Part shown: piece by piece, positions 1-64,000 of the stretch
Numbering within the stretch: the first letter of the stretch is position 1
How the letters are laid out: each line of letters opens with the position of its first letter
NCBI RefSeq assembly: GCF_002868735.1
Contig: NZ_CP025613.1
Coordinates: 682,001 to 746,000, forward strand
Source: Niveispirillum cyanobacteriorum
Lineage (GTDB): Bacteria; Pseudomonadota; Alphaproteobacteria; Azospirillales; Azospirillaceae
Direction of reading: 5' to 3'
DNA: 64,000 nt
Notes under the pieces: model-generated
The model's database searches: none
What the model was told of the DNA's origin: nothing
The model's input: the letters and a program-made list of their open reading frames with translations, nothing else
Made by a program: the position numbers and the translations under genes

Positions 1-435
1 CGAAGCATCAAAGCCAAGGCGCTGGTAGAACCTGTGCGCATCGGTCCGCCGCTTGTCGGTGGTCAGCTGCACCATGCCGCAACCACGGGCGCGGGCCATA
101 TCCAGGCAATTTTCGATCAGAATGGCACCCAGCCCCTTGGAGCGCAGATTGGACGCCACCCGCACCGCCTCAATGGTGCAGCGACGCATACCCTTGCGGC
201 CAAGGCCCCGCGCATAGTTCAGCTGCGCCATGCCCACCACACGACCATCCAGGTCCAAAATCAGGATTTCGGCATTGGGGTCCAGGATGATCTCATCCCA
301 CGCCTCGTAATAGGGCTCCAGGTCAGCGGCCCCTTCCCGCCCCTGGCCCAGCATGTCGTCGGTCAGCAGCGCAACCATCTCCGGCACGTCGCGGCGCTGC
401 GCCACACGGACCACGACATCATCCTTGATCGACAT
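1..435 (-). CDS. GNAT family N-acetyltransferase (3' part missing)
   Basis: The reverse strand reads 145 codons without a stop from ATG at 435 to the left edge, so the C-terminus is outside the window. The protein begins MSIKDDVVVRVAQRRD and has the GNAT layout: an N-terminal strand and helix (RRDVPEMVALL), a central sheet (AEILILDLDGRVVGMAQL), then IEAVRVASNLRSKGLGAILIE. The last segment fits the acetyl-CoA pyrophosphate-binding motif (R/Q-x-x-G-x-G/A) and is followed by TTDKRRTDAHRFYQRLGF, the usual Asn/Tyr-type C-terminal block. A strong ribosome-binding site (AGGGGGA) lies just upstream of the start. The substrate cannot be told; small amines, amino acids or ribosomal proteins are all possible. 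Confidence 0.85.
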   Translation of the reverse strand, partial: MSIKDDVVVRVAQRRDVPEMVALLTDDMLGQGREGAADLEPYYEAWDEIILDPNAEILILDLDGRVVGMAQLNYARGLGRKGMRRCTIEAVRVASNLRSKGLGAILIENCLDMARARGCGMVQLTTDKRRTDAHRFYQRLGFDAS

Positions 436-591
436 GCATTCCCCCTGAAAGCCAGAGTGCCATCATAGAGCGCAAGGGGGCGGGATCGAACCTATTTCGC
501 ACGTTGGCTGCGGTTGAAAAAGAAAGGCGCCACACCTGATTACAGTTAATTGCAACCAGACATGACGCCTTCTCATTCTTTCGTGGCTGAA

Positions 592-612
592 GGGGACGGA
601 TAGGCCGTCCCC
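592..612. promoter_or_regulatory. Perfect 8-bp hairpin upstream of a small ORF
   Basis: GGGGACGG (592-599) and CCGTCCCC (605-612) pair perfectly around a 5-nt loop. It ends about 8 nt before the GGAGGAGG ribosome-binding site of the 25-codon ORF at 630. No U-tract follows, so it is more likely a 5'-UTR structure than a terminator. Confidence 0.5.
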
Positions 613-629
613 GCCACGGAGGAGGTAGG

Positions 630-707
630 ATGGTCAGACATCCGAAAACCCTCCGCCTGCATCTCCGGTTTCTGGGCGTTACCCTGAAGCTGGAGATTTG
701 CTGGTAG
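630..707 (+). CDS. Candidate 25-residue small protein or leader peptide
   Basis: ATG at 630 follows a near-ideal ribosome-binding site (GGAGGAGG at 619-626) and opens 25 codons ending at TAG 705-707. The peptide starts MVRHPKTLRLHLRFLGVTLK and ends in a Cys-Trp pair; it is basic with alternating hydrophobic residues. A hairpin lies on each side (592-612 and 716-745), and the MFS exporter gene starts 178 bp further on. It could be a small membrane-active protein, or a leader peptide controlling the exporter through ribosome stalling. I recognise no family; the case rests on the ribosome-binding site and flanking structures. Apart from these elements nothing else was seen between 436 and 884. 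Confidence 0.45.
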   Translation: MVRHPKTLRLHLRFLGVTLKLEICW

Positions 708-715
708 GAAGGAAT

Positions 716-745
716 GTCCTGGCGGTGTTCGCGCACCGTCAGGAC
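716..745 (+). promoter_or_regulatory. 12-bp hairpin after the small ORF, upstream of the MFS gene
   Basis: GTCCTGGCGGTG (716-727) pairs with CACCGTCAGGAC (734-745) across a TTCGCG loop, with one G-U pair. It starts 8 nt after the stop of the small ORF. There is no clear U-run, so it may be a pause or attenuator structure, or the 3' end of a small transcript. Confidence 0.45.
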
Positions 746-884
746 GCCTCCACATATACGCGAAATCACCCCGCCTTTCAACGCCACTACCGCGCGCGGC
801 CCAGCGTTGCAGGAAGCGCCCTTAACGGATCGCAAGGCCGGGGCGCATAGTTTCCGCCTGTCGCCCGTCACCTGCCCCGGTCCC

Positions 885-2138
885 ATGTCCGACGCTTCCC
901 CGGTCGATCAGCCGACCAGCCCCTTCGCCTATACCCCCTATCGGCTTTACTGGTTTGCCCGCATCTGCGCCATTCTGGCGTTGCAGATGCAGATCGTCGC
1001 CACCGGCTGGCGCGTCTATGACGTTTCGGGCAGTGCCATGGCGTTGGGCTTCATCGGGCTAGCGGAGTTTCTGCCCTCCATCCTTCTGGTCCTGGTCACC
1101 GGCCATGTCGCCGACCGGTTCGACCGGCGGCGCGTGATCAACGTCTGCCAGGGGCTGGAAATCGTCGCCATGCTGGTACTGTGGCTGGCGCTCTGGGATG
1201 ATAATACAAAGGCGCTGTGGCCGGCCTTCCTGTCGGTCACCATCCTGGGAACCGCCCGCGCGTTTGAGATGCCAGCGGCGGCATCGCTGGTCCCCAATCT
1301 AATCCCGCCCGCCATCTTCCCGCGCGCGGTGGCGCTGAATTCATCGGCTTGGCAAGGGGCCTCCATTGTCGGGCCGGCGCTGGGCGGGCTGCTTTATGGC
1401 TTTATCGGCCATTGGGTTTTCGCGCTGTGCGCCCTGTTGTTCATGGTCGCCTTCATTCTGGTCCGGTTCATCAAGCTTCCGCCCAAGTCAACGCCGGCGG
1501 CGGTGAAGAAGGTCAGCCTGGAAACCCTGTTCGCGGGCTTCCGCTTCATCTGGAGCAAGCCCATCGTACTGGGCGCCATCTCACTGGACCTATTTGCGGT
1601 GCTGCTGGGCGGCGCGACGGCGCTGCTGCCAGTGCTGGCCAAGGACCAGTTCGATGCTGGCCCCGTCATGGCCGGCATCCTGCGCGCTGCCCCGTCGGTC
1701 GGTGCGCTGGTGACAGGGCTGATCCTGGCCTTCTGGCCCGTGCGGCGGCGGGTGGGCCGGGTGCTGTTCGTCTGCGTCGCGGCCTTCGGTGTGGGCACCA
1801 TCATCTTCGGGTCCACGACATCCGCCGTCGTGGCCGGCATCGCTCTGATCGTCATGGGCGCGGTGGATATGGTCAGCGTCTTCATCCGCCAGTCGCTGGT
1901 GCAATTGGAAACGCCCGATGACATGCGCGGCCGCGTCAGCGCCGTTAGCAGCCTGTTCATCGGCGCATCCAACCAGTTGGGCGAGTTTGAAAGCGGCCTG
2001 ACGGCCCATTGGTGGGGGGCCGGCCCCGCCGTGATCGTCGGAGGGGTCGGCACCCTGGTGATCGTGGCACTATGGTGCGTCCTGTTCCCCGCCCTGCGCA
2101 AGGTGGACCGGTTCCCCGGTGCCCTGGACAAGGGCTGA
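885..2138 (+). CDS. MFS transporter, EntS-like exporter family
   Basis: A 417-residue polytopic membrane protein of the major facilitator superfamily (MFS_3/EntS-like branch), normally exporting siderophores, drugs or other small molecules by proton antiport. The start chosen is ATG 885 (MSDASPVDQPT), because the longer open frame upstream encodes a non-hydrophobic, low-complexity stretch. Visible features are the family opening PYRLYWFARICAILALQMQ, the loop 2-3 motif A (GHVADRFDRRRVI), about 12 hydrophobic segments, and a second-half segment DDMRGRVSAVSSLFIGASNQ typical of EntS-type carriers. It stands alone, convergent with the hydroxyacid reductase gene 6 bp away. The start has only a weak ribosome-binding site, which would suit control by the upstream small ORF. 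The substrate is unknown. Confidence 0.85.
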   Translation: MSDASPVDQPTSPFAYTPYRLYWFARICAILALQMQIVATGWRVYDVSGSAMALGFIGLAEFLPSILLVLVTGHVADRFDRRRVINVCQGLEIVAMLVLWLALWDDNTKALWPAFLSVTILGTARAFEMPAAASLVPNLIPPAIFPRAVALNSSAWQGASIVGPALGGLLYGFIGHWVFALCALLFMVAFILVRFIKLPPKSTPAAVKKVSLETLFAGFRFIWSKPIVLGAISLDLFAVLLGGATALLPVLAKDQFDAGPVMAGILRAAPSVGALVTGLILAFWPVRRRVGRVLFVCVAAFGVGTIIFGSTTSAVVAGIALIVMGAVDMVSVFIRQSLVQLETPDDMRGRVSAVSSLFIGASNQLGEFESGLTAHWWGAGPAVIVGGVGTLVIVALWCVLFPALRKVDRFPGALDKG

Positions 2139-2144
2139 CAGGGA

Positions 2145-3083
2145 TCAATAGCCGCGCGTGCGGTCTACGACATTGTGCAGCGGCTCACCCCGCCGATGAC
2201 GGTCGATATTGGCTGCCACAATGCGCGATGCGGTGCCCGGGTGGGTCAGGGCAGCCGCGTGCGGCACCAGCGTGATCTTCGGGTGGGTCCAGAAGGGGTG
2301 CGAAACCGGCAGCGGTTCCACCGCGAAGACATCCAGCGTCGCCGCCGACAGATGGCCAGCATCCAACAGCGGGATCAGATCATCCTCCACCAGATGCCCG
2401 CCGCGCGCGGCATTGATCAGATAAGACCCCCTGGGCAGCGCCGACAGGGTGCGGCGGTTGAGAATGCCGCGCGTCTGGTCGGTCAGGGGCAGCAGGCAGA
2501 CGAGGATATCCGTCTGGGCCAGGAACGCGTCTAACTGTTCCCGCCCGGCAAAGCCGCGCACGCCGGGAACATCCTTGGCCGTCCGGCTCCACCCCGCCAC
2601 ATCGAACCCGAACCCGGTCAACGCCTTGGCGCAGGCAGCCCCCAGTTCGCCCATGCCCAATATACCGATCCGGCGTTCGGACGGTAGAAGCTGCGGCAAC
2701 TGCTTCCAGATGCCGGCCCGCTGCTGTGCGGCATAGTCCGGCATGGACCGGTGATAGTGCAGGACCTGCATCACCACAAACTCCACCATGCCGGTGACCA
2801 GGGTCGGGTCCACCATGCGCACCAAGGGTATGTCGGCGGGCAGGGTCGTATCGGTCAACACATGCTCGACACCGGCGCCAAGCGAGAAGATCACCTTCAG
2901 GTTCGGCAGATCGGACAGGATGCCCGCCGGCTGCTTCCAGACTAAGGCATAGTCGATCTCCGCCTTGTCGCCCGTGTCCGGCCATAGGCGGATGTCGATG
3001 CCGGGCCAGGCGGCATTCAAGGCCTCGACCCAGGCTTTCTGGTCCACCGTGGGGCAGGCATAGAGCAGCACGGGCGGCTTCAT
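2145..3083 (-). CDS. ghrA: D-2-hydroxyacid dehydrogenase, glyoxylate/hydroxypyruvate reductase A type
   Basis: A 312-residue NAD(P)H-dependent 2-hydroxyacid dehydrogenase, the same length as E. coli GhrA. It reduces 2-oxoacids such as glyoxylate or hydroxypyruvate in the cytosol. The Rossmann motif GILGMGELG lies near residue 138. The catalytic triad is in NAARGGHLVEDD (Arg), LDVFAVEPLP (Glu) and VPHAAALT (His). The start is ATG 3083 behind AGAGG; an in-frame GTG at 3101 would add six residues and overlap the previous gene. It is the last gene of the seven-gene operon running from 7937, so it may reduce a 2-oxoacid made there (inference). Other GhrA-type specificities cannot be excluded. Confidence 0.85.
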   Translation of the reverse strand: MKPPVLLYACPTVDQKAWVEALNAAWPGIDIRLWPDTGDKAEIDYALVWKQPAGILSDLPNLKVIFSLGAGVEHVLTDTTLPADIPLVRMVDPTLVTGMVEFVVMQVLHYHRSMPDYAAQQRAGIWKQLPQLLPSERRIGILGMGELGAACAKALTGFGFDVAGWSRTAKDVPGVRGFAGREQLDAFLAQTDILVCLLPLTDQTRGILNRRTLSALPRGSYLINAARGGHLVEDDLIPLLDAGHLSAATLDVFAVEPLPVSHPFWTHPKITLVPHAAALTHPGTASRIVAANIDRHRRGEPLHNVVDRTRGY

Positions 3084-3097
3084 GGCGATAACCTCTT

Positions 3098-3925
3098 TCA
3101 CGCGACGACCGGTTTATATCCGGCGCTGTTGGAATGGACGGACCTGCGACGGCCCTTGAACCCTGCCATCTGCAAAAGGCTCAACAGGCTGTCATTAAAT
3201 TCGACTGGACGTTCATAGAACACGGAATGGCCCGTGTCCTGCACTTCCACTAGGAAACTGCCCGGCACCTGCGCCTGTACAGCCCGGATGGCATCGACGG
3301 GAAAGACAGGGTCTAGGTGCCCAGCAATGAACAGGATAGGGAACCCCAGGTTGCCCAGCAGGGCGGGCGGCACGCTGCGCGGCCAATCACCCTTCAATCC
3401 CTTGCGGTCGGTATTGTTGAAACCGGACAGGGCGGCGTAGAGCCATGACAGTTCCGGCTCCCGCACCTTGAACGGCGCACCGAGCACCCGGTCAAGCTGC
3501 GCCAGGTCATTGCTGGCCGACCGCGCCGCCGTCATCAGGTCGGCCACATCGCCTTCCTCCGCAACCGCATGCAGGGAGGATGCGATGCACAGGGCTGCAA
3601 CCCGGGCTGGATGGCGCACGGCGAAATTGATACAGGTCCCCGCCCCCATCGACTGCCCCACCAGCGCCACTCGGTCGAGGCCCAGATGGTCCAGCAATGC
3701 GGTCAGATCATCGGCGAAGGCGCTACGGCCCAGGCCGGCCCGATCGGTGGATTTGCCGAAGCCGCGATGGTCGAACAGCACGACCTGATAAGCCTTGGTT
3801 AGAACCGGCACCTGCCGGAACCAGATGGCATGATTGCCGCCCACCCCGTGGGCCAGCACAATGGCCGGCCCCTCGCCATGGGTCTCAAAATACAGTTGAT
3901 CGTCACCAAGAGACAGATAGGGCAT
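3098..3925 (-). CDS. Alpha/beta-fold hydrolase
   Basis: A 275-residue soluble alpha/beta hydrolase. The oxyanion segment HGVGGN lies near residue 26, the strand-3 loop is FDHRGFGKS, and the nucleophile elbow GQSMG lies near residue 90. The acid is in AGHLDPVFP and the catalytic His in DTGHSVFYERP. The family contains esterases, 3-oxoadipate enol-lactonases (PcaD) and C-C hydrolases that split meta-cleavage products. It sits 14 bp before the GhrA-like gene and 39 bp after the ABC ATPase, on the same strand as the VOC dioxygenase and FAH genes. That context favours a ring-fission-product or lactone hydrolase; the substrate is inferred. Confidence 0.85.
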   Translation of the reverse strand: MPYLSLGDDQLYFETHGEGPAIVLAHGVGGNHAIWFRQVPVLTKAYQVVLFDHRGFGKSTDRAGLGRSAFADDLTALLDHLGLDRVALVGQSMGAGTCINFAVRHPARVAALCIASSLHAVAEEGDVADLMTAARSASNDLAQLDRVLGAPFKVREPELSWLYAALSGFNNTDRKGLKGDWPRSVPPALLGNLGFPILFIAGHLDPVFPVDAIRAVQAQVPGSFLVEVQDTGHSVFYERPVEFNDSLLSLLQMAGFKGRRRSVHSNSAGYKPVVA

Positions 3926-3964
3926 TGGAATTCCCCAATTTCAAGAAAGAATGCGGTGGGTGCG

Positions 3965-4750
3965 TCAGCCGACGCCCATCAGCCGGCTCAACTCCACGAC
4001 ATATTCCCCAAACGCCGCGCTCTCTCGCGTCCGGCTGGGATCGCGCGGGCGGGGAAGGTCGATGGTGACGTCGCGGATGATCCGGCCCGGCCGTTCCGAC
4101 ATCACCAGTACCCGGTCGGACAGCAGCACCGCCTCCGCGATGGAGTGGGTGATCAGAACGACGGTCTTGGCATCCCGCTGCCAGATGCGCAGCAGTTCCA
4201 TGTTCAGCCGGTCGCGGGTCAGCGCGTCCAGGGCCCCGAACGGTTCATCCATCAGCAGCACGCGCGGATCGCACAGCAACGTCTGGCCGATGGCCACCCG
4301 GTGGCGCATACCTCCCGACAACTGGTGCGGGAAATGCTTTTCGAACCCCTTCAGGCCAAGCGTTTCGACCATAGGTCCGATGTCGGCATCGCGCGCCGCG
4401 GCCTTGCCACGGCGGATTTCCAGGCCCAGGCGTAAATTCGCCTCGATATTCAGCCAGGGCAGCAGGTTGGAGGTCTGGAACACCACACCAACATCATCGC
4501 GGGGGCCGCTGACCCGCCCACCGAAAATGTCGATCCCGCCCTCCTCGCACCCGACCAAGCCCGCCAGGATGCGCAGCAAGGTGCTCTTGCCACAGCCACT
4601 GGGACCCAGGATCGAAACGAACTCCCGGTCACGGATATCCGCCGTCACATTCTCCAGCGCCGTCAGGCCGCCAAAGCGCTTGGTCACGCCGTTGATGGCA
4701 ATGGCCGTCGGGGCCATATCCGCCACGGGCTTCAACCCTGCCGCCACCAT
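3965..4750 (-). CDS. ABC transporter ATP-binding protein, NitT/TauT family
   Basis: A 261-residue nucleotide-binding subunit of an SsuB/TauB/NrtD-type importer. Walker A is GPSGCGKST, the Q-loop is FQTSNLLPW, the signature is LSGGMRHR, Walker B is VLLMDEPFGALD, and the switch His is in LITHSIAEA. It overlaps the permease gene (4732-5481) by 19 bp, so the two are probably translationally coupled. With the permease and the lipoprotein at 6029-7027 it forms a complete importer. Family members carry nitrate, sulfonates, thiamine precursors or aromatic acids such as phthalate. The neighbouring catabolic genes suggest an aromatic or aliphatic carboxylate here. Confidence 0.92.
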   Translation of the reverse strand: MVAAGLKPVADMAPTAIAINGVTKRFGGLTALENVTADIRDREFVSILGPSGCGKSTLLRILAGLVGCEEGGIDIFGGRVSGPRDDVGVVFQTSNLLPWLNIEANLRLGLEIRRGKAAARDADIGPMVETLGLKGFEKHFPHQLSGGMRHRVAIGQTLLCDPRVLLMDEPFGALDALTRDRLNMELLRIWQRDAKTVVLITHSIAEAVLLSDRVLVMSERPGRIIRDVTIDLPRPRDPSRTRESAAFGEYVVELSRLMGVG

Positions 4751-5481
4751 ACCAGCCTCCCCAATGCCTCGATCAGATAGAACAGGGCCAGTGACAGGCC
4801 CGTGACGACCAGCAGGGCCGAAAAGGACAGGGCCGTCTGCGACGACCCCGTGGCGATCAGGATCAGATTGCCAAGGCCATCATTGGACCCGACAAACTCC
4901 CCCACGATGGCCCCGATAACGGCCAGCGGCATGGCGACCTTGGCCCCGTCGACAAAGCTGGGCAGGGCCGATGGCACACGTAGCCGCCAGAATGACGCCC
5001 AGGGCCTGGCACCCAGCGCCCGGAAATGTTCCTCCAGATGGGCTGGCGTGCTGGCCAGCCCGCCCAGAGTGGTGATGACGATGGGGAAGAAGGCGAACAG
5101 GAAGGCCATGGTGACCTTCGATGCCAGCCCATAGCCGCACCAGACAACGATGATGGGCGCCAGCCCGATCTTCGGGATGGATTGCAGCGCCACCACGAAC
5201 GGGTAAAGCGTGCGCCGGGCCAGCGGCACAAAAAAGATCAGGGCAGCCAGCGCCACGCCCAGGACGGTGGCAAAGGCGAAACCCAATGCCACCTCCCCCA
5301 GCGTGACCAGCGAATGCTGCCAGAGCTGAGCCCGCGCCCGCCACGTTTCCTCTGCGATGGCGGAGAGCGAGGGCAGCAGATAGGGTTTCACCTCGAACAG
5401 CCGTACCCCGCCTTCCCACAGGATGATCAGGGCGACGCAGAACAGCAGTGCCTCTGCCGCCCGCCGGATCGTGCCGATCAT
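4732..5481 (-). CDS. ABC transporter permease, NitT/TauT family
   Basis: A 249-residue inner-membrane permease with about six transmembrane helices. The BPD_transp_1 fold shows in IPKIGLAPIIVVWCGYG and in the EAA-type loop LRVPSALPSFVDGAKVA, which contacts the ATPase. It ends VIEALGRLVWWRQG, as SsuC/TauC-type permeases often do. Its start overlaps the stop of the VOC gene by 4 bp (ATGA), and its end overlaps the ATPase gene. Together these are one import system. Confidence 0.92.
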   Translation of the reverse strand: MIGTIRRAAEALLFCVALIILWEGGVRLFEVKPYLLPSLSAIAEETWRARAQLWQHSLVTLGEVALGFAFATVLGVALAALIFFVPLARRTLYPFVVALQSIPKIGLAPIIVVWCGYGLASKVTMAFLFAFFPIVITTLGGLASTPAHLEEHFRALGARPWASFWRLRVPSALPSFVDGAKVAMPLAVIGAIVGEFVGSNDGLGNLILIATGSSQTALSFSALLVVTGLSLALFYLIEALGRLVWWRQG

Positions 5482-6017
5482 TTCCCCCCTCCCTTTTTAA
5501 GCTGTTCGATGCGCGCCGGCGGCGGAACCACGAATTTCTCCAGGTCCCAGCGGTCGAACGTGTGCATCTGTTTGCCGGGCCAGATGGCAGGCGTATGGGG
5601 ATGATCTTCATCCACCTGGATCATGTCGGAATAGAATTCGACATTGTTGCCGTCCGGGTCCTTGAACACGATGAAGGTGTTGCCGCCCGGCCCGTGCCGC
5701 CCGTACCCCCGGTCGATGGGTACACCACGATCCATCAGGAAGGCGGTAATCTTCTCCATCTCCGCCATATCGGCGACCTGATAGCTGAAATGCTCCACCG
5801 GGGACGTGGCCGGGTCGTGCCTGGCTGCTTGGTCCGGCGGCATCTGCAACAGGGCCAGATCGTGATGATCAGTACCGGCCCGCAGAAAGACCATGTGCCC
5901 GTCGATCCAGTCGGACACTTCCAGCCCGACAATATCACGGTAGAAAGCCAGCGATGCCTGGATATCCCGCACCTTCAGCACCAGATGGCCGAGCTTCAGC
6001 GGCTTGGGTCGAAACAT
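5478..6017 (-). CDS. VOC family protein, extradiol-dioxygenase-like
   Basis: A 179-residue vicinal-oxygen-chelate protein. The start is ATG 6017 (MFRPKPLKLGHLVLKV), which has AGGAGC at the right distance; an upstream ATG at 6032 overlaps the previous stop. It has the two beta-alpha-beta-beta-beta units of the fold. Likely metal ligands are His in GHLVLKVRD, His in VEHFSYQV and Glu in GNNVEFYSD, the 2-His-1-carboxylate pattern of type I extradiol dioxygenases. Glyoxalases or isomerases of this fold are the main alternative. Its place among FAH, alpha/beta hydrolase and importer genes supports a role in ring cleavage or processing. The gene overlaps the permease start by 4 bp. Confidence 0.82.
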   Translation of the reverse strand: MFRPKPLKLGHLVLKVRDIQASLAFYRDIVGLEVSDWIDGHMVFLRAGTDHHDLALLQMPPDQAARHDPATSPVEHFSYQVADMAEMEKITAFLMDRGVPIDRGYGRHGPGGNTFIVFKDPDGNNVEFYSDMIQVDEDHPHTPAIWPGKQMHTFDRWDLEKFVVPPPARIEQLKKGGGK

Positions 6018-6028
6018 GGGAATGCTCC

Positions 6029-7027
6029 TCATGGCTGCGGCAGATAATCGGTGGTGAACACCTCGCTGACCTTCACATCCGCCTTCAGCCCGTAGGCACC
6101 GCGCAGGAAGTCGAGCGTGCCGGCCACGCGGTCCGGCTCCATCCAGCCGGCGCGAGCCTGCCGCTTCAGCAAAGCGCCGGTTTCCAGCAATTGCTGCTTG
6201 GTGATGGCCGCATCCAGCACAGGGTAATGTTTCAGCATCACCGCCACCGCCGCGTCGGGATCGGCCAGAGCGGCGGCATAGCCGCGATATGTCGCCTTCA
6301 GAAAGGCGCGCACCTGTTCGGGCCGTTCCTTGATCACCTTGTCGCTGGTGATCAGGCCATTGCCATAAATGTCCAGGTTGAAGTCGGAATAGGCGAGCCA
6401 GCCCAGGCTCAGCCCCGCCTCTTCCGCCCGGCGGCGGAACAAAGGTAACGAGTTGCCCAGCCAGCATTCGCCCGCATCGATCTTGCCCTCTACGAGGGAG
6501 GCGACGACGACGGCGGGATCCAACTGCATCAGCGTGACCTCACCCTTTTCCACCCCGTTCTTTTCCAGCCAGGCCGGAACCAGCACCTGCATGGGGGAGT
6601 TCTGGCCACCGCCGACCACCATGCCGGCCAGATCGGCGGGGCTTTCGACCTTGTGCCGTTCCTTGATAAAGCATAGGCCGGCGGGCCAGCGGTCGCTGAT
6701 GGCACCGATCATGCGGGCCGTACCACCATTGGCACGGTTCAGGATCACGGCCAGGGGATCGGCATAGCCGAACTGAAACATGCCCTGGTCCAGCTCATTG
6801 GCGGTGCGGATGCCGCCGAATCCGCGCACGGCCTCCACCGCCAGCCCTTCCTCGGCATAGAAACCTTTGTCGATGGCAAGGATGACCCCGGCCATGCTGC
6901 CCTGGGGCAGCCAGGACATGTTGAACGTGACCTTCTCCGCCTCGCGGCTTTCCTCCCCGCATCCGCCCAGCAACAGGCCGGCGGTGAGCAGGGTGGCGGC
7001 GGTCACTATGCGGACAAGCTCGCGCAT
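6029..7027 (-). CDS. ABC transporter substrate-binding lipoprotein, NMT1/SsuA-like
   Basis: A 332-residue periplasmic binding protein anchored as a lipoprotein. Residues 1-23 form a signal peptide ending in the lipobox LLLGGC. The mature part opens KVTFNMSWLPQGSMAGVILA, with DKGFYAEEGLAVE shortly after, which is the hallmark of NMT1/SsuA/TauA-like proteins. It is one base from the FAH gene and 11 bp from the VOC start, and belongs with the permease and ATPase downstream. Ligand class is unknown; relatives bind thiamine precursors, sulfonates, riboflavin or aromatic acids. Since the binding protein is in the same operon as the enzymes, uptake and breakdown are likely co-regulated. Confidence 0.9.
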   Translation of the reverse strand: MRELVRIVTAATLLTAGLLLGGCGEESREAEKVTFNMSWLPQGSMAGVILAIDKGFYAEEGLAVEAVRGFGGIRTANELDQGMFQFGYADPLAVILNRANGGTARMIGAISDRWPAGLCFIKERHKVESPADLAGMVVGGGQNSPMQVLVPAWLEKNGVEKGEVTLMQLDPAVVVASLVEGKIDAGECWLGNSLPLFRRRAEEAGLSLGWLAYSDFNLDIYGNGLITSDKVIKERPEQVRAFLKATYRGYAAALADPDAAVAVMLKHYPVLDAAITKQQLLETGALLKRQARAGWMEPDRVAGTLDFLRGAYGLKADVKVSEVFTTDYLPQP

Positions 7028-7028
7028 C

Positions 7029-7937
7029 TCAGCCCTCCGCGATCACGGGATTGGCAATTTCGCCGACATGCTCGATACCGGCCACCATGCGGTCGCCCGG
7101 CTTCAGGAAGATACCGCGCGCCATACCCACACCGGCGGGCGTGCCCGTGGCCAGCAGGTCGGTGGGGCGTAGTTCCAGCAGGCGCGACAGATAGGCGATC
7201 TGTTCGAATGTGTTGAAAATCATGTCGCCGCTGGTTCCGTCCTGCATCATCTCCCCATTCACGGACAGGGTCAGGCGCAGGCGGTGCAGGTCGGGCACGC
7301 AGGATTTCGGCACGAACCAGGGGCCGACGGGCGTGAAACTGTCAAAACTCTTGCCCCGGAACCAGTCATGGCTAAAGGGGAAGTCGGTGCGGCGCGTCAG
7401 ATCGCGGGCCGAGATATCGTTGACCACGACATATCCCGCGATATGGTCCAGGGCGTGGGCCTCGGAGATGCGGCGGCCGGCCTTGCCGATGACCACACCC
7501 AATTCCACCTCCCAATCCACCTTCTGGCTTTCGGGCGGCAGGACCACGGGTTCATCGGGGCCGATGATGCTGGATTGGGACTTCATGAAGACGAAAGGCG
7601 TGCTGTCCACCTTGGCCGCCAGCTTCGTCTCCATCTCCGCCGCATGCTCGATGTAATTCGAAGCGGCGCCGAAGATGCGAAACGGCTGGAACGGGACGGC
7701 GGTACGCGGAACCTTTGTCAGCACGACATTCCCCTGCCGCGCGCGATTATCGGCATCGACAGCCAGACGGTCGATCCGGGCTTCCATTTCACCCCAACGG
7801 CGAATGATACCCGTTACCGACAGGCGGCCCAACTCACCGGCATCCGGAAGGGCCGAGAGCAGAACGGCCCCGTCGGGCAGGACCAATGCTGCCAGACCGT
7901 CGGCATGTTCAAGCGTGGCAAGGGCATACCAGGACAT
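7029..7937 (-). CDS. Fumarylacetoacetate hydrolase (FAH) family protein
   Basis: A 302-residue FAH-fold enzyme and the first gene of the operon. ATG 7937 was chosen because AAGGGGGA lies just upstream and the protein start (MSWYALATLEH) fits the family. The metal-binding motif is visible: Glu-x-Glu in DWEVELGVVIGKAGR and Asp in GYVVVNDISARDL. C-terminal blocks PVGPWFVPK and LLATGTPAGVGMARG are typical of fumarylpyruvate hydrolases, 5-carboxymethyl-2-hydroxymuconate isomerases and oxaloacetate decarboxylases. Such enzymes act after extradiol ring cleavage, matching the VOC and alpha/beta hydrolase genes downstream. Its exact reaction is not determined. The 150 bp upstream should hold the operon promoter; no convincing -35/-10 pair was found. 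Confidence 0.88.
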   Translation of the reverse strand: MSWYALATLEHADGLAALVLPDGAVLLSALPDAGELGRLSVTGIIRRWGEMEARIDRLAVDADNRARQGNVVLTKVPRTAVPFQPFRIFGAASNYIEHAAEMETKLAAKVDSTPFVFMKSQSSIIGPDEPVVLPPESQKVDWEVELGVVIGKAGRRISEAHALDHIAGYVVVNDISARDLTRRTDFPFSHDWFRGKSFDSFTPVGPWFVPKSCVPDLHRLRLTLSVNGEMMQDGTSGDMIFNTFEQIAYLSRLLELRPTDLLATGTPAGVGMARGIFLKPGDRMVAGIEHVGEIANPVIAEG

Positions 7938-8092
7938 GACTTCCCCCTTGGCCGCCCGGCCCTGCCGGCGGCGTGATTGGATCAAATGGGTGAGGTTGCG
8001 TGGGGGAAGTGTCGCGCCGTCACCCCACCAGAACAAGCATAGGGATGCTATTGCGGAAGGTGATTTTGTTATAACGGGGGAGTGGAACGCAA

Positions 8093-8122
8093 AAGGCCGG
8101 ACAACCATCGCTGTCCGGCCTT
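8093..8122 (-). terminator. Rho-independent terminator of the fucose gene run
   Basis: A perfect 11-bp stem (AAGGCCGGACA and its complement) with an 8-nt loop, followed on the minus strand by TTTTG. It lies 28 bp after the stop of the GDP-L-fucose synthase gene and isolates that run from the catabolic operon starting at 7937. Confidence 0.8.
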
Positions 8123-8150
8123 CCGTCATTCAATCAGAAAACGGTGGGGA

Positions 8151-9122
8151 TCAGATGCCCCGCAGCCCGCCCTTGGCCCCTTCTTCCAGGAACCATTCGT
8201 AGGTGAGGCGAAGCCCCTCAGCCAGACTGGTCTTGGCAGTCCAACCCAGCTTGGCCAGCTTGGAATTGTCCATCAGCTTACGCGGGCTGCCGTCCGGCTT
8301 GGTCGCATCAAACGCGAACCGGCCCTGCCAACCGACGGTTGCGGCCACTTGTTCAGCCAGCGTGCGGATCGACACTTCCTGACCGGTGCCAATATTCACA
8401 TGGTCATAGCCGCTGTAATTCTTCAGCAGGAAGACCAGACCGTCGGCCAGATCATCAACATAGAGAAATTCACGCAGCGGCTTGCCCGTACCCCAGATCG
8501 TGACCTCGTTCAGCTTGTCGCGCTTGGCATCGTGCAGCCGGGCCATCAGGGCCGGCAGCACATGGCTGCCCTGGGGATGAAAGTTATCACCGATACCGTA
8601 AAGGTTGGTCGGCATAGCGGAGATATAGTCGCAGCCATGCTGCTTGCGGTAGGCTTGGCACAGCTTGATGCCCGCGATTTTCGCGATCGCGTACCATTCA
8701 TTGGTCGGCTCCAGCGGGCCGGTCAGCAATGCATCCTCTGTCATCGGCTGCGGTGCCAGCTTTGGATAGATGCAGGACGACCCTAGGAACAGCAGCTTCT
8801 CGACATTGTTGCGGAACGACGCCTGGATGATGTTCGTCTCGATCATCAGGTTGTCGTAAAGGAAATCTGCCGGATAGCTGTTATTGGCCATGATGCCGCC
8901 GACCTTGGCCGCAGCCACCACGACGGCGTCCGGCTTGTTGACGGCGACCCATTCCTCCACCGGCGCCTGACGGGTCAGGTCCAGCGTATTACGACCGGCC
9001 GTCAGAACGGTGCAGCCTTCGGATTGCAGGCGGCGCACAACGGCGCCACCGACCATGCCACGATGGCCGGCGACCCAGACGCGCTTGCCTGTCAAGTCAT
9101 AGGGCTTCAGTTCGCTCATCAT
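8151..9122 (-). CDS. fcl: GDP-L-fucose synthase
   Basis: A 323-residue short-chain-dehydrogenase-fold enzyme (GDP-4-keto-6-deoxy-D-mannose 3,5-epimerase/4-reductase) that makes GDP-L-fucose with NADPH. Visible are the Rossmann motif [14 protein letters not shown], the AAAKVGGI block, SSCIYP, the catalytic Tyr-x-x-x-Lys in [10 protein letters not shown], and [13 protein letters not shown], all diagnostic of WcaG/Fcl. Two adjacent ATG codons (9122 and 9119) share the same AAGGA; either may be used. It lies 20 bp after the gmd gene, so the pair converts GDP-mannose to GDP-fucose for a surface polysaccharide. Confidence 0.95.
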
Positions 9123-9142
9123 CCGTTCCTTTGGGGCACCAA

Positions 9143-10183
9143 TCAGGCCAGCAGCTTCACGTCAGACAGAACCATGTCCTTCACCAGATCAGGGAAGGAG
9201 GTTGTGTGGGTCCAGCCCAGCTTTTCCTTGGCCTTGGCCGGATCGCCCAGCAGCAGATCAACCTCGGTCGGGCGGAAATAGCGCGGGTCGATGCGGACCA
9301 GGACAGCGCCGGTGGCGGCGTCGCGACCGATCTCATCCACGCCCTCCCCGCTCCATTCGATATTCTTGCCGACATGGCCGAAGGCACGTTCCACGAATTC
9401 GCGCACCGTGTGCGTTTCGCCCGTGGCCAGCACGTAATCCTCAGCCTTTTCCTGCTGCAGGATGCGCCACATGCCTTCGACATAGTCGCGGGCATGGCCC
9501 CAGTCGCGCTTAGCGTCCAGGTTACCCAGATACAGGCAATCCTGCTTGCCATGATGGATGGCGGCCACGGCGCGGGTGATCTTGCGCGTCACAAAGGTTT
9601 CACCGCGGATCGGGCTTTCATGGTTGAACAGGATGCCGTTGCTGGCATGCATGCCATAGGCTTCGCGGTAATTCACCGTGATCCAATAGGCATAGAGCTT
9701 GGCAGCGGCATAGGGGCTGCGCGGATAAAACGGCGTCGTCTCCCGCTGCGGCACTTCCTGCACCAGACCATACAGCTCTGACGTGGAGGCCTGATAGAAG
9801 CGTGTCTTATCTTCCAGCTTCAGGATGCGGATCGCTTCCAACAGGCGCAGCGTGCCAATACCGTCGGCATTGGCAGTATATTCCGGGGTCTCGAAGCTGA
9901 CCTGGACGTGGCTTTGTGCGGCCAGATTATAGATCTCGTCCGGCTGGGTTTCCTGCACGATGCGGATCAGGTTGGTGCTGTCAGTCAGGTCGCCATAATG
10001 CAGCTGGAAACGGACGTCCTTTTCATGGATGTCCTGATACAGATGATCGATGCGGGCCGTGTTCAACGAGGAGGAGCGGCGCTTCAACCCATGGACGATA
10101 TAGCCCTTGGACAGCAGCAGTTCCGACAGATAGGCACCATCCTGGCCGGTGACGCCGGTGATCAAGGCAACCTTACGCGACAT
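9143..10183 (-). CDS. gmd: GDP-mannose 4,6-dehydratase
   Basis: A 346-residue NADP-dependent dehydratase that turns GDP-D-mannose into GDP-4-keto-6-deoxy-D-mannose. The start ATG 10183 ([20 protein letters not shown]) has GGAGAG upstream; the longer frame adds an unlikely 24-residue tail. Diagnostic motifs are [31 protein letters not shown], the active-site ASTSELYG, and the Tyr-x-x-x-Lys in [12 protein letters not shown]. It precedes fcl by 20 bp and follows a glycosyltransferase gene by 132 bp on the same strand. Confidence 0.96.
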
Positions 10184-10315
10184 GCTTCTACTCTCCGGGG
10201 CGATGGTTGGCCCACCGCCGTTAAAGGAACCGCCTGACCGCCCCGCCAGCGGCAAACAAACCGTGCTTCTACCGCGTCGCGGCAGAATTGTGAACCCACG
10301 CCGAACGCGAAGCCG

Positions 10316-11413
10316 TTACGCCCCCAGCGTCTCCAGCGCCTGGAACACCGCGTCGGCATCGCCGACATCCGTGCGGATATATCGCTGACCCTCGCGCTGA
10401 CCCTCACGGCAGATCAGGTCGACATCTGATTCCGGGGACCCGACATAGAGCACATCCTTGCCCGACGCGATGCAGCCATAGGTCTTGGACGGAATGACAT
10501 AGGCCACAAACCCGTCGCGCAGGGTGATCAGATGCGCATCGGGAGTGACCAGCAGGCGGCCCAGGTCCCCGAACGGCACGGGACGACCACGCGCCACGGG
10601 CAGGCCCTCATCCTTCAACCTTTGTTCCACCACATCGGCCCCGGCGCCGATGGCATTCAGCCACAGACCAACGGTGCCGCTGCCGGAGCGATGGTGGCGG
10701 ATATAGGCGTCGATAAAGGTGTCAGTATCGTGCGCCACACCCCAATTGCCGGAATAGAGCAGGATTTTTTTGCCCGTCAGCTCCGCAGGGACGGCCAGCG
10801 GCACCTCATCGCCTTTGAGTTCCACGGGCGGCGGGTCACGCTTCAGCACGATGTTATCGGCGGGGATGCCATATCGGCGCAGCAGGCGGACCTGATCCTC
10901 TCCCGATGCCTCAAACATCTGCACCCGGCGGCGCAGCCAGATGGTCAGAGCCAGGGCCGCGTCCAGAACCTTGGACGGCTTGGCCCGCGAGGCAATCAGG
11001 CATTCGGGATGGAAATCCGCGATCCGATAAATCAGCTTTTTGCGCAATACGACATTCAGCGGCACCAGAAAATGCAGCAGGAAGGGCGGCGACCCGGTGA
11101 ACAGAACCTCATCTGCCGCTGACAGGTATTTCCAGGCCCGGCTGATCAGCATGGCATTGGTGCGCACGGTCCAGGCCAGGCGGCGGCCCAGGCTTGCGCG
11201 GTCCAGCGGCGGGGCCGGCAGGCGCAGGGTGCGGACGGTGCCAGGGCCAACCGTCTCTTCGGTCAGGTTGGCCTCGTTGCCCGAGGTCAAACCCACAAGG
11301 GTGACGTCATAGCCCAGTGCCGCGCGTTCACGGCAATGCATTACGGCATATTGGCCGACGGCGCCGAAATCAGGCGGCAGCCAGTCGCACAGGTAAACAA
11401 GCTTGGTCATCAT
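10316..11413 (-). CDS. Glycosyltransferase family 4-like protein
   Basis: A 365-residue GT-B glycosyltransferase. The N-terminal half reads KLVYLCDWLPPDFGAVGQYA, the usual donor-independent opening of GT4 proteins. The C-terminal half has LLYSGNWGVAHDTDTF and VIPSKTYGCIASGKDVLYVG, the donor-binding E/P-SK-Y-type block seen in WcaI/WbuB-like transferases. ATG codons at 11413 and 11410 are both possible; a TTG lies at 11416. The gene immediately precedes gmd and fcl, so it probably adds fucose or another residue to a capsule, EPS or O-antigen unit. Acceptor and linkage are unknown. Confidence 0.82.
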   Translation of the reverse strand: MMTKLVYLCDWLPPDFGAVGQYAVMHCRERAALGYDVTLVGLTSGNEANLTEETVGPGTVRTLRLPAPPLDRASLGRRLAWTVRTNAMLISRAWKYLSAADEVLFTGSPPFLLHFLVPLNVVLRKKLIYRIADFHPECLIASRAKPSKVLDAALALTIWLRRRVQMFEASGEDQVRLLRRYGIPADNIVLKRDPPPVELKGDEVPLAVPAELTGKKILLYSGNWGVAHDTDTFIDAYIRHHRSGSGTVGLWLNAIGAGADVVEQRLKDEGLPVARGRPVPFGDLGRLLVTPDAHLITLRDGFVAYVIPSKTYGCIASGKDVLYVGSPESDVDLICREGQREGQRYIRTDVGDADAVFQALETLGA

Positions 11414-11468
11414 CAACCGGATCGGGATCGGTACAAGCGCGGCATTGACCGCGAAAGCGGCACTGCTG

Positions 11469-13166
11469 TCAATCCGCCCCGCTCGCCGGGCTGCCTCCCG
11501 CGCTGGTACCGGAACCTTCGGAGAGGAGATGCTTTGCCTCCGCCTTGGCCCGCGCGATATCGGCGGTGAAGATCACCGGCCCCTTGCGGTGGCGCAGGCC
11601 CAGTCCGCGCAGCACGCCCAGCGGTTGGCGCTGTACCCCGGCCATCACCACATGCGCCCCGCGCTTGGCCGCGCGCGCCACCAGGGTGGACAAGGCGTCG
11701 GCACCCGTGGCGTCCAGCATGGGCACCGCATTCATGTCTAAGATCAGGACACGCGGCGCGCCGCCGGTCCGGTCCAGCACATCCAGCAGCTTACGTGCAG
11801 CCCCGAAGAACATTGGCCCGTCGATACGGTAAAGGGCGGCCCCGGCGGGCAGACCCTTGGCAAGGCCGGGCTGTTCGCCACTGTCCGACACGGCCACGCT
11901 TTCCGACATGCGGTGCATGAACAGAACGGCGGCCAGCAGCACCCCGACCTCAATCGCCACCGTCAGGTCGATGGCGATGGTCAGGGTGAAGGTGGTCAGT
12001 AGCAGCACCCGGTCGCTGATGGGGGCGGTGCGCAGGGCATGCAGGAAGCGCCCCGCATCGCTCATGTTCCAGGCCACGACCACGAGCACGGCGGCCAGCA
12101 CGGCCAGCGGCACGAAGGCCGCCAACCCGCTGAAACCCAGCATGAACAGCAGCAGGAAAACGGCATGCAGCATGCCCGACACGGGCGACCGGGCACCGGA
12201 GCGGATATTGGTCACGGTGCGGGCAATGGCCCCGGTCGCCGGCAGCCCACCCACCAGGGCCGACGCCGTATTGGCCACCCCCTGGGCCAGCAATTCGGCA
12301 TTGGGACGATGCCGCCGCCCTGTCATCCCATCCGCCACGACCGCCGACAGCAGCGACTCGACCCCTGCCAGAAAAGCAATGGTCAATGCCGCGGGCAGCA
12401 GGGTGCGCAGCTTCACCCACGTAATATCCGGCATCACCGGCATCGGCAGATGATCAGGGATACCCCCGAATTTTGAGCCGATGGTTTCGACCGGCAGGCC
12501 CAGGGCGAAGGCCGCGACGGAGCCCAACACGACCGCTACCAGAAACCCCGGTATCTTCGGCGCCCAGCGACGCAGGCCCAGGATCAGGGCCAACGCTCCC
12601 AGGCCCACCAGGGCAGCCACCCCCACCGTGTCACGCGCAAACCAGAAGGCAGGCCATTTATCAATGAACTCCGCCGGGACCGCCCCCATTGACAGGCCCA
12701 GCAGGTCCTTGATCTGACTTGAAAAGATGATGACGGCGATGCCGGCGGTGAAACCGGTGACCACGGGTTCGGGGATGTACTTGATCCATTGCCCCAGGCG
12801 CAGCAGGGCGGCGGCCATCAGGATTACCCCCGCCATCAAGGTCGCCAGCACCAGACCATCATAGCCATGCTGGTTGATCACCCCGACCACGACGACGACA
12901 AACGCCCCCGTCGGTCCCCCGATCTGCACCCGGCTGCCGCCCAACGCCGAAATCAGGAACCCCGCCACCACGGCGGTGACCAACCCTTTGTCCGGCGTCG
13001 TCCCCGACGCAATCGCCAGCGCCATGGCCAACGGCAGCGCTACGATGGCCACCGTCAGCCCGGCAATGGCATCGGCCCGCAGTGCAGCAAGGCCGTAACC
13101 TTCGCGCAGAGTGGTGACCAGCTTGGGGAGGAGTTCGCGGGTCAGAGGAACAGGGGTGGCGCTCAT
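11469..13166 (-). CDS. SulP family anion transporter with STAS domain
   Basis: A 565-residue SLC26/SulP carrier: about 12-14 transmembrane segments followed by a cytosolic STAS domain. The family opening DAIAGLTVAIVALPLAMALA and the block GGSRVQIGGPTGAFVVVV near residue 70 identify it. The STAS domain (about residues 445-545) contains RVLILDMNAVPMLDATGADA. SulP proteins carry sulfate, bicarbonate, dicarboxylates or other anions; none can be assigned. The start ATG 13166 has GAGG upstream. No carbonic anhydrase gene or sulfate-assimilation gene is next to it, so context does not decide the substrate. It is divergent from the ROK regulator. Confidence 0.92.
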   Translation of the reverse strand: MSATPVPLTRELLPKLVTTLREGYGLAALRADAIAGLTVAIVALPLAMALAIASGTTPDKGLVTAVVAGFLISALGGSRVQIGGPTGAFVVVVVGVINQHGYDGLVLATLMAGVILMAAALLRLGQWIKYIPEPVVTGFTAGIAVIIFSSQIKDLLGLSMGAVPAEFIDKWPAFWFARDTVGVAALVGLGALALILGLRRWAPKIPGFLVAVVLGSVAAFALGLPVETIGSKFGGIPDHLPMPVMPDITWVKLRTLLPAALTIAFLAGVESLLSAVVADGMTGRRHRPNAELLAQGVANTASALVGGLPATGAIARTVTNIRSGARSPVSGMLHAVFLLLFMLGFSGLAAFVPLAVLAAVLVVVAWNMSDAGRFLHALRTAPISDRVLLLTTFTLTIAIDLTVAIEVGVLLAAVLFMHRMSESVAVSDSGEQPGLAKGLPAGAALYRIDGPMFFGAARKLLDVLDRTGGAPRVLILDMNAVPMLDATGADALSTLVARAAKRGAHVVMAGVQRQPLGVLRGLGLRHRKGPVIFTADIARAKAEAKHLLSEGSGTSAGGSPASGAD

Positions 13167-13352
13167 GGGCGGCCTCACAAAACAACATTTCAATTTATGT
13201 AGTTCTGTGAGGTTCCGCCTTTTGGATGGTGTTAGTCAAGATCGCTATGCGTGAAGCGGCAGGTGGCGGCACGCCGCCATTGCCCTCCGCCCCCCGCCAG
13301 CGTATTCCAGAAGCATCCACCCCCGCGCATGCCCGAAAGCCGCCCCCCGCCC

Positions 13353-14576
13353 ATGTCCCAGCCGTCTGATCCCTCCCCCGCCATCCCCGCTGCCGTGGGG
13401 GCCAGCCTGTCGGGGACCAACCTGGAGCGGGCGGGGGACCATAATCAGCGGGTGACGTTGCAGGCGATCCGGGTGGGTGGGCCCATCACGCGGGCTGATC
13501 TGGCGGAGATTACCGGGCTGACGGCACCGGCCATCGCAAATATCACCAAGCGTCTGCTGGCCGAAGGGTTGATCCTGGAGGCCGGAAGACTGCTGGGACA
13601 GCGCGGACAGCCGGCCATGAAGCTGGCCATCAATCCCGATGGCTGCTTTTCCATCGGCGTCAATATCGACCGCGACCATATCACTCTGGTGGTGCTGGAC
13701 CTTCTGGGTCAGGTACGGGCGCGGGCCACGCGGGAGGTGGATTTCGCCCTACCGGATGAGGTGGCGGAGTTTGCGCGCACCGAACTGTCGGCCATCCTGG
13801 CCAAGGGTACCATCAAGGCCAAGCGCCTGATCGGGCTGGGGGTGGCCCTGCCCGACGATCTGGGACGGGTGCATCTGCCGCATCAGCCGGATGAGTATGA
13901 GGTCTGGAACCAGACCGATATCCCGTCGCTGTTCACGGGCCTGCCGGCCCTGCCCATCTTCGTGGAGAATGACGCGACGGCGGCGGCTCTGGGCGAAGCA
14001 CAGTTCGGCCTGGGCCTGCGCCATCCCAGCTTTTTCTATCTGCTGATCAGCCGAGGGCTGGGCGGTGGGCTGGTCCTGGATGGGCAGTATTTCCGGGGGG
14101 CCGACGGGCGCGCGGGCGAGATCGGATTCCTGCCCGTACAGCATCCGGCAACCAAGGCGGCGGCATTGCAGGATGCCGTGTCGCTGTCGGCCCTGTTCGA
14201 TCACATGGCGGCACGCGGTCACCGCGTGACACAGCCCGACGATCTTCTGTCTCTGAACGGGGCGGGCAAGGCGGCCCTGGCGGACTGGATCACCCTGGCA
14301 GCGGATCTGCTGACCGGCCCGATGCTGGCCATTTCCTGCCTGATCAACCCGCAGGCCTTGTTCATCGGCGGGCGGTTGCCGGCACCGCTGGTGGATGAAC
14401 TGGCGGTGGCGGTGAATGCCCGCATGCAGGCGGGCCGGGGACAGGTGCCGATCCTGGCCCCCCTGCGCCGCGCCGCCATGGCCGCCGATGCGCCCGCCGT
14501 CGGGGCGGCCATCCTGCCCTTCAACCAGCGGCTGCTGCCGGGCCGTTCGGTCCTGATGAAAACCGCCGAAGAATAG
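13353..14576 (+). CDS. ROK family transcriptional regulator
   Basis: About 407 residues: an N-terminal winged HTH (NQRVTLQAIRVGGPITRADLAEITGLTAPA) followed by a sugar-kinase-like ROK domain (FSIGVNIDRDHITLVVLDLLG, ENDATAAALGEAQFG, GRAGEIGFLPV). The combination is that of NagC/Mlc/XylR-type repressors that sense sugars or sugar phosphates. The usual ROK zinc ligands CxCGxxGC are not evident after GEIGF, so metal binding may be lost. The start is uncertain: ATG 13353 and ATG 13329 both lack a good ribosome-binding site, and the frame stays open upstream. It is 72 bp before the AGE epimerase gene, its most likely target. Confidence 0.85.
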   Translation: MSQPSDPSPAIPAAVGASLSGTNLERAGDHNQRVTLQAIRVGGPITRADLAEITGLTAPAIANITKRLLAEGLILEAGRLLGQRGQPAMKLAINPDGCFSIGVNIDRDHITLVVLDLLGQVRARATREVDFALPDEVAEFARTELSAILAKGTIKAKRLIGLGVALPDDLGRVHLPHQPDEYEVWNQTDIPSLFTGLPALPIFVENDATAAALGEAQFGLGLRHPSFFYLLISRGLGGGLVLDGQYFRGADGRAGEIGFLPVQHPATKAAALQDAVSLSALFDHMAARGHRVTQPDDLLSLNGAGKAALADWITLAADLLTGPMLAISCLINPQALFIGGRLPAPLVDELAVAVNARMQAGRGQVPILAPLRRAAMAADAPAVGAAILPFNQRLLPGRSVLMKTAEE

Positions 14577-14648
14577 GCAACAATGGGAGCGACGGGACGT
14601 TGTTGGCGATAGCCTGCCACCCGACCGGAAACCCCGAGGATCAAGCCC

Positions 14649-15821
14649 ATGTTCGCATCCCCCCTCTATGAGGCGGCCCGCCGCCGTGACGCCCTGGTGA
14701 CATGGGCCGTTGAGTATGCCTTCCCTCTGTGGTGGGATGCAGGATACGACCATGCGCGCGATGGTTTTCATGAGAAACTGGACAAGGCCGGGCAGCCGGT
14801 GGACCTGCCCCGACGGGCGCGGGTGCAGCCACGACAGATTTATGCCTATGCCACGGCCCCTGCCCTTGGTTGGGAAGGACCGGCGGGCAGCATCGTACAT
14901 CGGGCCCTGGATGCCTATCTGGCGCGCTACCGCCGCGAGGATGGCCTGTTCCGCACGCTGGTGGCGGCGGATGGCGGGGTGCTGGATGACAGCACTGACC
15001 TGTATGATCAGGCCTTCGCCCTGTTCGCGCTGGCCCATGCGTCCCGCGCGCTGAACAAGCGGGCGGAACTGGAGCCGATGGCCACGGCGCTGCGCGTCAT
15101 GCTGATCGGGCGCTGTGGCCGTCAGGGCGGCTTCGCACTGCTCGCCCCCGATGCCCTGCCCCTGCAATCAAACCCCAACATGCATCTGCTGGAGGCATCG
15201 CTGGCCTGGGAAGAGGCGGGCGGGGACATACGCTGGACTGCCATGGCCGACGGCATCGCCGAACTGGCCCTCGCGCGCTTCATTGACCCGGTTACCGGCG
15301 CGCTGCGGGAGTTTTTTGATGCGGGCTGGCATCCGGCGGCTGGTGAGGCTGGGCGGATCGTGGAGCCGGGGCACCAGTTCGAATGGGCCTGGTTGCTGCT
15401 GCGCTGGGGTCGGGCGCGGGACCGGACTGATGGCACCCGCGCCGGTCTGCGGCTGCTGGAGATTGGGGAGACGCATGGGGTCGATCCCGCGCGGGGCGTG
15501 GCGTTCAACAGTCTGTTGGATGATTTCTCCATCCATGACCATACCGCCCGTCTGTGGCCACAGACGGAGCGGTTGAAGGCTGCCTTGCTGGCCGCCGAAA
15601 TCACGGGCGAGGAACAATACTGGACCCAGGCCGCGAAGGCGGCGGATGGATTGTCCCTCTATCTGAACACGCCCGTCAAAGGCCTGTGGTGGGACCGGCT
15701 GTCGCCCGACGGTACCTTCGTGGACGAGCCGGCCCCGGCCAGCAGCTTTTATCACATCATCTGCGCCATCGCGGAGTTCGACCGCGTGGTGACAGAGGCG
15801 GGCATAAAGAGGCCCGCTTAA
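14649..15821 (+). CDS. AGE family epimerase/isomerase
   Basis: A 390-residue (alpha/alpha)6-barrel protein of the N-acylglucosamine 2-epimerase family, which also contains cellobiose 2-epimerases, mannose isomerases and YihS. The opening WAVEYAFPLWWDAGYDHARDG, the ARVQPRQIYAYA block, LYDQAFALFALAH, NPNMHLLEASLAW and EPGHQFEWAWLLLRW (family His-Glu pair) are all present. Length fits the family. It follows the ROK regulator by 72 bp and overlaps the convergent citrate synthase gene by 4 bp. Mannose/fructose isomerisation is a reasonable guess, but the substrate is not determined by these motifs. Confidence 0.88.
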   Translation: MFASPLYEAARRRDALVTWAVEYAFPLWWDAGYDHARDGFHEKLDKAGQPVDLPRRARVQPRQIYAYATAPALGWEGPAGSIVHRALDAYLARYRREDGLFRTLVAADGGVLDDSTDLYDQAFALFALAHASRALNKRAELEPMATALRVMLIGRCGRQGGFALLAPDALPLQSNPNMHLLEASLAWEEAGGDIRWTAMADGIAELALARFIDPVTGALREFFDAGWHPAAGEAGRIVEPGHQFEWAWLLLRWGRARDRTDGTRAGLRLLEIGETHGVDPARGVAFNSLLDDFSIHDHTARLWPQTERLKAALLAAEITGEEQYWTQAAKAADGLSLYLNTPVKGLWWDRLSPDGTFVDEPAPASSFYHIICAIAEFDRVVTEAGIKRPA

Positions 15822-16882
15822 GCCGCCATCGGCCCCACATAGCGCGAGGCGGGACGCATCAGACGGCCCGTGGCCTCCTGCTCCATGACATGCGCGCTCC
15901 AGCCGGCAACGCGACCCATAGCGAAGATCGGCGTGAACAGGTCACGGTGCAGGCCGACGGCATCCAGCAGCAGGGCCGTGTAGAACTCCACATTGGTTTC
16001 CAGCGGACGGTCGGGCCGGTGGGCGGCCAACGCCGAAAGAGCCGCACGCTCCACCTGTTCGGCCAGCTCGATGCGCGGGCTGCGCAGGGGGCGGACAGCG
16101 ACCTTCAGCACCTCCGCACGCGGATCGCGGACGCGGTAGATGCGGTGGCCGAAGCCCATCAAGCGGCGGCCCGCCGCCAGTTCGCCGGCGATCCAGGCGG
16201 GGGCGGCGTCCGCACTGCCGATGGCGTCCAGCATGTCCAGCACGGGGCCGGGCGCACCGCCATGCAGCGGACCCTTTAGGGCACAGAGGCCGGCCACCAC
16301 GCTGCTGACCATGCCGGCGCGGGTGGAGGCGACGATGCGGGCGGCGAAGGTGGAGGCGTTCAGGCCATGGTCGCTGACCGTCACCAGATAGGTGTCGAGC
16401 GCGCGCGCCAAGGCCGGGTCCGCGACACGCCCCGTCATCATGCGCAGGAAATCCGCCGCATGGCCGGCGGTCGGGTCGGGGGCGATGGGTTCCAGGCCCT
16501 GGGCATGGCGCACCCGGGCCGCGATGAAGACGGGCACGGCCGCCACCACGCGCACCGCATCATCCGCCGCCGCGCCATCAGGCAGCGATGACAGCATGAG
16601 GCGCAGCGCCTCCACATCACTTAATCCCGCGGCCGCGGGTAGCAGGGTGGGCAGGTGGGCGGCCACGGCCACCCGCGCCCGACCGATGGCATCGCGCAGG
16701 GCATCGGGCCGGCCGCCCAGCGGATGGAAACCCTGCCAGAGCAAGGCCGTGATCCCTTCGAAATCCAGGGTCTGCGCCGCGCGTTCCACGGGCAGACCGC
16801 GCAGGATGAGTTCGCCTGCCGCCCCATCCACATGGCTCAATACGGTTTCGGCGGCGATGATCCCATCCAGTCCGGTCGTCAT
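15818..16882 (-). CDS. Citrate synthase-like protein with Asp-to-Glu change at the catalytic site
   Basis: A 354-residue citrate/2-methylcitrate synthase-fold protein. It has the two catalytic His segments DHGLNASTFAAR and GPLHGGAPG, and the substrate-binding Arg in MGFGHRIYRVRDPRA and IFAMGRVAGW. Where citrate synthases carry the catalytic Asp (NVDFY), this one reads NVEFYTALLLDAVGL, so the base is Glu. It is shorter than the type II enzyme (about 430 residues) and closer to the CitA/PrpC-size group. ATG 16882 has an excellent AAGGAG. It is divergent from a second citrate-synthase homologue with an HTH domain, and the two may work as a pair. It is probably not the housekeeping enzyme. Confidence 0.82.
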   Translation of the reverse strand: MTTGLDGIIAAETVLSHVDGAAGELILRGLPVERAAQTLDFEGITALLWQGFHPLGGRPDALRDAIGRARVAVAAHLPTLLPAAAGLSDVEALRLMLSSLPDGAAADDAVRVVAAVPVFIAARVRHAQGLEPIAPDPTAGHAADFLRMMTGRVADPALARALDTYLVTVSDHGLNASTFAARIVASTRAGMVSSVVAGLCALKGPLHGGAPGPVLDMLDAIGSADAAPAWIAGELAAGRRLMGFGHRIYRVRDPRAEVLKVAVRPLRSPRIELAEQVERAALSALAAHRPDRPLETNVEFYTALLLDAVGLHRDLFTPIFAMGRVAGWSAHVMEQEATGRLMRPASRYVGPMAA

Positions 16883-16910
16883 TTCCGGCTCCTTCCAGCT
16901 TGTTGTATCC

Positions 16911-16964
16911 TGGACAGGGTTGGACAGGGCAGATATACAGTCAATATTGATTCAATAAATCAAT
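16911..16964. promoter_or_regulatory. Divergent promoter with tandem and inverted repeats between two citrate synthase genes
   Basis: The 90-bp divergent spacer has a tandem repeat of TGGACAGGG (16911-16919 and 16921-16929). It is followed by an AT-rich stretch with the palindrome TCAATATTGA (16941-16950) and an inverted repeat ATTGATT-CAATA-AATCAAT (16946-16964). The last repeat ends 8 bp before ATG 16973, an ideal place for repression. A natural candidate to bind it is the HTH domain encoded immediately downstream. Confidence 0.55.
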
Positions 16965-16972
16965 ATATCATT

Positions 16973-18157
16973 ATGACCGCACCCCTGACCCTGTCCGCCA
17001 AGGAAGCCGCCGCCGAGCTGGGCGTCAGCCTGGCCACGCTTTACGCCTATGTCAGCCGGGGCCTGATCCGGTCAGAGGCGCCGGCGGGCGGGCGCACGCG
17101 GCTATACCGGGCCGAGGATGTCCGCGCCTTGGTGACCCGGCGCGACCGGCCCGTTGAGGCCGCCAGCGACCGGGCGCTGGATTGGGGCGCACCTGTCCTG
17201 GAATCGGCCATTACCCTGATCACGGGCGACGGGCTTTATTATCGCGGGCGGGATGCCGGCGATCTGGCCGCCAGCGCCACGCTGGAGGCGGTAGCCAGCC
17301 TGCTGTGGGACAGCACGGAGGATGCTTTCGCGGAGGAACCGCCCGTCCTGCCCGCCTTTGCCAACCTGCCGCCCGGACTGGACCCGCTGGACCGGCTTTT
17401 GTCGTTGCTGCCACTGGCGGCGGCGGGCGACCTGCGGTCCGTGAACCGCACACCGGCAGGACTGGCGCGGACGGGTGCCCGCATCCTGCGCCTGATCGCG
17501 GGCATCCTGACAGGCACCAACCCCTCCGCGCTGCCCCTGCATCAGCAACTGTGCGGCGCCTGGGGTGTGGCAGGACCGGGGGCGGAGCTGATCCGGGCGG
17601 CACTGGTCCTATGTGCGGATCATGAACTGAACGCCTCCGCCTTTACCGTGCGCTGCGTTGCCTCCACCGGGGCCAGCCCCTATGCCGCCCTGTCGGCGGG
17701 AATCGGCGCCCTGCGCGGCCCCCGCCATGGTGGGATGACAGCGCGGGTGGCGGCCATCCTGCCGGGCCTGCTGGACGCGCCCGACCCGGCACAGGCCCTG
17801 GCCGCCCATCTGGCGCGCGGGGATGAGCTGCCGGGATTTGGCCATCCACTTTATGCCAGGGGCGATGTTCGGGCAGCCTGGATGTTGAAGCGGATGGCGG
17901 CGATCTGGGGGGCCGATACCCGTATGCGCCGCGCCATGGCCCTGGCCCGCACCGCGACGGAGATGGCGGGGACGCCACCGACCATCGATTTCGCGCTGGT
18001 CCTGCTGGCCGACCGTCTGGGACTGCCGCCGCATGCGCCCATTACTATCTTCACCCTGGGGCGCAGTGCGGGATGGGTGGCGCATCTTCTGGAACAGGTG
18101 CGGTCAGGTGTCCTGATCCGGCCGCGCGCCCGCTACACAGGGGTGCGGCCTGCCTGA
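16973..18157 (+). CDS. Citrate synthase-like protein with N-terminal HTH domain
   Basis: A 394-residue protein. Residues 1-50 form a MerR/excisionase-like HTH (LSAKEAAAELGVSLATLYAYVSRGLI, then GGRTRLYRAEDVRALVTRR). The rest is a citrate-synthase fold: the His motif DHELNASAFTVR, a second His in GPRHGGMTARV, the catalytic Asp in PTIDFALVLLADRLG, and Arg in IFTLGRSAGW. The normally conserved Arg of GFGHR is Pro here (PGFGHPLYARGD), so the substrate pocket is changed. ATG 16973 follows the palindromic element directly. It could be an enzyme subunit pairing with the divergent homologue, a CoA-ester-sensing transcription factor, or both. HTH-bearing homologues exist in other proteobacteria, but I know of no assigned role. 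Confidence 0.8.
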   Translation: MTAPLTLSAKEAAAELGVSLATLYAYVSRGLIRSEAPAGGRTRLYRAEDVRALVTRRDRPVEAASDRALDWGAPVLESAITLITGDGLYYRGRDAGDLAASATLEAVASLLWDSTEDAFAEEPPVLPAFANLPPGLDPLDRLLSLLPLAAAGDLRSVNRTPAGLARTGARILRLIAGILTGTNPSALPLHQQLCGAWGVAGPGAELIRAALVLCADHELNASAFTVRCVASTGASPYAALSAGIGALRGPRHGGMTARVAAILPGLLDAPDPAQALAAHLARGDELPGFGHPLYARGDVRAAWMLKRMAAIWGADTRMRRAMALARTATEMAGTPPTIDFALVLLADRLGLPPHAPITIFTLGRSAGWVAHLLEQVRSGVLIRPRARYTGVRPA

Positions 18158-18196
18158 CCCCTTGCCCAGACGCGGTATCTTCGCCATATCCAGGGC

Positions 18197-18637
18197 ATGA
18201 GCGAGCCCGCTGATAAATATAGTGAGAAAGCCCTACGCATCGATCCGATCAAGATGCGCAGCGATGCCGACCTTGTCCGCCGCCGCTTCTGGGACAAGCT
18301 GCGCGGCAGTCTTGCCCGTATACCCTTTGCCGACCGCGTCATCGCCGCCCGCTATGCCGCCACCGACCCGGCCACACCGCTTCGTGACAAGGCAGTGCTG
18401 CTGGGGGCGCTGGCATACTTCATCATGCCAGTGGATGCGGTCCCGGATTTCGTCACCTTGCTGGGCTTCACCGACGATCTGGCTGTCCTGACACTGGCCC
18501 TGCGTACGGCTGCTGGCTCCATCCGCGAGGAACACCGTCAGCAGGCCCGCGCCTGGCTGGATGGGCATTCAGTCAGCACGGCCAAGGCCGAGGATGTGGC
18601 GAAGGGGCCGATCATCGACCATGACGGGCGGGCATGA
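18197..18637 (+). CDS. YkvA family (DUF1232) membrane protein
   Basis: A 146-residue protein with the DUF1232/YkvA core: LRDKAVLLGALAYFIMPVDAVPDF, then LLGFTDDLAVLTLALR. The Asp-rich turn after the hydrophobic helix (MPVDAVPDF) is the family hallmark. It probably has one or two short membrane-associated helices. Function is unknown in all relatives. It starts 39 bp after the HTH-citrate-synthase gene, on the same strand, and ends against the bidirectional terminator shared with hppA. Confidence 0.85.
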   Translation: MSEPADKYSEKALRIDPIKMRSDADLVRRRFWDKLRGSLARIPFADRVIAARYAATDPATPLRDKAVLLGALAYFIMPVDAVPDFVTLLGFTDDLAVLTLALRTAAGSIREEHRQQARAWLDGHSVSTAKAEDVAKGPIIDHDGRA

Positions 18638-18642
18638 AAAAA

Positions 18643-18666
18643 CCCCGGCCTGTCACCAGACCGGGG
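18643..18666 (-). terminator. Rho-independent terminator of hppA
   Basis: A CCCCGG-x-CTG / CAG-x-CCGGGG stem (one mismatch) with a 4-nt loop. On the minus strand it is followed by TTTTTT, 24 bp after the hppA stop. It also lies 6 bp after the stop of the YkvA gene and may end both. Confidence 0.88.
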
Positions 18667-18689
18667 CTTATCAAGTGCATGCGTAACGC

Positions 18690-20813
18690 TTAGCCGTGGG
18701 CCAGGATGGCCAGCAGCAGCAGCGCCACAATGTTGGTGATCTTGATCATCGGGTTCACGGCGGGGCCTGCCGTGTCCTTATAGGGATCGCCCACGGTGTC
18801 ACCGGTCACGGCCGCCTTGTGTGCGTCCGAACCCTTGCCGCCATGGTGCCCCTCTTCGATGTATTTCTTGGCATTGTCCCAGGCGCCGCCGCCCGACGTC
18901 ATCGAGATGGCGACGAACAGGCCCGTGACGATCACGCCCAGCAGCATGGCGCCAACGGCGCTGAACGCCGCCCCCTTGCCCGCGATCGCGGCCACAATGA
19001 AATACAGGACCACCGGGGCCAGCACCGGCAGCAGCGAGGGAATGATCATCTCCTTGATCGCGGCCTTGGTCAGCATGTCCACGGCGCGGCCATAGTCCGG
19101 CTTGGACGTCCCGGCCATGATGCCCTTATCCTCCCGGAACTGACGGCGCACCTCTTCCACCACAGAGCCGGCGGCGCGACCCACGGCGGTCATGCCCATG
19201 GCGCCGAACAGATAGGGCAGCAGGCCGCCGAGGATCAGACCGACGACGACATAGGGGTTGGCGAGGCTGAAATCCACCGTCACCCCATCGAAATAGGGGT
19301 AGGTGCCGGCATTGGCGATGAAGAACTTCAGATCCTCATTATAAGCCGCGAACAGCACCAGGGCACCCAGACCGGCGGAACCGATGGCATAGCCCTTGGT
19401 GACGGCCTTTGTCGTGTTGCCCACGGCGTCCAGCGCGTCGGTGGTGACGCGCACATCCTTGGGCAGGTCGGCCATTTCGGCGATGCCGCCGCCATTGTCG
19501 GTGACGGGGCCATAGGCATCCAGCGCCACGACCATGCCAGCCACGGCCAGCATGCTGGTCACCGCGATGGCGATGCCGAACAATCCTGCCAGCAGGAAGC
19601 AGGCGATAATGGCGACACAGATCACCAAAGCCGGCAGGGCCGTCGATTCCATCGACACGGCCAAGCCCTGAATGACGTTGGTGCCGTGCCCGGTCGTGGA
19701 GGACTGTGCCACCGACTTTACAGGGCGGTAGTTCGTGCCCGTGTAGTATTCGGTGATCCAGACGATCAGGCCAGTGACGGCCAGACCGACCACACCGCAA
19801 TAGAACAGGTGCCGGCCTGTGAAGGTCACACCATCACCCGTGGTGAAGACGGTCTGGAACCCTTCGGGCAGCACATAATGCGTCACGCCGCCGATGGCGA
19901 CCAGTGACAGCAGGCCACAGGCGATGAAGCCCTTGTACAGCGCGCCCATGATGTTGTTGGACGAGCCCAACTTCACGAAGTAAGTGCCGATGATGGAGGT
20001 GATGATGCACGCCCCGCCAATGGCCAGCGGATAGACCAGGGCCGACGACAGCACGCCCTGACCGGCAAAGAAGATGGAGGCCAGCACCATGGTGGCCACA
20101 ACGGTGACGGCATAGGTTTCGAACAGGTCGGCAGCCATGCCCGCGCAGTCGCCGACATTGTCACCGACATTGTCGGCGATGACGGCGGGGTTGCGCGGGT
20201 CATCTTCCGGGATTCCGGCCTCGACCTTGCCCACCAAATCGGCACCCACGTCGGCACCCTTGGTGAAGATGCCGCCGCCCAGGCGCGCGAAGATGGAGAT
20301 CAGCGAGGCGCCAAAGCCGAGCGCGACCAGCGCGTCGATCAGTTCACGGCCCGTGACGCCCATGGAGGTCAGCACGAAGTAATAGCCGGCGACACCCAGC
20401 AGGGCCAGGCCCGCCACCAGCATGCCGGTCACGGCACCGGCGCGGAAGGCCAGCGACAGGCCCTGGGCCAGACCCTGACGCGAAGCCTCTGCCGTACGGA
20501 CATTGGCGCGCACGGAGATATTCATGCCGATATAGCCGGCGGCGGCGGACAGGACCGCGCCGATGATGAAGCCGATGGCAACCTTGGCACCCAGCAGCAC
20601 ACCGACCAGCACCGCAATCACGACTCCGACAATGCCGATGGTCGTGTATTGACGGTTCAGATAGGCACCCGCACCGATCTGGATGGCGTGGGCGATTTCC
20701 TGCATGCGGGCATTGCCCGGACTGGCGGAGAGCACGGCACGGGCCGTTACCAGCCCATAAAGAATGGCCAGCACCCCACATGCCAGCACGAAGTACAGCA
20801 CTTGCGTGGTCAT
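18690..20813 (-). CDS. hppA: K+-independent H+-translocating membrane pyrophosphatase
   Basis: A 707-residue polytopic enzyme (about 16 helices) that hydrolyses pyrophosphate and pumps protons across the inner membrane. The catalytic segment [21 protein letters not shown] and the downstream block [18 protein letters not shown] are intact. The signature [20 protein letters not shown] carries Lys where K+-dependent enzymes have Ala (GNTTAA), which places it in the K+-independent, H+-pumping class. A third conserved acidic block ([14 protein letters not shown], then [17 protein letters not shown]) is near the C-terminus. ATG 20813 has AAGGAAA upstream. It is transcribed alone and ends in a strong terminator. 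Confidence 0.96.
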
Positions 20814-21167
20814 GTCGTTTCCTTACCCTGTTGAAGATGCCGCTTCTGTTTTTCTGACCGGACGGCCGGCGGCATTAGGCGGGCGCAAGCATGCCATGCG
20901 TTTTTGAATGCGGCAATACGCCACCATTAACCAGACTTGCACTTTGCACTGCGGCATTGCAGTGCGGGATGATTCGGACGCGGATGCGGCAGCGTCCGTG
21001 CAACATGATGAAACAGAAAACAGAGGGCTGTTTCACGGAGGCAGGCCTTTCCCCGCTCCGAAAGCCGATGGCTCCGAAGGGGGGCAGGCGCAGCAGGGGC
21101 GTTAATATGGGCAGTCTAACAGAAGGGCGGCAGCGGGTCAGCAGTGCCGACGCAGTGCCGCCGGCTC
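20814..21167. other. 354-bp intergenic region with two adjacent hairpins
   Basis: No gene recognised. Two perfect 7-bp stems lie close together: GCACTGC/GCAGTGC (20946-20965) and CGGACGC/GCGTCCG (20975-20998). The hppA promoter should lie here. Short frames on the plus strand have neither a convincing ribosome-binding site nor protein-like composition. Confidence 0.5.
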
Positions 21168-21632
21168 TTAATAAACCGGTCGTTGGCTGACCGACTGAAT
21201 CAGCACGTCATGCACGACGCCGGGGCCCAGCACCTTGTCCGTGGTTTCCATCAGCTTGGTCTTCAGGGCGGGAATGTTCAGGACCTGGCCGTCGATCACC
21301 TGCCCCTTGTCGATGCCACCATAAAGGGCCTGGACATAGGCATCGACCAGACGGGGGCTTTGCACGCGGACTTGTTCGCGGATCGTGTCGTCATCCACTT
21401 CCAGGCTGACCGTGACCATGATGTTCTGTTCGACCGTCTTGGCGCCCATGACGGGCACGATCATCGGCCCCACCTGCACGAAGACGGGGGGACCCGTGCG
21501 CTCCTTCTTCTTGGGCGCTTCTTCTACATGCTCGCCTTCCTTGTGCGGCTTCGGCCCAAACATGACATAGCCGCCGACACCGGCGCCGATCAGCACCAGC
21601 AAGGCCAGGACAAGCAGGATGATTTTCTTCAT
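21168..21632 (-). CDS. FliL-like flagellar basal body-associated protein
   Basis: A 154-residue single-pass membrane protein: a short cytoplasmic Met-Lys-Lys, a transmembrane helix at about residues 4-25 (IILLVLALLVLIGAGVGGYV), a charged Lys/Glu-rich linker, and a periplasmic domain (PPVFVQVGPMIVPVMGAK, then VTVSLEVDDDTIREQV). Layout and length match FliL, which stabilises stators at the motor. No other flagellar gene is near, so it may be an orphan paralogue acting elsewhere. It is isolated, with only a weak ribosome-binding site. An unrelated single-pass protein of similar layout is the alternative. Confidence 0.65.
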   Translation of the reverse strand: MKKIILLVLALLVLIGAGVGGYVMFGPKPHKEGEHVEEAPKKKERTGPPVFVQVGPMIVPVMGAKTVEQNIMVTVSLEVDDDTIREQVRVQSPRLVDAYVQALYGGIDKGQVIDGQVLNIPALKTKLMETTDKVLGPGVVHDVLIQSVSQRPVY

Positions 21633-21762
21633 GGAACAGACGCCCCTTCAACAGACGGACGCATTATAGCACCCCGACGCCCGCGCCCAAGAGCGCCAAT
21701 TCCGGGAAGGTGCTGCGCCCCGCCGAATTGAACGTTGTTCATTTACTGTTTGAAGTCAAGTG

Positions 21763-21793
21763 AAGGTTGGGGGCGATGCCCGCCCCCAACCTT
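21763..21793 (-). terminator. 12-bp hairpin after the hydratase gene
   Basis: AAGGTTGGGGGC (21763-21774) pairs perfectly with GCCCCCAACCTT (21782-21793) around a 7-nt loop, 11 bp after the stop at 21804. The U-tract is poor (TTCACTT), so it may act as a terminator or as a 3'-end stabiliser. Confidence 0.7.
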
Positions 21794-21803
21794 CGTGAGC
21801 CGA

Positions 21804-22604
21804 TTAGCGCGGCTGTGCCTGGACGGTCCGCACCTTGATCTCCCCACCCGGCACGAAGGTGACGGTGGAGGACTGACCCAAGGCGATGTCATGGATGCCC
21901 GTCACCGCCCCGGTGGTGATCAGGGTGCCTGCCGGCAGGGCAATGCCCCGCGCCCGGCAATGGGCCAGCAGGAAGGCGACCGCCTGGACGGGCGTGCCGG
22001 GGATGCTGGCAAAGCTGCCCGTGCCAACCACCTCACCTTCGATCCGGGTTTCAACGGTCAGGCTTTCAGGCGCCGCATCCTCCCAGCCTTTCAGTTCAGG
22101 CCCAACGATCAGGCCGGCATTATTGCCGAAATCGCTGACCACCACGGTGGGACCCAGCTTGTTGATGGTGGCCAGCGGGCTGCCGGCCAGTTCGATACCG
22201 GCATGGATGGAACCGATCAGGGACTTCGCTTCCGCCTCATCCGAGGGGCCGGTGGCCGGCATATCAGCGCCCAGCTTCACCACGAACTCCCCCTCGACTG
22301 CTGCGAAGCCGCCGGGAATGACGGGCAGGTCGATGACCTGACCCTCACTGTAATCCCATACATTGCCGTCAAACACGGGACCGGCCAGACGCATGGCCCC
22401 CAGTTTCTCCCGGAACGCCGGCGGCACCATGCCAATCTTCCAGCCGCGCACGGGCGTGGGCCACAGAGAGCGTGCCACATCCTGAATATCATAGGACTGG
22501 GTCAGGTGATCGGGGATCGTACCGGGATAATCCGGCAGCGCGGTAGCGGCACGGCGGGCAGCGACAAAACGCTGAGCGATTTCCTGGGCGGTGGACACCG
22601 TCAT
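21804..22604 (-). CDS. 2-keto-4-pentenoate hydratase-like (FAH/MhpD fold) enzyme
   Basis: A 266-residue protein of the MhpD/HpcG/DmpE hydratase and decarboxylase group: SYDIQDVARSLWPTPVRGWKIG, the metal-site Glu in VEGEFVVKLG, and GTLITTGAVTGIHDIALGQS near the C-terminus. Classic members hydrate 2-hydroxypenta-2,4-dienoate in aromatic breakdown. ATG 22604 was chosen; AGGAG is close to it, and an earlier in-frame ATG exists. Although it resembles aromatic-pathway enzymes, it carries one of the TGACACCGGT sites shared by the pectin genes (22645-22659). It could therefore act on a sugar-derived 2-keto-3-deoxy acid (inference). Confidence 0.82.
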   Translation of the reverse strand: MTVSTAQEIAQRFVAARRAATALPDYPGTIPDHLTQSYDIQDVARSLWPTPVRGWKIGMVPPAFREKLGAMRLAGPVFDGNVWDYSEGQVIDLPVIPGGFAAVEGEFVVKLGADMPATGPSDEAEAKSLIGSIHAGIELAGSPLATINKLGPTVVVSDFGNNAGLIVGPELKGWEDAAPESLTVETRIEGEVVGTGSFASIPGTPVQAVAFLLAHCRARGIALPAGTLITTGAVTGIHDIALGQSSTVTFVPGGEIKVRTVQAQPR

Positions 22605-22644
22605 AACTCCTGAAATATGGGATATATCAGGCGCCATCCTATGA

Positions 22645-22659
22645 TGACACCGGTTTCCA
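22645..22659. promoter_or_regulatory. Candidate LacI operator, site 1
   Basis: TGACACCGGTTTCCA, 41 bp upstream of the hydratase start. It differs by one base from site 2 (TGACACCGGTTACCA read on the minus strand). Confidence 0.7.
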
Positions 22660-22702
22660 TGCAAGGCGGCAGGAGCCGTGGATGAACCCACGGCCCGAAC
22701 CA

Positions 22703-23806
22703 TCAGGCCTTGGGCGGCGCGCTGCTTTCGCGGACCACCAGATGCGGCTGGAAAATCGTCTCGCGTAGCTTGGCGTCGGGCTGCGCGATGCGCTGGATCA
22801 GCTTTTCGGCCGCCACACGGCCCATGTCGCGGACGGGCGAGCGCACCGTTGACAGGGCGGGGCACATGCGCAGCGCCAGCTGACTGTCGTCGAAACCGAC
22901 AACCGTCAGGTCCTGGGGAATGGCGATCCCCTTCTGATAGGCGATGCGATAGACGCCGGCGGCCATTTCGTCGTTACAGGCGAAAATGGCCGTGGGCGGG
23001 TTCGCCATCGACAGCAGCTTTTCAGCGCATTCCTGGCCGCTTTCGAACGTGTAGGCACCCTGCGCCGACAGCTCCGGGTCCAGTGACAGGCCGTGGCGGG
23101 CCAGACCATCGGCAAAGCCACGGCGGCGTTCCTGTGCGGATTTATATTGCGGTGTGCCGGCGATATAGCCGATGCGGCGATGGCCCAGCTCGACCAGATG
23201 ATCGGCCACCTCTGCCGCACCCTTATAATCCTCATACACGACCAGATGGGCAGCGACATCCAGGGGCACGCAGGCGACGCGGATAAAGCGGCAGCCGATT
23301 TCCACCAGCATGGCGGCCAGCGCCTCATCCTCCGACAAGGGCGGCAGCAGGATGACGCCATCCAGCTTCTGCCGCTCCACGAACTGCCGCATCTCCTTCA
23401 TATAGGTCGGGCTGGTGCGGATGCAGGGATGCACGACCAGTTCAAACCCGCTTTTGCGGCAGGCCTCCAGAATACCCGCCTGGACATTCACCACATACTG
23501 GCTGTTGGGATTGTCATAGATGATGCCCAGCAGGAAGGAGCGCTGGGACGCCAATCCGCGCGCCTGGGGGTCCGGCTCATAACCGATATCATCAATGACC
23601 TTGGTGATCTTCTGACGGGTTTCCTCATTCACCAGGGGCGACTGGTTGATGACCCGCGACACGGTTTTCTTCGACACCTCCGCCAGACGGGCCACATCAT
23701 TGATGGTGGGCCGGCGCTTCAGGTCCCAGATATAGGTCTTCGGCGCTTCCGGCTTTTCGGCCTGTTCGGTCACGGCGGCAGCGTCGGCAGTGCGGGCACG
23801 GGGCAT
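22703..23806 (-). CDS. LacI family transcriptional regulator
   Basis: A 367-residue regulator. The HTH and hinge are at about residues 33-85 (PTINDVARLAEVSKKTVSRV, then KVIDDIGYEPDPQARGLA). A periplasmic-binding-protein-like sensor domain follows (LLGIIYDNPNSQYVVNVQAGI, AIFACNDEMAAGVYRIAYQKG, LTVVGFDDSQLALRMCP). About 30 residues precede the HTH, longer than usual, and downstream in-frame starts are possible. It is divergent from the pectate lyase gene, with site 2 between them, and six similar sites lie over 13 kb. It is the obvious candidate regulator of the uronate genes. The inducer is probably KDG or a uronate derivative (inference). Confidence 0.93.
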   Translation of the reverse strand: MPRARTADAAAVTEQAEKPEAPKTYIWDLKRRPTINDVARLAEVSKKTVSRVINQSPLVNEETRQKITKVIDDIGYEPDPQARGLASQRSFLLGIIYDNPNSQYVVNVQAGILEACRKSGFELVVHPCIRTSPTYMKEMRQFVERQKLDGVILLPPLSEDEALAAMLVEIGCRFIRVACVPLDVAAHLVVYEDYKGAAEVADHLVELGHRRIGYIAGTPQYKSAQERRRGFADGLARHGLSLDPELSAQGAYTFESGQECAEKLLSMANPPTAIFACNDEMAAGVYRIAYQKGIAIPQDLTVVGFDDSQLALRMCPALSTVRSPVRDMGRVAAEKLIQRIAQPDAKLRETIFQPHLVVRESSAPPKA

Positions 23807-23845
23807 GGAGGGTGCTGTCCCATTTTGATGTGTTTATCGGCATCA

Positions 23846-23866
23846 ATTGTCCCCCCAGGGGACAAT
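23846..23866. promoter_or_regulatory. Perfect 9-bp inverted repeat upstream of the LacI gene
   Basis: ATTGTCCCC and GGGGACAAT face each other across CCA, 40 bp upstream of the regulator start. It may be a protein-binding palindrome or a 5'-UTR hairpin. It differs from the TGACACCGGT sites, so another regulator is possible. Confidence 0.5.
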
Positions 23867-23974
23867 AAGAATGTACTGCACTGTGCGCCGGGATGGCGCA
23901 ACCCCAAATCCGTCAGGGCGAAAGTTTCGCGGCGTTGGTCTTCCGCTTTTCATTTGCCGAACCCTGATGAATAA

Positions 23975-23989
23975 TGGTAACCGGTGTCA
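23975..23989. promoter_or_regulatory. Candidate LacI operator, site 2
   Basis: TGGTAACCGGTGTCA on the plus strand (TGACACCGGTTACCA on minus), 61 bp upstream of the pectate lyase start and 168 bp upstream of the LacI start. It could control both. Confidence 0.75.
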
Positions 23990-24050
23990 GTTCATGTGTA
24001 AAGACGGTACGCAAAGCTAATACCGCACTCCGTGATATAGGGAGAGCCTG

Positions 24051-25412
24051 ATGAAGATGCGCCCGGCAGCACTTGCTGCCCTGTTGTGCCTGCTGCCCTC
24101 CCTTCCTGCTGCCGCCATCGGCCGCGATGTGGCGCCCGCCGCCATTCCGGCCTTTCCGGGGGCCGAAGGGGCTGGCGCCTATGCCATGGGGGGACGGGGG
24201 GGACGTGTCTTCACCGTTACCAGCCTGGAAGATGCGGGACCGGGCAGCCTGCGCGAGGCGGTGGAGGCCAAGGGGCCGCGCATAGTGGTGTTCGCGGTGT
24301 CGGGGACCATCCAGCTGAAATCCGATCTACGCATCAAGAACGATTTCATCACCATCGCGGGCCAGTCGGCGCCCGGCGGCGGCATCACCTTGCGCGATTA
24401 TCCGCTGATCGTGACGGCCAGCCATGTCGTGATCCGCCATATCCGTTCCCGCCTGGGCAGTGCGGCGGGGCAGGAAGCCGATGCCGTCACGGTCTTTGAT
24501 GGCAAGCACATCATCCTGGACCATGTGTCGGCCAGTTGGTCCACCGATGAAAGCCTGTCGCTGTCCTTCAAATGGAAGGAAGGGATGACGGGGCTGGACA
24601 ATGTGACTGTGCAATGGTCAGTGATCGCCGAGAGCCTGAACAAATCGGTGCATGCCAAGGGCGATCACGGCTATGGCACGCTGGCGCGTGGATCGTTCGG
24701 ATCGCGCTATTCGTTTCACCATAATCTCTGGGCCAGCCACACGGCCCGCATGCCGCGTCCGGGCAATTTTGAGAAGCAGGCCGATGATCCGACCGGCGCC
24801 TTCATGGATTTCCGCAACAATGTCTTCTTCAATTGGAAGGGGACAGGCAAGGGCGGGGCGTCGGGTTATAACGCCGATACGGACGCCGTCACCGCCTACA
24901 ACTTCGTGAACAACTATTATGTGGCGGGATCTGATTCGAAGGGCGCGCACGCCTTTGATGAGAAAAGCCCCGTCGCCAAGGCGTACTTCGCCGGCAATTG
25001 GATGAACCATGCCGAACCAGCGGACCCCTGGTCACTGGTGACAGGTGTGCAGGCCGATGGCTATCGCCAGTCTGCCCCCATCCCGATGGCGGCGGTGACG
25101 ACGGAACCAGCCGATGCTGCCTTTCGCGCGGTTCTGGCCAAGGCGGGGGCGGGGCGCGTGCGCGACAGCGTGGACGAACGGATCACGGCAGGCGTTGCCA
25201 AGGGTGAGGGCCGGATCATCGATAATCAGGATGATGTCGGCGGCTGGCCGGTGCTGGCAGCGGGGGTGTCACCGACCGATAACGACCGGGACGGTATGCC
25301 CGATGCCTGGGAAAAGACCAACGGCCTGAACCCGGCCGATCCGGCGGATGGGGCCACCGACCGCAATGGCGATGGCTACACCAATCTGGAAGAATATCTG
25401 AACGGGTTGTGA
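24051..25412 (+). CDS. Secreted pectate lyase, PL1-type beta-helix
   Basis: A 453-residue secreted protein: Sec signal peptide at residues 1-22, then a right-handed beta-helix. Early blocks are FPGAEGAGAYAMGGRGG and LEDAGPGSLREAVEAKGPR. Further blocks are ITIAGQSAPGGGITLRD, HIILDHVSASWSTDESLS and SFHHNLWASHTARMPRPG. The last has the conserved Arg region of PL1 lyases, which split polygalacturonate by Ca-dependent beta-elimination. The C-terminus (about 408-450) has Asp-rich Ca-binding repeats, DNDRDGMPDAWE and DRNGDGYTNLEEY, as in many PL1 proteins. AGGGAG lies upstream of ATG 24051, and site 2 is in the promoter. It should release unsaturated oligogalacturonides for the TonB receptor. Confidence 0.93.
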   Translation: MKMRPAALAALLCLLPSLPAAAIGRDVAPAAIPAFPGAEGAGAYAMGGRGGRVFTVTSLEDAGPGSLREAVEAKGPRIVVFAVSGTIQLKSDLRIKNDFITIAGQSAPGGGITLRDYPLIVTASHVVIRHIRSRLGSAAGQEADAVTVFDGKHIILDHVSASWSTDESLSLSFKWKEGMTGLDNVTVQWSVIAESLNKSVHAKGDHGYGTLARGSFGSRYSFHHNLWASHTARMPRPGNFEKQADDPTGAFMDFRNNVFFNWKGTGKGGASGYNADTDAVTAYNFVNNYYVAGSDSKGAHAFDEKSPVAKAYFAGNWMNHAEPADPWSLVTGVQADGYRQSAPIPMAAVTTEPADAAFRAVLAKAGAGRVRDSVDERITAGVAKGEGRIIDNQDDVGGWPVLAAGVSPTDNDRDGMPDAWEKTNGLNPADPADGATDRNGDGYTNLEEYLNGL

Positions 25413-25414
25413 CA

Positions 25415-25436
25415 GGGGGCGGGTAACCCCGCCCCC
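25415..25436. terminator. Bidirectional hairpin between the pectate lyase and PepSY genes
   Basis: GGGGGCGGG (25415-25423) and CCCGCCCCC (25428-25436) form a perfect 9-bp stem in the 30-bp convergent gap. It starts 2 bp after the lyase stop and 6 bp from the PepSY stop. Only a short T-run follows (TTAT). Confidence 0.75.
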
Positions 25437-25442
25437 TTATCA

Positions 25443-25970
25443 TCAGCTCTTGTCAGCCATGACCTGACCGGTGGCGCCATCGACGCGGATGGTGCGGGTG
25501 CCATTGCCGTTCAGCACCTCGACCTCATAGGTCAGGCGGTTATTGTCGTGATCAACCTCGGCCTCAATGGCCTTGCCACCGCCCTTATTCTCCGCGATGC
25601 CGATGGCCTGCGCCAGGCTGGTGGAGGCGGCAGTCAGTTCGCGCGGCTCCACGCCCGCACCTAGCTGCTGTGCCCAGGTGGCCAGGGTCTGCTTGTCAGC
25701 CGATGCGATCTTGCCGTTGGAGGCATCGACATCCCAGCGGGTCACCGTCTCGCCCGACACGATGTCGATCTGGTACAGGCCGACGCTGTTCTTGGTGTCG
25801 AAATCGACATCCACCGCCTTGCCCTTGCCCTGCTGTTCAGCCTGGGCGATGGCCTGGGTCAGGGAAACCTTGGCCTGACGGAAGGCGGCGATGTCGCTGT
25901 CGGAGCTGGCGGCCAACGCCGGAGCGGCCAGGATCAGGGACAGGGCGGCAGTGCCGAGAAGCATCTTCAT
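25443..25970 (-). CDS. Secreted protein with two PepSY domains
   Basis: A 175-residue protein. ATG 25970 (MKMLLGTAALSLILAAPALA) is preferred because GGAGG lies 9 nt upstream; an ATG at 25979 overlaps that site. A Sec signal peptide ends after ALA. Two tandem repeats follow, each of PepSY type: SLTQAIAQAEQQGKGKAVDV with VTRWDVDASNGKI, and SLAQAIGIAENKGGGKAIEA with RTIRVDGATGQV. PepSY domains inhibit peptidases or serve as periplasmic modulators. It is convergent with the pectate lyase gene and 86 bp upstream of no partner enzyme, so its role is open. Confidence 0.88.
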   Translation of the reverse strand: MKMLLGTAALSLILAAPALAASSDSDIAAFRQAKVSLTQAIAQAEQQGKGKAVDVDFDTKNSVGLYQIDIVSGETVTRWDVDASNGKIASADKQTLATWAQQLGAGVEPRELTAASTSLAQAIGIAENKGGGKAIEAEVDHDNNRLTYEVEVLNGNGTRTIRVDGATGQVMADKS

Positions 25971-26056
25971 GGTTTGCATCCTCCGGTTAGTGGATGCAGC
26001 CTTAACGATACCACCCTGCCCCTGGTTCCGGGCTTACCCCGTTTGAGGCGTTGGTG

Positions 26057-26698
26057 TTAGAGGCCAGGCTTCGCGAACCCTGCCGCAGCGCGGGCATTTT
26101 CGGTGATGCCGGCCCAGTCGCCATCCGCGATCTGCTTGTTGGTGGCGATCCAGGAGCCGCCGACGCCGACCACATTCTTCAGCGCTAGGTATGACGCGAC
26201 CTTGTCGCGACCGATGCCACCCGTGGGGCAGAAGCGGGCCTGCGGCAGGGGGGCGGCCAGGGCGGCGATGGTGGCAGCACCACCATATTGTTCCGCCGGG
26301 AACAGCTTCAGCACCTCAAACCCGTCATCCAGACGTTCCAGCACCTCGCTGGGCGTGGCCACGCCGGGGATGACCGGCACGCCACAGGCCTTGAGCGGGG
26401 CCACCAGGGCCGCCGTCGTGGCCGGGGTTACGATGAAATCCGACCCCGCCGACATGGCGGCATCCAGGTCCGACGGCTTCAGGATGGTGCCGGCACCCAC
26501 GATCAGGCCGGGCACGGCCCGCTTCATGGCGGTGATGGCGTCAAGGGCGGCGGGCGTGCGTAAGGTCACCTCCACCACCGACAGGCCACCCTCATTCAGG
26601 GCCACGGCCAGGGGTGGGGCATCCTCCACCCTTTCGATGGTCAGGACCGGAATGACGGGCGAGCTTTTCAGCAGCAGGGCGAAGGCCTGGATATTCAC
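26057..26698 (-). CDS. eda: 2-dehydro-3-deoxy-phosphogluconate (KDPG) aldolase
   Basis: A 213-residue class I aldolase that splits KDPG into pyruvate and glyceraldehyde-3-phosphate. Diagnostic blocks are PVIPVLTIE, the catalytic Glu in VVEVTLRT, GAGTILKPSDLDAAMSAG, SDFIVTPATT, the Schiff-base Lys in FEVLKLFPAE, and PTGGIGRDKVASYL. Length is typical of Eda. Candidate operator 3 lies 104 bp upstream. It completes the uronate route with KDG kinase (30023-31042) and would also serve Entner-Doudoroff flux. Confidence 0.96.
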   Translation of the reverse strand: MNIQAFALLLKSSPVIPVLTIERVEDAPPLAVALNEGGLSVVEVTLRTPAALDAITAMKRAVPGLIVGAGTILKPSDLDAAMSAGSDFIVTPATTAALVAPLKACGVPVIPGVATPSEVLERLDDGFEVLKLFPAEQYGGAATIAALAAPLPQARFCPTGGIGRDKVASYLALKNVVGVGGSWIATNKQIADGDWAGITENARAAAGFAKPGL

Positions 26699-26724
26699 GT
26701 CGGTGGGCTCCCATCAACAGGAAA

Positions 26725-26752
26725 ACGGCCCCGCCTGTGCCGGTGGGGCCGT
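26725..26752 (-). terminator. Hairpin with T-run between the TonB receptor and eda genes
   Basis: ACGGCCCC (26725-26732) and GGGGCCGT (26745-26752) form an 8-bp stem; on the minus strand it is followed by TTTTCC. It is 134 bp after the receptor stop and 27 bp before the eda start, so transcripts entering from upstream, including from site 3, would meet it first. Confidence 0.65.
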
Positions 26753-26801
26753 GATGAGGTCGGAACAGGAAATCAAGGCAATACCGGAGGCGATGATGCA
26801 T

Positions 26802-26816
26802 TGCCACCGGTTTCCA
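26802..26816. promoter_or_regulatory. Candidate LacI operator, site 3
   Basis: TGCCACCGGTTTCCA, one base different from site 1, placed 104 bp upstream of the eda start. Confidence 0.65.
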
Positions 26817-26845
26817 CGCCGGGCCGCGATGCGACCCCGTGGGGT

Positions 26846-26875
26846 CTCCCCCCGGCCCTGTTGGGCTGGGGGGAG
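26846..26875 (-). terminator. GC-rich hairpin after the TonB receptor gene
   Basis: CTCCCCCC (26846-26853) and GGGGGGAG (26868-26875) enclose an inner GCCC/GGGC pair set and a TGTT loop. It is 10 bp after the receptor stop on the minus strand. There is no T-run; the T-run hairpin at 26725-26752 may complete termination. Confidence 0.6.
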
Positions 26876-26885
26876 TGGCGGGTCA

Positions 26886-29759
26886 TCAGTACTTGTACTT
26901 GGCACCCAGGAAGAACTGGCGGCCATAATGCACATATTCTTCGGAGTTCTGGCGGGTGCTGGTACCGACCCAGCGCTCGTCAAACTCGTCGGTCAGGTTG
27001 ATGGCTTCAAACGTCACCGAGATCTGCTCGGAGAAGTTATAGCTGGCCGAGAAGTCCAGGTTGAAGGTCGAGGCCTTGCCACGGATGTCGTTGGCGTTGC
27101 CGGGCGAGATCTGGGTCAGATACTCGTCACGGAAGGAGCCGGAGACGCGGGCGCTGAAATCGTCGTTCTCATAGTACAGAGTGGCGTTGAACGACTTAGG
27201 TGACAGACCGACCAGCGGCTCGCGCACGGTGCGGGTGCCAACGCGATAGTCGATGTCCGACGTCACATAGGTGAAGTTGGCGATACCACCGAAATCATCA
27301 AATGGCGCCGGCAGGAAGGTGAACGGCTTCTGCACGGAGATTTCGAAGCCCTTCAGCGGGCCGCCCTTGGTGTTGCCAGCACGCGTGATGGTGAAGATAC
27401 TGTCCATCGTGTTGCCGTTGGCCAGCAGGCTTTCCGGCAGGCCGGTCTCACGGAAGGGAATGGTCTCGGAGATGTTCTGGATGTAGCTCTTGATGTCCTT
27501 GTAGAACAGCCCGACCGACACCAGCGTTTCCTTCTCCGGATACCATTCGAAGGACAGATCGACGGTATTGGCGCGGATCGGGTTCAGGTAGGGGTTGCCG
27601 CTGCTCAGCGTCTGGTTGGCGTTGGTGATCGAACCACCGGGCGTCAGCTGCGGCAGGTCGGGACGCGACATCACCTTGGCAGCGCCGAAGCGGACCAGGA
27701 AATCATCAATCGGTTCCAGCGACAAGTTGAGCGCCGGCAGCGTGTCATCATATTCACGCTCCACGGTCGCCAGCGTGGTGCCGACATAGCCGGTGGAGGT
27801 CAGCTTGGTCTTCACCTGACGGACACCGACATTACCCCGGAACGGCATACCCGCCAGTTCGGTGTTGAAATCGGCCTGGACAAAGGCGCTGAGGCTGCGT
27901 TCACGCGCCTGACGGTTGCTGCCGATGGCACCCTGGCCATCCTTGGCAACGCGGAAGTCACCATACTGGTTGACGCAATTGCAGTAGAAGCCCAGCAGTT
28001 CCTCGAACTTGTCGATTGAGGGCACGATCCAGGCGGTGGGCGTGCCGTTCGGAACGCTCAGGTGACGACCGAAGCCCGACACCAGTTCCGTGAGGCTGGC
28101 GAGGTTGGTGCCAGCCGGCAGGGGCACGGCGGCCTCGGTCAGGTTGCCAGTTCCCTGGATCGGGTCCAGCGTGCCGTAACGGCGCCATTCCTGGGTCTTG
28201 AACTTGTAATCCTTGTGGGCCAGACCGGCCTTCAGGGTCACCCAATCCTGGGCATCCCACTCAAACTCGCCCCGGAAGGTCTGGAAATCATTATTCGTCT
28301 TGTTGGGACGAATACGGATCAGCGACTGGTCACCAATGACGGCGCCGTTGCGGACCAGACGGGTCGACGGGCTGAAGACATAGTTGGCCGGGTTGGTGAC
28401 GTCGAAACCGTAATTAAAGGCCGGCAGGTTCTTGTTGCCGGAATAGTCATAGCTGTAGCCCTGGACATTATAGGCTTCCAGCGACAGGGTCGTCTGTTCC
28501 GGATTGTCCTGCACCGAGGAGGACCAGCCGGCAATACCCTTGAACCGGATCGTATCGGTGAATTCCTGATCCAGATTGAAGGAATATTGCAGGAATTCAG
28601 TCTGCAGGCGGTCGCGGCGCTGTTCGGTGCGGATATCGACGCCGTTGAAGGTGCCCTTGATCAGATTGCCCAGATCATCATAGGTGGCCTGGGTGACGGT
28701 GGTGCCGCCCATGCCGCCAGCGCCGGTGTTGCGGCTGAAGGAGATGGCTTCCAGATACTGTTCCTGGCGCGTGCCCTTCAGATCGGCATAGAGGCCATCC
28801 AGCGTGATGCGCGTGGTTTCAAAAGGCTGGAACTGCAAAGCGGCGGTGGCGCCCAGGCGTTCCTGATCGTAATCCAGACGGCCATAGCGCGGGATGCGCG
28901 GGTGCCAGGCCGACTGTTCAGGCAGGGCGCGGTTGCCCGGCGTGTTGGACGCACCACCGCCGCCAAACAGGAAGTTGGCGGTAGCACTGCCATTGCCGCT
29001 GGCGGGAATGGTGCCGATCGTGTCGATGCCGCGTTCCCAACGGCCCGTGGAGGAACCTTCCTCCAGACGGTTGGTCTCCGAATAGGCGACAGAGAACAGA
29101 GCGCCGATCTTGCCATCCGCGAAGGTGTCGGAGATCAGCAGGGTGCCGCGCGGGTCCTTCGACTTGGACAGGTCGTTGTAACCGATCTTGCCCGAAGCGG
29201 AGAAAACGAACTTGTTATAGTCGAACGGGCGGGCCGTCTGCAGGTCGACGGTGGCGCCAAGCGAGCCTTCTTCGGTCTGGGCCGAGGTGGATTTGCGCAC
29301 CGTCAGGCTGTTGAACAGCTCCGACGCGAAAATCTGGAAGTCGAAGCCGCGGCCACGGTTGGCGCCGCCCGACCCATCCTTGCCGCCCGTGGTGGCCAGG
29401 GCTTCCAGCCCGTTCAGCCGCACGCGGGTGAAGGTGGAGGACAGACCGCGCACCGTGATCGAACGGCCCTCGCCGCCATCGCGGTCGATGGAGACGCCGG
29501 GAATACGCTGCAGCGATTCGGCCAGATTGGTATCCGGGAACTTGCCGATATCTTCGGCATTGATGACATCAACGATGTCATTCTCGTTCCGCTTCTTGTT
29601 GATGGCGCTGGCCAGCGAGCCACGGAAGCCCGTAACCACGATTTCTTCCAGGGCTTCCTGTGCCTGCGCACCCGCAGGGATCAGGCCGGCTAGCAGGACC
29701 AGAGCCGAGGCGCCGGCGAGACGGCGGCGGATGCAGGGCGTACCCGCGAACTTCATCAT
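26886..29759 (-). CDS. TonB-dependent outer-membrane receptor, Caulobacter-type
   Basis: A 957-residue receptor. ATG 29759 was chosen (second ATG at 29756) behind GGAAGGAAG; the longer frame lacks a signal. A signal peptide ends at about residue 33 (AQAQ). A TonB-box-like EEIVVTGFRGSLASAI follows, then the plug (NDIVDVINAEDIGKFPDTNL, ESLQRIPGVSIDRDGGEGR), then a 22-strand barrel ending in KYKY. This plug type is common in carbohydrate uptake by Caulobacter and Xanthomonas relatives. It is divergent from KDG kinase with operators 4 and 5 between, and convergent in role with the pectate lyase, so oligogalacturonides are the likely cargo. TonB/ExbBD are not in the window. Confidence 0.93.
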   Translation of the reverse strand: MMKFAGTPCIRRRLAGASALVLLAGLIPAGAQAQEALEEIVVTGFRGSLASAINKKRNENDIVDVINAEDIGKFPDTNLAESLQRIPGVSIDRDGGEGRSITVRGLSSTFTRVRLNGLEALATTGGKDGSGGANRGRGFDFQIFASELFNSLTVRKSTSAQTEEGSLGATVDLQTARPFDYNKFVFSASGKIGYNDLSKSKDPRGTLLISDTFADGKIGALFSVAYSETNRLEEGSSTGRWERGIDTIGTIPASGNGSATANFLFGGGGASNTPGNRALPEQSAWHPRIPRYGRLDYDQERLGATAALQFQPFETTRITLDGLYADLKGTRQEQYLEAISFSRNTGAGGMGGTTVTQATYDDLGNLIKGTFNGVDIRTEQRRDRLQTEFLQYSFNLDQEFTDTIRFKGIAGWSSSVQDNPEQTTLSLEAYNVQGYSYDYSGNKNLPAFNYGFDVTNPANYVFSPSTRLVRNGAVIGDQSLIRIRPNKTNNDFQTFRGEFEWDAQDWVTLKAGLAHKDYKFKTQEWRRYGTLDPIQGTGNLTEAAVPLPAGTNLASLTELVSGFGRHLSVPNGTPTAWIVPSIDKFEELLGFYCNCVNQYGDFRVAKDGQGAIGSNRQARERSLSAFVQADFNTELAGMPFRGNVGVRQVKTKLTSTGYVGTTLATVEREYDDTLPALNLSLEPIDDFLVRFGAAKVMSRPDLPQLTPGGSITNANQTLSSGNPYLNPIRANTVDLSFEWYPEKETLVSVGLFYKDIKSYIQNISETIPFRETGLPESLLANGNTMDSIFTITRAGNTKGGPLKGFEISVQKPFTFLPAPFDDFGGIANFTYVTSDIDYRVGTRTVREPLVGLSPKSFNATLYYENDDFSARVSGSFRDEYLTQISPGNANDIRGKASTFNLDFSASYNFSEQISVTFEAINLTDEFDERWVGTSTRQNSEEYVHYGRQFFLGAKYKY

Positions 29760-29882
29760 TGCTTCCTTCCCCTTCAGATTTATCGTTCTGGCCGCACCGA
29801 TCCAGCCCGCAGCCGGAACGGCAAGCAGGGGGTAGGACGAACGATTTAGGTCTTTATACCAGTCGTCAGAGCCGGTAGGCGT

Positions 29883-29896
29883 TGACACCGGTGACA
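29883..29896. promoter_or_regulatory. Candidate LacI operator, site 4
   Basis: TGACACCGGTGACA, between the divergent TonB-receptor and KDG-kinase genes, centred 34 bp from site 5. Confidence 0.7.
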
Positions 29897-29916
29897 GGGC
29901 TATTAATGATCCGATC

Positions 29917-29930
29917 TGACACCGGTGGCA
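29917..29930. promoter_or_regulatory. Candidate LacI operator, site 5
   Basis: TGACACCGGTGGCA, the second of two sites in the 263-bp divergent spacer. The 34-bp centre spacing (about three helical turns) would let two dimers bind one face or form a tetramer. Confidence 0.7.
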
Positions 29931-30022
29931 ATACGTTTTTGCATTGAGATGTCCAAGTTCGTCACAGGATGTGGCACAAATCCCGCAGTAGGCGGATTTG
30001 CAAGGTGGAAGGGAGAGACCCG

Positions 30023-31042
30023 ATGACCGGGCGTATCGTGTGTTTTGGTGAATTGCTGATGCGCCTGACGGCGCCGGGCCGGGAAATGCTGCTGCAAAGC
30101 CCGCGCCTGGACGTCACCTTCGGCGGGGCGGAAGCCAATGTCGCCGTGTCGCTGGCCCGATTCGGCTGGGATGCCGCCGTTGTCTCAACCCTGCCCGACC
30201 AGGGCATTGGCGAGGCCTGCCGGGGCGAACTGCGCCGTCATGGCATCGACACGCGTGGCATTCAGATGCGCCATGGCCGCATGGGCCTGTATTTCCTGAC
30301 CGTCGGGGCCATGCAACGCCCATCGGAGATCATCTATGACCGCGCCGGGTCCGCCTTTGCAGTGACGGAGGCCGGTGCCTATGACTGGCCCACGCTGCTG
30401 AAGGGTGCCGAATGGCTGCATGTTGGCGGCATTACGCCCGCTGTTAGCGAAGAGGCGGAGAAGGCCGTGGTCGCGGCGGCGGAGGCAGCCAAGGCGGCCG
30501 GCGTCAAGGTATCGTTCGACTGTAATTACCGTGCGAAGCTGTGGGCCGACCGGGGCGGCGATGCACCGGCGGTGTTCGCCAAACTGGCGTCGTGCGCCGA
30601 CCTGATGTTCGGGAATGAGCGCGACATCGCTCTGATCCTGGGTGCTGATTTCCATGCTCTTCCCCTGTCGGAGCGGTTCCTGGCAGCGGCGGAACTGGCC
30701 TTCAAGACCTGGCCAGGTCTGAAATGGTTGGCTTCCACGATCCGCACCCATCATGACGTGGACCATCAGGAACTGACGGGCCGTGTCGCCGCGCGGGACC
30801 ACCGGGTACACTATTCGCGCACTTACAAGCTGAACGGCATCATCGACCGCATCGGCGGCGGCGACGCCTTTGCGGCCGGCCTGATCCATGGGCTGGATAA
30901 GGGCTGGGCCGCCGATCAGGCCATCAACTTCGCCGCTGCTGCTGCCGCTCTGAAACACTCCGTCCCCGGCGATGCCAATCTGGTATCGGTGGCCGACGTC
31001 ATGAGCCTGGTGAATGAGGAAGGGCTGGATGTGAAGCGGTGA
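30023..31042 (+). CDS. kdgK: 2-dehydro-3-deoxygluconokinase (PfkB family)
   Basis: A 339-residue ribokinase-fold sugar kinase that phosphorylates KDG to KDPG. ATG 30023 (MTGRIVCFGELLMRLTAPG) has GGGAGAG upstream. The N-terminal FGGAEANVAVSLARFG is the PfkB glycine-rich signature, and the C-terminal DRIGGGDAFAAGLIHGL carries the catalytic Asp in GGGDAF. SFDCNYRAKLW is the KdgK-type substrate block. It is divergent from the TonB receptor, and its product is the substrate of the eda gene product. It ends in a hairpin (31039-31057). Confidence 0.93.
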   Translation: MTGRIVCFGELLMRLTAPGREMLLQSPRLDVTFGGAEANVAVSLARFGWDAAVVSTLPDQGIGEACRGELRRHGIDTRGIQMRHGRMGLYFLTVGAMQRPSEIIYDRAGSAFAVTEAGAYDWPTLLKGAEWLHVGGITPAVSEEAEKAVVAAAEAAKAAGVKVSFDCNYRAKLWADRGGDAPAVFAKLASCADLMFGNERDIALILGADFHALPLSERFLAAAELAFKTWPGLKWLASTIRTHHDVDHQELTGRVAARDHRVHYSRTYKLNGIIDRIGGGDAFAAGLIHGLDKGWAADQAINFAAAAAALKHSVPGDANLVSVADVMSLVNEEGLDVKR

Positions 31043-31057
31043 GGGCCCTGCCCTCAC
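31039..31057 (+). terminator. Hairpin at the end of kdgK
   Basis: GTGAGGGC and GCCCTCAC form a perfect 8-bp stem with a CCT loop; the stop codon TGA is inside the first arm. A weak T-run (CCTTTC) follows. Confidence 0.55.
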
Positions 31058-31181
31058 CTCCTTTCACTTGATCCCGAAGCCATGCACGCCGCGCAGTCTT
31101 GCCCCGGCGCGGCCCCCGGGTGGCGCAAAAGTCGCTGCGCAACTATATTACGCCCATCGAAAACAACGATGGAGACACATC

Positions 31182-31277
31182 ATGCGGTACTTTTTCCTGC
31201 TTCCTATGCTGCGGCTCGGTGCTTTTTCCCGTTATGCCGCTTCGGTTGAGCAGTACCCGGCCAACCGCCGTGATTGA
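31182..31277 (+). CDS. Candidate 31-residue leader peptide upstream of agmatine deiminase
   Basis: GGAGA lies 7 nt before ATG 31182, which opens 31 codons ending at TGA 31277. The peptide starts MRYFFLLPMLRLGAFSRYAA and is basic, with a hydrophobic N-terminal half. It is followed 100 bp later by a hairpin with TTTT (31377-31408) and then by the deiminase start at 31445. The order short ORF, terminator, gene is that of an attenuator. It shows no run of a single amino-acid codon except Phe-Phe-Leu-Leu and scattered Arg. It may instead be a small membrane peptide, or not translated. Apart from this, the kdgK hairpin and the terminator, I see nothing in 31043-31444. Confidence 0.4.
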   Translation: MRYFFLLPMLRLGAFSRYAASVEQYPANRRD

Positions 31278-31376
31278 GGCGGAAAGGCCTGCTTCTTTTA
31301 GCAGTTCCCATTTTTACCTCTGACCAAAAATCATCAGCTGGCCACTTTCATTTGACCGGCATGGTTGTCATGACAG

Positions 31377-31408
31377 CGCCCTGGCGGGTACCCTCGCCGG
31401 GGCGTTTT
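31377..31408 (+). terminator. Terminator or attenuator hairpin upstream of aguA
   Basis: CGCCC-T-GGCG and CGCC-G-GGGCG pair over 10 bp (one T-G pair) around an 8-nt loop, followed by TTTT. It stands 36 bp before the agmatine deiminase start. The palindrome TGTCATGACA (31366-31375) touches its 5' side. Confidence 0.7.
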
Positions 31409-31444
31409 CATGTCTGGCCCATCGCAGAACCCAAGGATCGCATC

Positions 31445-32458
31445 ATGACCCATCCCGCCGCCGAAGGCTTTTTCATGCCCGCCGAATGGGCGCCGCATGC
31501 GCGCTGCTGGATGGCGTGGCCGGTGCGGGAGGAGACGTTCCCCAATGGCCTGCCCGCTGCCCGCGCCGCCTATGCCGAGGTGGCGAAGGCCATTGCGCAG
31601 TTCGAACCGGTGACCATGCTGTGCCCGGACGGGGCGCTGGCCGATGTGTCGCTGGCCTGTGGGCCCGGCGTGTCGGTACTGCCGGTGCCCTGTTCCGACA
31701 GCTGGCTGCGCGATAACGCGCCCAGCTTTGTCGTCAACGGCAAGGGCGATGTGGCCGGCGTGCATTGGGGCTTCAATGCCTGGGGCCGGAACTATGAAGA
31801 CTTTCAACTGGATACACAGGTGGGGCGCCTGATCCTGGAGAACCAGGGGCTGAAGCGGTTCGCGGCCCCGCTGGTGATGGAGGGCGGGTCCTTCCATGTC
31901 GATGGCGAGGGTACCCTGCTGACGACCGAGGAATGCCTGCTGAACCCCAACCGCAACCCGCATCTGTCGCGCGGCGAGATTGAGGCGCATCTGGCATCGC
32001 ATCTGGGCGTGCGGGAATTCATCTGGCTGAACAAGGGCTATGAGCAGGATGAAACCGACGGCCATATCGATGAGATCGCAGCCTTCGTGAAGCCGGGCGT
32101 GGTTCTGACCATGGTCACCGACGATACGTCGGACCCGAACTATCCCGTGTTTCAGGACAATGTCGCCCGGCTGAAGGCCGCGCGCGACGCGGCAGGCCGG
32201 ACGCTGGAGGTCGTGACCCTGCGCACGCCGGCGCGTCAGGAACAGCATGGCGTGCGCCTGACCCTGTCCTACACCAACTTCTACATGGCCAATGGCGGCA
32301 TCGTCATGCCGCTGTTCGAAGACCCGATGGATGCCGAGGCCATCAGCCTGTTCGGCAAGCTGTTCCCCGACCGCAAGATCATCCCCGTGCCGGCCCTGGA
32401 CATCGTGCGCGGCGGCGGCGGTATCCACTGCATCACACAGCAGCAGCCGGCGGCGTAA
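31445..32458 (+). CDS. aguA: Agmatine deiminase
   Basis: A 337-residue guanidino-group-modifying enzyme that hydrolyses agmatine to N-carbamoylputrescine and ammonia. Motifs are EWAPHARCWMAWP near the N-terminus, CSDSWLRDNAPSFV, DETDGHIDEIAAFV (catalytic His and acids), and the nucleophile Cys in GGGGIHCITQQQP near the C-terminus. ATG 31445 (MTHPAAEGFFMPAEW) fits family starts; the open frame upstream crosses the terminator hairpin. AguB, the next enzyme in putrescine formation, is not in the window. The gene sits between kdgK and the sugar ABC genes, an unusual place. Confidence 0.95.
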   Translation: MTHPAAEGFFMPAEWAPHARCWMAWPVREETFPNGLPAARAAYAEVAKAIAQFEPVTMLCPDGALADVSLACGPGVSVLPVPCSDSWLRDNAPSFVVNGKGDVAGVHWGFNAWGRNYEDFQLDTQVGRLILENQGLKRFAAPLVMEGGSFHVDGEGTLLTTEECLLNPNRNPHLSRGEIEAHLASHLGVREFIWLNKGYEQDETDGHIDEIAAFVKPGVVLTMVTDDTSDPNYPVFQDNVARLKAARDAAGRTLEVVTLRTPARQEQHGVRLTLSYTNFYMANGGIVMPLFEDPMDAEAISLFGKLFPDRKIIPVPALDIVRGGGGIHCITQQQPAA

Positions 32459-32531
32459 GCCAAGGGCCATGACTTGGCCGTTGGAGGCCGGCGACTGCCG
32501 GCCCGCCGCACGTACGGCGTAAGCCAAGGGC
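32451..32531. repeat. 17-bp direct repeat spanning the aguA stop
   Basis: CGGCGTAAGCCAAGGGC occurs at 32451-32467 (includes the TAA stop of aguA) and exactly again at 32515-32531. Between the copies is a 7-bp hairpin GGCCGGC-GACT-GCCGGCC. The unit may be a small duplication. Confidence 0.75.
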
Positions 32532-32571
32532 GCGTATGCGCCCGCCTGGCGTTTGAAGGGATATGTAAAGT

Positions 32572-33444
32572 TCACCCCTTCACCGAGCCCGACGTGATGC
32601 CCTCGACGAAATATTTCTGCGCCAGGAAGAAGACGATCAGCGAGGGCAGCAGGGCGATGGTGGACATGGCCAGGACCTGGTTCCAGGCCGTAGCCTCCGT
32701 CACATCGATGGCCATTTTCAGCGCCAGGGCCACGGGGTATTTGCCCACCGACGACAGGTAGATCAGGGGATAGAGGAAGTCGTTCAGGCTCCACATGAAC
32801 TGGAACAATGCTACGGAGATGATGGCCGGCATGATCACCGGCACGACCACATGCCACAGCACCTGCAACGAGTTGCAGCCATCGATGACGGCCGCTTCCT
32901 CCATATCCGGCGGAATCCCGCGCAGGAACTGCACCACCATGAAGACGAAGAAGCCGTCGGTAGCAAAGGCACAGGGCACATAAAGCGGCAGATAGGTGTC
33001 CAGCCAGCCGAATTCCCGAAACATCAGATATTGCGGGATCAGCAGCACACTTTTCGGCAGCAGGATGGTCGCCACCATCAGCGCAAACCATAGCTGCTTG
33101 CCCGGCATGCGGAACCGCGCGAAGCCGAAGGCCACCAGCACAGACGACACCACCGTTAGCACCACCTTCGGGATGATGAAGGCGAAGCTGTTCAGCAGGT
33201 AGGTCGCGAAGCTGTATTCCGTGCCGGTGCGCCAACCCTTCACCACCCCATCCATGGTTGGATCCTGCGGCCAAAGGCTGACAGATCCGAAAATTTCATG
33301 ATTGGGCTTGAAGCTGGCGGCCACCATCCAGAACAGGGGATACAGCATGATCAGCCCCACCCCGATCAGCACGCCATAGCGCAGCAGGGCACTGAAACGG
33401 CCGAACCAGGCGACATCGCGGCGGGGTGCTGTGATCAGGCTCAT
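32572..33444 (-). CDS. Carbohydrate ABC transporter permease, MalG-like
   Basis: A 290-residue inner-membrane subunit with six predicted helices. The EAA loop reads IPPDMEEAAVIDGCNSLQVLWHV, followed by VPVIMPAIISVALFQFMWSLND, as in MalG/UgpE/TogN proteins; it ends KYFVEGITSGSVKG, the standard C-terminus of this family. Its start overlaps the stop of the partner permease by 4 bp. With the partner and the ATPase upstream it makes a CUT1 importer. The locus suggests oligogalacturonide or uronate as cargo. Confidence 0.92.
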   Translation of the reverse strand: MSLITAPRRDVAWFGRFSALLRYGVLIGVGLIMLYPLFWMVAASFKPNHEIFGSVSLWPQDPTMDGVVKGWRTGTEYSFATYLLNSFAFIIPKVVLTVVSSVLVAFGFARFRMPGKQLWFALMVATILLPKSVLLIPQYLMFREFGWLDTYLPLYVPCAFATDGFFVFMVVQFLRGIPPDMEEAAVIDGCNSLQVLWHVVVPVIMPAIISVALFQFMWSLNDFLYPLIYLSSVGKYPVALALKMAIDVTEATAWNQVLAMSTIALLPSLIVFFLAQKYFVEGITSGSVKG

Positions 33445-34334
33445 TCCCCATCCTCCCGCTCATTACCGTAGAAGACCCAGTATTTGGCGGATGCGAAAGC
33501 GATGATAGTGAACAGCGCGATGATGAGGAACAGGACCCAGGAGAGGGCGGCGGCATAACCGACATTGAAGTACTTGAACGCTTCCTCATAGATCATCAGG
33601 GGCAGCAGGTAGGTAGATTTCAGCGGACCGCCGCCGGTGATGATGTAGGGGCCGTTGAATTCCTGAAATGCCTGCACGATCTGCATGATGAAATTGAAAA
33701 AGATGACGGGCGTCAGCAATGGCAGGGTGATGGTGAAGAAAATGCGGGCCTTGCCGGCCCCGTCGATGGTCGCCGCCTCATACAGGTCGGTGGGGATGTT
33801 CTGCAGCCCCGCCAGGAACACCACCATGGCCGACCCGAATTGCCAAAGGCGCAGCAGGACAACGGTGAACAGAGCATAGGCGGGTTCACCCAGCCAGTTC
33901 AGCGGCTCCCCCCCGGCCCAGACCAGCACCTGATTGATCAGCCCGTCGCCAGCAAAGACGTAGCGCCACAGAACGGCGATGGCGACCGATCCGCCCAGGA
34001 TGGAAGGCACGTAATAGGCAGTGCGGAAAAAGCCGATGCCCCGCAGCTTGAAGTTCAAAACAAAGGCGATGAACAGGGCGAAGGCCAGTTTCAGGGGCAC
34101 GGTGATGAACACATAGAGGAAGGTGACACCCAGCGAGCCATGGAACGTGTCATCCCCCGCCATCTGCGTGTAATTGCCCAGGCCCAGGAATCGCGCCTGC
34201 TCCACCGGGTCCTGCAGCTGATAGTCCGAAAAGGACAGCAGGAAGGATGCCAGGAAAGGAAACAGGGTGAAGGTCGCCAGACCGATCAGGAAGGGCGCGA
34301 TGTAGAGATAGCCGGAGACGCGGTTGTCATACAT
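33441..34334 (-). CDS. Carbohydrate ABC transporter permease, MalF/UgpA-like
   Basis: A 297-residue permease with six helices: SGYLYIAPFLIGLATFTLFPFLAS at the N-terminus, FFRTAYYVPSILGGSVAIAVLW in the middle, and the EAA loop IPTDLYEAATIDGAGKARIF. It is 12 bp after the ATPase gene and overlaps the MalG-like gene. It resembles LacF/TogM-type proteins of CUT1 systems. Confidence 0.92.
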   Translation of the reverse strand: MYDNRVSGYLYIAPFLIGLATFTLFPFLASFLLSFSDYQLQDPVEQARFLGLGNYTQMAGDDTFHGSLGVTFLYVFITVPLKLAFALFIAFVLNFKLRGIGFFRTAYYVPSILGGSVAIAVLWRYVFAGDGLINQVLVWAGGEPLNWLGEPAYALFTVVLLRLWQFGSAMVVFLAGLQNIPTDLYEAATIDGAGKARIFFTITLPLLTPVIFFNFIMQIVQAFQEFNGPYIITGGGPLKSTYLLPLMIYEEAFKYFNVGYAAALSWVLFLIIALFTIIAFASAKYWVFYGNEREDGE

Positions 34335-34346
34335 GGGCCGGCCCCC

Positions 34347-35489
34347 TCACGCCGCCACGACGGCGCGCGCCGCCGGTTCACCCACGGCGCGGCCATCGGC
34401 GTCAAACAGGTGGCATTGCGCCAGACGGACGCCCACGCGCAGACCGGTGCCGATGCGCAGCGGCACATCGCCCGCGATCTTCACGACCAACACCCCATCA
34501 GACAGCGACGGCATGCGCAGATGCGCCAATGTTTCCCCACCCAGACGTTCCACCAGATCGATGATGGCGTCAAACTCCACCGCCTGTCCATCGTCACCGT
34601 CCACCGGCGTAGGGCCGACACGGAAATGTTCGGGCCGGATGCCAACGGTAACCTTGGCGCCCGGCTTTACCGCCGCGTCATGGCGAGGCAGGCGCAGGGT
34701 GGCGCCGTTCAGGCGCACGCTCACGCTGTCGGTTTCCACCGCCTCCACGATCCCATCCATGAAGTTCATGCGGGGGGAACCGATGAAGCCGGCCACGAAG
34801 AGGTTGGCGGGGTGACGGTACAGGTCGATGGGCGCGCCGATCTGTTCGATCCGCCCGGCATTCAGTACCACGATGCGGGTGGCCAGCGTCATTGCCTCCA
34901 CCTGATCATGGGTCACATAGATCATGGTGGCGCCCAGCTTGGCATGCAGGCGCGCGATCTCCACCCGCATCTGGCCACGCAGGGCCGCATCCAGATTGGA
35001 CAGGGGTTCGTCGAACAGAAACACTTCCGGTTCGCGCACGATGCAGCGGCCAATGGCGACCCGCTGCCGCTGCCCGCCCGACAGGGCGCGCGGCTTGCGG
35101 TCCAGCAATGGGGTCAGTTGCAGAATCTCCGCCGCCTTGGCTACCTTTTCCTTGATCAGGGGTTTGGGCAGGCCCGCGATCTTCAGGCCGAAACCCATAT
35201 TTTCGGCCACGCTCATATGCGGGTACAGCGCGTAGGATTGGAACACCATGGCGATTCCGCGTTCAGACGGATGAACCAGGGTGACATCGCGGTCGCCGAT
35301 CATGATCGACCCGCGGGTGGGCAGTTCCAGGCCCGACACCAGACGCAGCAAGGTGGACTTGCCGCAGCCCGATGGCCCGACAAACACCGTCAGTTCCCCC
35401 GGTGCGATTTCCAGGTCCACGCCCTTGATCACATCGACGGCGCCAAAGCATTTTGTTACCCCGCGCAGCAGTACCCGACCCTTGGCCAC
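34347..35489 (-). CDS. Sugar ABC transporter ATP-binding protein, UgpC/MsmK type
   Basis: About 380 residues: a nucleotide-binding domain with Walker [10 protein letters not shown], signature [13 protein letters not shown], Walker [14 protein letters not shown] and switch [13 protein letters not shown], then a C-terminal TOBE/OB regulatory domain ([11 protein letters not shown]). The GTG at 35489 is preferred because GGGGAGGGGG lies directly before it and it gives the usual short leader; GTG 35549 would add 20 residues. It is the first gene of the ABC run and is divergent from altronate dehydratase across operator 6. No binding protein gene accompanies it in the window. Confidence 0.9.
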
Positions 35490-35567
35490 GCCCCCTCCCC
35501 TGCTTTTATCGGTGGTCGCCCCTTCGGCGATGTCAGCCTTGGATGCCACCTGTCCTCTTGATCTATC

Positions 35568-35582
35568 CGGTAACCGGTGTCA
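35568..35582. promoter_or_regulatory. Candidate LacI operator, site 6
   Basis: CGGTAACCGGTGTCA on plus, 14 of 15 bases identical to site 2, in the spacer between the ABC ATPase (GTG 35489) and altronate dehydratase (ATG 35654). Confidence 0.75.
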
Positions 35583-35653
35583 GTTTCAATCAGCCAGACG
35601 CGGTACGCGCCGGAAAGGTGCCGGCTGTCCGCATGCCCGAGGATGACGCCAAG

Positions 35654-37186
35654 ATGAGTTGCGTGCAACCACCCGCACCGCTGCATGACGAGCTTCCGCC
35701 CGCCCATATCGTCGATCCCGCCGATGATGTGGCCATCGCTGTCAAGGCGCTGGAGGCCGGCACACGGATTGATCTGGGCGCGCACAGCGTCACCCTGCTG
35801 TCCGACATTCCGCGCGGGCACAAGTTCGCGCTACGCCCGTTGAGGGCGGGTGAGGCGGTGCGCAAATATGGTTGGCCGATTGGCGTTGCCACCGCTAGCA
35901 TTGATCCCGGCGCGCATGTTCATAGCCATAATCTGGCCACCGGCCTGTCGGGTACGCTGAGCTATCAGTACGCGCCGGCGGGTACGGACGCGGCCTGGAC
36001 CGCCATGCCGAGGCCCGACCAGAGTTTCATGGGATACCGTCGCGCCGACGGACGGGTGGGTACGCGCAACGAGATCTGGATTCTCTGTACGGTTGGCTGC
36101 GTCAGCCGTACCGCAGAGCGTATCGCCACGCTGGCCAGCCAGCGCTTTGCCGGCAAGGTGGATGGTGTGGTCGCCTTCCCACACCCGTTCGGCTGTTCGC
36201 AGTTGGGCGATGATCTGGCCCATACCAAATCCATCATCGCCGCCCTGGCGCAGCATCCCAATGCCGGCGGCGTCCTGCTGCTGGGTCTGGGGTGTGAGAG
36301 CAACCAGTTGGACAAGCTGCTCCGCGATGCGCCCGGCATCGACCGCTCCCGCCTACGTGCCTTCACCGCCCAGGCCAGCAGCGACGAGGTGGAAGACGGT
36401 ATCCATGCCGTCGCCGAACTGGTGGAGATCGCGGCAGGTGACGCCCGCGTGCCCTGCCCTGCATCCGATCTGGTCATCGGTCTGAAATGCGGTGGGTCGG
36501 ACGGGTTCAGCGGCCTGACCGCCAACCCGCTGGTGGGCCGCATGGCCGACCGGGTGACGGCGGCGGGGGGCAGCGCCATCCTGACCGAAATCCCCGAGAT
36601 TTTCGGGGCGGAGGAACTTCTGATGCGCCGGGCCGTTGACGAGACGGTGTTCGACGGCGTCGTCAGTGTGGTCAACGGCTTCAAGCAATATTTCCTGGAC
36701 CATAATCAGCCCGTCTATGAGAATCCCTCCCCCGGCAACATTGCCGGTGGCATCACGACGCTGGAAGAAAAGTCGCTGGGCGCCGTGCAGAAGGGGGGCC
36801 GCGCGCCCCTGTGCGACGTCATCGCCTATGGGCAGCAGCGGCGGGTCAAGGGCCTGACCCTGCTGGAAGCGCCCGGCAATGACGGCGTTTCCTCCACGGC
36901 ATTGACGGCAGCGGGAGCCACGGTGATCCTGTTCACCACGGGTCGCGGCACGCCACTGGGCTTTCCGGCGCCGACCCTGAAGATCGCATCCAACAGCGCG
37001 CTGGCCCGGCAGAAACCGAACTGGATCGATTTCGATGCGGGCTTGGCCCTGACCGATGCCGGACTGGACGGGGCCGCGGACGCGATGTGGTCCCTGATCC
37101 TGGATACCGCATCGGGCAAGGAAACCCGCGCAGAAAAGAACGGCCAGCGTGAAATCGCCATCTGGAAGAACGGAGTGACCCTGTAA
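35654..37186 (+). CDS. uxaA: Altronate dehydratase
   Basis: About 510 residues (E. coli UxaA is 495). It dehydrates D-altronate to KDG in galacturonate breakdown. The N-terminal SAF domain contains HVHSHNLATGL; the catalytic part has GYRRADGRVGTRNEIWIL, TVGCVSRTAERIA, FPHPFGCSQLGDD, GLGCESNQ and GLKCGGSDGFSGLTANP. The Cys and His residues in these blocks suit the metal site of the family. Starts at 35654 (GAGGA upstream) and 35633 are both possible. The stop overlaps the start of the reductase gene (TAATG), so the two are translationally coupled. Confidence 0.94.
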   Translation: MSCVQPPAPLHDELPPAHIVDPADDVAIAVKALEAGTRIDLGAHSVTLLSDIPRGHKFALRPLRAGEAVRKYGWPIGVATASIDPGAHVHSHNLATGLSGTLSYQYAPAGTDAAWTAMPRPDQSFMGYRRADGRVGTRNEIWILCTVGCVSRTAERIATLASQRFAGKVDGVVAFPHPFGCSQLGDDLAHTKSIIAALAQHPNAGGVLLLGLGCESNQLDKLLRDAPGIDRSRLRAFTAQASSDEVEDGIHAVAELVEIAAGDARVPCPASDLVIGLKCGGSDGFSGLTANPLVGRMADRVTAAGGSAILTEIPEIFGAEELLMRRAVDETVFDGVVSVVNGFKQYFLDHNQPVYENPSPGNIAGGITTLEEKSLGAVQKGGRAPLCDVIAYGQQRRVKGLTLLEAPGNDGVSSTALTAAGATVILFTTGRGTPLGFPAPTLKIASNSALARQKPNWIDFDAGLALTDAGLDGAADAMWSLILDTASGKETRAEKNGQREIAIWKNGVTL

Positions 37187-38637
37187 TGCCGACCCTGTCC
37201 ACTGCAAATCTGGACCTGCTGCATGCCGATGTCGCCCGTCCTGCTTATGACCGCGATAGGGCGGGCATCGGTGTGGTCCATTTCGGGCCCGGCGCGTTCT
37301 TCCGCGCACATCAGGCGTTTTTCTTCGATGAGGCGCTGGCGCAGGGGGGCAACTGGGCCATCTGTGCCGCCGCCCTGCGCAGCACCGATGTACGCGACGC
37401 CCTGCGACGCCAGGATAATCTCTATATCCTGGCAGAGCTGGAGCGCGAGACGCGGTATCGGGTGATCGGGTCGATCAAGGAGACGCTGGCCGGTCCGGGG
37501 GAACGCGCGGCCCTGCTGGACCGGCTGGCCAATCCCGATACGGTCATTGTCACTATGACAGTCACGGAAAAGGGCTATTGCCTGAAGGGCGATGGCACGC
37601 TGGATTTCGACCATGCTGATATCGCGCATGACGTGGCCGAGCCGCTGAACCCGGTCAGCCTGATCGGCCATCTGGTCGAAGGGCTGCGCCGCCGGTTCAA
37701 GGCGGGGACCGCGCCCTTCACCGTCATTTCCTGCGATAACCTTGTCGATAACGGCCACAAGCTGGGCCGCGCCGTGGCGGCATTGGCCGAGCGGCAGGAT
37801 GCTGCACTGGCTGCCTGGATACGTGATAAGGTGGCCTTCCCCCGCACCATGGTGGACAGCATCACGCCCGCCACCGATGACGCGCTGCGCGCGCGGGTGG
37901 CCAGTGAAACCGGCCTGTCAGACAATTGGCCCATCCAGCGGGAACGGTTCACGCATTGGGTGATCGAGGACAAGTTCTGCAATATCCGCCCGGATTTCGC
38001 GTCCATCGGCGTGACGCTGACCAACGATGTCAGCGCGTATGACCGGGCCAAGCTGCGCCTGCTGAACGGCCCGCATTCAACGCTCGCCTATCTGGGGTCG
38101 CTGGCGGGATATGAGACGGTGGCCGATGCCATGGGTGATGCCGATCTGGCCGGGTTTGTCCGCCGCCTGATGCTGGACGACATCCGCCCGACGCTGAACC
38201 CCGATGCGGGCATCGACTACCCTGCCTATATCGACGCCATCCTGGCCCGCTTCGCCAATCCGGGCATCCGGCATCTCCTGTCTCAGATCGCCTGGGACGG
38301 GTCGGCCAAGCTGCCCTTCCGCCTGTTCGGCACCATCGCAGAGCGGCTGGCGGCGGGGGCGGCGGTCGATAATCTGGCCCTGCCAGTAGCCGCCTGGATG
38401 CATTTCATCCGTGGCAAAGTGGCCGATGGAACCAAACTGACCGACCCGCTTGCCGACGCGCTGCTGACCATCGGTCGGGCCTGCACGGGCGACGCGCACC
38501 GCGATGTCTGTGGATTCTTCGCGCTGGAGCAGGTGTTCCCGGTGGCCCTGACCGGCAATGCTGCCTTCCGCACGGCGCTGGAGCGGGCATATGGGCTGCT
38601 GGATGGCGGGGTGAAAGCGGCGTTGCGGGGGATATGA
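37186..38637 (+). CDS. Mannitol dehydrogenase family uronate reductase (tagaturonate/fructuronate)
   Basis: A 483-residue NAD-dependent long-chain dehydrogenase. The opening GIGVVHFGPGAFFRAHQAFF is the nucleotide-binding block of UxuB/MtlK-type enzymes. Other family blocks are TMTVTEKGYCL, FTVISCDNLVDNGHKLG, MVDSITPATDD (active-site region) and KLRLLNGPHSTLAYLGSL. By sequence it looks like fructuronate reductase (UxuB) or mannitol dehydrogenase. Because it is fused in an operon to altronate dehydratase, tagaturonate reduction to altronate (the UxaB step) is the more coherent role. UxaC and UxuA are not in the window. Confidence 0.9.
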   Translation: MPTLSTANLDLLHADVARPAYDRDRAGIGVVHFGPGAFFRAHQAFFFDEALAQGGNWAICAAALRSTDVRDALRRQDNLYILAELERETRYRVIGSIKETLAGPGERAALLDRLANPDTVIVTMTVTEKGYCLKGDGTLDFDHADIAHDVAEPLNPVSLIGHLVEGLRRRFKAGTAPFTVISCDNLVDNGHKLGRAVAALAERQDAALAAWIRDKVAFPRTMVDSITPATDDALRARVASETGLSDNWPIQRERFTHWVIEDKFCNIRPDFASIGVTLTNDVSAYDRAKLRLLNGPHSTLAYLGSLAGYETVADAMGDADLAGFVRRLMLDDIRPTLNPDAGIDYPAYIDAILARFANPGIRHLLSQIAWDGSAKLPFRLFGTIAERLAAGAAVDNLALPVAAWMHFIRGKVADGTKLTDPLADALLTIGRACTGDAHRDVCGFFALEQVFPVALTGNAAFRTALERAYGLLDGGVKAALRGI

Positions 38638-38720
38638 TCTCGCAACAGCAAAATCACTGTCAGAAATCTGTCAGCGATGGTTGCTAGAGTGGGTCGGTTA
38701 TTTCCTGACCGGCCCCTATC

Positions 38721-39890
38721 ATGCATATCGCCCTGTTCCTGCATTCGCTCAGCACTGGCGGCGCCCAGCGGCGCAGCATCATGCTGGCCAATGGGCTGGC
38801 GTCGCGGGGGCACAGGGTCGATCTGGTCACCGCCATTGATGGCGGGCCGCAGATGGGCCTGGTGGCGGGGAATGTCATGCGCCTGCCGCTGGCGGCGGGT
38901 GAAGGGCGGGCGGTGGCCAGCGGCGGGGCGCGGGCGGGCGATCTGATCCGGGCGATACGACCCCTGGCCCGCTATCTGCGCGATCATCGGCCCGACATGC
39001 TGGTCGGTATGGCCAATCATGCGGTCATTCCCACCATCCTGGCCCATGGTCTGGCCGGACGGCGGGAGACCTCGCTGGTCCTGCGGGCCAGCAACCACCT
39101 GTCGCGGCGGCGTGATGGCGGAGCCAGCCTGCGCCGGACGGCGGAGGCCATGTTGTGGCGACGGGCCGACGGGGTGCTTGCCGTATCCGACGATGTCGCC
39201 CGCGATGTGGTGCGCACCACGGGGATCGCGGGGGAACGTGTCTTTTCCGTGCCCAGCCCTATCCTGCCCAACCGCTTGCCGGGCCTGATGTCAGACCGCG
39301 ATGGCGCGGGCCGTCCGCTGCGCATCCTGTCCATGGGCCGGTTCGTACGGCAGAAGGGGTTCGATACGCTGCTGAGGGCCTTCGCCCTGCTGCGCACGCG
39401 TGCGGATGCTCACCTGATCCTGGCCGGCGACGGGCCGGACCGTGCGGCCCTGGTGGCGCTGGCGCGGGAATTGGGGATTGAGGAGCAAGTGAGTTTTCCC
39501 GGCCTGATCAGCGATCCGTTCGCGCAGATGGCGGCGGCGGATCTGTTCGTGCTGTCGTCACGCTGGGAAGGGATGCCGGGCGTGCTGGTGGAGGCGATGG
39601 CGATGGGCTGTCCTGTCATCTCCACCGACTGTCCCGGCGGTTCGCGCGAATTGCTGCGCCATGGCGCGCTGGGTCCGCTGGTGCCGGTCGATGATGTGGC
39701 CGCACTGGCCGATGGCATGGATGCCGCCCTATCCCACCCGGTGGCATCCTCGGTCCTGCGTGAGCGGGTGCGAGGCTTCACGGTGGCTGGTGCTACAGCG
39801 GCCTATGAACAGGCGCTGCTGGCCCTGGCGGGACGCCCGTCGAGCTTCCCCGGCCAGCCACAGCCCACGCCCCCGCGTCTGGCGGCCTGA
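38721..39890 (+). CDS. Glycosyltransferase family 4 protein
   Basis: A 389-residue retaining GT-B enzyme. The N-terminus MHIALFLHSLSTGGAQRRSI has the glycine-rich GGAQR loop, and the C-terminal half has LRILSMGRFVRQKGFDTLLRA, LILAGDGPDRAAL, SSRWEGMPGVLVEAMAMGCPV (the E-x7-E donor motif) and DCPGGSRELL. Members build exopolysaccharide or lipopolysaccharide. It starts 83 bp after the uronate reductase gene. The spacer has a CTGTCAG direct repeat but no clear promoter. It is followed by a membrane glycosyltransferase on the same strand. Confidence 0.9.
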   Translation: MHIALFLHSLSTGGAQRRSIMLANGLASRGHRVDLVTAIDGGPQMGLVAGNVMRLPLAAGEGRAVASGGARAGDLIRAIRPLARYLRDHRPDMLVGMANHAVIPTILAHGLAGRRETSLVLRASNHLSRRRDGGASLRRTAEAMLWRRADGVLAVSDDVARDVVRTTGIAGERVFSVPSPILPNRLPGLMSDRDGAGRPLRILSMGRFVRQKGFDTLLRAFALLRTRADAHLILAGDGPDRAALVALARELGIEEQVSFPGLISDPFAQMAAADLFVLSSRWEGMPGVLVEAMAMGCPVISTDCPGGSRELLRHGALGPLVPVDDVAALADGMDAALSHPVASSVLRERVRGFTVAGATAAYEQALLALAGRPSSFPGQPQPTPPRLAA

Positions 39891-39892
39891 GG

Positions 39893-41395
39893 GTGGATCA
39901 GAACCGGTTGATCCTGGCCTATTGGCTGTTGCTGGGACTGCTGCTGGCCGGTTTCGTGCTGGGGCGCGGCTATAATCATGATGAGGAACAGTTCCTGGCA
40001 GCTGCCGTCCTGGCCATGGATCAGGTGCCCTACCGCGACTTTCTCTATCTGCAGCCGCCGGCCTATCCGGCTCTGCTGTCCGGCCTGTTCCGACTGCTGG
40101 GAATGAGCGATGGCTATTTCCTGGTCGCGCGGCTGGTCAATCTGGGCTTCACGCTGGCGGCGCTGGCCGCCCTCTGGTGCTTTGCGCGTCGGCAGGCGGC
40201 AGAGCCATGGCCGGCGCTGGCCGTCACCCTGCTGTTCGCCACCTGCACCGCGATCCAGCCCGCCATCGACAGTATGCGCAACGATATGGCGCCCTGTGCC
40301 CTGGCGCTTTGGGCGGTTGTCCTGCTGCTGTGGGAGAGGGAGCGCCCAAAGCCGAGGCAGGCCATGACCGCGCTGGCGGGCCTGCTGCTGGCCGGCGCCG
40401 TGGGCACGAAACTGTCTTACGCATTCGCACCTTTCCTGCTGATCCTCTGGTCGCTCTGGCAACGTCGCGCGCTGCTGCCCGGCCTGATGGCCGGCGGGGC
40501 TTTGGGCGGACTGCTTCTGCTGCCCTGGCCGCTGGCCGGGTGGGACGGGTTTGTGGAAGGGGTGTTCACCTATCACCGCGCCACACCCGCCCTGTGGCAT
40601 GCGGAGGCCGGGCTGAGCAGTTGGTTCGGGGTGGAATATCTGGCGGTATTCCTGAACCGGCGGGTCTTCACTGATGCCGTACTGGCGGGCCTGCTGTTCC
40701 TGGTGACGGCCTGGGTGCTGGGCCGGCGGGATGCGGCGGTGAAGGCGGTGTTGCGGGACCGGCAGATGGGCTTGCTGGCCGCCCTGATGCTGGGGGCGCT
40801 GATCTTCGGGTTGCTGCCGCGCCCGCCCTATATCCAGTATTTCATGCCCTTTGCCGCCTTTACCCTGCTGGCCATGGCGGCGGCCTGGCCCGCCTTGGAA
40901 AGTGTGGGGCGGGTGCGGGGGGCCCTGCTGATGGCGGTGGTCCTACTGGGCGCCCTGCCCGGCAAGCTGGTCCTGCTGGCCAACGCCCCCCGGCTGTTGC
41001 AGCCTGAAAAATGGATGGTCAGCCGGATTGCAGAGGCGGGGAGCAGCATCCGGGTCGCGATGCAGGAAGCCAATGTGACGGGACCCGTCGCCACCCTGTC
41101 GCCCATTCCGGTGCTGGAGGCCGGGTTGGACATCTATCCAGAGCTGTCCACCGGCCCCTTCTTCTATCGCACCGCCGACCGGTTGAGCGCGGAACGGCTG
41201 GGGGTTTTGAAGGCGGTGGGACGGCGGGACCTCCCCGCGCTGCTGGCCGCAAGGCCGCCGGCCGCCATCCTGATCGGGCGGGAAAGTCCGCCGCTGGAAC
41301 AGCCACTGCTGGATTACGCCATGGCGCACGGGTTTGTCGAAAGGCCCGTGCCTGGTGTGCGGGGCCTGCGGCTGTTCATCGCCGCCCCGCATTGA
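39893..41395 (+). CDS. Integral-membrane glycosyltransferase-like protein (GT39/ArnT type)
   Basis: A 500-residue protein starting at GTG 39893, two bases after the GT4 stop. It has about ten to twelve hydrophobic segments. The first loop contains the acidic pair in GYNHDEEQFLAAAVL and then FLYLQPPAYPALLSGL, the layout of GT-C enzymes that use polyprenyl-phosphate sugars. The C-terminal ~110 residues are soluble (IRVAMQEANVTGPVATLSPI). It probably works with the adjacent GT4 in surface-glycan assembly. Family assignment is by pattern and could be any of several GT-C families. Confidence 0.78.
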   Translation: MDQNRLILAYWLLLGLLLAGFVLGRGYNHDEEQFLAAAVLAMDQVPYRDFLYLQPPAYPALLSGLFRLLGMSDGYFLVARLVNLGFTLAALAALWCFARRQAAEPWPALAVTLLFATCTAIQPAIDSMRNDMAPCALALWAVVLLLWERERPKPRQAMTALAGLLLAGAVGTKLSYAFAPFLLILWSLWQRRALLPGLMAGGALGGLLLLPWPLAGWDGFVEGVFTYHRATPALWHAEAGLSSWFGVEYLAVFLNRRVFTDAVLAGLLFLVTAWVLGRRDAAVKAVLRDRQMGLLAALMLGALIFGLLPRPPYIQYFMPFAAFTLLAMAAAWPALESVGRVRGALLMAVVLLGALPGKLVLLANAPRLLQPEKWMVSRIAEAGSSIRVAMQEANVTGPVATLSPIPVLEAGLDIYPELSTGPFFYRTADRLSAERLGVLKAVGRRDLPALLAARPPAAILIGRESPPLEQPLLDYAMAHGFVERPVPGVRGLRLFIAAPH

Positions 41396-41404
41396 CCGCC
41401 GGGT

Positions 41405-42256
41405 TTACTCTCTCGCTTCCGATTCCACCGCTGCGGGCGCTTCCTGCAATTTCGCTGCGGCTTCAGCCAGTTCTTTATAGCGGCGGGCAGAGAAGGGGAT
41501 GGAACTGATATAGGCCAGTCCCACCACCGACAGCGTCATCCAGGGTGCGCTGACCAGGGTGGCGGCGATGGCCCCCACGCCCAGCAGCACGAACACGACA
41601 TAGCGCTGCGGAATGCGCAGCCCCTTCATGGAGAAGGTGGGAACGGCACTGATCATCAGGCCGGCCACCGCCACGGTCCAGGGGGCGACGATCCAGGGGC
41701 TGTCGAACCAGCCCGGCCCCGCCTCCAAGGTTGCGATCAGGGGCAACAGCGCCAGGAATGCCCCCGCCGGGGCCGGAACCCCGGTGAAGTAGTTATAGGC
41801 AAAGGCCGGCTTTTCCGCCGCCGCCCCCAGCATGGTGTTGAACCGCGCCAGACGCAGGGCCGCACACACACCCATCAGCAAGGCCGCCATCCAGCCCAGG
41901 GTGCGGGCGTCGTCCAGCGACCAGAGATAGAGGATCATGGCCGGGGCGACGCCGAAGCTGACCACATCGGACAGGCTGTCCAGTTCCTCGCCGAACTTGC
42001 TCTGGGCGTTCAGCATGCGGGCAATACGCCCGTCCAGCATATCGAACAGGGCGGCGACGGCAATGGCGATGACCGCCTCTTGCCACTTGCCCTCCATGGC
42101 GAATCGGATCGCCGTCATGCCCGATGCCAGATTGAGCATCGTCAGCATGTTCGGCAGCAGCTTGTTGATGGACAGGCCCTTCAGGCGCGGCGGCCGCAGC
42201 CGCCGGACCCGGTGCCGATGGTGACCCGCGCGGGGCGGGTTCTCCTCGGACGACAT
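41405..42256 (-). CDS. pssA: CDP-diacylglycerol-serine O-phosphatidyltransferase
   Basis: A 283-residue inner-membrane enzyme that makes phosphatidylserine. The CDP-alcohol phosphatidyltransferase motif DG-x2-AR-x8-G-x3-D-x3-D is visible as DGRIARMLNAQSKFGEELDS followed by LSD. About seven to eight helices follow. A basic N-terminus (HHRHRVRRLRPPRLKG) precedes the core. It overlaps psd (TGATG), so the two steps of phosphatidylethanolamine synthesis are coupled. Confidence 0.95.
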   Translation of the reverse strand: MSSEENPPRAGHHRHRVRRLRPPRLKGLSINKLLPNMLTMLNLASGMTAIRFAMEGKWQEAVIAIAVAALFDMLDGRIARMLNAQSKFGEELDSLSDVVSFGVAPAMILYLWSLDDARTLGWMAALLMGVCAALRLARFNTMLGAAAEKPAFAYNYFTGVPAPAGAFLALLPLIATLEAGPGWFDSPWIVAPWTVAVAGLMISAVPTFSMKGLRIPQRYVVFVLLGVGAIAATLVSAPWMTLSVVGLAYISSIPFSARRYKELAEAAAKLQEAPAAVESEARE

Positions 42257-42948
42257 CAGCGGACCTCGCCCTCGCGCTGTTCCTCGGTGCTGTTCAGATC
42301 GGCCAGCACGGTTTCACCGGCGATCATCTTCTGACCCACCACGACCTGCGGATGCACGCCATCGGGCAGGTAAATGTCACAACGGCTGCCGAAACGGATC
42401 AGGCCGTAACGCTCACCGGCCTTCAGCGACTGGCCCGGTGCCACCCACCAGATGATGCGGCGCGCCACCAGACCGGCGATCTGCACAAAGGCGATCTCTC
42501 GTCCATCGGGCAGGCCCAGACGGATGGACATCCGCTCATTCTCCTCGCTGGCCTTGTCCAGGTCGGCGTTCAGGAACTTACCGGGCTTGTACTCCGCCGC
42601 CTTGATGACGCCATCGGTGGGGCAGCGGTTCACATGCACGTCGAAGACGTTCAGGAACACGGAAATGCGGGTCAGCTTCTCCTCCCCCATGCCCAGTTCG
42701 GGCGGCGGGGCGACCTTGGTGATCAAGGTGACGCGGCCATCAGCGGGGGAGACGACCAAGCCCGGCTTGGTCGGCGTCACGCGGTCGGGATCGCGGAAGA
42801 AATAGACGCACCAGGCGGTCAGGACCAGCCCGATCCAGCCCAGCGCCGGGGAGATGGTGGCCAGAAGGGCCGAGACCACGGCGAACAGGGCGATAAAAGG
42901 CCAGCCGGCCTTGTTGATCGGGACGATGACGGTTTTCAGCGCGGACAT
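42256..42948 (-). CDS. psd: Phosphatidylserine decarboxylase, short type
   Basis: A 230-residue proenzyme that decarboxylates phosphatidylserine to phosphatidylethanolamine. An N-terminal hydrophobic region ([21 protein letters not shown]) anchors it. The core has [23 protein letters not shown] (catalytic Asp), [13 protein letters not shown] (His) and the self-cleavage site [16 protein letters not shown], where the Ser of Gly-Ser becomes the pyruvoyl group. Length and the RFGSR site mark the short (PSD-II) type common in alphaproteobacteria. It is followed by pssA with a TGATG overlap. Confidence 0.95.
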
Positions 42949-43144
42949 GTCTTTCGCGGCTACCCGCTAATAGTGGAACAAGCGGCCATACTAGACAGTC
43001 GGAACCCGGATTTGAAGCGCCATGGTCAAACCCTTGAGCCAAGGGCGATTTTTCCACACGTTCGGGGTAGGTCGGCAGGTGCATTGACCGAAACGGGCGG
43101 GCAAGCGACAGTCGTGTCGGTTGCATTTCTCCAAGGAGTGGCCG

Positions 43145-43933
43145 TTGTCCCTCAGCATCGCGCGTTTTGCCGGCTTGGCCGCCCTGTTGCTGCTGGCCGG
43201 GTGCGGCACGCCGAAACCGGCGGCACTGGTGGAACGGCCCCCTGATGCACGCTTTGTGGCCAACCTGCCCGATGGCCCCATCACCCCGCCCGCCGAACCG
43301 GCGGAGGCAGCGGCAGCACTGGCAGATGCGGAGGCGCAATCCAAGGCCAGCAGCGATGCCGCCACACAGCTTGCCGTCTGGCAGAGGGCGGCAGCGGCGG
43401 GCAGTCCGGAGGGACGGTTCCGCTATGCCACCATGCTGTCCTTTGGCGCTGCCGGGCCTGACAAGGTGGGCGCAGGATTCGACATGCTGCTGGACCTTGC
43501 CAAGAAAGGGCATGGACAGGCGGCCATGTCGCTGTGGCGGCTGTCGCGCATGTCCAATTCCGCCAACCTGAACCAGCATGCCCCCTATTGGTTCAACATC
43601 GCCCGCCGGTCGGGCGATGCCATGGCGGTTGAGGTTTATGATAAGCTGCTGGCCGATCACCGCACCAAGGGCGAATTGCCGCCCGGCAGCGGGACTGGCG
43701 ATTATTTCGACAGCGCCATTACCTTCTCCCAACCGCTGGCCGGGAGCCACGAGGGTGTGCCACTGGAATATAAGGTGGTGGGGGTGCTCTATCCGGGATG
43801 GAAGCAGGTGACGCAGTCGCTGATCCAGCGCGACGGCAAAAGCTTTGACGTGCTGGAACTGGAGAATGTCGAGGGGCAGCGGGTGAAGATTTATTTTGAT
43901 ATCACGGCATGGATGGGGGTGCCGGGGATGTAG
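43145..43933 (+). CDS. Putative lipoprotein with Sel1-like repeats
   Basis: About 262 residues from TTG 43145, which has AAGGAG at 43133-43138 with correct spacing; a TTG at 43121 is open but badly placed. The N-terminus (SIARFAGLAALLLLAGCGT) is a lipoprotein signal with lipobox LLAGC. The central part resembles helical Sel1/TPR-like repeats (AAAAGSPEGRFRYATML, KKGHGQAAMSLWRLSRMS, PYWFNIARRSGDAMAVEVYD). The C-terminal part (PLEYKVVGVLYPGWKQV to VKIYFDITAW) looks like a small beta-domain. No known function. It is divergent from psd and upstream of hrpB. Confidence 0.75.
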   Translation: MSLSIARFAGLAALLLLAGCGTPKPAALVERPPDARFVANLPDGPITPPAEPAEAAAALADAEAQSKASSDAATQLAVWQRAAAAGSPEGRFRYATMLSFGAAGPDKVGAGFDMLLDLAKKGHGQAAMSLWRLSRMSNSANLNQHAPYWFNIARRSGDAMAVEVYDKLLADHRTKGELPPGSGTGDYFDSAITFSQPLAGSHEGVPLEYKVVGVLYPGWKQVTQSLIQRDGKSFDVLELENVEGQRVKIYFDITAWMGVPGM

Positions 43934-44009
43934 GTCAGGTCGAGCGCAACGCGTGAGCCCTGACCTACAGGCTGGTCTCCGCGTTCAGGTCCCGCTATAG
44001 CATCGGCCC

Positions 44010-46505
44010 ATGCCCGACTTTCCCGCCCTTCCCATTGATGAAGCCCTGCCGGCCCTGCTGTCGGCGCTGAACAGCGGCACGACCGCCGTGTTGCAGGCCC
44101 CGCCGGGCGCCGGCAAGACCACGCGGGTGCCGCTGGCGCTGCTGGATCAGGCATGGGCCGCCCATGGCCGCATCATCATGCTGGAACCCCGTCGTCTGGC
44201 CGCACGCGGTGCCGCTCGGCGGATGGCGCAGATGCTGGGGGAGGAGGTGGGGCAGACGGTCGGCTACCGGGTACGCATGGATGCCCGGGTGTCGGCGACG
44301 ACCCGGATTGAGGTGGTGACGGAAGGGATTTTCCTGCGCCGCCTGCAATCGGACCCGTCGCTGGATGGGGTCGCGGCGGTGCTGTTCGATGAGTTTCACG
44401 AGCGCAGCCTGGATGCCGATCTGGCGCTGGCCTTCTGCCTGCAGACGCGCGAATTGCTGCGTGATGATCTGCGGCTGGTGGTGATGTCGGCGACGCTCGA
44501 TGGCGGGCCGGTGGCGGCGTTGCTGGGTGGCGCGCCGCTGATTACGTCGGAAGGCCGCGCCTTTCCGGTGGAGACGCGGTGGGTGGAGCCGGGGCCGACC
44601 GACCGCGCGGATGAGCATATGGCGCGCACAATCCGCCGGGCTCTGGCTGATGAAGATGGCTCCGTCCTGGCCTTTCTGCCCGGCAGCGGGGAGATCCGGC
44701 GGGTGGAGAGGCTGCTGGCCGACGGTCCCCTGCCCGCCAATGTCCTGCTGACCCCGCTTTATGGCGATATGAGCCTGGAGGCCCAGGACATCGCCATCCG
44801 CCCGGCCCCGGCGGGTCAGCGCAAGGTGGTGCTGGCCACAAGTATCGCCGAGACCAGCCTGACCATTGAGGGTATCCGCATCGTCATTGATAGCGGCCTG
44901 TCGCGTCTGCAGCGCTTTGATCCACGCAGCGGCATGGGACGGCTGGAAACCGTGAAATCATCCCGCGCGTCGGCGGATCAGCGCCGGGGCCGCGCCGGGC
45001 GTCTGTCGGCGGGTGTCTGTTACCGGTTATGGTCGGAGGCTAGCGACCGCGCTCTGATCCCCTTTACCGCCGCCGAGATCACGCGCGCCGACCTGACGCC
45101 GCTGGCCCTGGAACTGGCACAATGGGGGATTATCGATGCGGATGAGCTGTCGTGGCTGGACAGCCCGCCCGCCGCGACGCTGACCCAGGCGCGCAAGCTG
45201 CTGCAACAGCTGGGTGCCATTGACGATGCGTTGCGCATCACGGCACACGGCAAGGCCATGGCGGGGCTGGGTGTGCATCCGCGTCTGGCGCATCTGGTGC
45301 TGCGCGGCAAGGAACTGGGTCGCACCCGTCTGGCCTGTCGCATCGCCGCCCTGATCGGGGAGCGGGATATTCTGCGCGGCGGCGGGCGGCGGGATGCCGA
45401 CCTGCGCACCCGTCTGGAACATCTGGATGAACGCGGGCGCGGTGGCGATGTCGATCGCGGCGCCCTGCATCAGGTATTGGAACAGGCGCGGCAGCTGGAA
45501 CGGCAGGTGGGTGGACCGACGGGGCCGGTAGATCACGACGATGCCGGCCTGCTACTGGCACTGGCCTATCCCGACCGGATCGGGCAGCGGCGGGCGGGGG
45601 CGGCGGGACAGTTCCGCCTGTCCGGCGGGCGCGGGGCCATGCTGGACCCAACCGACGCGCTGGCCGCCGCCGACCTGCTGGCCGTGGCTGATCTGGATGG
45701 CCAGGGACGGGATGCCCGCATCTTCCTGGCGGCACCAGTCACGCAAGGCGCATTGGAAGAAGCCTTTGCCGACGATATCCGGGCCGAGACGGAAGTGGTG
45801 TGGGACGGGCGCGAACAGATTGTGCAGGCCCGCCGGCGACGGCGCTTGTACGAACTGTCACTGAAGGATGAGCCACTGTCCAACCCGCCCGCCGATCTAG
45901 TCCTGCCGGCCATGCTGGAGGGGGTGCGGGCCATGGGGCTTTCCTGCCTGCCCTGGGGCAAGGAGTTGGAGGGATGGCGGCGGCGGGTGAATTTCCTGCA
46001 CCGGGCATCGCCCGACCGCTGGCCCGACGTCTCCGATGACGGGCTGTTGGCGACCCTGGAGGACTGGCTGGCACCGTACCTGTCGGGTGTGACGCGGCGG
46101 TCGCATCTGGACCGGGTGGACCTGCACTCGGCCCTGACCGGCATTCTGGATTGGAACCAGCGGCAGGCCATGGATGCGGAAATTCCCACGCATCTGACGG
46201 TGCCCACCGGCAACCGCATCCCCATTGATTATTCCGGCGAAGAACCCGTGCTGGCGGTGCGGTTGCAGGAACTGTTCGGTCTGGCGGAGACACCGCGCCT
46301 GGGCGGCGGGCGCATTCCCGTGCTGCTGCATCTTCTATCGCCTGCGCACAGGCCGGTGCAGGTGACGCGGGATCTGGCCGGGTTCTGGTCCGGGTCGTAC
46401 AAGGATGTGAAAAAGGAACTGGCCGGACGCTACCCCCGCCATTACTGGCCCGACGATCCTCTGATCGCCGAACCCACGGCCCGGGCCAAGCGGCGCGGCA
46501 CCTGA
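44010..46505 (+). CDS. hrpB: ATP-dependent helicase HrpB
   Basis: An 831-residue DExH helicase, the usual HrpB size. Motif I is APPGAGKTTRVPLALL, Ia EPRRLAARGAARRMA, II DEFHER, III SATLDGGPVA, V ATSIAETSLTIEG and VI DQRRGRAGR. The HrpB-specific C-terminal region is seen in YPDRIGQRR, RLQELFGLAETPRLGGGR, LLSPAHRPVQVTRDLAGFW and YPRHYWPDDP. The cellular role of HrpB in proteobacteria is poorly known. It stands alone. Confidence 0.95.
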   Translation: MPDFPALPIDEALPALLSALNSGTTAVLQAPPGAGKTTRVPLALLDQAWAAHGRIIMLEPRRLAARGAARRMAQMLGEEVGQTVGYRVRMDARVSATTRIEVVTEGIFLRRLQSDPSLDGVAAVLFDEFHERSLDADLALAFCLQTRELLRDDLRLVVMSATLDGGPVAALLGGAPLITSEGRAFPVETRWVEPGPTDRADEHMARTIRRALADEDGSVLAFLPGSGEIRRVERLLADGPLPANVLLTPLYGDMSLEAQDIAIRPAPAGQRKVVLATSIAETSLTIEGIRIVIDSGLSRLQRFDPRSGMGRLETVKSSRASADQRRGRAGRLSAGVCYRLWSEASDRALIPFTAAEITRADLTPLALELAQWGIIDADELSWLDSPPAATLTQARKLLQQLGAIDDALRITAHGKAMAGLGVHPRLAHLVLRGKELGRTRLACRIAALIGERDILRGGGRRDADLRTRLEHLDERGRGGDVDRGALHQVLEQARQLERQVGGPTGPVDHDDAGLLLALAYPDRIGQRRAGAAGQFRLSGGRGAMLDPTDALAAADLLAVADLDGQGRDARIFLAAPVTQGALEEAFADDIRAETEVVWDGREQIVQARRRRRLYELSLKDEPLSNPPADLVLPAMLEGVRAMGLSCLPWGKELEGWRRRVNFLHRASPDRWPDVSDDGLLATLEDWLAPYLSGVTRRSHLDRVDLHSALTGILDWNQRQAMDAEIPTHLTVPTGNRIPIDYSGEEPVLAVRLQELFGLAETPRLGGGRIPVLLHLLSPAHRPVQVTRDLAGFWSGSYKDVKKELAGRYPRHYWPDDPLIAEPTARAKRRGT

Positions 46506-46619
46506 AGCCATGCGTGGCACGGCCATCGCCACAGCCTAACCGCGATGAAATGGGTGTTGTGATCCCGAAAAGGAGGCGTAGCCTGATCTTATATCAGGTA
46601 GCGGTGATGGAGGTTCCCC

Positions 46620-48317
46620 TTGCGTTGGACCATCCGGATGAAACTCATCGCTGTCGGCGTGATCGCCTTTGTCGGGCTATCCACCTTAGCTGCCACTTTC
46701 TTCATCGTTGACCGGGTCTCGGTACAGAAATCGGCCATTTCCGATCAGGCGGAGGCCTACCTGAAGCTGGTTCACCAGGCCGGAGCGCTTGCCACGGAAA
46801 TGAGTCTGGTGGCCATGGATGTGATCGTGGACAAGGATGACGGTGCCGTCAGCGCCGAGCGTACCAAGGCCATGCGCGAGGGGCTGGATGAGTTGGCGGC
46901 CCTGACGGCGCAATTGTCAGCGACCGCCACAGCGGCGGAGAAGGCTCACACTGCCAAGGCCGTAACCGATACCGCCGCCCTGACCCAGGCCATGCGCGAC
47001 GGGTTGGTGAAGGCGGTGGAACGACGGGCCGATACCGCCCGCTTTGCCGAACTGGATGACCAGATTGATGGGCTGGCCGAGGAGATCAAAAGCCAGCTGG
47101 ATGCGGTCGATGCGCTGGTCACGGCGCGCGCCGACCGGGCGGAGGCAGAGCGCCGCGACTGGATGGCGAAGTCCCGGATGGTGGCGGGGGCAGCCTATGG
47201 CGTGACACTGCTGGTGATGATCACCATCCTGGCCCTGGTGGGCCGCGCCATCATCGGGCCGATCCAGGGGTTGACCAATGTTATGGGCCGGCTGGCGGCG
47301 GGAGATACGGCGGTCACCCTGCCCATCTGTAATAATGGTGATGAACTGACGGCGATGGTGGCCGCCACCGGCCATTTCCGCGATGTTGCGGTCGCCAATG
47401 CCGCCCTGGAACAGCAGAACGCCGCCGCCACCGCGCAGGCCGAGGCCCAACGCCGCCAGACCATGGAACAGGTGGCCGACGCCATCGACCGGCAGGTGAA
47501 AGTAGCGGTTCAGGCCATTGTGGAAGGGATCGGCAAGGTCCATGCCCTGACCAGCGACATGGCGGAAAAGGCGCGCGAAACCACCGTCTCCTCCACAGCC
47601 ATTGCCAGCGCCACCCAGGACGCGGCCAGCAATGTGCAGTCGGTGGCGGGTGCCGCCGAGGAACTGGGCATAGCCAGCGCCGAGATCGCACGACAGGTCA
47701 GCACCGCCACAAGCGTCACCCAGAGCGCCGTGGCAGAAGCAGATAGTGCACGCCAGGTGATGAACGGCCTGTCCACAGCGGCGGGCCATATTGGCGCGGT
47801 GGTCGCCCTGATCAGCGATATCGCATCGCAGACCAACCTTCTGGCGTTGAACGCCACCATCGAGGCGGCACGGGCTGGTGAAGCGGGCAAGGGCTTTGCC
47901 GTGGTGGCGGGCGAGGTGAAAAGCCTTGCCGGACAGACAGCGCGCGCGACCGAGGAAATCACCCGCCAGATTGCCTCCCTGTCGCAGACGGTGGCAGACG
48001 CGGTGGCCGCCATCGGCCGCATCGCCGTGACCATTGAGGCCGTGAATGGCAACGCCGCCGCCATCGCCAGCGCCGTGGAGGAGCAGGCGGCCACTATCGC
48101 CGGCGTTTCCGACAATACCGCACAGGCTGCCACCGCCTCGCGCGCCGTGTCCGAACGGGTCAGCGGTATCTCGCAAGGAGCCAATGCCGCGCTTGACAGC
48201 GCCGCCGGGGTCGAACGCTGGACCCAGGAACTGGTGGAACAGGCCGGCGCGCTGGCCCGGCAGGTGGAGCATTTCGCCGTGGATATCCGGCGAACCGCCG
48301 CCAATGGCGCAGGGTAG
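46620..48317 (+). CDS. Methyl-accepting chemotaxis protein
   Basis: A 565-residue chemoreceptor. The start is TTG 46620, fixed by GGAGG at 46609-46613 with a 6-nt spacer. Helix 1 is at about residues 8-28 ([19 protein letters not shown]). A helical periplasmic sensor of about 150 residues follows, then helix 2 near 188-212 ([20 protein letters not shown]) and a HAMP domain ([19 protein letters not shown]). The signalling domain has the conserved hairpin tip [20 protein letters not shown], then [19 protein letters not shown]. No PAS or cache domain is evident and no C-terminal CheR pentapeptide is seen. Ligand unknown. Confidence 0.94.
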
Positions 48318-48366
48318 AAACAGGTTTTTCTGGAACATTCGGCGAACATCCTGTAGCGTCGCCGCC

Positions 48367-48960
48367 ATGATCGGACCGGATATCGACCGCCTTATTCAGT
48401 TGTTGGCCAAGCTGCCCGGCCTGGGCCCCAGGTCGGCGCGGCGCGTGGCGTTGCATCTGATCAAGCGGCGCGACAGTCTGATGGCGCCGCTTGGCGAGGC
48501 GCTGGCGGCGGCGGCATCGTCGATCCGTACCTGTTCGATCTGCGGCAACCTGGATAGCAACGATCCCTGTACCATCTGCGCCGACCATCACCGCGACTCG
48601 GGGTTGCTTTGTGTCGTGGAGGATGTGGGCGATCTCTGGGCGCTGGAGCGAACTGGGGCCTTCCGGGGCCGTTACCATGTGCTGGGCGGTACCTTGTCGG
48701 CGCTGGACGGGATCGGGCCGGACGATCTTTCCATCCCCAGCCTGCTGGAACGCGCCAGCCGGCCAGAGGTGCAGGAGGTGATCCTGGCGCTGAACGCCAC
48801 CGTCGGCGGGCAGACGACGGCGCATTACCTGTCCGATCGGCTGACGCCTTGCGGCGTGCGCCTGTCGCGGCTGGCGCATGGCGTGCCGGTGGGTGGAGAG
48901 CTGGATTATCTGGACGATGGCACCCTGACAGCGGCGCTCCGGTCACGTCGCAGCCTGTGA
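48367..48960 (+). CDS. recR: Recombination mediator protein RecR
   Basis: A 197-residue protein of the RecFOR pathway that loads RecA at gaps. The N-terminal helix-hairpin-helix ([20 protein letters not shown]), the Cys4 zinc finger ([16 protein letters not shown]) and the Toprim domain ([37 protein letters not shown]) are all present. ATG 48367 starts 50 bp after the chemoreceptor stop. In many proteobacteria recR follows dnaX and ybaB; neither is next to it here. Confidence 0.96.
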
Positions 48961-49298
48961 CATCGCCACTTTAAGTTCGGCGATGAATCGACATGCCCTC
49001 ATTGATATTGAGGCACCCAACATACATCCGTCTGATATGTAAACGGCCCACGAACAGGGCAGGTGAGACCGGTGTCAAGCGCCACCCCCTACTTTAGTCG
49101 CCTGGAAGTCATCTTAACGGTTTCGAGATTTATCTGTTGCAAGCTGTCCAGGCGTGGTTAGGCTACGCACCTGAGACAGGGTGCCGCAGGGTTACCGCTA
49201 TCGAGGGTCCCCGGATGGGTGTCCGCCGGGGTTGGGTTCAAAGGTTTGAGCGCCGTCCAACGTGGGGATGGTGGCTTGGTTGAAAGGGGACGTTCACA
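48961..49298. other. 338-bp intergenic region upstream of phaZ
   Basis: No gene recognised. It holds the near-palindrome TGAGACCGGTGTCA (49064-49077), which shares its minus-strand TGACACCGGT core with the uronate operators. The phaZ promoter should lie in the second half. Confidence 0.5.
49064..49077. promoter_or_regulatory. Isolated TGACACCGGT-like site
   Basis: TGAGACCGGTGTCA; minus-strand reading TGACACCGGTCTCA. It is 221 bp upstream of phaZ and far from the uronate genes, so membership in that regulon is doubtful. Confidence 0.4.
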
Positions 49299-50552
49299 GT
49301 GCTCTATCACCTGTATGATCTTCAGCATGCCGCCCTGACGCCCATGCGCCTGATGGCGGAGGCCACGCAGCAGACCTTCCAGAACCCGTTCCTTCCCGCC
49401 TCCTATACCAAGGTTGGCCGCGCAGTTGCCGCGGGGGCAGAACTGTTCAACCGCACCACGCGCCGTTGGGGTAAGCCGGATTTCGGCCTGCCGACCACGC
49501 GCATCAATGGCCGCGATGTGGCCGTGACCGAACAGGTCGTGCTGGAAAAGCCGTTCGGCAATCTGGTGAATTTCGCCCGCGCCATTCCGCGTGACGACCC
49601 GAAGCTGCTGCTGGTCGCCCCGATGTCGGGCCATTATGCGACGCTGCTGCGCGGGACGGTTCAGGCGCTGCTGCCAAATCACGATGTCTATATCACCGAC
49701 TGGCACGACGCCAAACTGGTGCCGCTGTCCAAGGGTCGCTTCGACCTGGAAGATTACATGGACTATGTGATGGATTTCATTCGTCACTTAGGACCCAACA
49801 CGCATGTCATGGCCGTGTGTCAGCCGGCAGTGCCGACGCTGGCCGCCGTCGCCTTGATGGCGCAGCTCGATGATCCGTGCCAGCCCGCCTCCATGACCCT
49901 GATGGGTGGCCCCATCGATACCGCCGCCGCCCCGACGGTGGTGACGCAACTGGCCGTGGACAAGGATATCAGCTGGTTTGAGCGTAATGTCGTCACGACC
50001 GTGCCCTTCTATTATCCGGGTGCGCTGCGTCAGGTCTATCCGGGCTTCGTGCAGTTGACGGGCTTCATGTCCATGAACCTGGACCGCCATGTCGGCGAGC
50101 ATATGAAGCTGTTCCGCCATCTGGTGCGCGGCGATGGGGAGAGTGCGGAAGCCCACCGCAAATTCTATGACGAATATCTGTCCGTCATGGATCTGACGGC
50201 GGAATTCTATCTGCAGACCGTCAATCAAGTGTTCCAGGAACGCGCCCTGCCCAATGGACGCATGAAGTGGCGCGGCATGACCGTTGACCCTTCAGCTATC
50301 GAAAAGACAGCCCTGCTGACGGTGGAAGGCGAGTTGGACGATATCTCCGCCCCCGGCCAGACCATCGCCGCCCATGGCCTGTGCAGCAGCATTCCCGAGG
50401 CCAAGAAGCACAACCACCTGCAAAAGGCGGTCGGCCATTATGGTATTTTCAACGGTCGCAAATGGCGCGAAGATATCGAGCCGCGTGTGCGTCGCTTCAT
50501 CCTGGAAAATGACGCGGTGCGCGCCGGGCGGAAGACGACCGCCGCGGCCTGA
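49299..50552 (+). CDS. phaZ: Intracellular polyhydroxyalkanoate depolymerase
   Basis: A 417-residue PHA/PHB depolymerase that mobilises storage granules in the cytoplasm. GTG 49299 gives the family start MLYHLYDLQHAALTPMRLMA; AAGGGG lies upstream. The alpha/beta-hydrolase nucleophile is Cys in MAVCQPAVPTLAAV, as in the Cupriavidus PhaZ1 class rather than the Ser of secreted enzymes. The acid and His regions are VEGELDDISAPGQT and VGHYGIFNGRKWR. No signal peptide. It ends in a terminator (50579-50608). Confidence 0.94.
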   Translation: MLYHLYDLQHAALTPMRLMAEATQQTFQNPFLPASYTKVGRAVAAGAELFNRTTRRWGKPDFGLPTTRINGRDVAVTEQVVLEKPFGNLVNFARAIPRDDPKLLLVAPMSGHYATLLRGTVQALLPNHDVYITDWHDAKLVPLSKGRFDLEDYMDYVMDFIRHLGPNTHVMAVCQPAVPTLAAVALMAQLDDPCQPASMTLMGGPIDTAAAPTVVTQLAVDKDISWFERNVVTTVPFYYPGALRQVYPGFVQLTGFMSMNLDRHVGEHMKLFRHLVRGDGESAEAHRKFYDEYLSVMDLTAEFYLQTVNQVFQERALPNGRMKWRGMTVDPSAIEKTALLTVEGELDDISAPGQTIAAHGLCSSIPEAKKHNHLQKAVGHYGIFNGRKWREDIEPRVRRFILENDAVRAGRKTTAAA

Positions 50553-50578
50553 GTGACGGGGGAAATCACGATAAGGCG

Positions 50579-50608
50579 GGGGCGTCGGTCCTGACGTATC
50601 GGCGCCCC
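50579..50608 (+). terminator. Rho-independent terminator of phaZ
   Basis: GGGGCGTCG and CGGCGCCCC pair over 9 bp (one T-G pair) around a 12-nt loop, followed by GTTTATTT. It lies 27 bp after the phaZ stop and 12 bp from the stop of the convergent propeller gene. Confidence 0.75.
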
Positions 50609-50619
50609 GTTTATTTGGA

Positions 50620-51477
50620 TTACGCCCGCCGCAACCCATCGACGGCGGCGATGACGCCGCCGGCCCGGGGCCAGATATCGGCATGGTGCATGCCCTTGCC
50701 GTTCCAACCCTGGCCGCTGGCTGCCAGGATCGGGCTTTGATCACAGTCCACCTCCTCATAGGCGGTGGATGTCAGGTGCGTGATGGCGAAGGCCCGCAGG
50801 CCATGGCCGTAGCGGGGGCCGCAATCCTGGGCTAGACGATAAAGCCCCCCGCCCCACGCCACCACCCGCCCACCGGGGCGCGATCCAGCGGGCGATGACT
50901 GGCGCAGCGGATTGGCCGGATGCGGATGCCAGGACCCGAACAGATTATCGGCATGATAAAGCACCAGTGCGTCATGCCGATCAGGCGTGGGGCAGGCAAA
51001 CATCCACCAGCGCCCGTCATGGTAGAACAAGGTGGGGTCGGCCAGCCGGCCCGAGACCAAATCAGCCACGGGCACCCAGCGCGTGGGGAACGGATCGGCG
51101 CGATAAAGCCGTACCGCCCCCGCATCAAGGGTTTCCGGCAGCATGTAAATCTGCCCGTTATGGGCGAAGACCTGTGGGTAGGAGAGGTGAATTCCCTCCC
51201 GCAGCACGATCCGCTGGTAGGTCCAGCGGGTCAGGTCGGTGCTGGTGGCCCACCCCACCTCCCCCAGCCCGTTATCATGGTTCAACACTTCAAAGAACAG
51301 GTGCCAGAGCCCGCCATGCGGAAACAGGAAAGGATCGGCCACAAAGCGGGCGCGGACATCCGTCACCTGTTCACGCGTCATCACCGGCCCATGGCTACCC
51401 GCCAAGGGTGACAGGTGCAGCGGGTCAGGGCCTTGATAAATCGCGATGGACCAGGGGTCGGGCGGCAGCGGCGTCAT
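50620..51477 (-). CDS. Five-bladed beta-propeller protein, GH43/GINT1-N-like
   Basis: A 285-residue protein. ATG 51477 (MTPLPPDPWSIAIYQGPDP) overlaps the stop of the fusion gene by 4 bp and is preferred to the longer frame. Repeated blade motifs include FVADPFLFPHGGLWHLFFEV, GEVGWATSTDLTRWTYQRIV, SYPQVFAHNGQIYMLPET and LADPTLFYHDGRWWMFACP. Each pairs an Asp-Pro turn with an aromatic strand, as in GH43/GH32-like propellers and the N-terminal domain of glucosamine inositolphosphorylceramide transferase 1. The catalytic acids of GH43 cannot be verified. It is third in an operon with a glycosyltransferase and an ATP-grasp/GNAT protein, so a role in making or binding a glycan conjugate is likely. 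Confidence 0.75.
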   Translation of the reverse strand: MTPLPPDPWSIAIYQGPDPLHLSPLAGSHGPVMTREQVTDVRARFVADPFLFPHGGLWHLFFEVLNHDNGLGEVGWATSTDLTRWTYQRIVLREGIHLSYPQVFAHNGQIYMLPETLDAGAVRLYRADPFPTRWVPVADLVSGRLADPTLFYHDGRWWMFACPTPDRHDALVLYHADNLFGSWHPHPANPLRQSSPAGSRPGGRVVAWGGGLYRLAQDCGPRYGHGLRAFAITHLTSTAYEEVDCDQSPILAASGQGWNGKGMHHADIWPRAGGVIAAVDGLRRA

Positions 51478-53558
51478 GGCAAGCGCCCGATCCGCCGCCG
51501 GCCCGTGGCCCATCGGTCTTTATAGGCCTCCAACCCGCGCAGCAGGTCAAACTCCGCCAGACCCCGCGCCGCCGCCTCGCCGAGGGCGGCATGCAGCATC
51601 AGAACACCGGGCGACAACGGCTCCATCACCGCCCGGAACCCGGCATTCCAGTAACCCAGATGATCGTCCCCCACCATACACAGGCACATCCCTGTGATTT
51701 CCCCTCCGCTGCGCAGGGTGACGACATGGGCGGCCCCATCGGCCAACAGGCCCGGCAGCGCCGCCCGCACAAAGTCGGCGGCCCAGGGGAAGCGGTTAAA
51801 CAGGCTGCGATCCCCGAACCGGTCTGCATGCAGGGACAGGAACAGGTCGGCGGCCAAGGACCATTCATCGGGTTTGAGTGCGTCGACGATCAGACCCGCC
51901 GCCGCAGCCTTCCGCTGCGTCCGGGTCAGCTTTTCCCGAAAGGATGCACTGCGGCCCGCCCACCAGACATCATACCCGCCCGACAGATCGGCAAAGGGAC
52001 AATCCACGGTGGGATCGGTTAGGGGGGCATCGGTGATGCGACAGGCCGCGTCGGGCCGCACGCAGTCCAGTTCCAAGGCAGGGAACCATGCCCTGGCATG
52101 GGCCATCAGGGCATGGGCCGCCGCACGGTCGCCAAGGACCACCACGGCGTCATTATAATCCGACAGGTTGCTGGCAAAACGCGCCGGGCCTTCCCCTTCC
52201 TGAACCAGTGGCAGCAGCCCTACCAGTTCCCCGCGACGCCACACGGTCAGCAGCCGGGGGGAAAGGTGGGGACGGGCCGTCAGCGCCGCCTGATACCAGA
52301 CGGGACCCGCAAAAGCCCGGTTGCATGAGGATTGCGCAAGAAGTGACAGCCAGACGGGGCGCAGCGCGGCAATGGCGGCTGGATCATTCAGCAGGGTGCA
52401 GGTCACCTCCCCCGCCGCGACCGCCATGTCAGCGGCCACCATGCCCGCATCGTCCCCGATCAAGGTTGCCAATCCGGCCACCGCCGGTGGGGCTGGCCGT
52501 GGGTCGTTCCAGAACAGGCGGTCCAGGCTGGACAGATGCTCCAGAACACCCAGCGGCGGTGGACGGCGCAGCAGAACCATACAGGCCGCACGCGGCGGGT
52601 CGGGTTCCCCGGTACGGCCAGCGAGGAACGCCGCCGGGTCGGTGATGGCATCCACCCACAGGTCGCATTGGCTGTAACCCGTGGCCGTGCGCGCCAGTTC
52701 ATGGGCCAGCGGCCCGCCATGCAGACGGGCCGCCATCTCAATCAGCACGGGTCCATCCTGCCCCATACGGATTTCACAATGGCCCGCCCCCTGCCCTATC
52801 CCCAGCGCGTCCAGCACCCCCCAGGCAAAGGTAAACAGCAGGGGGGCCAGGGGGTGATCGGGGGGCAGCAGGGTCTTAGTCGTAAACTGACCCGCACTGT
52901 CAAAGCCGGGCGCACCCTTGCCATAGGTCCAGAGGGTTGAAGGCCGGTGGACGCCATCCAGGCTGACCGTGTCTACAACATATTCCGGACCCGAAATGAA
53001 TTCCTGCACCAGCACTGCGCAGTTCATCGCCCCCATCACATCGCGATGGCCATAAAGGGCATGGAAGGCACGGGCGGCCTCTTGGCCATTGGTGCAGTAA
53101 TGAACACCGTCCCCGCCCTTTGCCTGCTGCGGCTTGATGATCACGGGCCAGTGACTGTTCGCAAAATCAAGCACTTGAGTCAGATTTTCGGCTAGAACCT
53201 GACGCGGGACGCGCACGCCATGGGACGCCGCCACCGCATGCATACGGTGTTTATCCCGGCGCGCGGTAGACAGTTCTACTCCGTTGCCGGGCAGCCCCAA
53301 CTGTTCCGACAGCCAATCTGCCACCATTACAGCTTGTTCCGAACCCGGAATGATCAGATCAACGCCAAGGTTACGTAGCGGTTTCAGCCCGTTCTGCGGG
53401 TCGGGCGACCAGGGCAGATGATGGGTAAATCCATCCGCATCCTGCCCATCGCGCCCCGGCACCAAAATGGTGACCACCCCCTTGGCCGATAAGGCCGGTG
53501 CCAGCAGCACGCCTGCATCCAGCGGATCGACAATGGCCACGCACCGGACCTCAGGCAT
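51474..53558 (-). CDS. ATP-grasp ligase fused to a BcsL/CelD-type GNAT acyltransferase
   Basis: A 694-residue two-domain protein. Residues 1-320 form an ATP-grasp ligase: pre-ATP domain with LSTARRDKHRMHAVAASHGV (97-116), nucleotide-binding VIIKPQQAKGGDGVHY (139-154), VLVQEFISGPEYVVDTVSLD (182-201), and the Mg-binding end VLIEMAARLHGG (271-282). Residues about 390-690 resemble BioF2/FemAB-like GNATs (CelD/BcsL): FREKLTRTQRKAAAAGLIVD, AAHVVTLRSGGEITGMCLCM, and FDLLRGLEAYKDRWATGRRR at the C-terminus. ATG 53558 overlaps the glycosyltransferase stop by 8 bp. The first domain would make an amide or thioester through acyl phosphate; the second would transfer an acyl group. I know of no characterised protein with this pairing. 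Confidence 0.82.
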   Translation of the reverse strand: MPEVRCVAIVDPLDAGVLLAPALSAKGVVTILVPGRDGQDADGFTHHLPWSPDPQNGLKPLRNLGVDLIIPGSEQAVMVADWLSEQLGLPGNGVELSTARRDKHRMHAVAASHGVRVPRQVLAENLTQVLDFANSHWPVIIKPQQAKGGDGVHYCTNGQEAARAFHALYGHRDVMGAMNCAVLVQEFISGPEYVVDTVSLDGVHRPSTLWTYGKGAPGFDSAGQFTTKTLLPPDHPLAPLLFTFAWGVLDALGIGQGAGHCEIRMGQDGPVLIEMAARLHGGPLAHELARTATGYSQCDLWVDAITDPAAFLAGRTGEPDPPRAACMVLLRRPPPLGVLEHLSSLDRLFWNDPRPAPPAVAGLATLIGDDAGMVAADMAVAAGEVTCTLLNDPAAIAALRPVWLSLLAQSSCNRAFAGPVWYQAALTARPHLSPRLLTVWRRGELVGLLPLVQEGEGPARFASNLSDYNDAVVVLGDRAAAHALMAHARAWFPALELDCVRPDAACRITDAPLTDPTVDCPFADLSGGYDVWWAGRSASFREKLTRTQRKAAAAGLIVDALKPDEWSLAADLFLSLHADRFGDRSLFNRFPWAADFVRAALPGLLADGAAHVVTLRSGGEITGMCLCMVGDDHLGYWNAGFRAVMEPLSPGVLMLHAALGEAAARGLAEFDLLRGLEAYKDRWATGRRRIGRLP

Positions 53559-54711
53559 CTGGACGCTCCAGCACCGACAGGAACCGGATGAAGTGACGGA
53601 CATCCGTGCGGGGCAGGAACGTCATCGCCGCCTGCCAGGCACGCTGCGACTGTTCCGCATAATGTGCGGGGTCATTGAGAAGGGGGTGCAAAGCCGCCTG
53701 CCAGGGGCCAATGTCCTGATTGGGGACCGCCCCATCGGCGTCAAGCGGGCGGACAGGCAGGGCGGTGGCGGCACCCAGCCCAGCCTCCCCCTGCCCGCCC
53801 TGATTTCCGGTCAGGACGGGGATACCGCGCAGCATGGCATCCACCGCGACATACCCGAACGTTTCGGGGATCAGGGAGGGGGCCAACAGAATGCGGGCCT
53901 GCGCCAGGACCGTGCCCACCTCGTCCGCTGGTTCCAGAATGCGGATGTTGGGCCGGGCCGACAGCTGTTCCAGCACGGCTTGATCCGCGCCCCAGGTTGG
54001 AACGGAGGCGAAGGCGGTGTCGGGAAAACAGTCGGCCAGGGACAGGAAGATGGACAACCCCTTGACGGCACAGGGATTGATCATCATCACCGCCCCATCC
54101 GCCGGGGGGCGCCGTTGCGGGAATGGGCCCGGCCCAAAGACAGGGAAATACAGCAGCGATGCCGTCAGCTCGCCATGCTGGCGGATGTAATCCTGACTGT
54201 AGCGGCTGACAGCGACCAGGGCACGTACCCTTCTCACCCGGTCATGCCGGGCGGCATCGGGTGCGTTGGACGCGGGGCCGAAGGGCAGGTGCGTATGGGT
54301 ATGGACCAGCGCGATGGTGCGGTCAGCCGCCACGGTCAGAGCCGGGTTCAACAGGCGGCCATCGCGGTCGTCCGATACCAGTATCCAGTCGGCATCAATG
54401 GCGCGCAGCCGGGCGGTGATCCGAGCCTGTGCATCGGCGCTGGTGAAATCCATCACCTCCACCTGCACGCCTTGATGTCGGTAAAGCTGTGTCCCATCGG
54501 TGGTCTGCGTCACGGTGACGCCGCGCGCCGCAAGCCCTTGCCCACTGAACTGGTGCGCCAGCACCGAACCCGCCACGGCCGGGCGGCACAGTGACCAGCA
54601 ATCAAAGCCGCACGACGCCAGCGCCTCCATCAGCAAGCGGTTGGCCTTGTTCCCGCCACCGAAGGAGGGGAAATGCACCGCGTCTTGCAGAAGGATGATC
54701 CGGGTTGCCAC
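53551..54711 (-). CDS. Glycosyltransferase, GT4-like
   Basis: A 386-residue GT-B protein and first gene of the minus-strand operon. N-terminal block RIILLQDAVHFPSFGGGNKA has the glycine-rich loop; VHTHTHLPFGP and VAVSRYSQDYIRQHG end the acceptor domain. The donor domain has INPCAVKGLSIFLSLADCFP, ILEPADEVGTVLAQARILL and LIPETFGYVAVDAMLRGIPVL (the E-x7-D/E donor motif). Sugar and acceptor are unknown. It overlaps the ATP-grasp/GNAT gene, implying tight coupling, and shares an AT-rich divergent promoter with the unknown gene at 54808. Confidence 0.85.
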   Translation of the reverse strand: MATRIILLQDAVHFPSFGGGNKANRLLMEALASCGFDCWSLCRPAVAGSVLAHQFSGQGLAARGVTVTQTTDGTQLYRHQGVQVEVMDFTSADAQARITARLRAIDADWILVSDDRDGRLLNPALTVAADRTIALVHTHTHLPFGPASNAPDAARHDRVRRVRALVAVSRYSQDYIRQHGELTASLLYFPVFGPGPFPQRRPPADGAVMMINPCAVKGLSIFLSLADCFPDTAFASVPTWGADQAVLEQLSARPNIRILEPADEVGTVLAQARILLAPSLIPETFGYVAVDAMLRGIPVLTGNQGGQGEAGLGAATALPVRPLDADGAVPNQDIGPWQAALHPLLNDPAHYAEQSQRAWQAAMTFLPRTDVRHFIRFLSVLERPDA

Positions 54712-54807
54712 GCCGCGCCCGACTCCATCATTAAGTCATATGATAAAATGCTCCTTATGGTATTTTGCCATCACTAGAATATCAATATTCATGGTTGCAG
54801 CCTGGGG
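54712..54807. promoter_or_regulatory. AT-rich divergent promoter with inverted repeat
   Basis: This 96-bp spacer is markedly AT-rich compared with its surroundings. It holds GAATAT-CA-ATATTC (54777-54790), a perfect 6-bp inverted repeat, 18 bp before the GTG start of the plus-strand gene. CATATG and TATGATAAAAT stretches are possible -10 elements for the glycosyltransferase operon. Confidence 0.55.
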
Positions 54808-56040
54808 GTGATCTTGAATGGACTGGTCTGCGCCCTGCTGGGGGTGGTGGAGGCAGCGGGGCCGGGGACAGCCGCGGGCCGTGCACGGGACCTGACGGTT
54901 TCCTGGCTGCGCTGGAACTATGCCGGCGACATTCTGGAGGATGCGTCCCTGCCCCGCCTGCTGTCGCGCGCCGCCGATGCCGGGTACCGCACCCTGCTGG
55001 TTCAGGGTTATGGCCATATCCTGACCGAACATGCCGGCCCCGCCGGTGGCAAGTCGGTCAGCGCCTTTGATGCACTGGCCGCTTGGGCGGCGGGCAAGGA
55101 CATGATCCTGGCGGGCACGCCCGACCGCTGCCTTCTGGTTGATCTGACCCGCTGGCAGGCGGCGGGACGGCCCGATCCCGCCGCACTGTCGCCCATGCCG
55201 TTCGGTGCAGCGCTGTCGCCGCATCTGCTGGACCTGGGAGCCGATATGGGCGGGGCCGGGCCGTTCCTGGCCTTTCTGGCGGACATGGGCGCCAAGGGCG
55301 AACGAGGCGTTTTCGTGCTTAACTACGAGAACTATGCCGATGTGGAAGATCCGTCGCCCGATTTTCCACGCCCGCTGGCACGGCTTTACTGCGTGGCCGC
55401 CGGGTTGAAGCCCAACCGGATTCTGGAAACCCATGACTTTACCGCCAACAGCCGCATCCTGTTCTTCGATTACAGCCAGCATGCCCTGGATTTCCGCCGT
55501 CGCCTGGATGAGGGCTGGGACGGGCGCGATTATCCCGCTTATCTGCGGCGGGAATTCGCGCGAGGCGGCGATACGCATTTCTACCTCTGGCCCGGCGTCA
55601 CGCCAGGACAGATGGATTGGGTGGAGATGGAGCGCCTGTGGCAGGGGGAACTATCCCGTTGGGGCGGCGCGGACCGGTTTGCCGACCATTGGCAGCGTTA
55701 CCGTACCATCGGGCGTGACTACCTGCGCTGCAACATTCTGGAACCGGCGGCCCTGCTGGACCGCATCGAAGACAGGCCCGGTTCTGCGATCTGGTGGAGC
55801 AATGCCTTCTGCACCATCTACAGCGCCCTGCATCACGGCCTGTCGGGCAAGCGGCGTCTTTACGAAGAATGGATCGAGACGCTGGCCCGGCGCGCACCTT
55901 CCCTGCTTCTCTATGGCGCGGATCACGCCAACATGAGCGTGAATGGCATGAATGCAGCCGAATATCATGCCGCCTATCACCGCGCGGGCGGTGACCCACT
56001 GGCGGCCCGCCATCTCTATCGCCGCTCTCTGCGCTTCTAA
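54808..56040 (+). CDS. Protein of unknown function in the ATP-grasp/glycosyltransferase cluster
   Basis: About 410 residues from GTG 54808; TTG 54814 has the better-spaced GGGGG and may be the true start. No signal peptide or membrane segment. Notable blocks are LTVSWLRWNYAGDILEDASL, TLLVQGYGHILTE, GVFVLNYENYADVED, ILFFDYSQHALDFRRRLDEG, FYLWPGVTPGQMDWVEMERL, AIWWSNAFCTIYSALHHGL and LLYGADHANMSVNG. ILFFDYSQHAL vaguely recalls a Rossmann beta-strand/turn of methyltransferases, but no glycine motif precedes it. It is divergent from the glycosyltransferase operon and ends in a convergent terminator. I do not recognise the family; a role in the same pathway is inferred from position. Confidence 0.7.
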   Translation: MILNGLVCALLGVVEAAGPGTAAGRARDLTVSWLRWNYAGDILEDASLPRLLSRAADAGYRTLLVQGYGHILTEHAGPAGGKSVSAFDALAAWAAGKDMILAGTPDRCLLVDLTRWQAAGRPDPAALSPMPFGAALSPHLLDLGADMGGAGPFLAFLADMGAKGERGVFVLNYENYADVEDPSPDFPRPLARLYCVAAGLKPNRILETHDFTANSRILFFDYSQHALDFRRRLDEGWDGRDYPAYLRREFARGGDTHFYLWPGVTPGQMDWVEMERLWQGELSRWGGADRFADHWQRYRTIGRDYLRCNILEPAALLDRIEDRPGSAIWWSNAFCTIYSALHHGLSGKRRLYEEWIETLARRAPSLLLYGADHANMSVNGMNAAEYHAAYHRAGGDPLAARHLYRRSLRF

Positions 56041-56046
56041 AAGAAG

Positions 56047-56074
56047 CCCCGCCACGGGTCGCACCATGGCGGGG
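56047..56074 (-). terminator. Convergent terminator between the unknown gene and the CxxCH protein gene
   Basis: CCCCGCCA (56047-56054) and TGGCGGGG (56067-56074) form a perfect 8-bp stem. On the minus strand it is followed by CTTCTTTT, 26 bp after the stop at 56101; it lies 6 bp after the plus-strand stop. Confidence 0.82.
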
Positions 56075-56100
56075 ATGAGGCTTCAGGAAGGGTCGGCAGA

Positions 56101-57786
56101 TCAGTTGAAGACGTGGCTGACCGTGGCGCCGGGCGAGGTGCTGTGGCAGGTGAAGCAGTTCTGCGCTGTCGGGTTCTGGGTGGTGGATTGTTCAAAGGTC
56201 TCCATGGTCGTGTTGGCCAGGTAGAGGGACCCGAACAGCTGTGTGTTGAACAGGAACGGGATGACCCCGTTGCTCCAGATGCTGCCAACCTGGGTATAGC
56301 TTGCCAGGACCGGCCCGTTTGTGCCGGTGGTCAGCAATTGCCCATCCACCGACAGGTCGAGGGACAGGAGGTTGGTGTTGTTGGTGATGACGCTGTTGGC
56401 AACCGCCGCAGTAGAGGGCTGCTGACTGCCCCACGGGTTCAGGCGCACGACATTGGTGGGCACCAGGGTGGCGGCCACCGAATTGATGGTGCCGTCATTA
56501 TTGGCAGAGGAAGCCGTCTGCGCAATGGATGTCGGCGCGCTGGTCAGCTTTCCATTGTAAAGCAGGGTGGGAACCGCCCCGATAAACGGAACCTGCTTCA
56601 CACAGCTGGTGCCGCCATTGGTGCAGGTCTGGTTGGTCGTATTGTAGGTATTGTCATAGTAGAAATAGCTGTTGTCCGGGGCGTTGAACTTGCTCTCGAA
56701 CGTGGCCCAGACCATTTCCGGATGACCCGCCACCGAACCCACGACATGCATGCCGATCAGCGCCAGGGTGCGCGTCGCCATGGTCGTCCCGTCCCAGGTC
56801 AGGACCAGATTGCCATTGCCGTCAGTGGAACTGGTGAAGGCCGGCACATCGGCCGTTCCCTGGATCAGGAACGGTAATGCCGCCTTGGGCACATAGGCGG
56901 CGTCAACCCAGGATGTCTTCACCTCCACCGCCAGTTGATTGATGTCGGCGAAGGTGGCGCTGGATGCGGTCTGGATCTGCTGCGCCTGGGCCAGGGTGAC
57001 CGGCATGTTGCCGACATTGGGATTGGTGGTGTCGTTGAAATACGCAACATTGCCATTGTTGACGCGCAGCCCGTTGAACACGTCATTCACGGCGATGCCG
57101 TAATAGACGACCGGATATGTGGCGGGGCCGCTGCTGCCGCTCAGATAGACGGGGTTGCCGTTCACGACCAGCACACCACCATCGGCCTGGCCGGTTTCAT
57201 CCACGGTCTGGCCCGACGTCGCCGCTGCGGCGCCGGCACCGGTCACCTTGGCGATGACGGTTCGGTTGACGACAAGGCGTGACTTGGCCCGCTCTGCCGC
57301 GGCGGCGCCAATCGGCTTGTTGACGCGCACGCTGAGCTTCAGCGGAATCTTGGGCAGTGCGCCGGCCTTGAGATTGGTGGCCGGGGGCGTGGCCGGGTTC
57401 TGCACATAGTTGAAGCCGTCCCCCATCTTGATGACATTATAAAAGCTGGGCGAGTAGAGGTTCAGCGTGCCCGACGCGTTCGGGCTCATCAGCCAGAGGA
57501 ACATCTGCTGACCCCACTGGTAGAAGGAGCAGTCGGGGTTGGCGCTGTTGACGGTGAAGGTGGCGCTGTTGGGCGGGACAAAGGAGGCGGGGTTCCCCGC
57601 CGTCGGCGTGCCGGCCAGCCAGCTTTGGAAGGTGGACGGGGACACCGCGCACATCGGCGCGGGCGTGGGAACCAGCGGCGTCCCGGATGCGGCCTTCTGC
57701 TGGGCCTGTGCCTGGCCCGCCATCAGCAGGGCGGCACCCGCCACGCCGGCGATACCAAGACGATGGAGAACTTTGTTCTTGAACAT
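56101..57786 (-). CDS. Secreted protein with C-terminal CxxCH heme motif
   Basis: A 561-residue exported protein. ATG 57786 (MFKNKVLHRLGIAGVAGAAL) follows AAGGAGG; a signal peptide ends at AQA near residue 28. The main part is rich in Asn, Thr, Ser and Val, beta-type, with DCSFYQWGQQMFLWLMSP near residue 85 and GMHVVGSVAGHPEMVWATFE in the middle. The C-terminus has one CxxCH (AQNCFTCHSTSPG), the covalent heme c site, about 15 residues from the end. Two further Cys (TCTNGGTSCVKQ) may form a disulfide. No catalytic family is recognised. It is the last gene of the operon, 50 bp after the WD40 gene. A periplasmic electron carrier or a heme-containing oxidase partner is possible. Confidence 0.75.
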   Translation of the reverse strand: MFKNKVLHRLGIAGVAGAALLMAGQAQAQQKAASGTPLVPTPAPMCAVSPSTFQSWLAGTPTAGNPASFVPPNSATFTVNSANPDCSFYQWGQQMFLWLMSPNASGTLNLYSPSFYNVIKMGDGFNYVQNPATPPATNLKAGALPKIPLKLSVRVNKPIGAAAAERAKSRLVVNRTVIAKVTGAGAAAATSGQTVDETGQADGGVLVVNGNPVYLSGSSGPATYPVVYYGIAVNDVFNGLRVNNGNVAYFNDTTNPNVGNMPVTLAQAQQIQTASSATFADINQLAVEVKTSWVDAAYVPKAALPFLIQGTADVPAFTSSTDGNGNLVLTWDGTTMATRTLALIGMHVVGSVAGHPEMVWATFESKFNAPDNSYFYYDNTYNTTNQTCTNGGTSCVKQVPFIGAVPTLLYNGKLTSAPTSIAQTASSANNDGTINSVAATLVPTNVVRLNPWGSQQPSTAAVANSVITNNTNLLSLDLSVDGQLLTTGTNGPVLASYTQVGSIWSNGVIPFLFNTQLFGSLYLANTTMETFEQSTTQNPTAQNCFTCHSTSPGATVSHVFN

Positions 57787-57836
57787 GCAAACCTCCTTGA
57801 TGAAGCAGCAGATCGGTGGGTGAAGGCAGGCCGCCA

Positions 57837-59711
57837 TCACGCGGCCCGGTCGGACCAGCCGGGCAGTTTGTCCAGACGCTGGGTCATGACGCGGTAGGTG
57901 GAGAGAATGGCGAGGTCGGGTACCGACAGCAGGTGCACGGCCCCGTCATAGGAGGAGACGGCAACCCCGCCGGCACAGCGGGTGATGGAACTGAGGCCGT
58001 TGGCCGCCACGGTGCGGCGTTCCACCCTGCCCGTCGCGACATCGATCTTCAGGACAGCGCCCCAGTAATCACCGACCAGCACCGTCTGTTCATCCCAGAA
58101 ACACAGCGATTTCGGCGAGCGTCGCCCCATATCGACCGCCTGGATCAGGCGGCCATCGGCAACGGTGTAAACATGCAGCGTGAAATCGCGTGAGGCGCTG
58201 GCGATCACAGTGCCCGACGGCGAGAAATCGACATCATCGACAATGGCCGTGTGGCCGGGGAAATCGCGCACCCGCTCCCCCGTCAGCGTCCAGGTCAACA
58301 GGCCGCCATCGGCGCTGCAACTGACACCCAGCGGCAGGACGGGGTGAAGACGCAGCGCCTTCACCGCACCATCATGCAGAGGATAGGTTTGCTGCTCCCC
58401 CGTCTGCGGCAGATAGCGGACGATGGCCCCGCTGTAGCAGGCGGCGAAGATCGCCCGCTCATGGCCGGCATGGTGGGAGAAGCGAAGGCAATTGATGGGA
58501 CCCTGACCCAACGCCACAGATACCGTCGGCACCAGGCTATCCCCCAGCGCATCGAACAGATGCAGGCGGTGATCATGGGCGCCCGTCGCGACACGGCCCG
58601 TGGCCGGATCGCGCGTCACGGCATTCATCAGCACGCGACCGGCGGCGGGTTCGGTCAGGGCGGCCAGTTCTGCAATGCCGTCACGCAGATGGACCAAACG
58701 CACCACACCATCATCGGCAACCAGGGCCGTCATCCCGTCAGGTGCGCCCGACGCCTCGTTGAAGCAGGCATTGCCGCGTTCTCCCCCACTGCCCCCGACC
58801 TCTCCCAGCAGGACACCGGTGGCGGCGTCCCAGGACAGCAGGGTCCCATCGAACGTTCCGGCCAGCAGGCGCGCGCCATCGGGTGTCCAGCAGAAGGAGC
58901 GTTCCCATTTGGCCGCATGCGGGGCCAGTTCCACCTTCAAACTGAAATCGCCACTGTCCCAGATGCGGATTTTCTGGTCATAGGCACAGGACAGGATGTC
59001 GCCCGTGACGGGCGATACCGCCACCTTCTTGATGCCCGAGCTATGGGCCGGAATTTCCGCCAGGCTGTCACCGGTCCGGCTGTCGAACACACGGATAACC
59101 CCGTCATCACAGCCCAGGATGGCCCGGTGATGGGCCGTATCGACGGCACAGGTATCCGTCTCCGTCTCAAACGGACCCCAGCAGTGCCGGGCCTCCCCCG
59201 TGGCAAGGTCCCATTGCCGCAGGGTCATGTCGTCACCGGCGGAATAGATCAGCCCGTCACGGACCGTGACCGACAATACATCCTTGTCGTGCCCCTCAAT
59301 CACGCGGCGAATGGCGCCGGTTTCCAGGTTCCAGACGATGATGCGGCGATCGCGGGAGGCCGAGACGCCCGTTACCGCATCGACAAAGGCGAAACATTCC
59401 ACATCGTCGGAATGGCCGCGCAGCAGCAGGCCGGGCCGGCGGTCATCCAGGTCCCAGAGCTGGATGTCATAGTCGGAGGAGGAGGAAGCCGCCCGCCGCC
59501 CATTGGCGTCAACCGCCACATGGTTCACCAGATGCCGGTGATAGCCCAGCAGCGACACCGCCTCCGTCGCCAGATCGAACAGGCCGACCGCCCCGTCATA
59601 GGCACCCGTCACGGCCAGATCGGTGCCGGGGATGGCGGCAACGGACGTCACCGGCCCCCGATGCCGGTCGAACAGGGCCGTACTGGACGGGGAATGGCGG
59701 ATGTCGGGCAT
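57837..59711 (-). CDS. WD40 repeat protein
   Basis: A 624-residue protein made almost wholly of WD40 repeats, about 12 to 14, enough for two seven-bladed propellers. Typical blades are GPVTSVAAIPGTDLAVTGAY, DYDIQLWDLDDR, DRRIIVWNLETG, DMTLRQWDLATG, YDQKIRIWDSGD and HTAIVDDVDFSPSGTVIASA. ATG 59711 (MPDIRHSPSSTALF) has GAGG upstream. No signal peptide or kinase domain, so it is probably a cytosolic scaffold. It lies between the sulfotransferase gene (10 bp upstream) and the CxxCH protein gene. Confidence 0.9.
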   Translation of the reverse strand: MPDIRHSPSSTALFDRHRGPVTSVAAIPGTDLAVTGAYDGAVGLFDLATEAVSLLGYHRHLVNHVAVDANGRRAASSSSDYDIQLWDLDDRRPGLLLRGHSDDVECFAFVDAVTGVSASRDRRIIVWNLETGAIRRVIEGHDKDVLSVTVRDGLIYSAGDDMTLRQWDLATGEARHCWGPFETETDTCAVDTAHHRAILGCDDGVIRVFDSRTGDSLAEIPAHSSGIKKVAVSPVTGDILSCAYDQKIRIWDSGDFSLKVELAPHAAKWERSFCWTPDGARLLAGTFDGTLLSWDAATGVLLGEVGGSGGERGNACFNEASGAPDGMTALVADDGVVRLVHLRDGIAELAALTEPAAGRVLMNAVTRDPATGRVATGAHDHRLHLFDALGDSLVPTVSVALGQGPINCLRFSHHAGHERAIFAACYSGAIVRYLPQTGEQQTYPLHDGAVKALRLHPVLPLGVSCSADGGLLTWTLTGERVRDFPGHTAIVDDVDFSPSGTVIASASRDFTLHVYTVADGRLIQAVDMGRRSPKSLCFWDEQTVLVGDYWGAVLKIDVATGRVERRTVAANGLSSITRCAGGVAVSSYDGAVHLLSVPDLAILSTYRVMTQRLDKLPGWSDRAA

Positions 59712-59721
59712 CGTCGGGTCC

Positions 59722-60489
59722 TCAGGATGCAATAGGTTGCCGGACAAGATCGGGAAGGTCGGGCCGCGTCAGGTCGTCGGCCAGCGGGGTGCCGCGCAGC
59801 GCCTGGGCCAGTTCGTCGAAATTCAGGATGTTGGTGCGTAGGTCGGCTGGTGCGCGCTTGCGGCAGATGGCCGGCAGGGCGTCGCGCGGTGCCACACCCA
59901 GCCGGACCAGGATACGGGCCAGTTCCTGTGGTACCGCCAGCGCCTCATAATCGGTTTCCAGCCATTCCTGTCCGCTGGCCCGCATCGCCGTTTCGATGCG
60001 TGCGTAATAGGCGGCATTCAGTTCGGCATGGCGCATCAGGGCGTCGGTCCGGATGCGTACCGGTGGGATGGGCGGCAACACCAGCCCGGCGTAGCTTTCC
60101 CAGGCGCCGGTGAATCGGGCAATCTCCTCCGACACGAAGGTCCGCACCCGGTTCTGCCGGCGCAGCAGTATCTTCACGACCGATGGGTCATCCAGCAGCA
60201 GCCGTTCCGCGACCGCGCACTCCCCCCGGTTCATCTTGAACCCCACCGCACGCACCCGCCCGTCTACACCCCAGATACGGGCGAGAAAACCGGCGGGATC
60301 GGCATCACGCGCCGCCATATCGCCCAGGGTAGGGATCAGATCAGCCCTGTCGCGGGCCAGATGCACGCCACCGGGATTGAACAGGCCGTGATGGCACAGG
60401 ATATCGGGATGCCCATTCAGCAGACCGCACAACAGATTGCTGCCGGTGCGTGGGGCCGCGAAGATGACGAAGCGGATGGACAGCGTCAT
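59722..60489 (-). CDS. Sulfotransferase family protein
   Basis: A 255-residue PAPS-dependent sulfotransferase, probably Stf0-like. The 5'-phosphosulfate loop is VIFAAPRTGSNLLCGLLNGH at residues 8-27. The 3'-phosphate-binding Arg/Ser region is likely in KILLRRQNRVRTFVSEEIAR (about 105-124), and DYEALAVPQELARILVRLGV is a conserved C-terminal block. Members sulfate carbohydrates, lipids or peptides. It overlaps the RibD-C-type reductase gene by 4 bp (ATGA). The acceptor is unknown. No PAPS synthesis gene is in the window. Confidence 0.85.
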   Translation of the reverse strand: MTLSIRFVIFAAPRTGSNLLCGLLNGHPDILCHHGLFNPGGVHLARDRADLIPTLGDMAARDADPAGFLARIWGVDGRVRAVGFKMNRGECAVAERLLLDDPSVVKILLRRQNRVRTFVSEEIARFTGAWESYAGLVLPPIPPVRIRTDALMRHAELNAAYYARIETAMRASGQEWLETDYEALAVPQELARILVRLGVAPRDALPAICRKRAPADLRTNILNFDELAQALRGTPLADDLTRPDLPDLVRQPIAS

Positions 60490-61091
60490 TGCATCACCGT
60501 CCCAGGGGGCATCCCAGCCTCGACAAGAAAGCCTGCACCGAAGGGCCGCACCGCGCGAAAGGCTGGCAACGGGGATAGGCTGGCCCGTGCGGCACGTTCC
60601 GCCGAACAGGCATCATCCGCACGGATGTAAAGGGTCAGATAGTCGAACAGCCCCTGCTGTAGAAAGGACCGCAACAGGGTTGGCCCGCCTTCTACCAGCA
60701 TGCTGCGGATACCGTGGCCGGCCAAGGCCGCCAGAGGGTGGTCCAGCCCATGCGTCGGGGCGGTCAGTACCGTATCGGCATTGTCCAGAGCCGCCTGACC
60801 GACGGCAAAGACCGGGGTTCCCGGCTGGGCCGGCATGCAGACCTGTGACCCGGAGAAGATCACCCGTACCGGCTGTCGCGACGGTTCACGTCCCAGCCGT
60901 TCCGGCCTTGCCGTCAGGCGTGGCCGGTCCAGGTTCCAGGTCCGCGCGCCCACCGCGATGGCGTCGTAATCCTCCCGCAACTGATGCACGCGCCGCCAAT
61001 CGGCCGCGCACGACACCTCCACCCCCGCCGGAAAGGCGGATGGTTCGGTCGCAACATCAATTGCGAAGTTAAGGTGTACGAAAGGGCGCAT
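60486..61091 (-). CDS. RibD C-terminal-domain reductase
   Basis: A 201-residue protein of the RibD_C/dihydrofolate-reductase-like fold. ATG 61091 (MRPFVHLNFAIDVATEP) follows AAGGAGA. The family NADPH blocks are seen in YDAIAVGARTWNLDRPRLTA, PVRVIFSG and the glycine motif IRSMLVEGGPTLLRSFLQQG. The usual S-x-DG-x-I near the N-terminus is degenerate (NFAIDVATEPSAF). In riboflavin synthesis this domain reduces the ribosylaminopyrimidine made from GTP. No deaminase domain is attached. It is divergent from ribA by 120 bp and starts an operon with sulfotransferase, WD40 and CxxCH genes, suggesting a specialised pyrimidine or pterin product. Confidence 0.85.
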   Translation of the reverse strand: MRPFVHLNFAIDVATEPSAFPAGVEVSCAADWRRVHQLREDYDAIAVGARTWNLDRPRLTARPERLGREPSRQPVRVIFSGSQVCMPAQPGTPVFAVGQAALDNADTVLTAPTHGLDHPLAALAGHGIRSMLVEGGPTLLRSFLQQGLFDYLTLYIRADDACSAERAARASLSPLPAFRAVRPFGAGFLVEAGMPPGTVMQ

Positions 61092-61138
61092 CCCGTCTCC
61101 TTTTGGAAAAGGCACGGTCGATATACGTGTCTGGGTAG

Positions 61139-61167
61139 TTACAAAGCGTTTTACGCGCAACTATAAT
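61139..61167 (+). promoter_or_regulatory. Sigma-70-type promoter of ribA
   Basis: TTACAA (61139-61144), a 17-bp spacer and a consensus TATAAT (61162-61167), 44 bp before the ribA start. It is the clearest promoter in the window. Confidence 0.75.
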
Positions 61168-61211
61168 GGGTGTAAAGCAATATTACATATGGTTCAGATG
61201 GGGATCAGGTC

Positions 61212-61841
61212 ATGTCTGAAAAGGAAGCCGGATCATCAGTGGTCACCCGCCTGTCAGACGCGGCGATCCCCACCCCGGACGGCACCTTCCGGATGATCCT
61301 GTTCCGGGAAGAGGCGACGGGCCGCGAACATGTGGCCATGGTGCTGGGCGCGGTGGGGACCGGTACGCCGCTGATCCGTATCCATTCGGAATGCATGACG
61401 GGCGATGTGTTCGGCTCTCTGCGCTGTGACTGTGGCGAGCAACTGGCCGCCGCGCGGGCGCGGATTGGGGAGGAAGGGGCCGGCATCATCCTGTATCTGC
61501 GCCAGGAAGGGCGTGGCATCGGCCTTGCCAACAAGCTGCGGGCCTATCAGCTGCAGGACCAGGGATTTGACACGGTGGAGGCCAACCACGAGTTGGGCTT
61601 TGCCGCCGACCTGCGGCAGTTCGGGGTAGCGGCGGCCATGTTGGACGCGCTGGGCGTGAGGTCCGTGCGCCTGATGACCAACAATCCGCGCAAGCAAGAC
61701 GCGCTGGAGAAGGCCGGCATCCGGATTACTGAACGCGTGCCTGTGCGCGTTCCCATCCTGCCGGAGAACCGGCGTTATTTACAGACCAAGGCCCTGAAGC
61801 TTGGCCACCGCATCGACTGGCTGCCGGAACTGGATGCGTGA
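61212..61841 (+). CDS. ribA: GTP cyclohydrolase II
   Basis: A 209-residue zinc enzyme that opens GTP to 2,5-diamino-6-(5-phosphoribosylamino)pyrimidin-4-one, formate and pyrophosphate. Motifs are HSECMTGDVFGSLRCDCGEQ (three zinc Cys), YLRQEGRGIGLANKLRAYQL (catalytic Arg/Tyr region) and MTNNPRKQDALEKAGI. No DHBP synthase (RibB) domain is fused and no ribE or ribH is near, so this may be a second, specialised copy rather than the main riboflavin gene. It is divergent from the RibD-C-type reductase gene, whose family acts on this product. A consensus promoter lies upstream; no FMN riboswitch fits in the short leader. Confidence 0.95.
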   Translation: MSEKEAGSSVVTRLSDAAIPTPDGTFRMILFREEATGREHVAMVLGAVGTGTPLIRIHSECMTGDVFGSLRCDCGEQLAAARARIGEEGAGIILYLRQEGRGIGLANKLRAYQLQDQGFDTVEANHELGFAADLRQFGVAAAMLDALGVRSVRLMTNNPRKQDALEKAGIRITERVPVRVPILPENRRYLQTKALKLGHRIDWLPELDA

Positions 61842-61844
61842 GGT

Positions 61845-63014
61845 TCAGGCATCAACCCACAATAGCGGTTGCCGCAGCGGGTAATTGCGGATCAGTTCGG
61901 CGTCTGAGGGATCGGGGTTGAGGCGCTGCCACAGGACCAGATAATCCTGCCGCCTAAGGGCAAGACCGCCGAACAGTAAGGCCGGTTGCCGCAGGGGCCA
62001 ACCCTCCCAGGCCTCTACATCGGGTGGTTTCGGCCAGCGTGATTTATCGGCGATGAAGGGGGCCATGAAGGAGAGGGCATCGGCGATGGAACCGCCGCCC
62101 GCCCCCCTATACCGCCATAAGCCATGGTCGGGACCCGACAGGATATGGGCGCAGGCCGCCAGCGCATCCAGATTGAACAGGCAGTATGCAAAGGGCTTGG
62201 TCCGCGCCAGTTCCAGCGGCTGTGACCCGTCGGGCGCGATCTGCCCGGCGATCAGGGCCTTGATGCGGTCCAATGCCTGCGCCCGTGCGGCGGCCTGCCC
62301 CGTCAGGCGGGCAAATTCCGCCACCTGCAAGGCCCAGCATGTGCCGTGATTGTTCTTCTGATCCCGCTCCTCAATCCCGTTGGGCGAGGTGATCATCCAG
62401 GTTAGATAGGCATCAAACCAGGCGATGATGGGATCATAGGCACCGCCATCGGGCCAGAGACGGCGCAGAACCGCCACCGCCCGCGCCACCTCCACCAGAT
62501 GCAGCGTATCGATGACGCCGATGCCACGGCCCGTATTAATGCCGATCACCGCCTGAGCATGGTTCAGATGCGGGGCCATACGCGTCGTGGGGTCCACGAA
62601 CCAGGCACGCAGGTGCCGGTCGGCGGCGTCCGCATAGCGACGGTCGCCCGTCAGATCGAAGGCCGCCACCAGGGCCGGCACGATCCGGCTGAGCCGGATC
62701 AGCGCATCACGATGGGCGGTGAACTTGTCCGGGTTGGAGAAACCGTCACGGCGGATGTAGGGGCCGCCCGGATTGGCCGGGTCTGGCCACCAGTAATCCC
62801 CCTCCGAGTAGTAATCACGCGGGCCACCAGGGCTGCGCGGCGCGGGAAAGGCAGTGACGGTGAGCGGGGTTTCATCCCTGAACCTATCCGCCGCGCGCAG
62901 GACACGGGCACGCTCAAGCATCGCCAAGTCGGGGCCTGTACCGGGTGCCGCCGCCCAGGTGGGCAGCGACCAGAGCAGGCCCATACCCGTACAGAAATCC
63001 CGCCGCCGCATCAC
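61845..63014 (-). CDS. Alginate lyase family protein with Tat signal
   Basis: A 389-residue exported protein of the alginate-lyase (PF05426-like) alpha/alpha-barrel family. The N-terminus MMRRRDFCTGMGLLWSLPTW has the twin-Arg pattern, with cleavage near AAA. Conserved blocks are YYSEGDYWWPDPANPGGPYI, then MAPHLNHAQAVIGINTGRGIG and NGIEERDQKNNHGTCWALQV; the Asn-His and Tyr residues here suit the beta-elimination site. It is 6 bp after the beta-helix gene, so both probably act on one acidic polysaccharide. Alginate is only the family default; other uronate polymers are possible. Confidence 0.88.
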   Translation of the reverse strand: MMRRRDFCTGMGLLWSLPTWAAAPGTGPDLAMLERARVLRAADRFRDETPLTVTAFPAPRSPGGPRDYYSEGDYWWPDPANPGGPYIRRDGFSNPDKFTAHRDALIRLSRIVPALVAAFDLTGDRRYADAADRHLRAWFVDPTTRMAPHLNHAQAVIGINTGRGIGVIDTLHLVEVARAVAVLRRLWPDGGAYDPIIAWFDAYLTWMITSPNGIEERDQKNNHGTCWALQVAEFARLTGQAAARAQALDRIKALIAGQIAPDGSQPLELARTKPFAYCLFNLDALAACAHILSGPDHGLWRYRGAGGGSIADALSFMAPFIADKSRWPKPPDVEAWEGWPLRQPALLFGGLALRRQDYLVLWQRLNPDPSDAELIRNYPLRQPLLWVDA

Positions 63015-63020
63015 CCCACC

Positions 63021-64000
63021 CTATCGCCGCTTGGCCAACTGGTAATCATAGAGCGAGGGGGCCGCCGCCACGGGGTCCCCCGTGCCCTCAATATAGGGGG
63101 TGGGATTATAGCGGACCTGGATGGGGCGGTTGGCATGCAGGCCCACCACCCGTTCCCCCGGCCCTTCCAGACCACTGGTAATGGTGACGGTGGCATCGGC
63201 GGGGACGCTGTCGGGCATCACCAGTTTGGCGTTCCAGACGGTATTGTACAGACCATGGCCCGGCTTCCAGTAGGACGCACCACCGCCGACCCAGAGCCGG
63301 TACTGCCACTCGCCCTTCTTCTGCACGGGGTCGATCCACATGCTGATCTGGTCGAACAGGTTCTGATGGTTCGATCCGCTATGCTGATCAATCACGGCGT
63401 CTCGCTTCACCTGCGCACGCAGGAAGACGGCGCGGGTGGAGCGGGTATTGACCGACAGCGGATGGATCACGGGGTTGTCCACCACCAGATCCTTGACCAG
63501 CACATTATGCGCGGCCCCGACATGGACGGAGTAGTGGGCGCGGCGCTCACCACTGGTGACGATGTCTTCAATCGTCAGGTTGGCGGCATTGTCGGTCAGG
63601 ATGCCGCTGTCAGACTTGTCGATGGTCAGATTGCGTATCCAGCCATCAAAGACGCCCGTCATATAGATGCCGTTATAGCCCTGCTCCAGATGATGGCCGA
63701 AGGACGGGCTTTCGGGGAATTGCAGGCGAAGATTCTGAATGCCGACATTGGTCAGGTGTTGCCATTCGCTCAGGATCGCCGGTTGATCGGCGCGCACATC
63801 GTGCAGGAGCGGATCGCCCAGTGTCACCCGCTTGCCCTTGATCGCCACGATCTTCGTCGATTGCGCCACCACGGCCCGGTCGGGCGAGGTCCAGTGATGG
63901 GACCCGATGGGCAGGTCGGTATCGCCATAAAGCGATTTCAGAATGGCGCTGTCCTTGCCCGCCGTCGCGAACCATTGCACGCGCAGCACATCCCCAACCT
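63021..64000 (-). CDS. Right-handed beta-helix protein, N-terminus missing
   Basis: The frame is open from the right edge to TGA/TAG-type stop at 63021, giving about 326 residues of a longer protein. It has parallel beta-helix rungs: TNVGIQNLRLQFPESPSFGH, GVFDGWIRNLTIDKSDSGIL, NLTIEDIVTSGERRAHYSVH, HNVLVKDLVVDNPVIHPLSV. The fold is that of pectate-lyase or epimerase-like enzymes. SGSNHQNLFDQISMWIDPVQ and the aromatic C-terminal part (EWQYRLWVGGGASYWKPGHG) are unusual for simple lyases. It precedes the alginate-lyase-family gene by 6 bp. Function and signal peptide cannot be judged without the start. Confidence 0.8.
   Translation of the reverse strand, partial: VGDVLRVQWFATAGKDSAILKSLYGDTDLPIGSHHWTSPDRAVVAQSTKIVAIKGKRVTLGDPLLHDVRADQPAILSEWQHLTNVGIQNLRLQFPESPSFGHHLEQGYNGIYMTGVFDGWIRNLTIDKSDSGILTDNAANLTIEDIVTSGERRAHYSVHVGAAHNVLVKDLVVDNPVIHPLSVNTRSTRAVFLRAQVKRDAVIDQHSGSNHQNLFDQISMWIDPVQKKGEWQYRLWVGGGASYWKPGHGLYNTVWNAKLVMPDSVPADATVTITSGLEGPGERVVGLHANRPIQVRYNPTPYIEGTGDPVAAAPSLYDYQLAKRR

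What the first reader, a model, noticed from the sequence alone, without database searches (positions are those of the whole stretch)
22645..35582. Six matching LacI-type operators define one uronate/pectin regulon
TGACACCGGT or a one-base variant occurs at 22645, 23975, 26802, 29883, 29917 and 35568. The sites stand before the hydratase, pectate lyase, eda, TonB receptor/kdgK (two sites) and ABC/uxaA genes. The strongest pairs (sites 1/2, 1/3 and 2/6) differ by one base over 15. All lie in intergenic DNA of one metabolic locus that also encodes a LacI regulator. CG-centred palindromes are typical of LacI proteins. The whole gene set from polymer cutting to KDPG cleavage thus appears to be under one regulator.
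Basis: partly seen in the sequence, partly recalled or inferred. Interest (0 to 1): 0.78.

Follow-up and report, generated by a model that had tools for sequence, protein, structure and literature searches.

The report
One repressor's switches for pectin eating
A bacterium related to Niveispirillum appears to control its genes for eating pectin, a plant cell-wall polymer, with one repressor protein and one short DNA word placed before genes across its genome; this is a new case of a well-known kind of switch.

Summary
The motif is TGACACCGGTNNCM. In the 6.05 Mb genome it occurs 19 times (backwards control 0); 17 are intergenic. Sites outside the window precede uxaC (kduI and kduD follow), a family 10 pectate lyase, pectinesterase, GH95, GH88, an MFS transporter and TonB receptors; a one-base variant precedes a TRAP binding protein. 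ExbB-type loci carry none (0 of 6).

The regulator is very probably the LacI protein at 22703-23806. Within the family, uxaC promoters carry the site in 18 of 18 genomes with a LacI ortholog and 0 of 45 without. Distant relatives with the same recognition-helix pair (SKK), in Lysobacter, Sphingomonas and Erythrobacter among others, keep sites (58 of 62 loci); relatives without it have none (0 of 16).

Unexpected: two operator words. TonB-receptor promoters carry a symmetric one (23 of 29 sites), catabolic promoters an asymmetric one (75 of 87). Repression, and KDG as inducer, are inferred; binding was not tested. A new member of a known kind.

The parts
22703..23806 (-). LacI-family regulator, recognition helix VSKKTVSRVIN
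   Evidence: Pfam LacI and Peripla_BP_3; SKK unique among 17 LacI proteins of the genome
22645..22658 (+). operator 1, TGACACCGGTTTCC, before the hydratase-like gene
   Evidence: same place in L100, L102, L106 and others
23976..23989 (-). operator 2, TGACACCGGTTACC, between lacI and pel
26802..26815 (+). operator 3, TGCCACCGGTTTCC, before eda
   Evidence: kept in L095, L100, L102
29883..29896 (+). operator 4, TGACACCGGTGACA, TonB receptor/kdgK; overlaps the -35 of a promoter-like match
29917..29930 (+). operator 5, TGACACCGGTGGCA, 34 bp from operator 4
   Evidence: spacing 34-35 bp recurs in relatives
35569..35582 (-). operator 6, TGACACCGGTTACC, between abcK and uxaA
   Evidence: kept in L094, L100, L102
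29882..29910 (+). sigma-70-like promoter match TTGACA-17-AATGAT towards kdgK
   Evidence: 1 found, 0.2 expected
21804..22598 (-). hydratase-like protein, FAA-hydrolase superfamily
   Evidence: PF01557 7.4e-8; distant matches to 4-oxalocrotonate decarboxylase
24051..25412 (+). pectate lyase-like protein (Pel)
   Evidence: NCBIfam PelZ 7.2e-50, below the curated cut-off
26057..26698 (-). eda, KDPG aldolase
   Evidence: PF01081 5.5e-63; TIGR01182 above cut-off
26886..29759 (-). TonB-dependent receptor
   Evidence: PF00593, PF07715; start
30023..31042 (+). kdgK-like PfkB sugar kinase (start 29969 or 30023)
   Evidence: PF00294; KDG-kinase-type models, below cut-offs
32572..35549 (-). ABC transporter: two permeases and ATPase, no binding protein in the block
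   Evidence: PF00528 twice, PF00005
35654..37186 (+). uxaA, altronate dehydratase (510 aa)
   Evidence: PF20629, PF04295, PF08666; start
37186..38637 (+). uxaB-like mannitol-dehydrogenase-family protein
   Evidence: PF01232, PF08125

Best explanation
The sites are operators of the LacI-family protein encoded at 22703-23806. A dimer binds the 14-bp CG-centred site TGACACC|GGTNNCM. From 17 intergenic 14-mers plus one-base variants at eda and dctP (19 sites, up to 17 promoter regions, of which the one at 49064 and the one near the L048 receptor are doubtful) it holds down receptors, secreted lyases and esterases, transporters and cytoplasmic enzymes of pectin and uronate use. At the TonB receptor/kdgK pair one operator overlaps the -35 box of a promoter-like match and a second sits 34 bp away, so repression by blocking RNA polymerase is the likely mode. 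The inducer is most likely 2-keto-3-deoxygluconate (KDG) or a close intermediate, because the controlled routes meet there. Shown by sequence: site positions, genome-wide placement, conservation, co-occurrence with this LacI and its SKK pair. Inferred: binding, repression, inducer.
For: Placement: 17 of 19 14-mers intergenic (binomial P 7e-16 at 9.6% intergenic). Targets: UxaC with KduI and KduD downstream, PL10, pectinesterase, GH95, GH88, MFS, DctP, GDSL esterase, TonB receptors. Regulator: 18 of 18 against 0 of 45 uxaC promoters (Fisher 4e-16), and 6-19 against 0-6 motif hits per genome in 19 and 63 genomes with and without the ortholog. SKK unique among 17 LacI proteins of the genome. 58 of 62 SKK-type loci but 0 of 16 other loci carry sites. 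94 of 98 sites in 55 distant loci intergenic. Mode: the one sigma-70-like match in 29740-30060 has its TTGACA in operator 4 (0.2 expected).
Against: No binding or expression data. The genomes with the ortholog fall in 3 of 13 genera of the family, so the counts are not independent. SKK-type proteins as one clade are only weakly supported (64/74; one origin in 70% of bootstrap trees). Four of 62 SKK loci lack a site in the fetched flanks, five by the stricter TGACAC pattern. 13 of 35 own 10-mers are coding. Two genus g11 genomes have a second SKK-type paralog without sites within the fetched 20 kb (L103, L104). No site at ExbB loci. The looser pattern TGNNACCGGTNNCM is not enriched over its reversed control (70 against 90), so only the TGACAC half carries the signal.
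Confidence: 0.87

Rival explanations
1. Another regulator of the genome binds the sites, for example the IclR protein beside the pectinesterase gene or another LacI paralog, and the window LacI is a bystander.
For: 16 other LacI proteins with a readable helix exist; an IclR gene lies in the pectinesterase locus; genus g11 has a second SKK-type LacI.
Against: No other LacI of the genome has SKK; sites and window-LacI orthologs come and go together and adjoin in distant bacteria. I did not test the co-occurrence of the IclR gene.
Confidence: 0.08
2. The conserved word is a core promoter element (a -35 TTGACA in a preferred context) rather than an operator.
For: At operator 4 the TTGACA hexamer fits a promoter match; at uxaC the word points the same way in 11 of 11 single-target sites.
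Against: Orientation is mixed at other genes (hydratase-like 4 forward, 5 reverse); the second half of the site is also conserved; the word is missing from uxaC promoters of 45 relatives without the LacI.
Confidence: 0.03
3. Two regulators share the sites: the window LacI acts on the asymmetric word, and a second protein on the symmetric word at receptor promoters.
For: The two words split by target and are discrete.
Against: Symmetric sites also stand at loci of the ortholog in several genera; no candidate second protein was identified.
Confidence: 0.12

Closest known systems
LacI-family sugar-acid regulons from comparative genomics (groups ExuR, KdgR, UxaR, UxuR in Ravcheev et al. 2014, PMC4052901; passages seen)
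   Same: LacI protein, CG-centred even palindrome, sites upstream of start codons, control of galacturonate/glucuronate use.
   Different: The passage seen places UxaR, UxuR and KdgR in Bacteroides; orthology with the present group was not tested, and the RegPrecise database was not available, so the same regulog may already be listed there.
Enterobacterial KdgR pectin regulon (IclR family; recalled)
   Same: One repressor over pectate lyases, transporters and the KDG pathway, with KDG as inducer (recalled).
   Different: The window protein is LacI family, so it works alike but is not a member; the operators were not compared.
UxuR2, a LacI-family regulator of uronate loci in Algoriphagus marincola (PMC5507952, passage seen)
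   Same: LacI regulator over galacturonate/glucuronate loci with a TRAP transporter.
   Different: Bacteroidota; operator and orthology not compared.

Membership tests
LacI-family transcription factor | N-terminal LacI helix-turn-helix and C-terminal periplasmic-binding-protein-like domain | tested here: met
   PF00356 1.8e-17 at 34-79, PF13377 5.6e-43 at 201-362; nearest solved chain by sequence 5ysz_A 5.7e-47
LacI-family operator | even palindrome with central CG | tested here: met
   centre is CG in ACCGGT; 35 of 185 intergenic sites have a symmetric right half, 124 an asymmetric TWCC right half, 26 other
[quoted passage not shown]
   uxaC 35-120, kduI 23-141, hydratase-like -11 to 151 bp; TonB receptors 42-280 bp, often beyond 140; starts are approximate
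LacI-family regulon | direct binding and a sugar-type effector | not testable with these tools
   needs an experiment
Named NCBIfam LacI regulators (RbsR, CytR, PurR, CcpA, GntR, GalR and others) | score above the curated cut-off | tested here: not met
   18 families match, none over its cut-off; best RbsR 203 bits against 382
KdgR of the IclR family | IclR domains | tested here: not met
   no IclR match in the window protein
LacI groups KdgR/UxaR/UxuR/ExuR of RegPrecise | orthology and shared motif | not tested
   database not available; only passages of the paper seen

The most novel reading that the evidence does not exclude
One LacI regulator, kept from Azospirillaceae to Lysobacteraceae and Sphingomonadales, reads two discrete operator words: a symmetric one (TGACACCGGTGNCA), sometimes doubled 34-35 bp apart, at TonB-receptor promoters, and an asymmetric one (TGACACCGGTTWCC) at catabolic promoters. 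The two words would set different thresholds, so that receptors and pathway enzymes respond at different inducer levels.
Probability: 0.35. Interest if true: 0.6.

Novelty: new member of a known kind. Interest (0 to 1): 0.42.

Why it matters
It gives a nearly complete, testable regulon for pectin use in this genus and its relatives, linking genes on three contigs of the genome. It proposes a partner binding protein for an orphan ABC transporter and marks a hydratase-like gene of unknown role as a recurrent regulon member in Alpha- and Gammaproteobacteria. The two operator words, if they differ in affinity, would show how one repressor separates uptake from catabolism.

Tried and rejected
Chance or coding-DNA scatter: rejected for the TGACAC motif. 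The looser pattern TGNNACCGGTNNCM is not above its reversed control (70 against 90), so I do not use it as evidence.

exbBD as regulon members: rejected; 0 of 6 ExbB-type loci with 1.5 kb flanks carry a site. ExbD genes were not searched apart.

A canonical site directly before the orphan binding-protein gene: not found. Only GGTAACCGATTTCC stands there, which I do not count.

Hydratase-like protein as a stand-in for KdgF: dropped, since a small cupin that could be KdgF follows kduD in a Lysobacter locus (L124) that also has the hydratase-like gene. A Cupin_3 search of the own genome gave one match, not examined further.

Asymmetric word explained by promoter direction: forward in 11 of 11 single-target uxaC sites and 15 of 17 kduI sites, but mixed at the hydratase-like gene (4 forward, 5 reverse).

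Seventh site (49064): present in 6 of 6 recR-side regions, own included, in a form with another left half (TGAGACC), and not in the loci fetched from the 5 other genomes of the genus, where only shorter pieces matched. Left unassigned.

Literature: ten full-text searches listed no paper that, by title and start of abstract, treats this regulator or motif. In one search, 45 papers held the letters and 25 were listed; none was opened. Two papers were opened, PMC4052901 and PMC5507952, passages only. A search of plasmid records gave no match.

Faulty or weak steps: one search skipped loci through its pattern and one search did not turn minus-strand loci; both are replaced. One search used 49 hand-picked LacI rows of those held, and its clade-test line failed. 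The gene caller is my own script with approximate starts; sites up to 45 bp inside a predicted start count as intergenic. The 9.6% intergenic fraction comes from the window and 33 fetched stretches, most chosen around hits. In one search one uxaC promoter per genome was read; for G018 it was the second UxaC match, and the first (L186) was read and has no site either; the extra, partial UxaC matches of G033 and G037 were not read. Motif hits are strand hits, so a perfect palindrome counts twice. Group labels, including the name given to genus g11, are mine.
Full report
OBSERVATION. The six sites are in the sequence at the stated places. The window holds 16 matches to TGACACCGGT with up to one mismatch against 4.19 +/- 2.12 in shuffles, whose largest value was 9. 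A further exact 10-mer lies at 49068-49077. The motif extends to 14 bases, TGACACCGGTNNCM. In the whole genome the exact 10-mer occurs 35 times against 4 for the reversed control, and the 14-mer 19 times against 0. The looser TGNNACCGGTNNCM is not enriched (70 against 90).

GENOME-WIDE PLACEMENT. I fetched 33 stretches of the own genome, most of them around hits, and called genes with a codon-usage script. Of the 19 14-mers, 17 are intergenic, counting operator 6 as such; 9.6% of the sampled DNA is intergenic. The two coding ones are L033:5731 and L043:8534. Of the 35 10-mers, 22 are intergenic and 13 coding. Outside the window the 11 intergenic 14-mers stand by a GDSL esterase with partial similarity to pectin acetylesterase PaeY (L042); a TonB receptor and a divergent LamG protein (L043); a family 10 pectate lyase, two sites (L045); uxaC (L051); GH95 and, separately, pectinesterase (L055); a carboxylesterase (L026); an MFS transporter and a GH88 (L032); and, 172 bp away and with the weaker right half GGCC, another TonB receptor (L048). 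uxaC is followed by genes that pass the curated cut-offs for KduI (NF002091, 405 bits against 250) and KduD (TIGR01832, 409 against 339). A one-base variant, TGATACCGGTTACC, precedes the TRAP binding protein dctP in L032. The GH95 gene is followed by GDSL, GH43 and PelZ-like genes, and the pectinesterase gene by a TonB receptor and an IclR regulator.

THE REGULATOR. The genome has the window LacI and 16 other LacI proteins with a readable helix; an eighteenth, weak match lacks one. Only the window protein has the recognition pair SKK before TVSR. In 82 genomes of the family, 19 hold an ortholog (best match 56% identity or more): 11 in the own genus, the own genome included, 7 in genus g11 and 1 in genus g6. 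The 14-mer count is 6-19 in those 19 and 0-6 in the other 63 (Mann-Whitney P 2e-11). Of 63 genomes with UxaC, the 18 with the LacI ortholog all have the site within 700 bp upstream (501 read in one), and the 45 without it have none (466 bp read in one). The 18 cluster by phylogeny, so the P values overstate independence.

DISTANT RELATIVES. A scan of named genomes gave 79 loci, several of them the same genomes as above. 62 have SKK; 58 of these have at least one listed site in the locus, 57 by the strict TGACAC pattern; L113, L121, L134 and L135 have none. 16 lack SKK and have none; one locus (L167) is a fragment without the helix and has one site. SKK loci include Lysobacter, Arenimonas, Sphingomonas, Erythrobacter and Paraglaciecola. 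In 55 of these loci 94 of 98 strict sites are intergenic; the nearest downstream genes are most often the hydratase-like gene (27), kduI (18), a PelZ-like gene (orf437, 13), lacI (11), Pel (8), and 27 genes that my labels do not name. In both Sphingomonadales-type loci scanned for it (L141, L163) the kduI place holds an RpiB-like isomerase, and in L163 an alginate-lyase family gene follows kdgK. Pectin, uronate and alginate routes meet at KDG (pathway knowledge, recalled), which is my reason for preferring it as inducer.

OPERATOR GRAMMAR. Among 185 intergenic 10-mer sites of the own, near and far loci, 124 end in T(A/T)CC and 35 in a symmetric form ending CA, 26 in other words; positions 11 and 14 are coupled (124, 2, 3, 35; own genome alone 8, 0, 1, 8). 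TonB-receptor sites are 23 symmetric, 3 asymmetric, 3 other; catabolic-gene sites are 3, 75 and 9. The split holds in the own genome, g6, g11, the own genus (one receptor site asymmetric) and the Hyphomonadaceae locus. Sphingomonadales are mixed (receptors 3 symmetric, 2 asymmetric, 2 other), and the Lysobacteraceae group has no receptor sites in the sample. Sites were found by their shared left half, so operators without TGACAC are missed, and related loci are counted apart. Of 17 site pairs closer than 200 bp, 8 are 34-35 bp apart, several of them orthologous.

MODE OF ACTION. The promoter scan of 29740-30060 finds one sigma-70-like match, TTGACA-17-AATGAT at 29882-29910, against 0.2 expected; its first hexamer lies in operator 4, and operator 5 follows it. 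This fits a repressor that blocks polymerase. Only this promoter region was scanned. Operators lie mostly some 30-170 bp before start codons; for LacI sites in general 30-140 bp is reported (PMC4052901, passage).

The regulon is not one locus. ExbB-type loci have no site (0 of 6). The binding protein for the ABC transporter is probably L032:12275-13579: its relative lies in the ABC operon of G068 (71% identity over 417 residues). No canonical site precedes it in the own genome.

IDENTITY OF THE ORGANISM. The window's LacI is 99% identical to those of a Niveispirillum metagenome bin and of strain AAP38, so the window is from that genus or very near it; the species is not established.

VERDICT. 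A LacI-controlled pectin/uronate regulon, strongly supported by comparative evidence, without binding data. It is a new member of a known kind; the two operator words are the part worth a specialist's time.

Noticed in passing
window 49064-49077: A seventh site between recR and a PHB-depolymerase gene, kept as TGAGACCGGT(G/A)TCA in 6 of 6 such regions of the genus (own included) while the flank on its recR side diverges; perhaps another LacI protein's operator.
   Followed up: partly
window 21804-22598: The hydratase-like gene (FAA-hydrolase superfamily) recurs behind these operators in Alpha- and Gammaproteobacteria; its role in uronate use is unknown.
   Followed up: partly
L163:7240-7872 and L141:7090-7728: An RpiB-like isomerase (PF02502 with DUF3666) takes the place of kduI behind the operator.
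   Followed up: partly
L103:9663-10793 and L104:10029-11216: Second SKK-type LacI paralogs (about 60% identity) in two genus g11 genomes, beside an MFS gene and without sites in the fetched 20 kb.
   Followed up: no
L032:13620-14516: A class A beta-lactamase gene (NF033103, 318 bits against a cut-off of 200) directly upstream of the orphan sugar-binding-protein gene.
   Followed up: no
L055:16719-17498: An IclR regulator next to the pectinesterase and TonB-receptor genes, a possible second layer of control.
   Followed up: no
window 31445-32458: A PAD_porph-family gene (PF04371) lies inside the locus between kdgK and the ABC genes; no site at its start.
   Followed up: no
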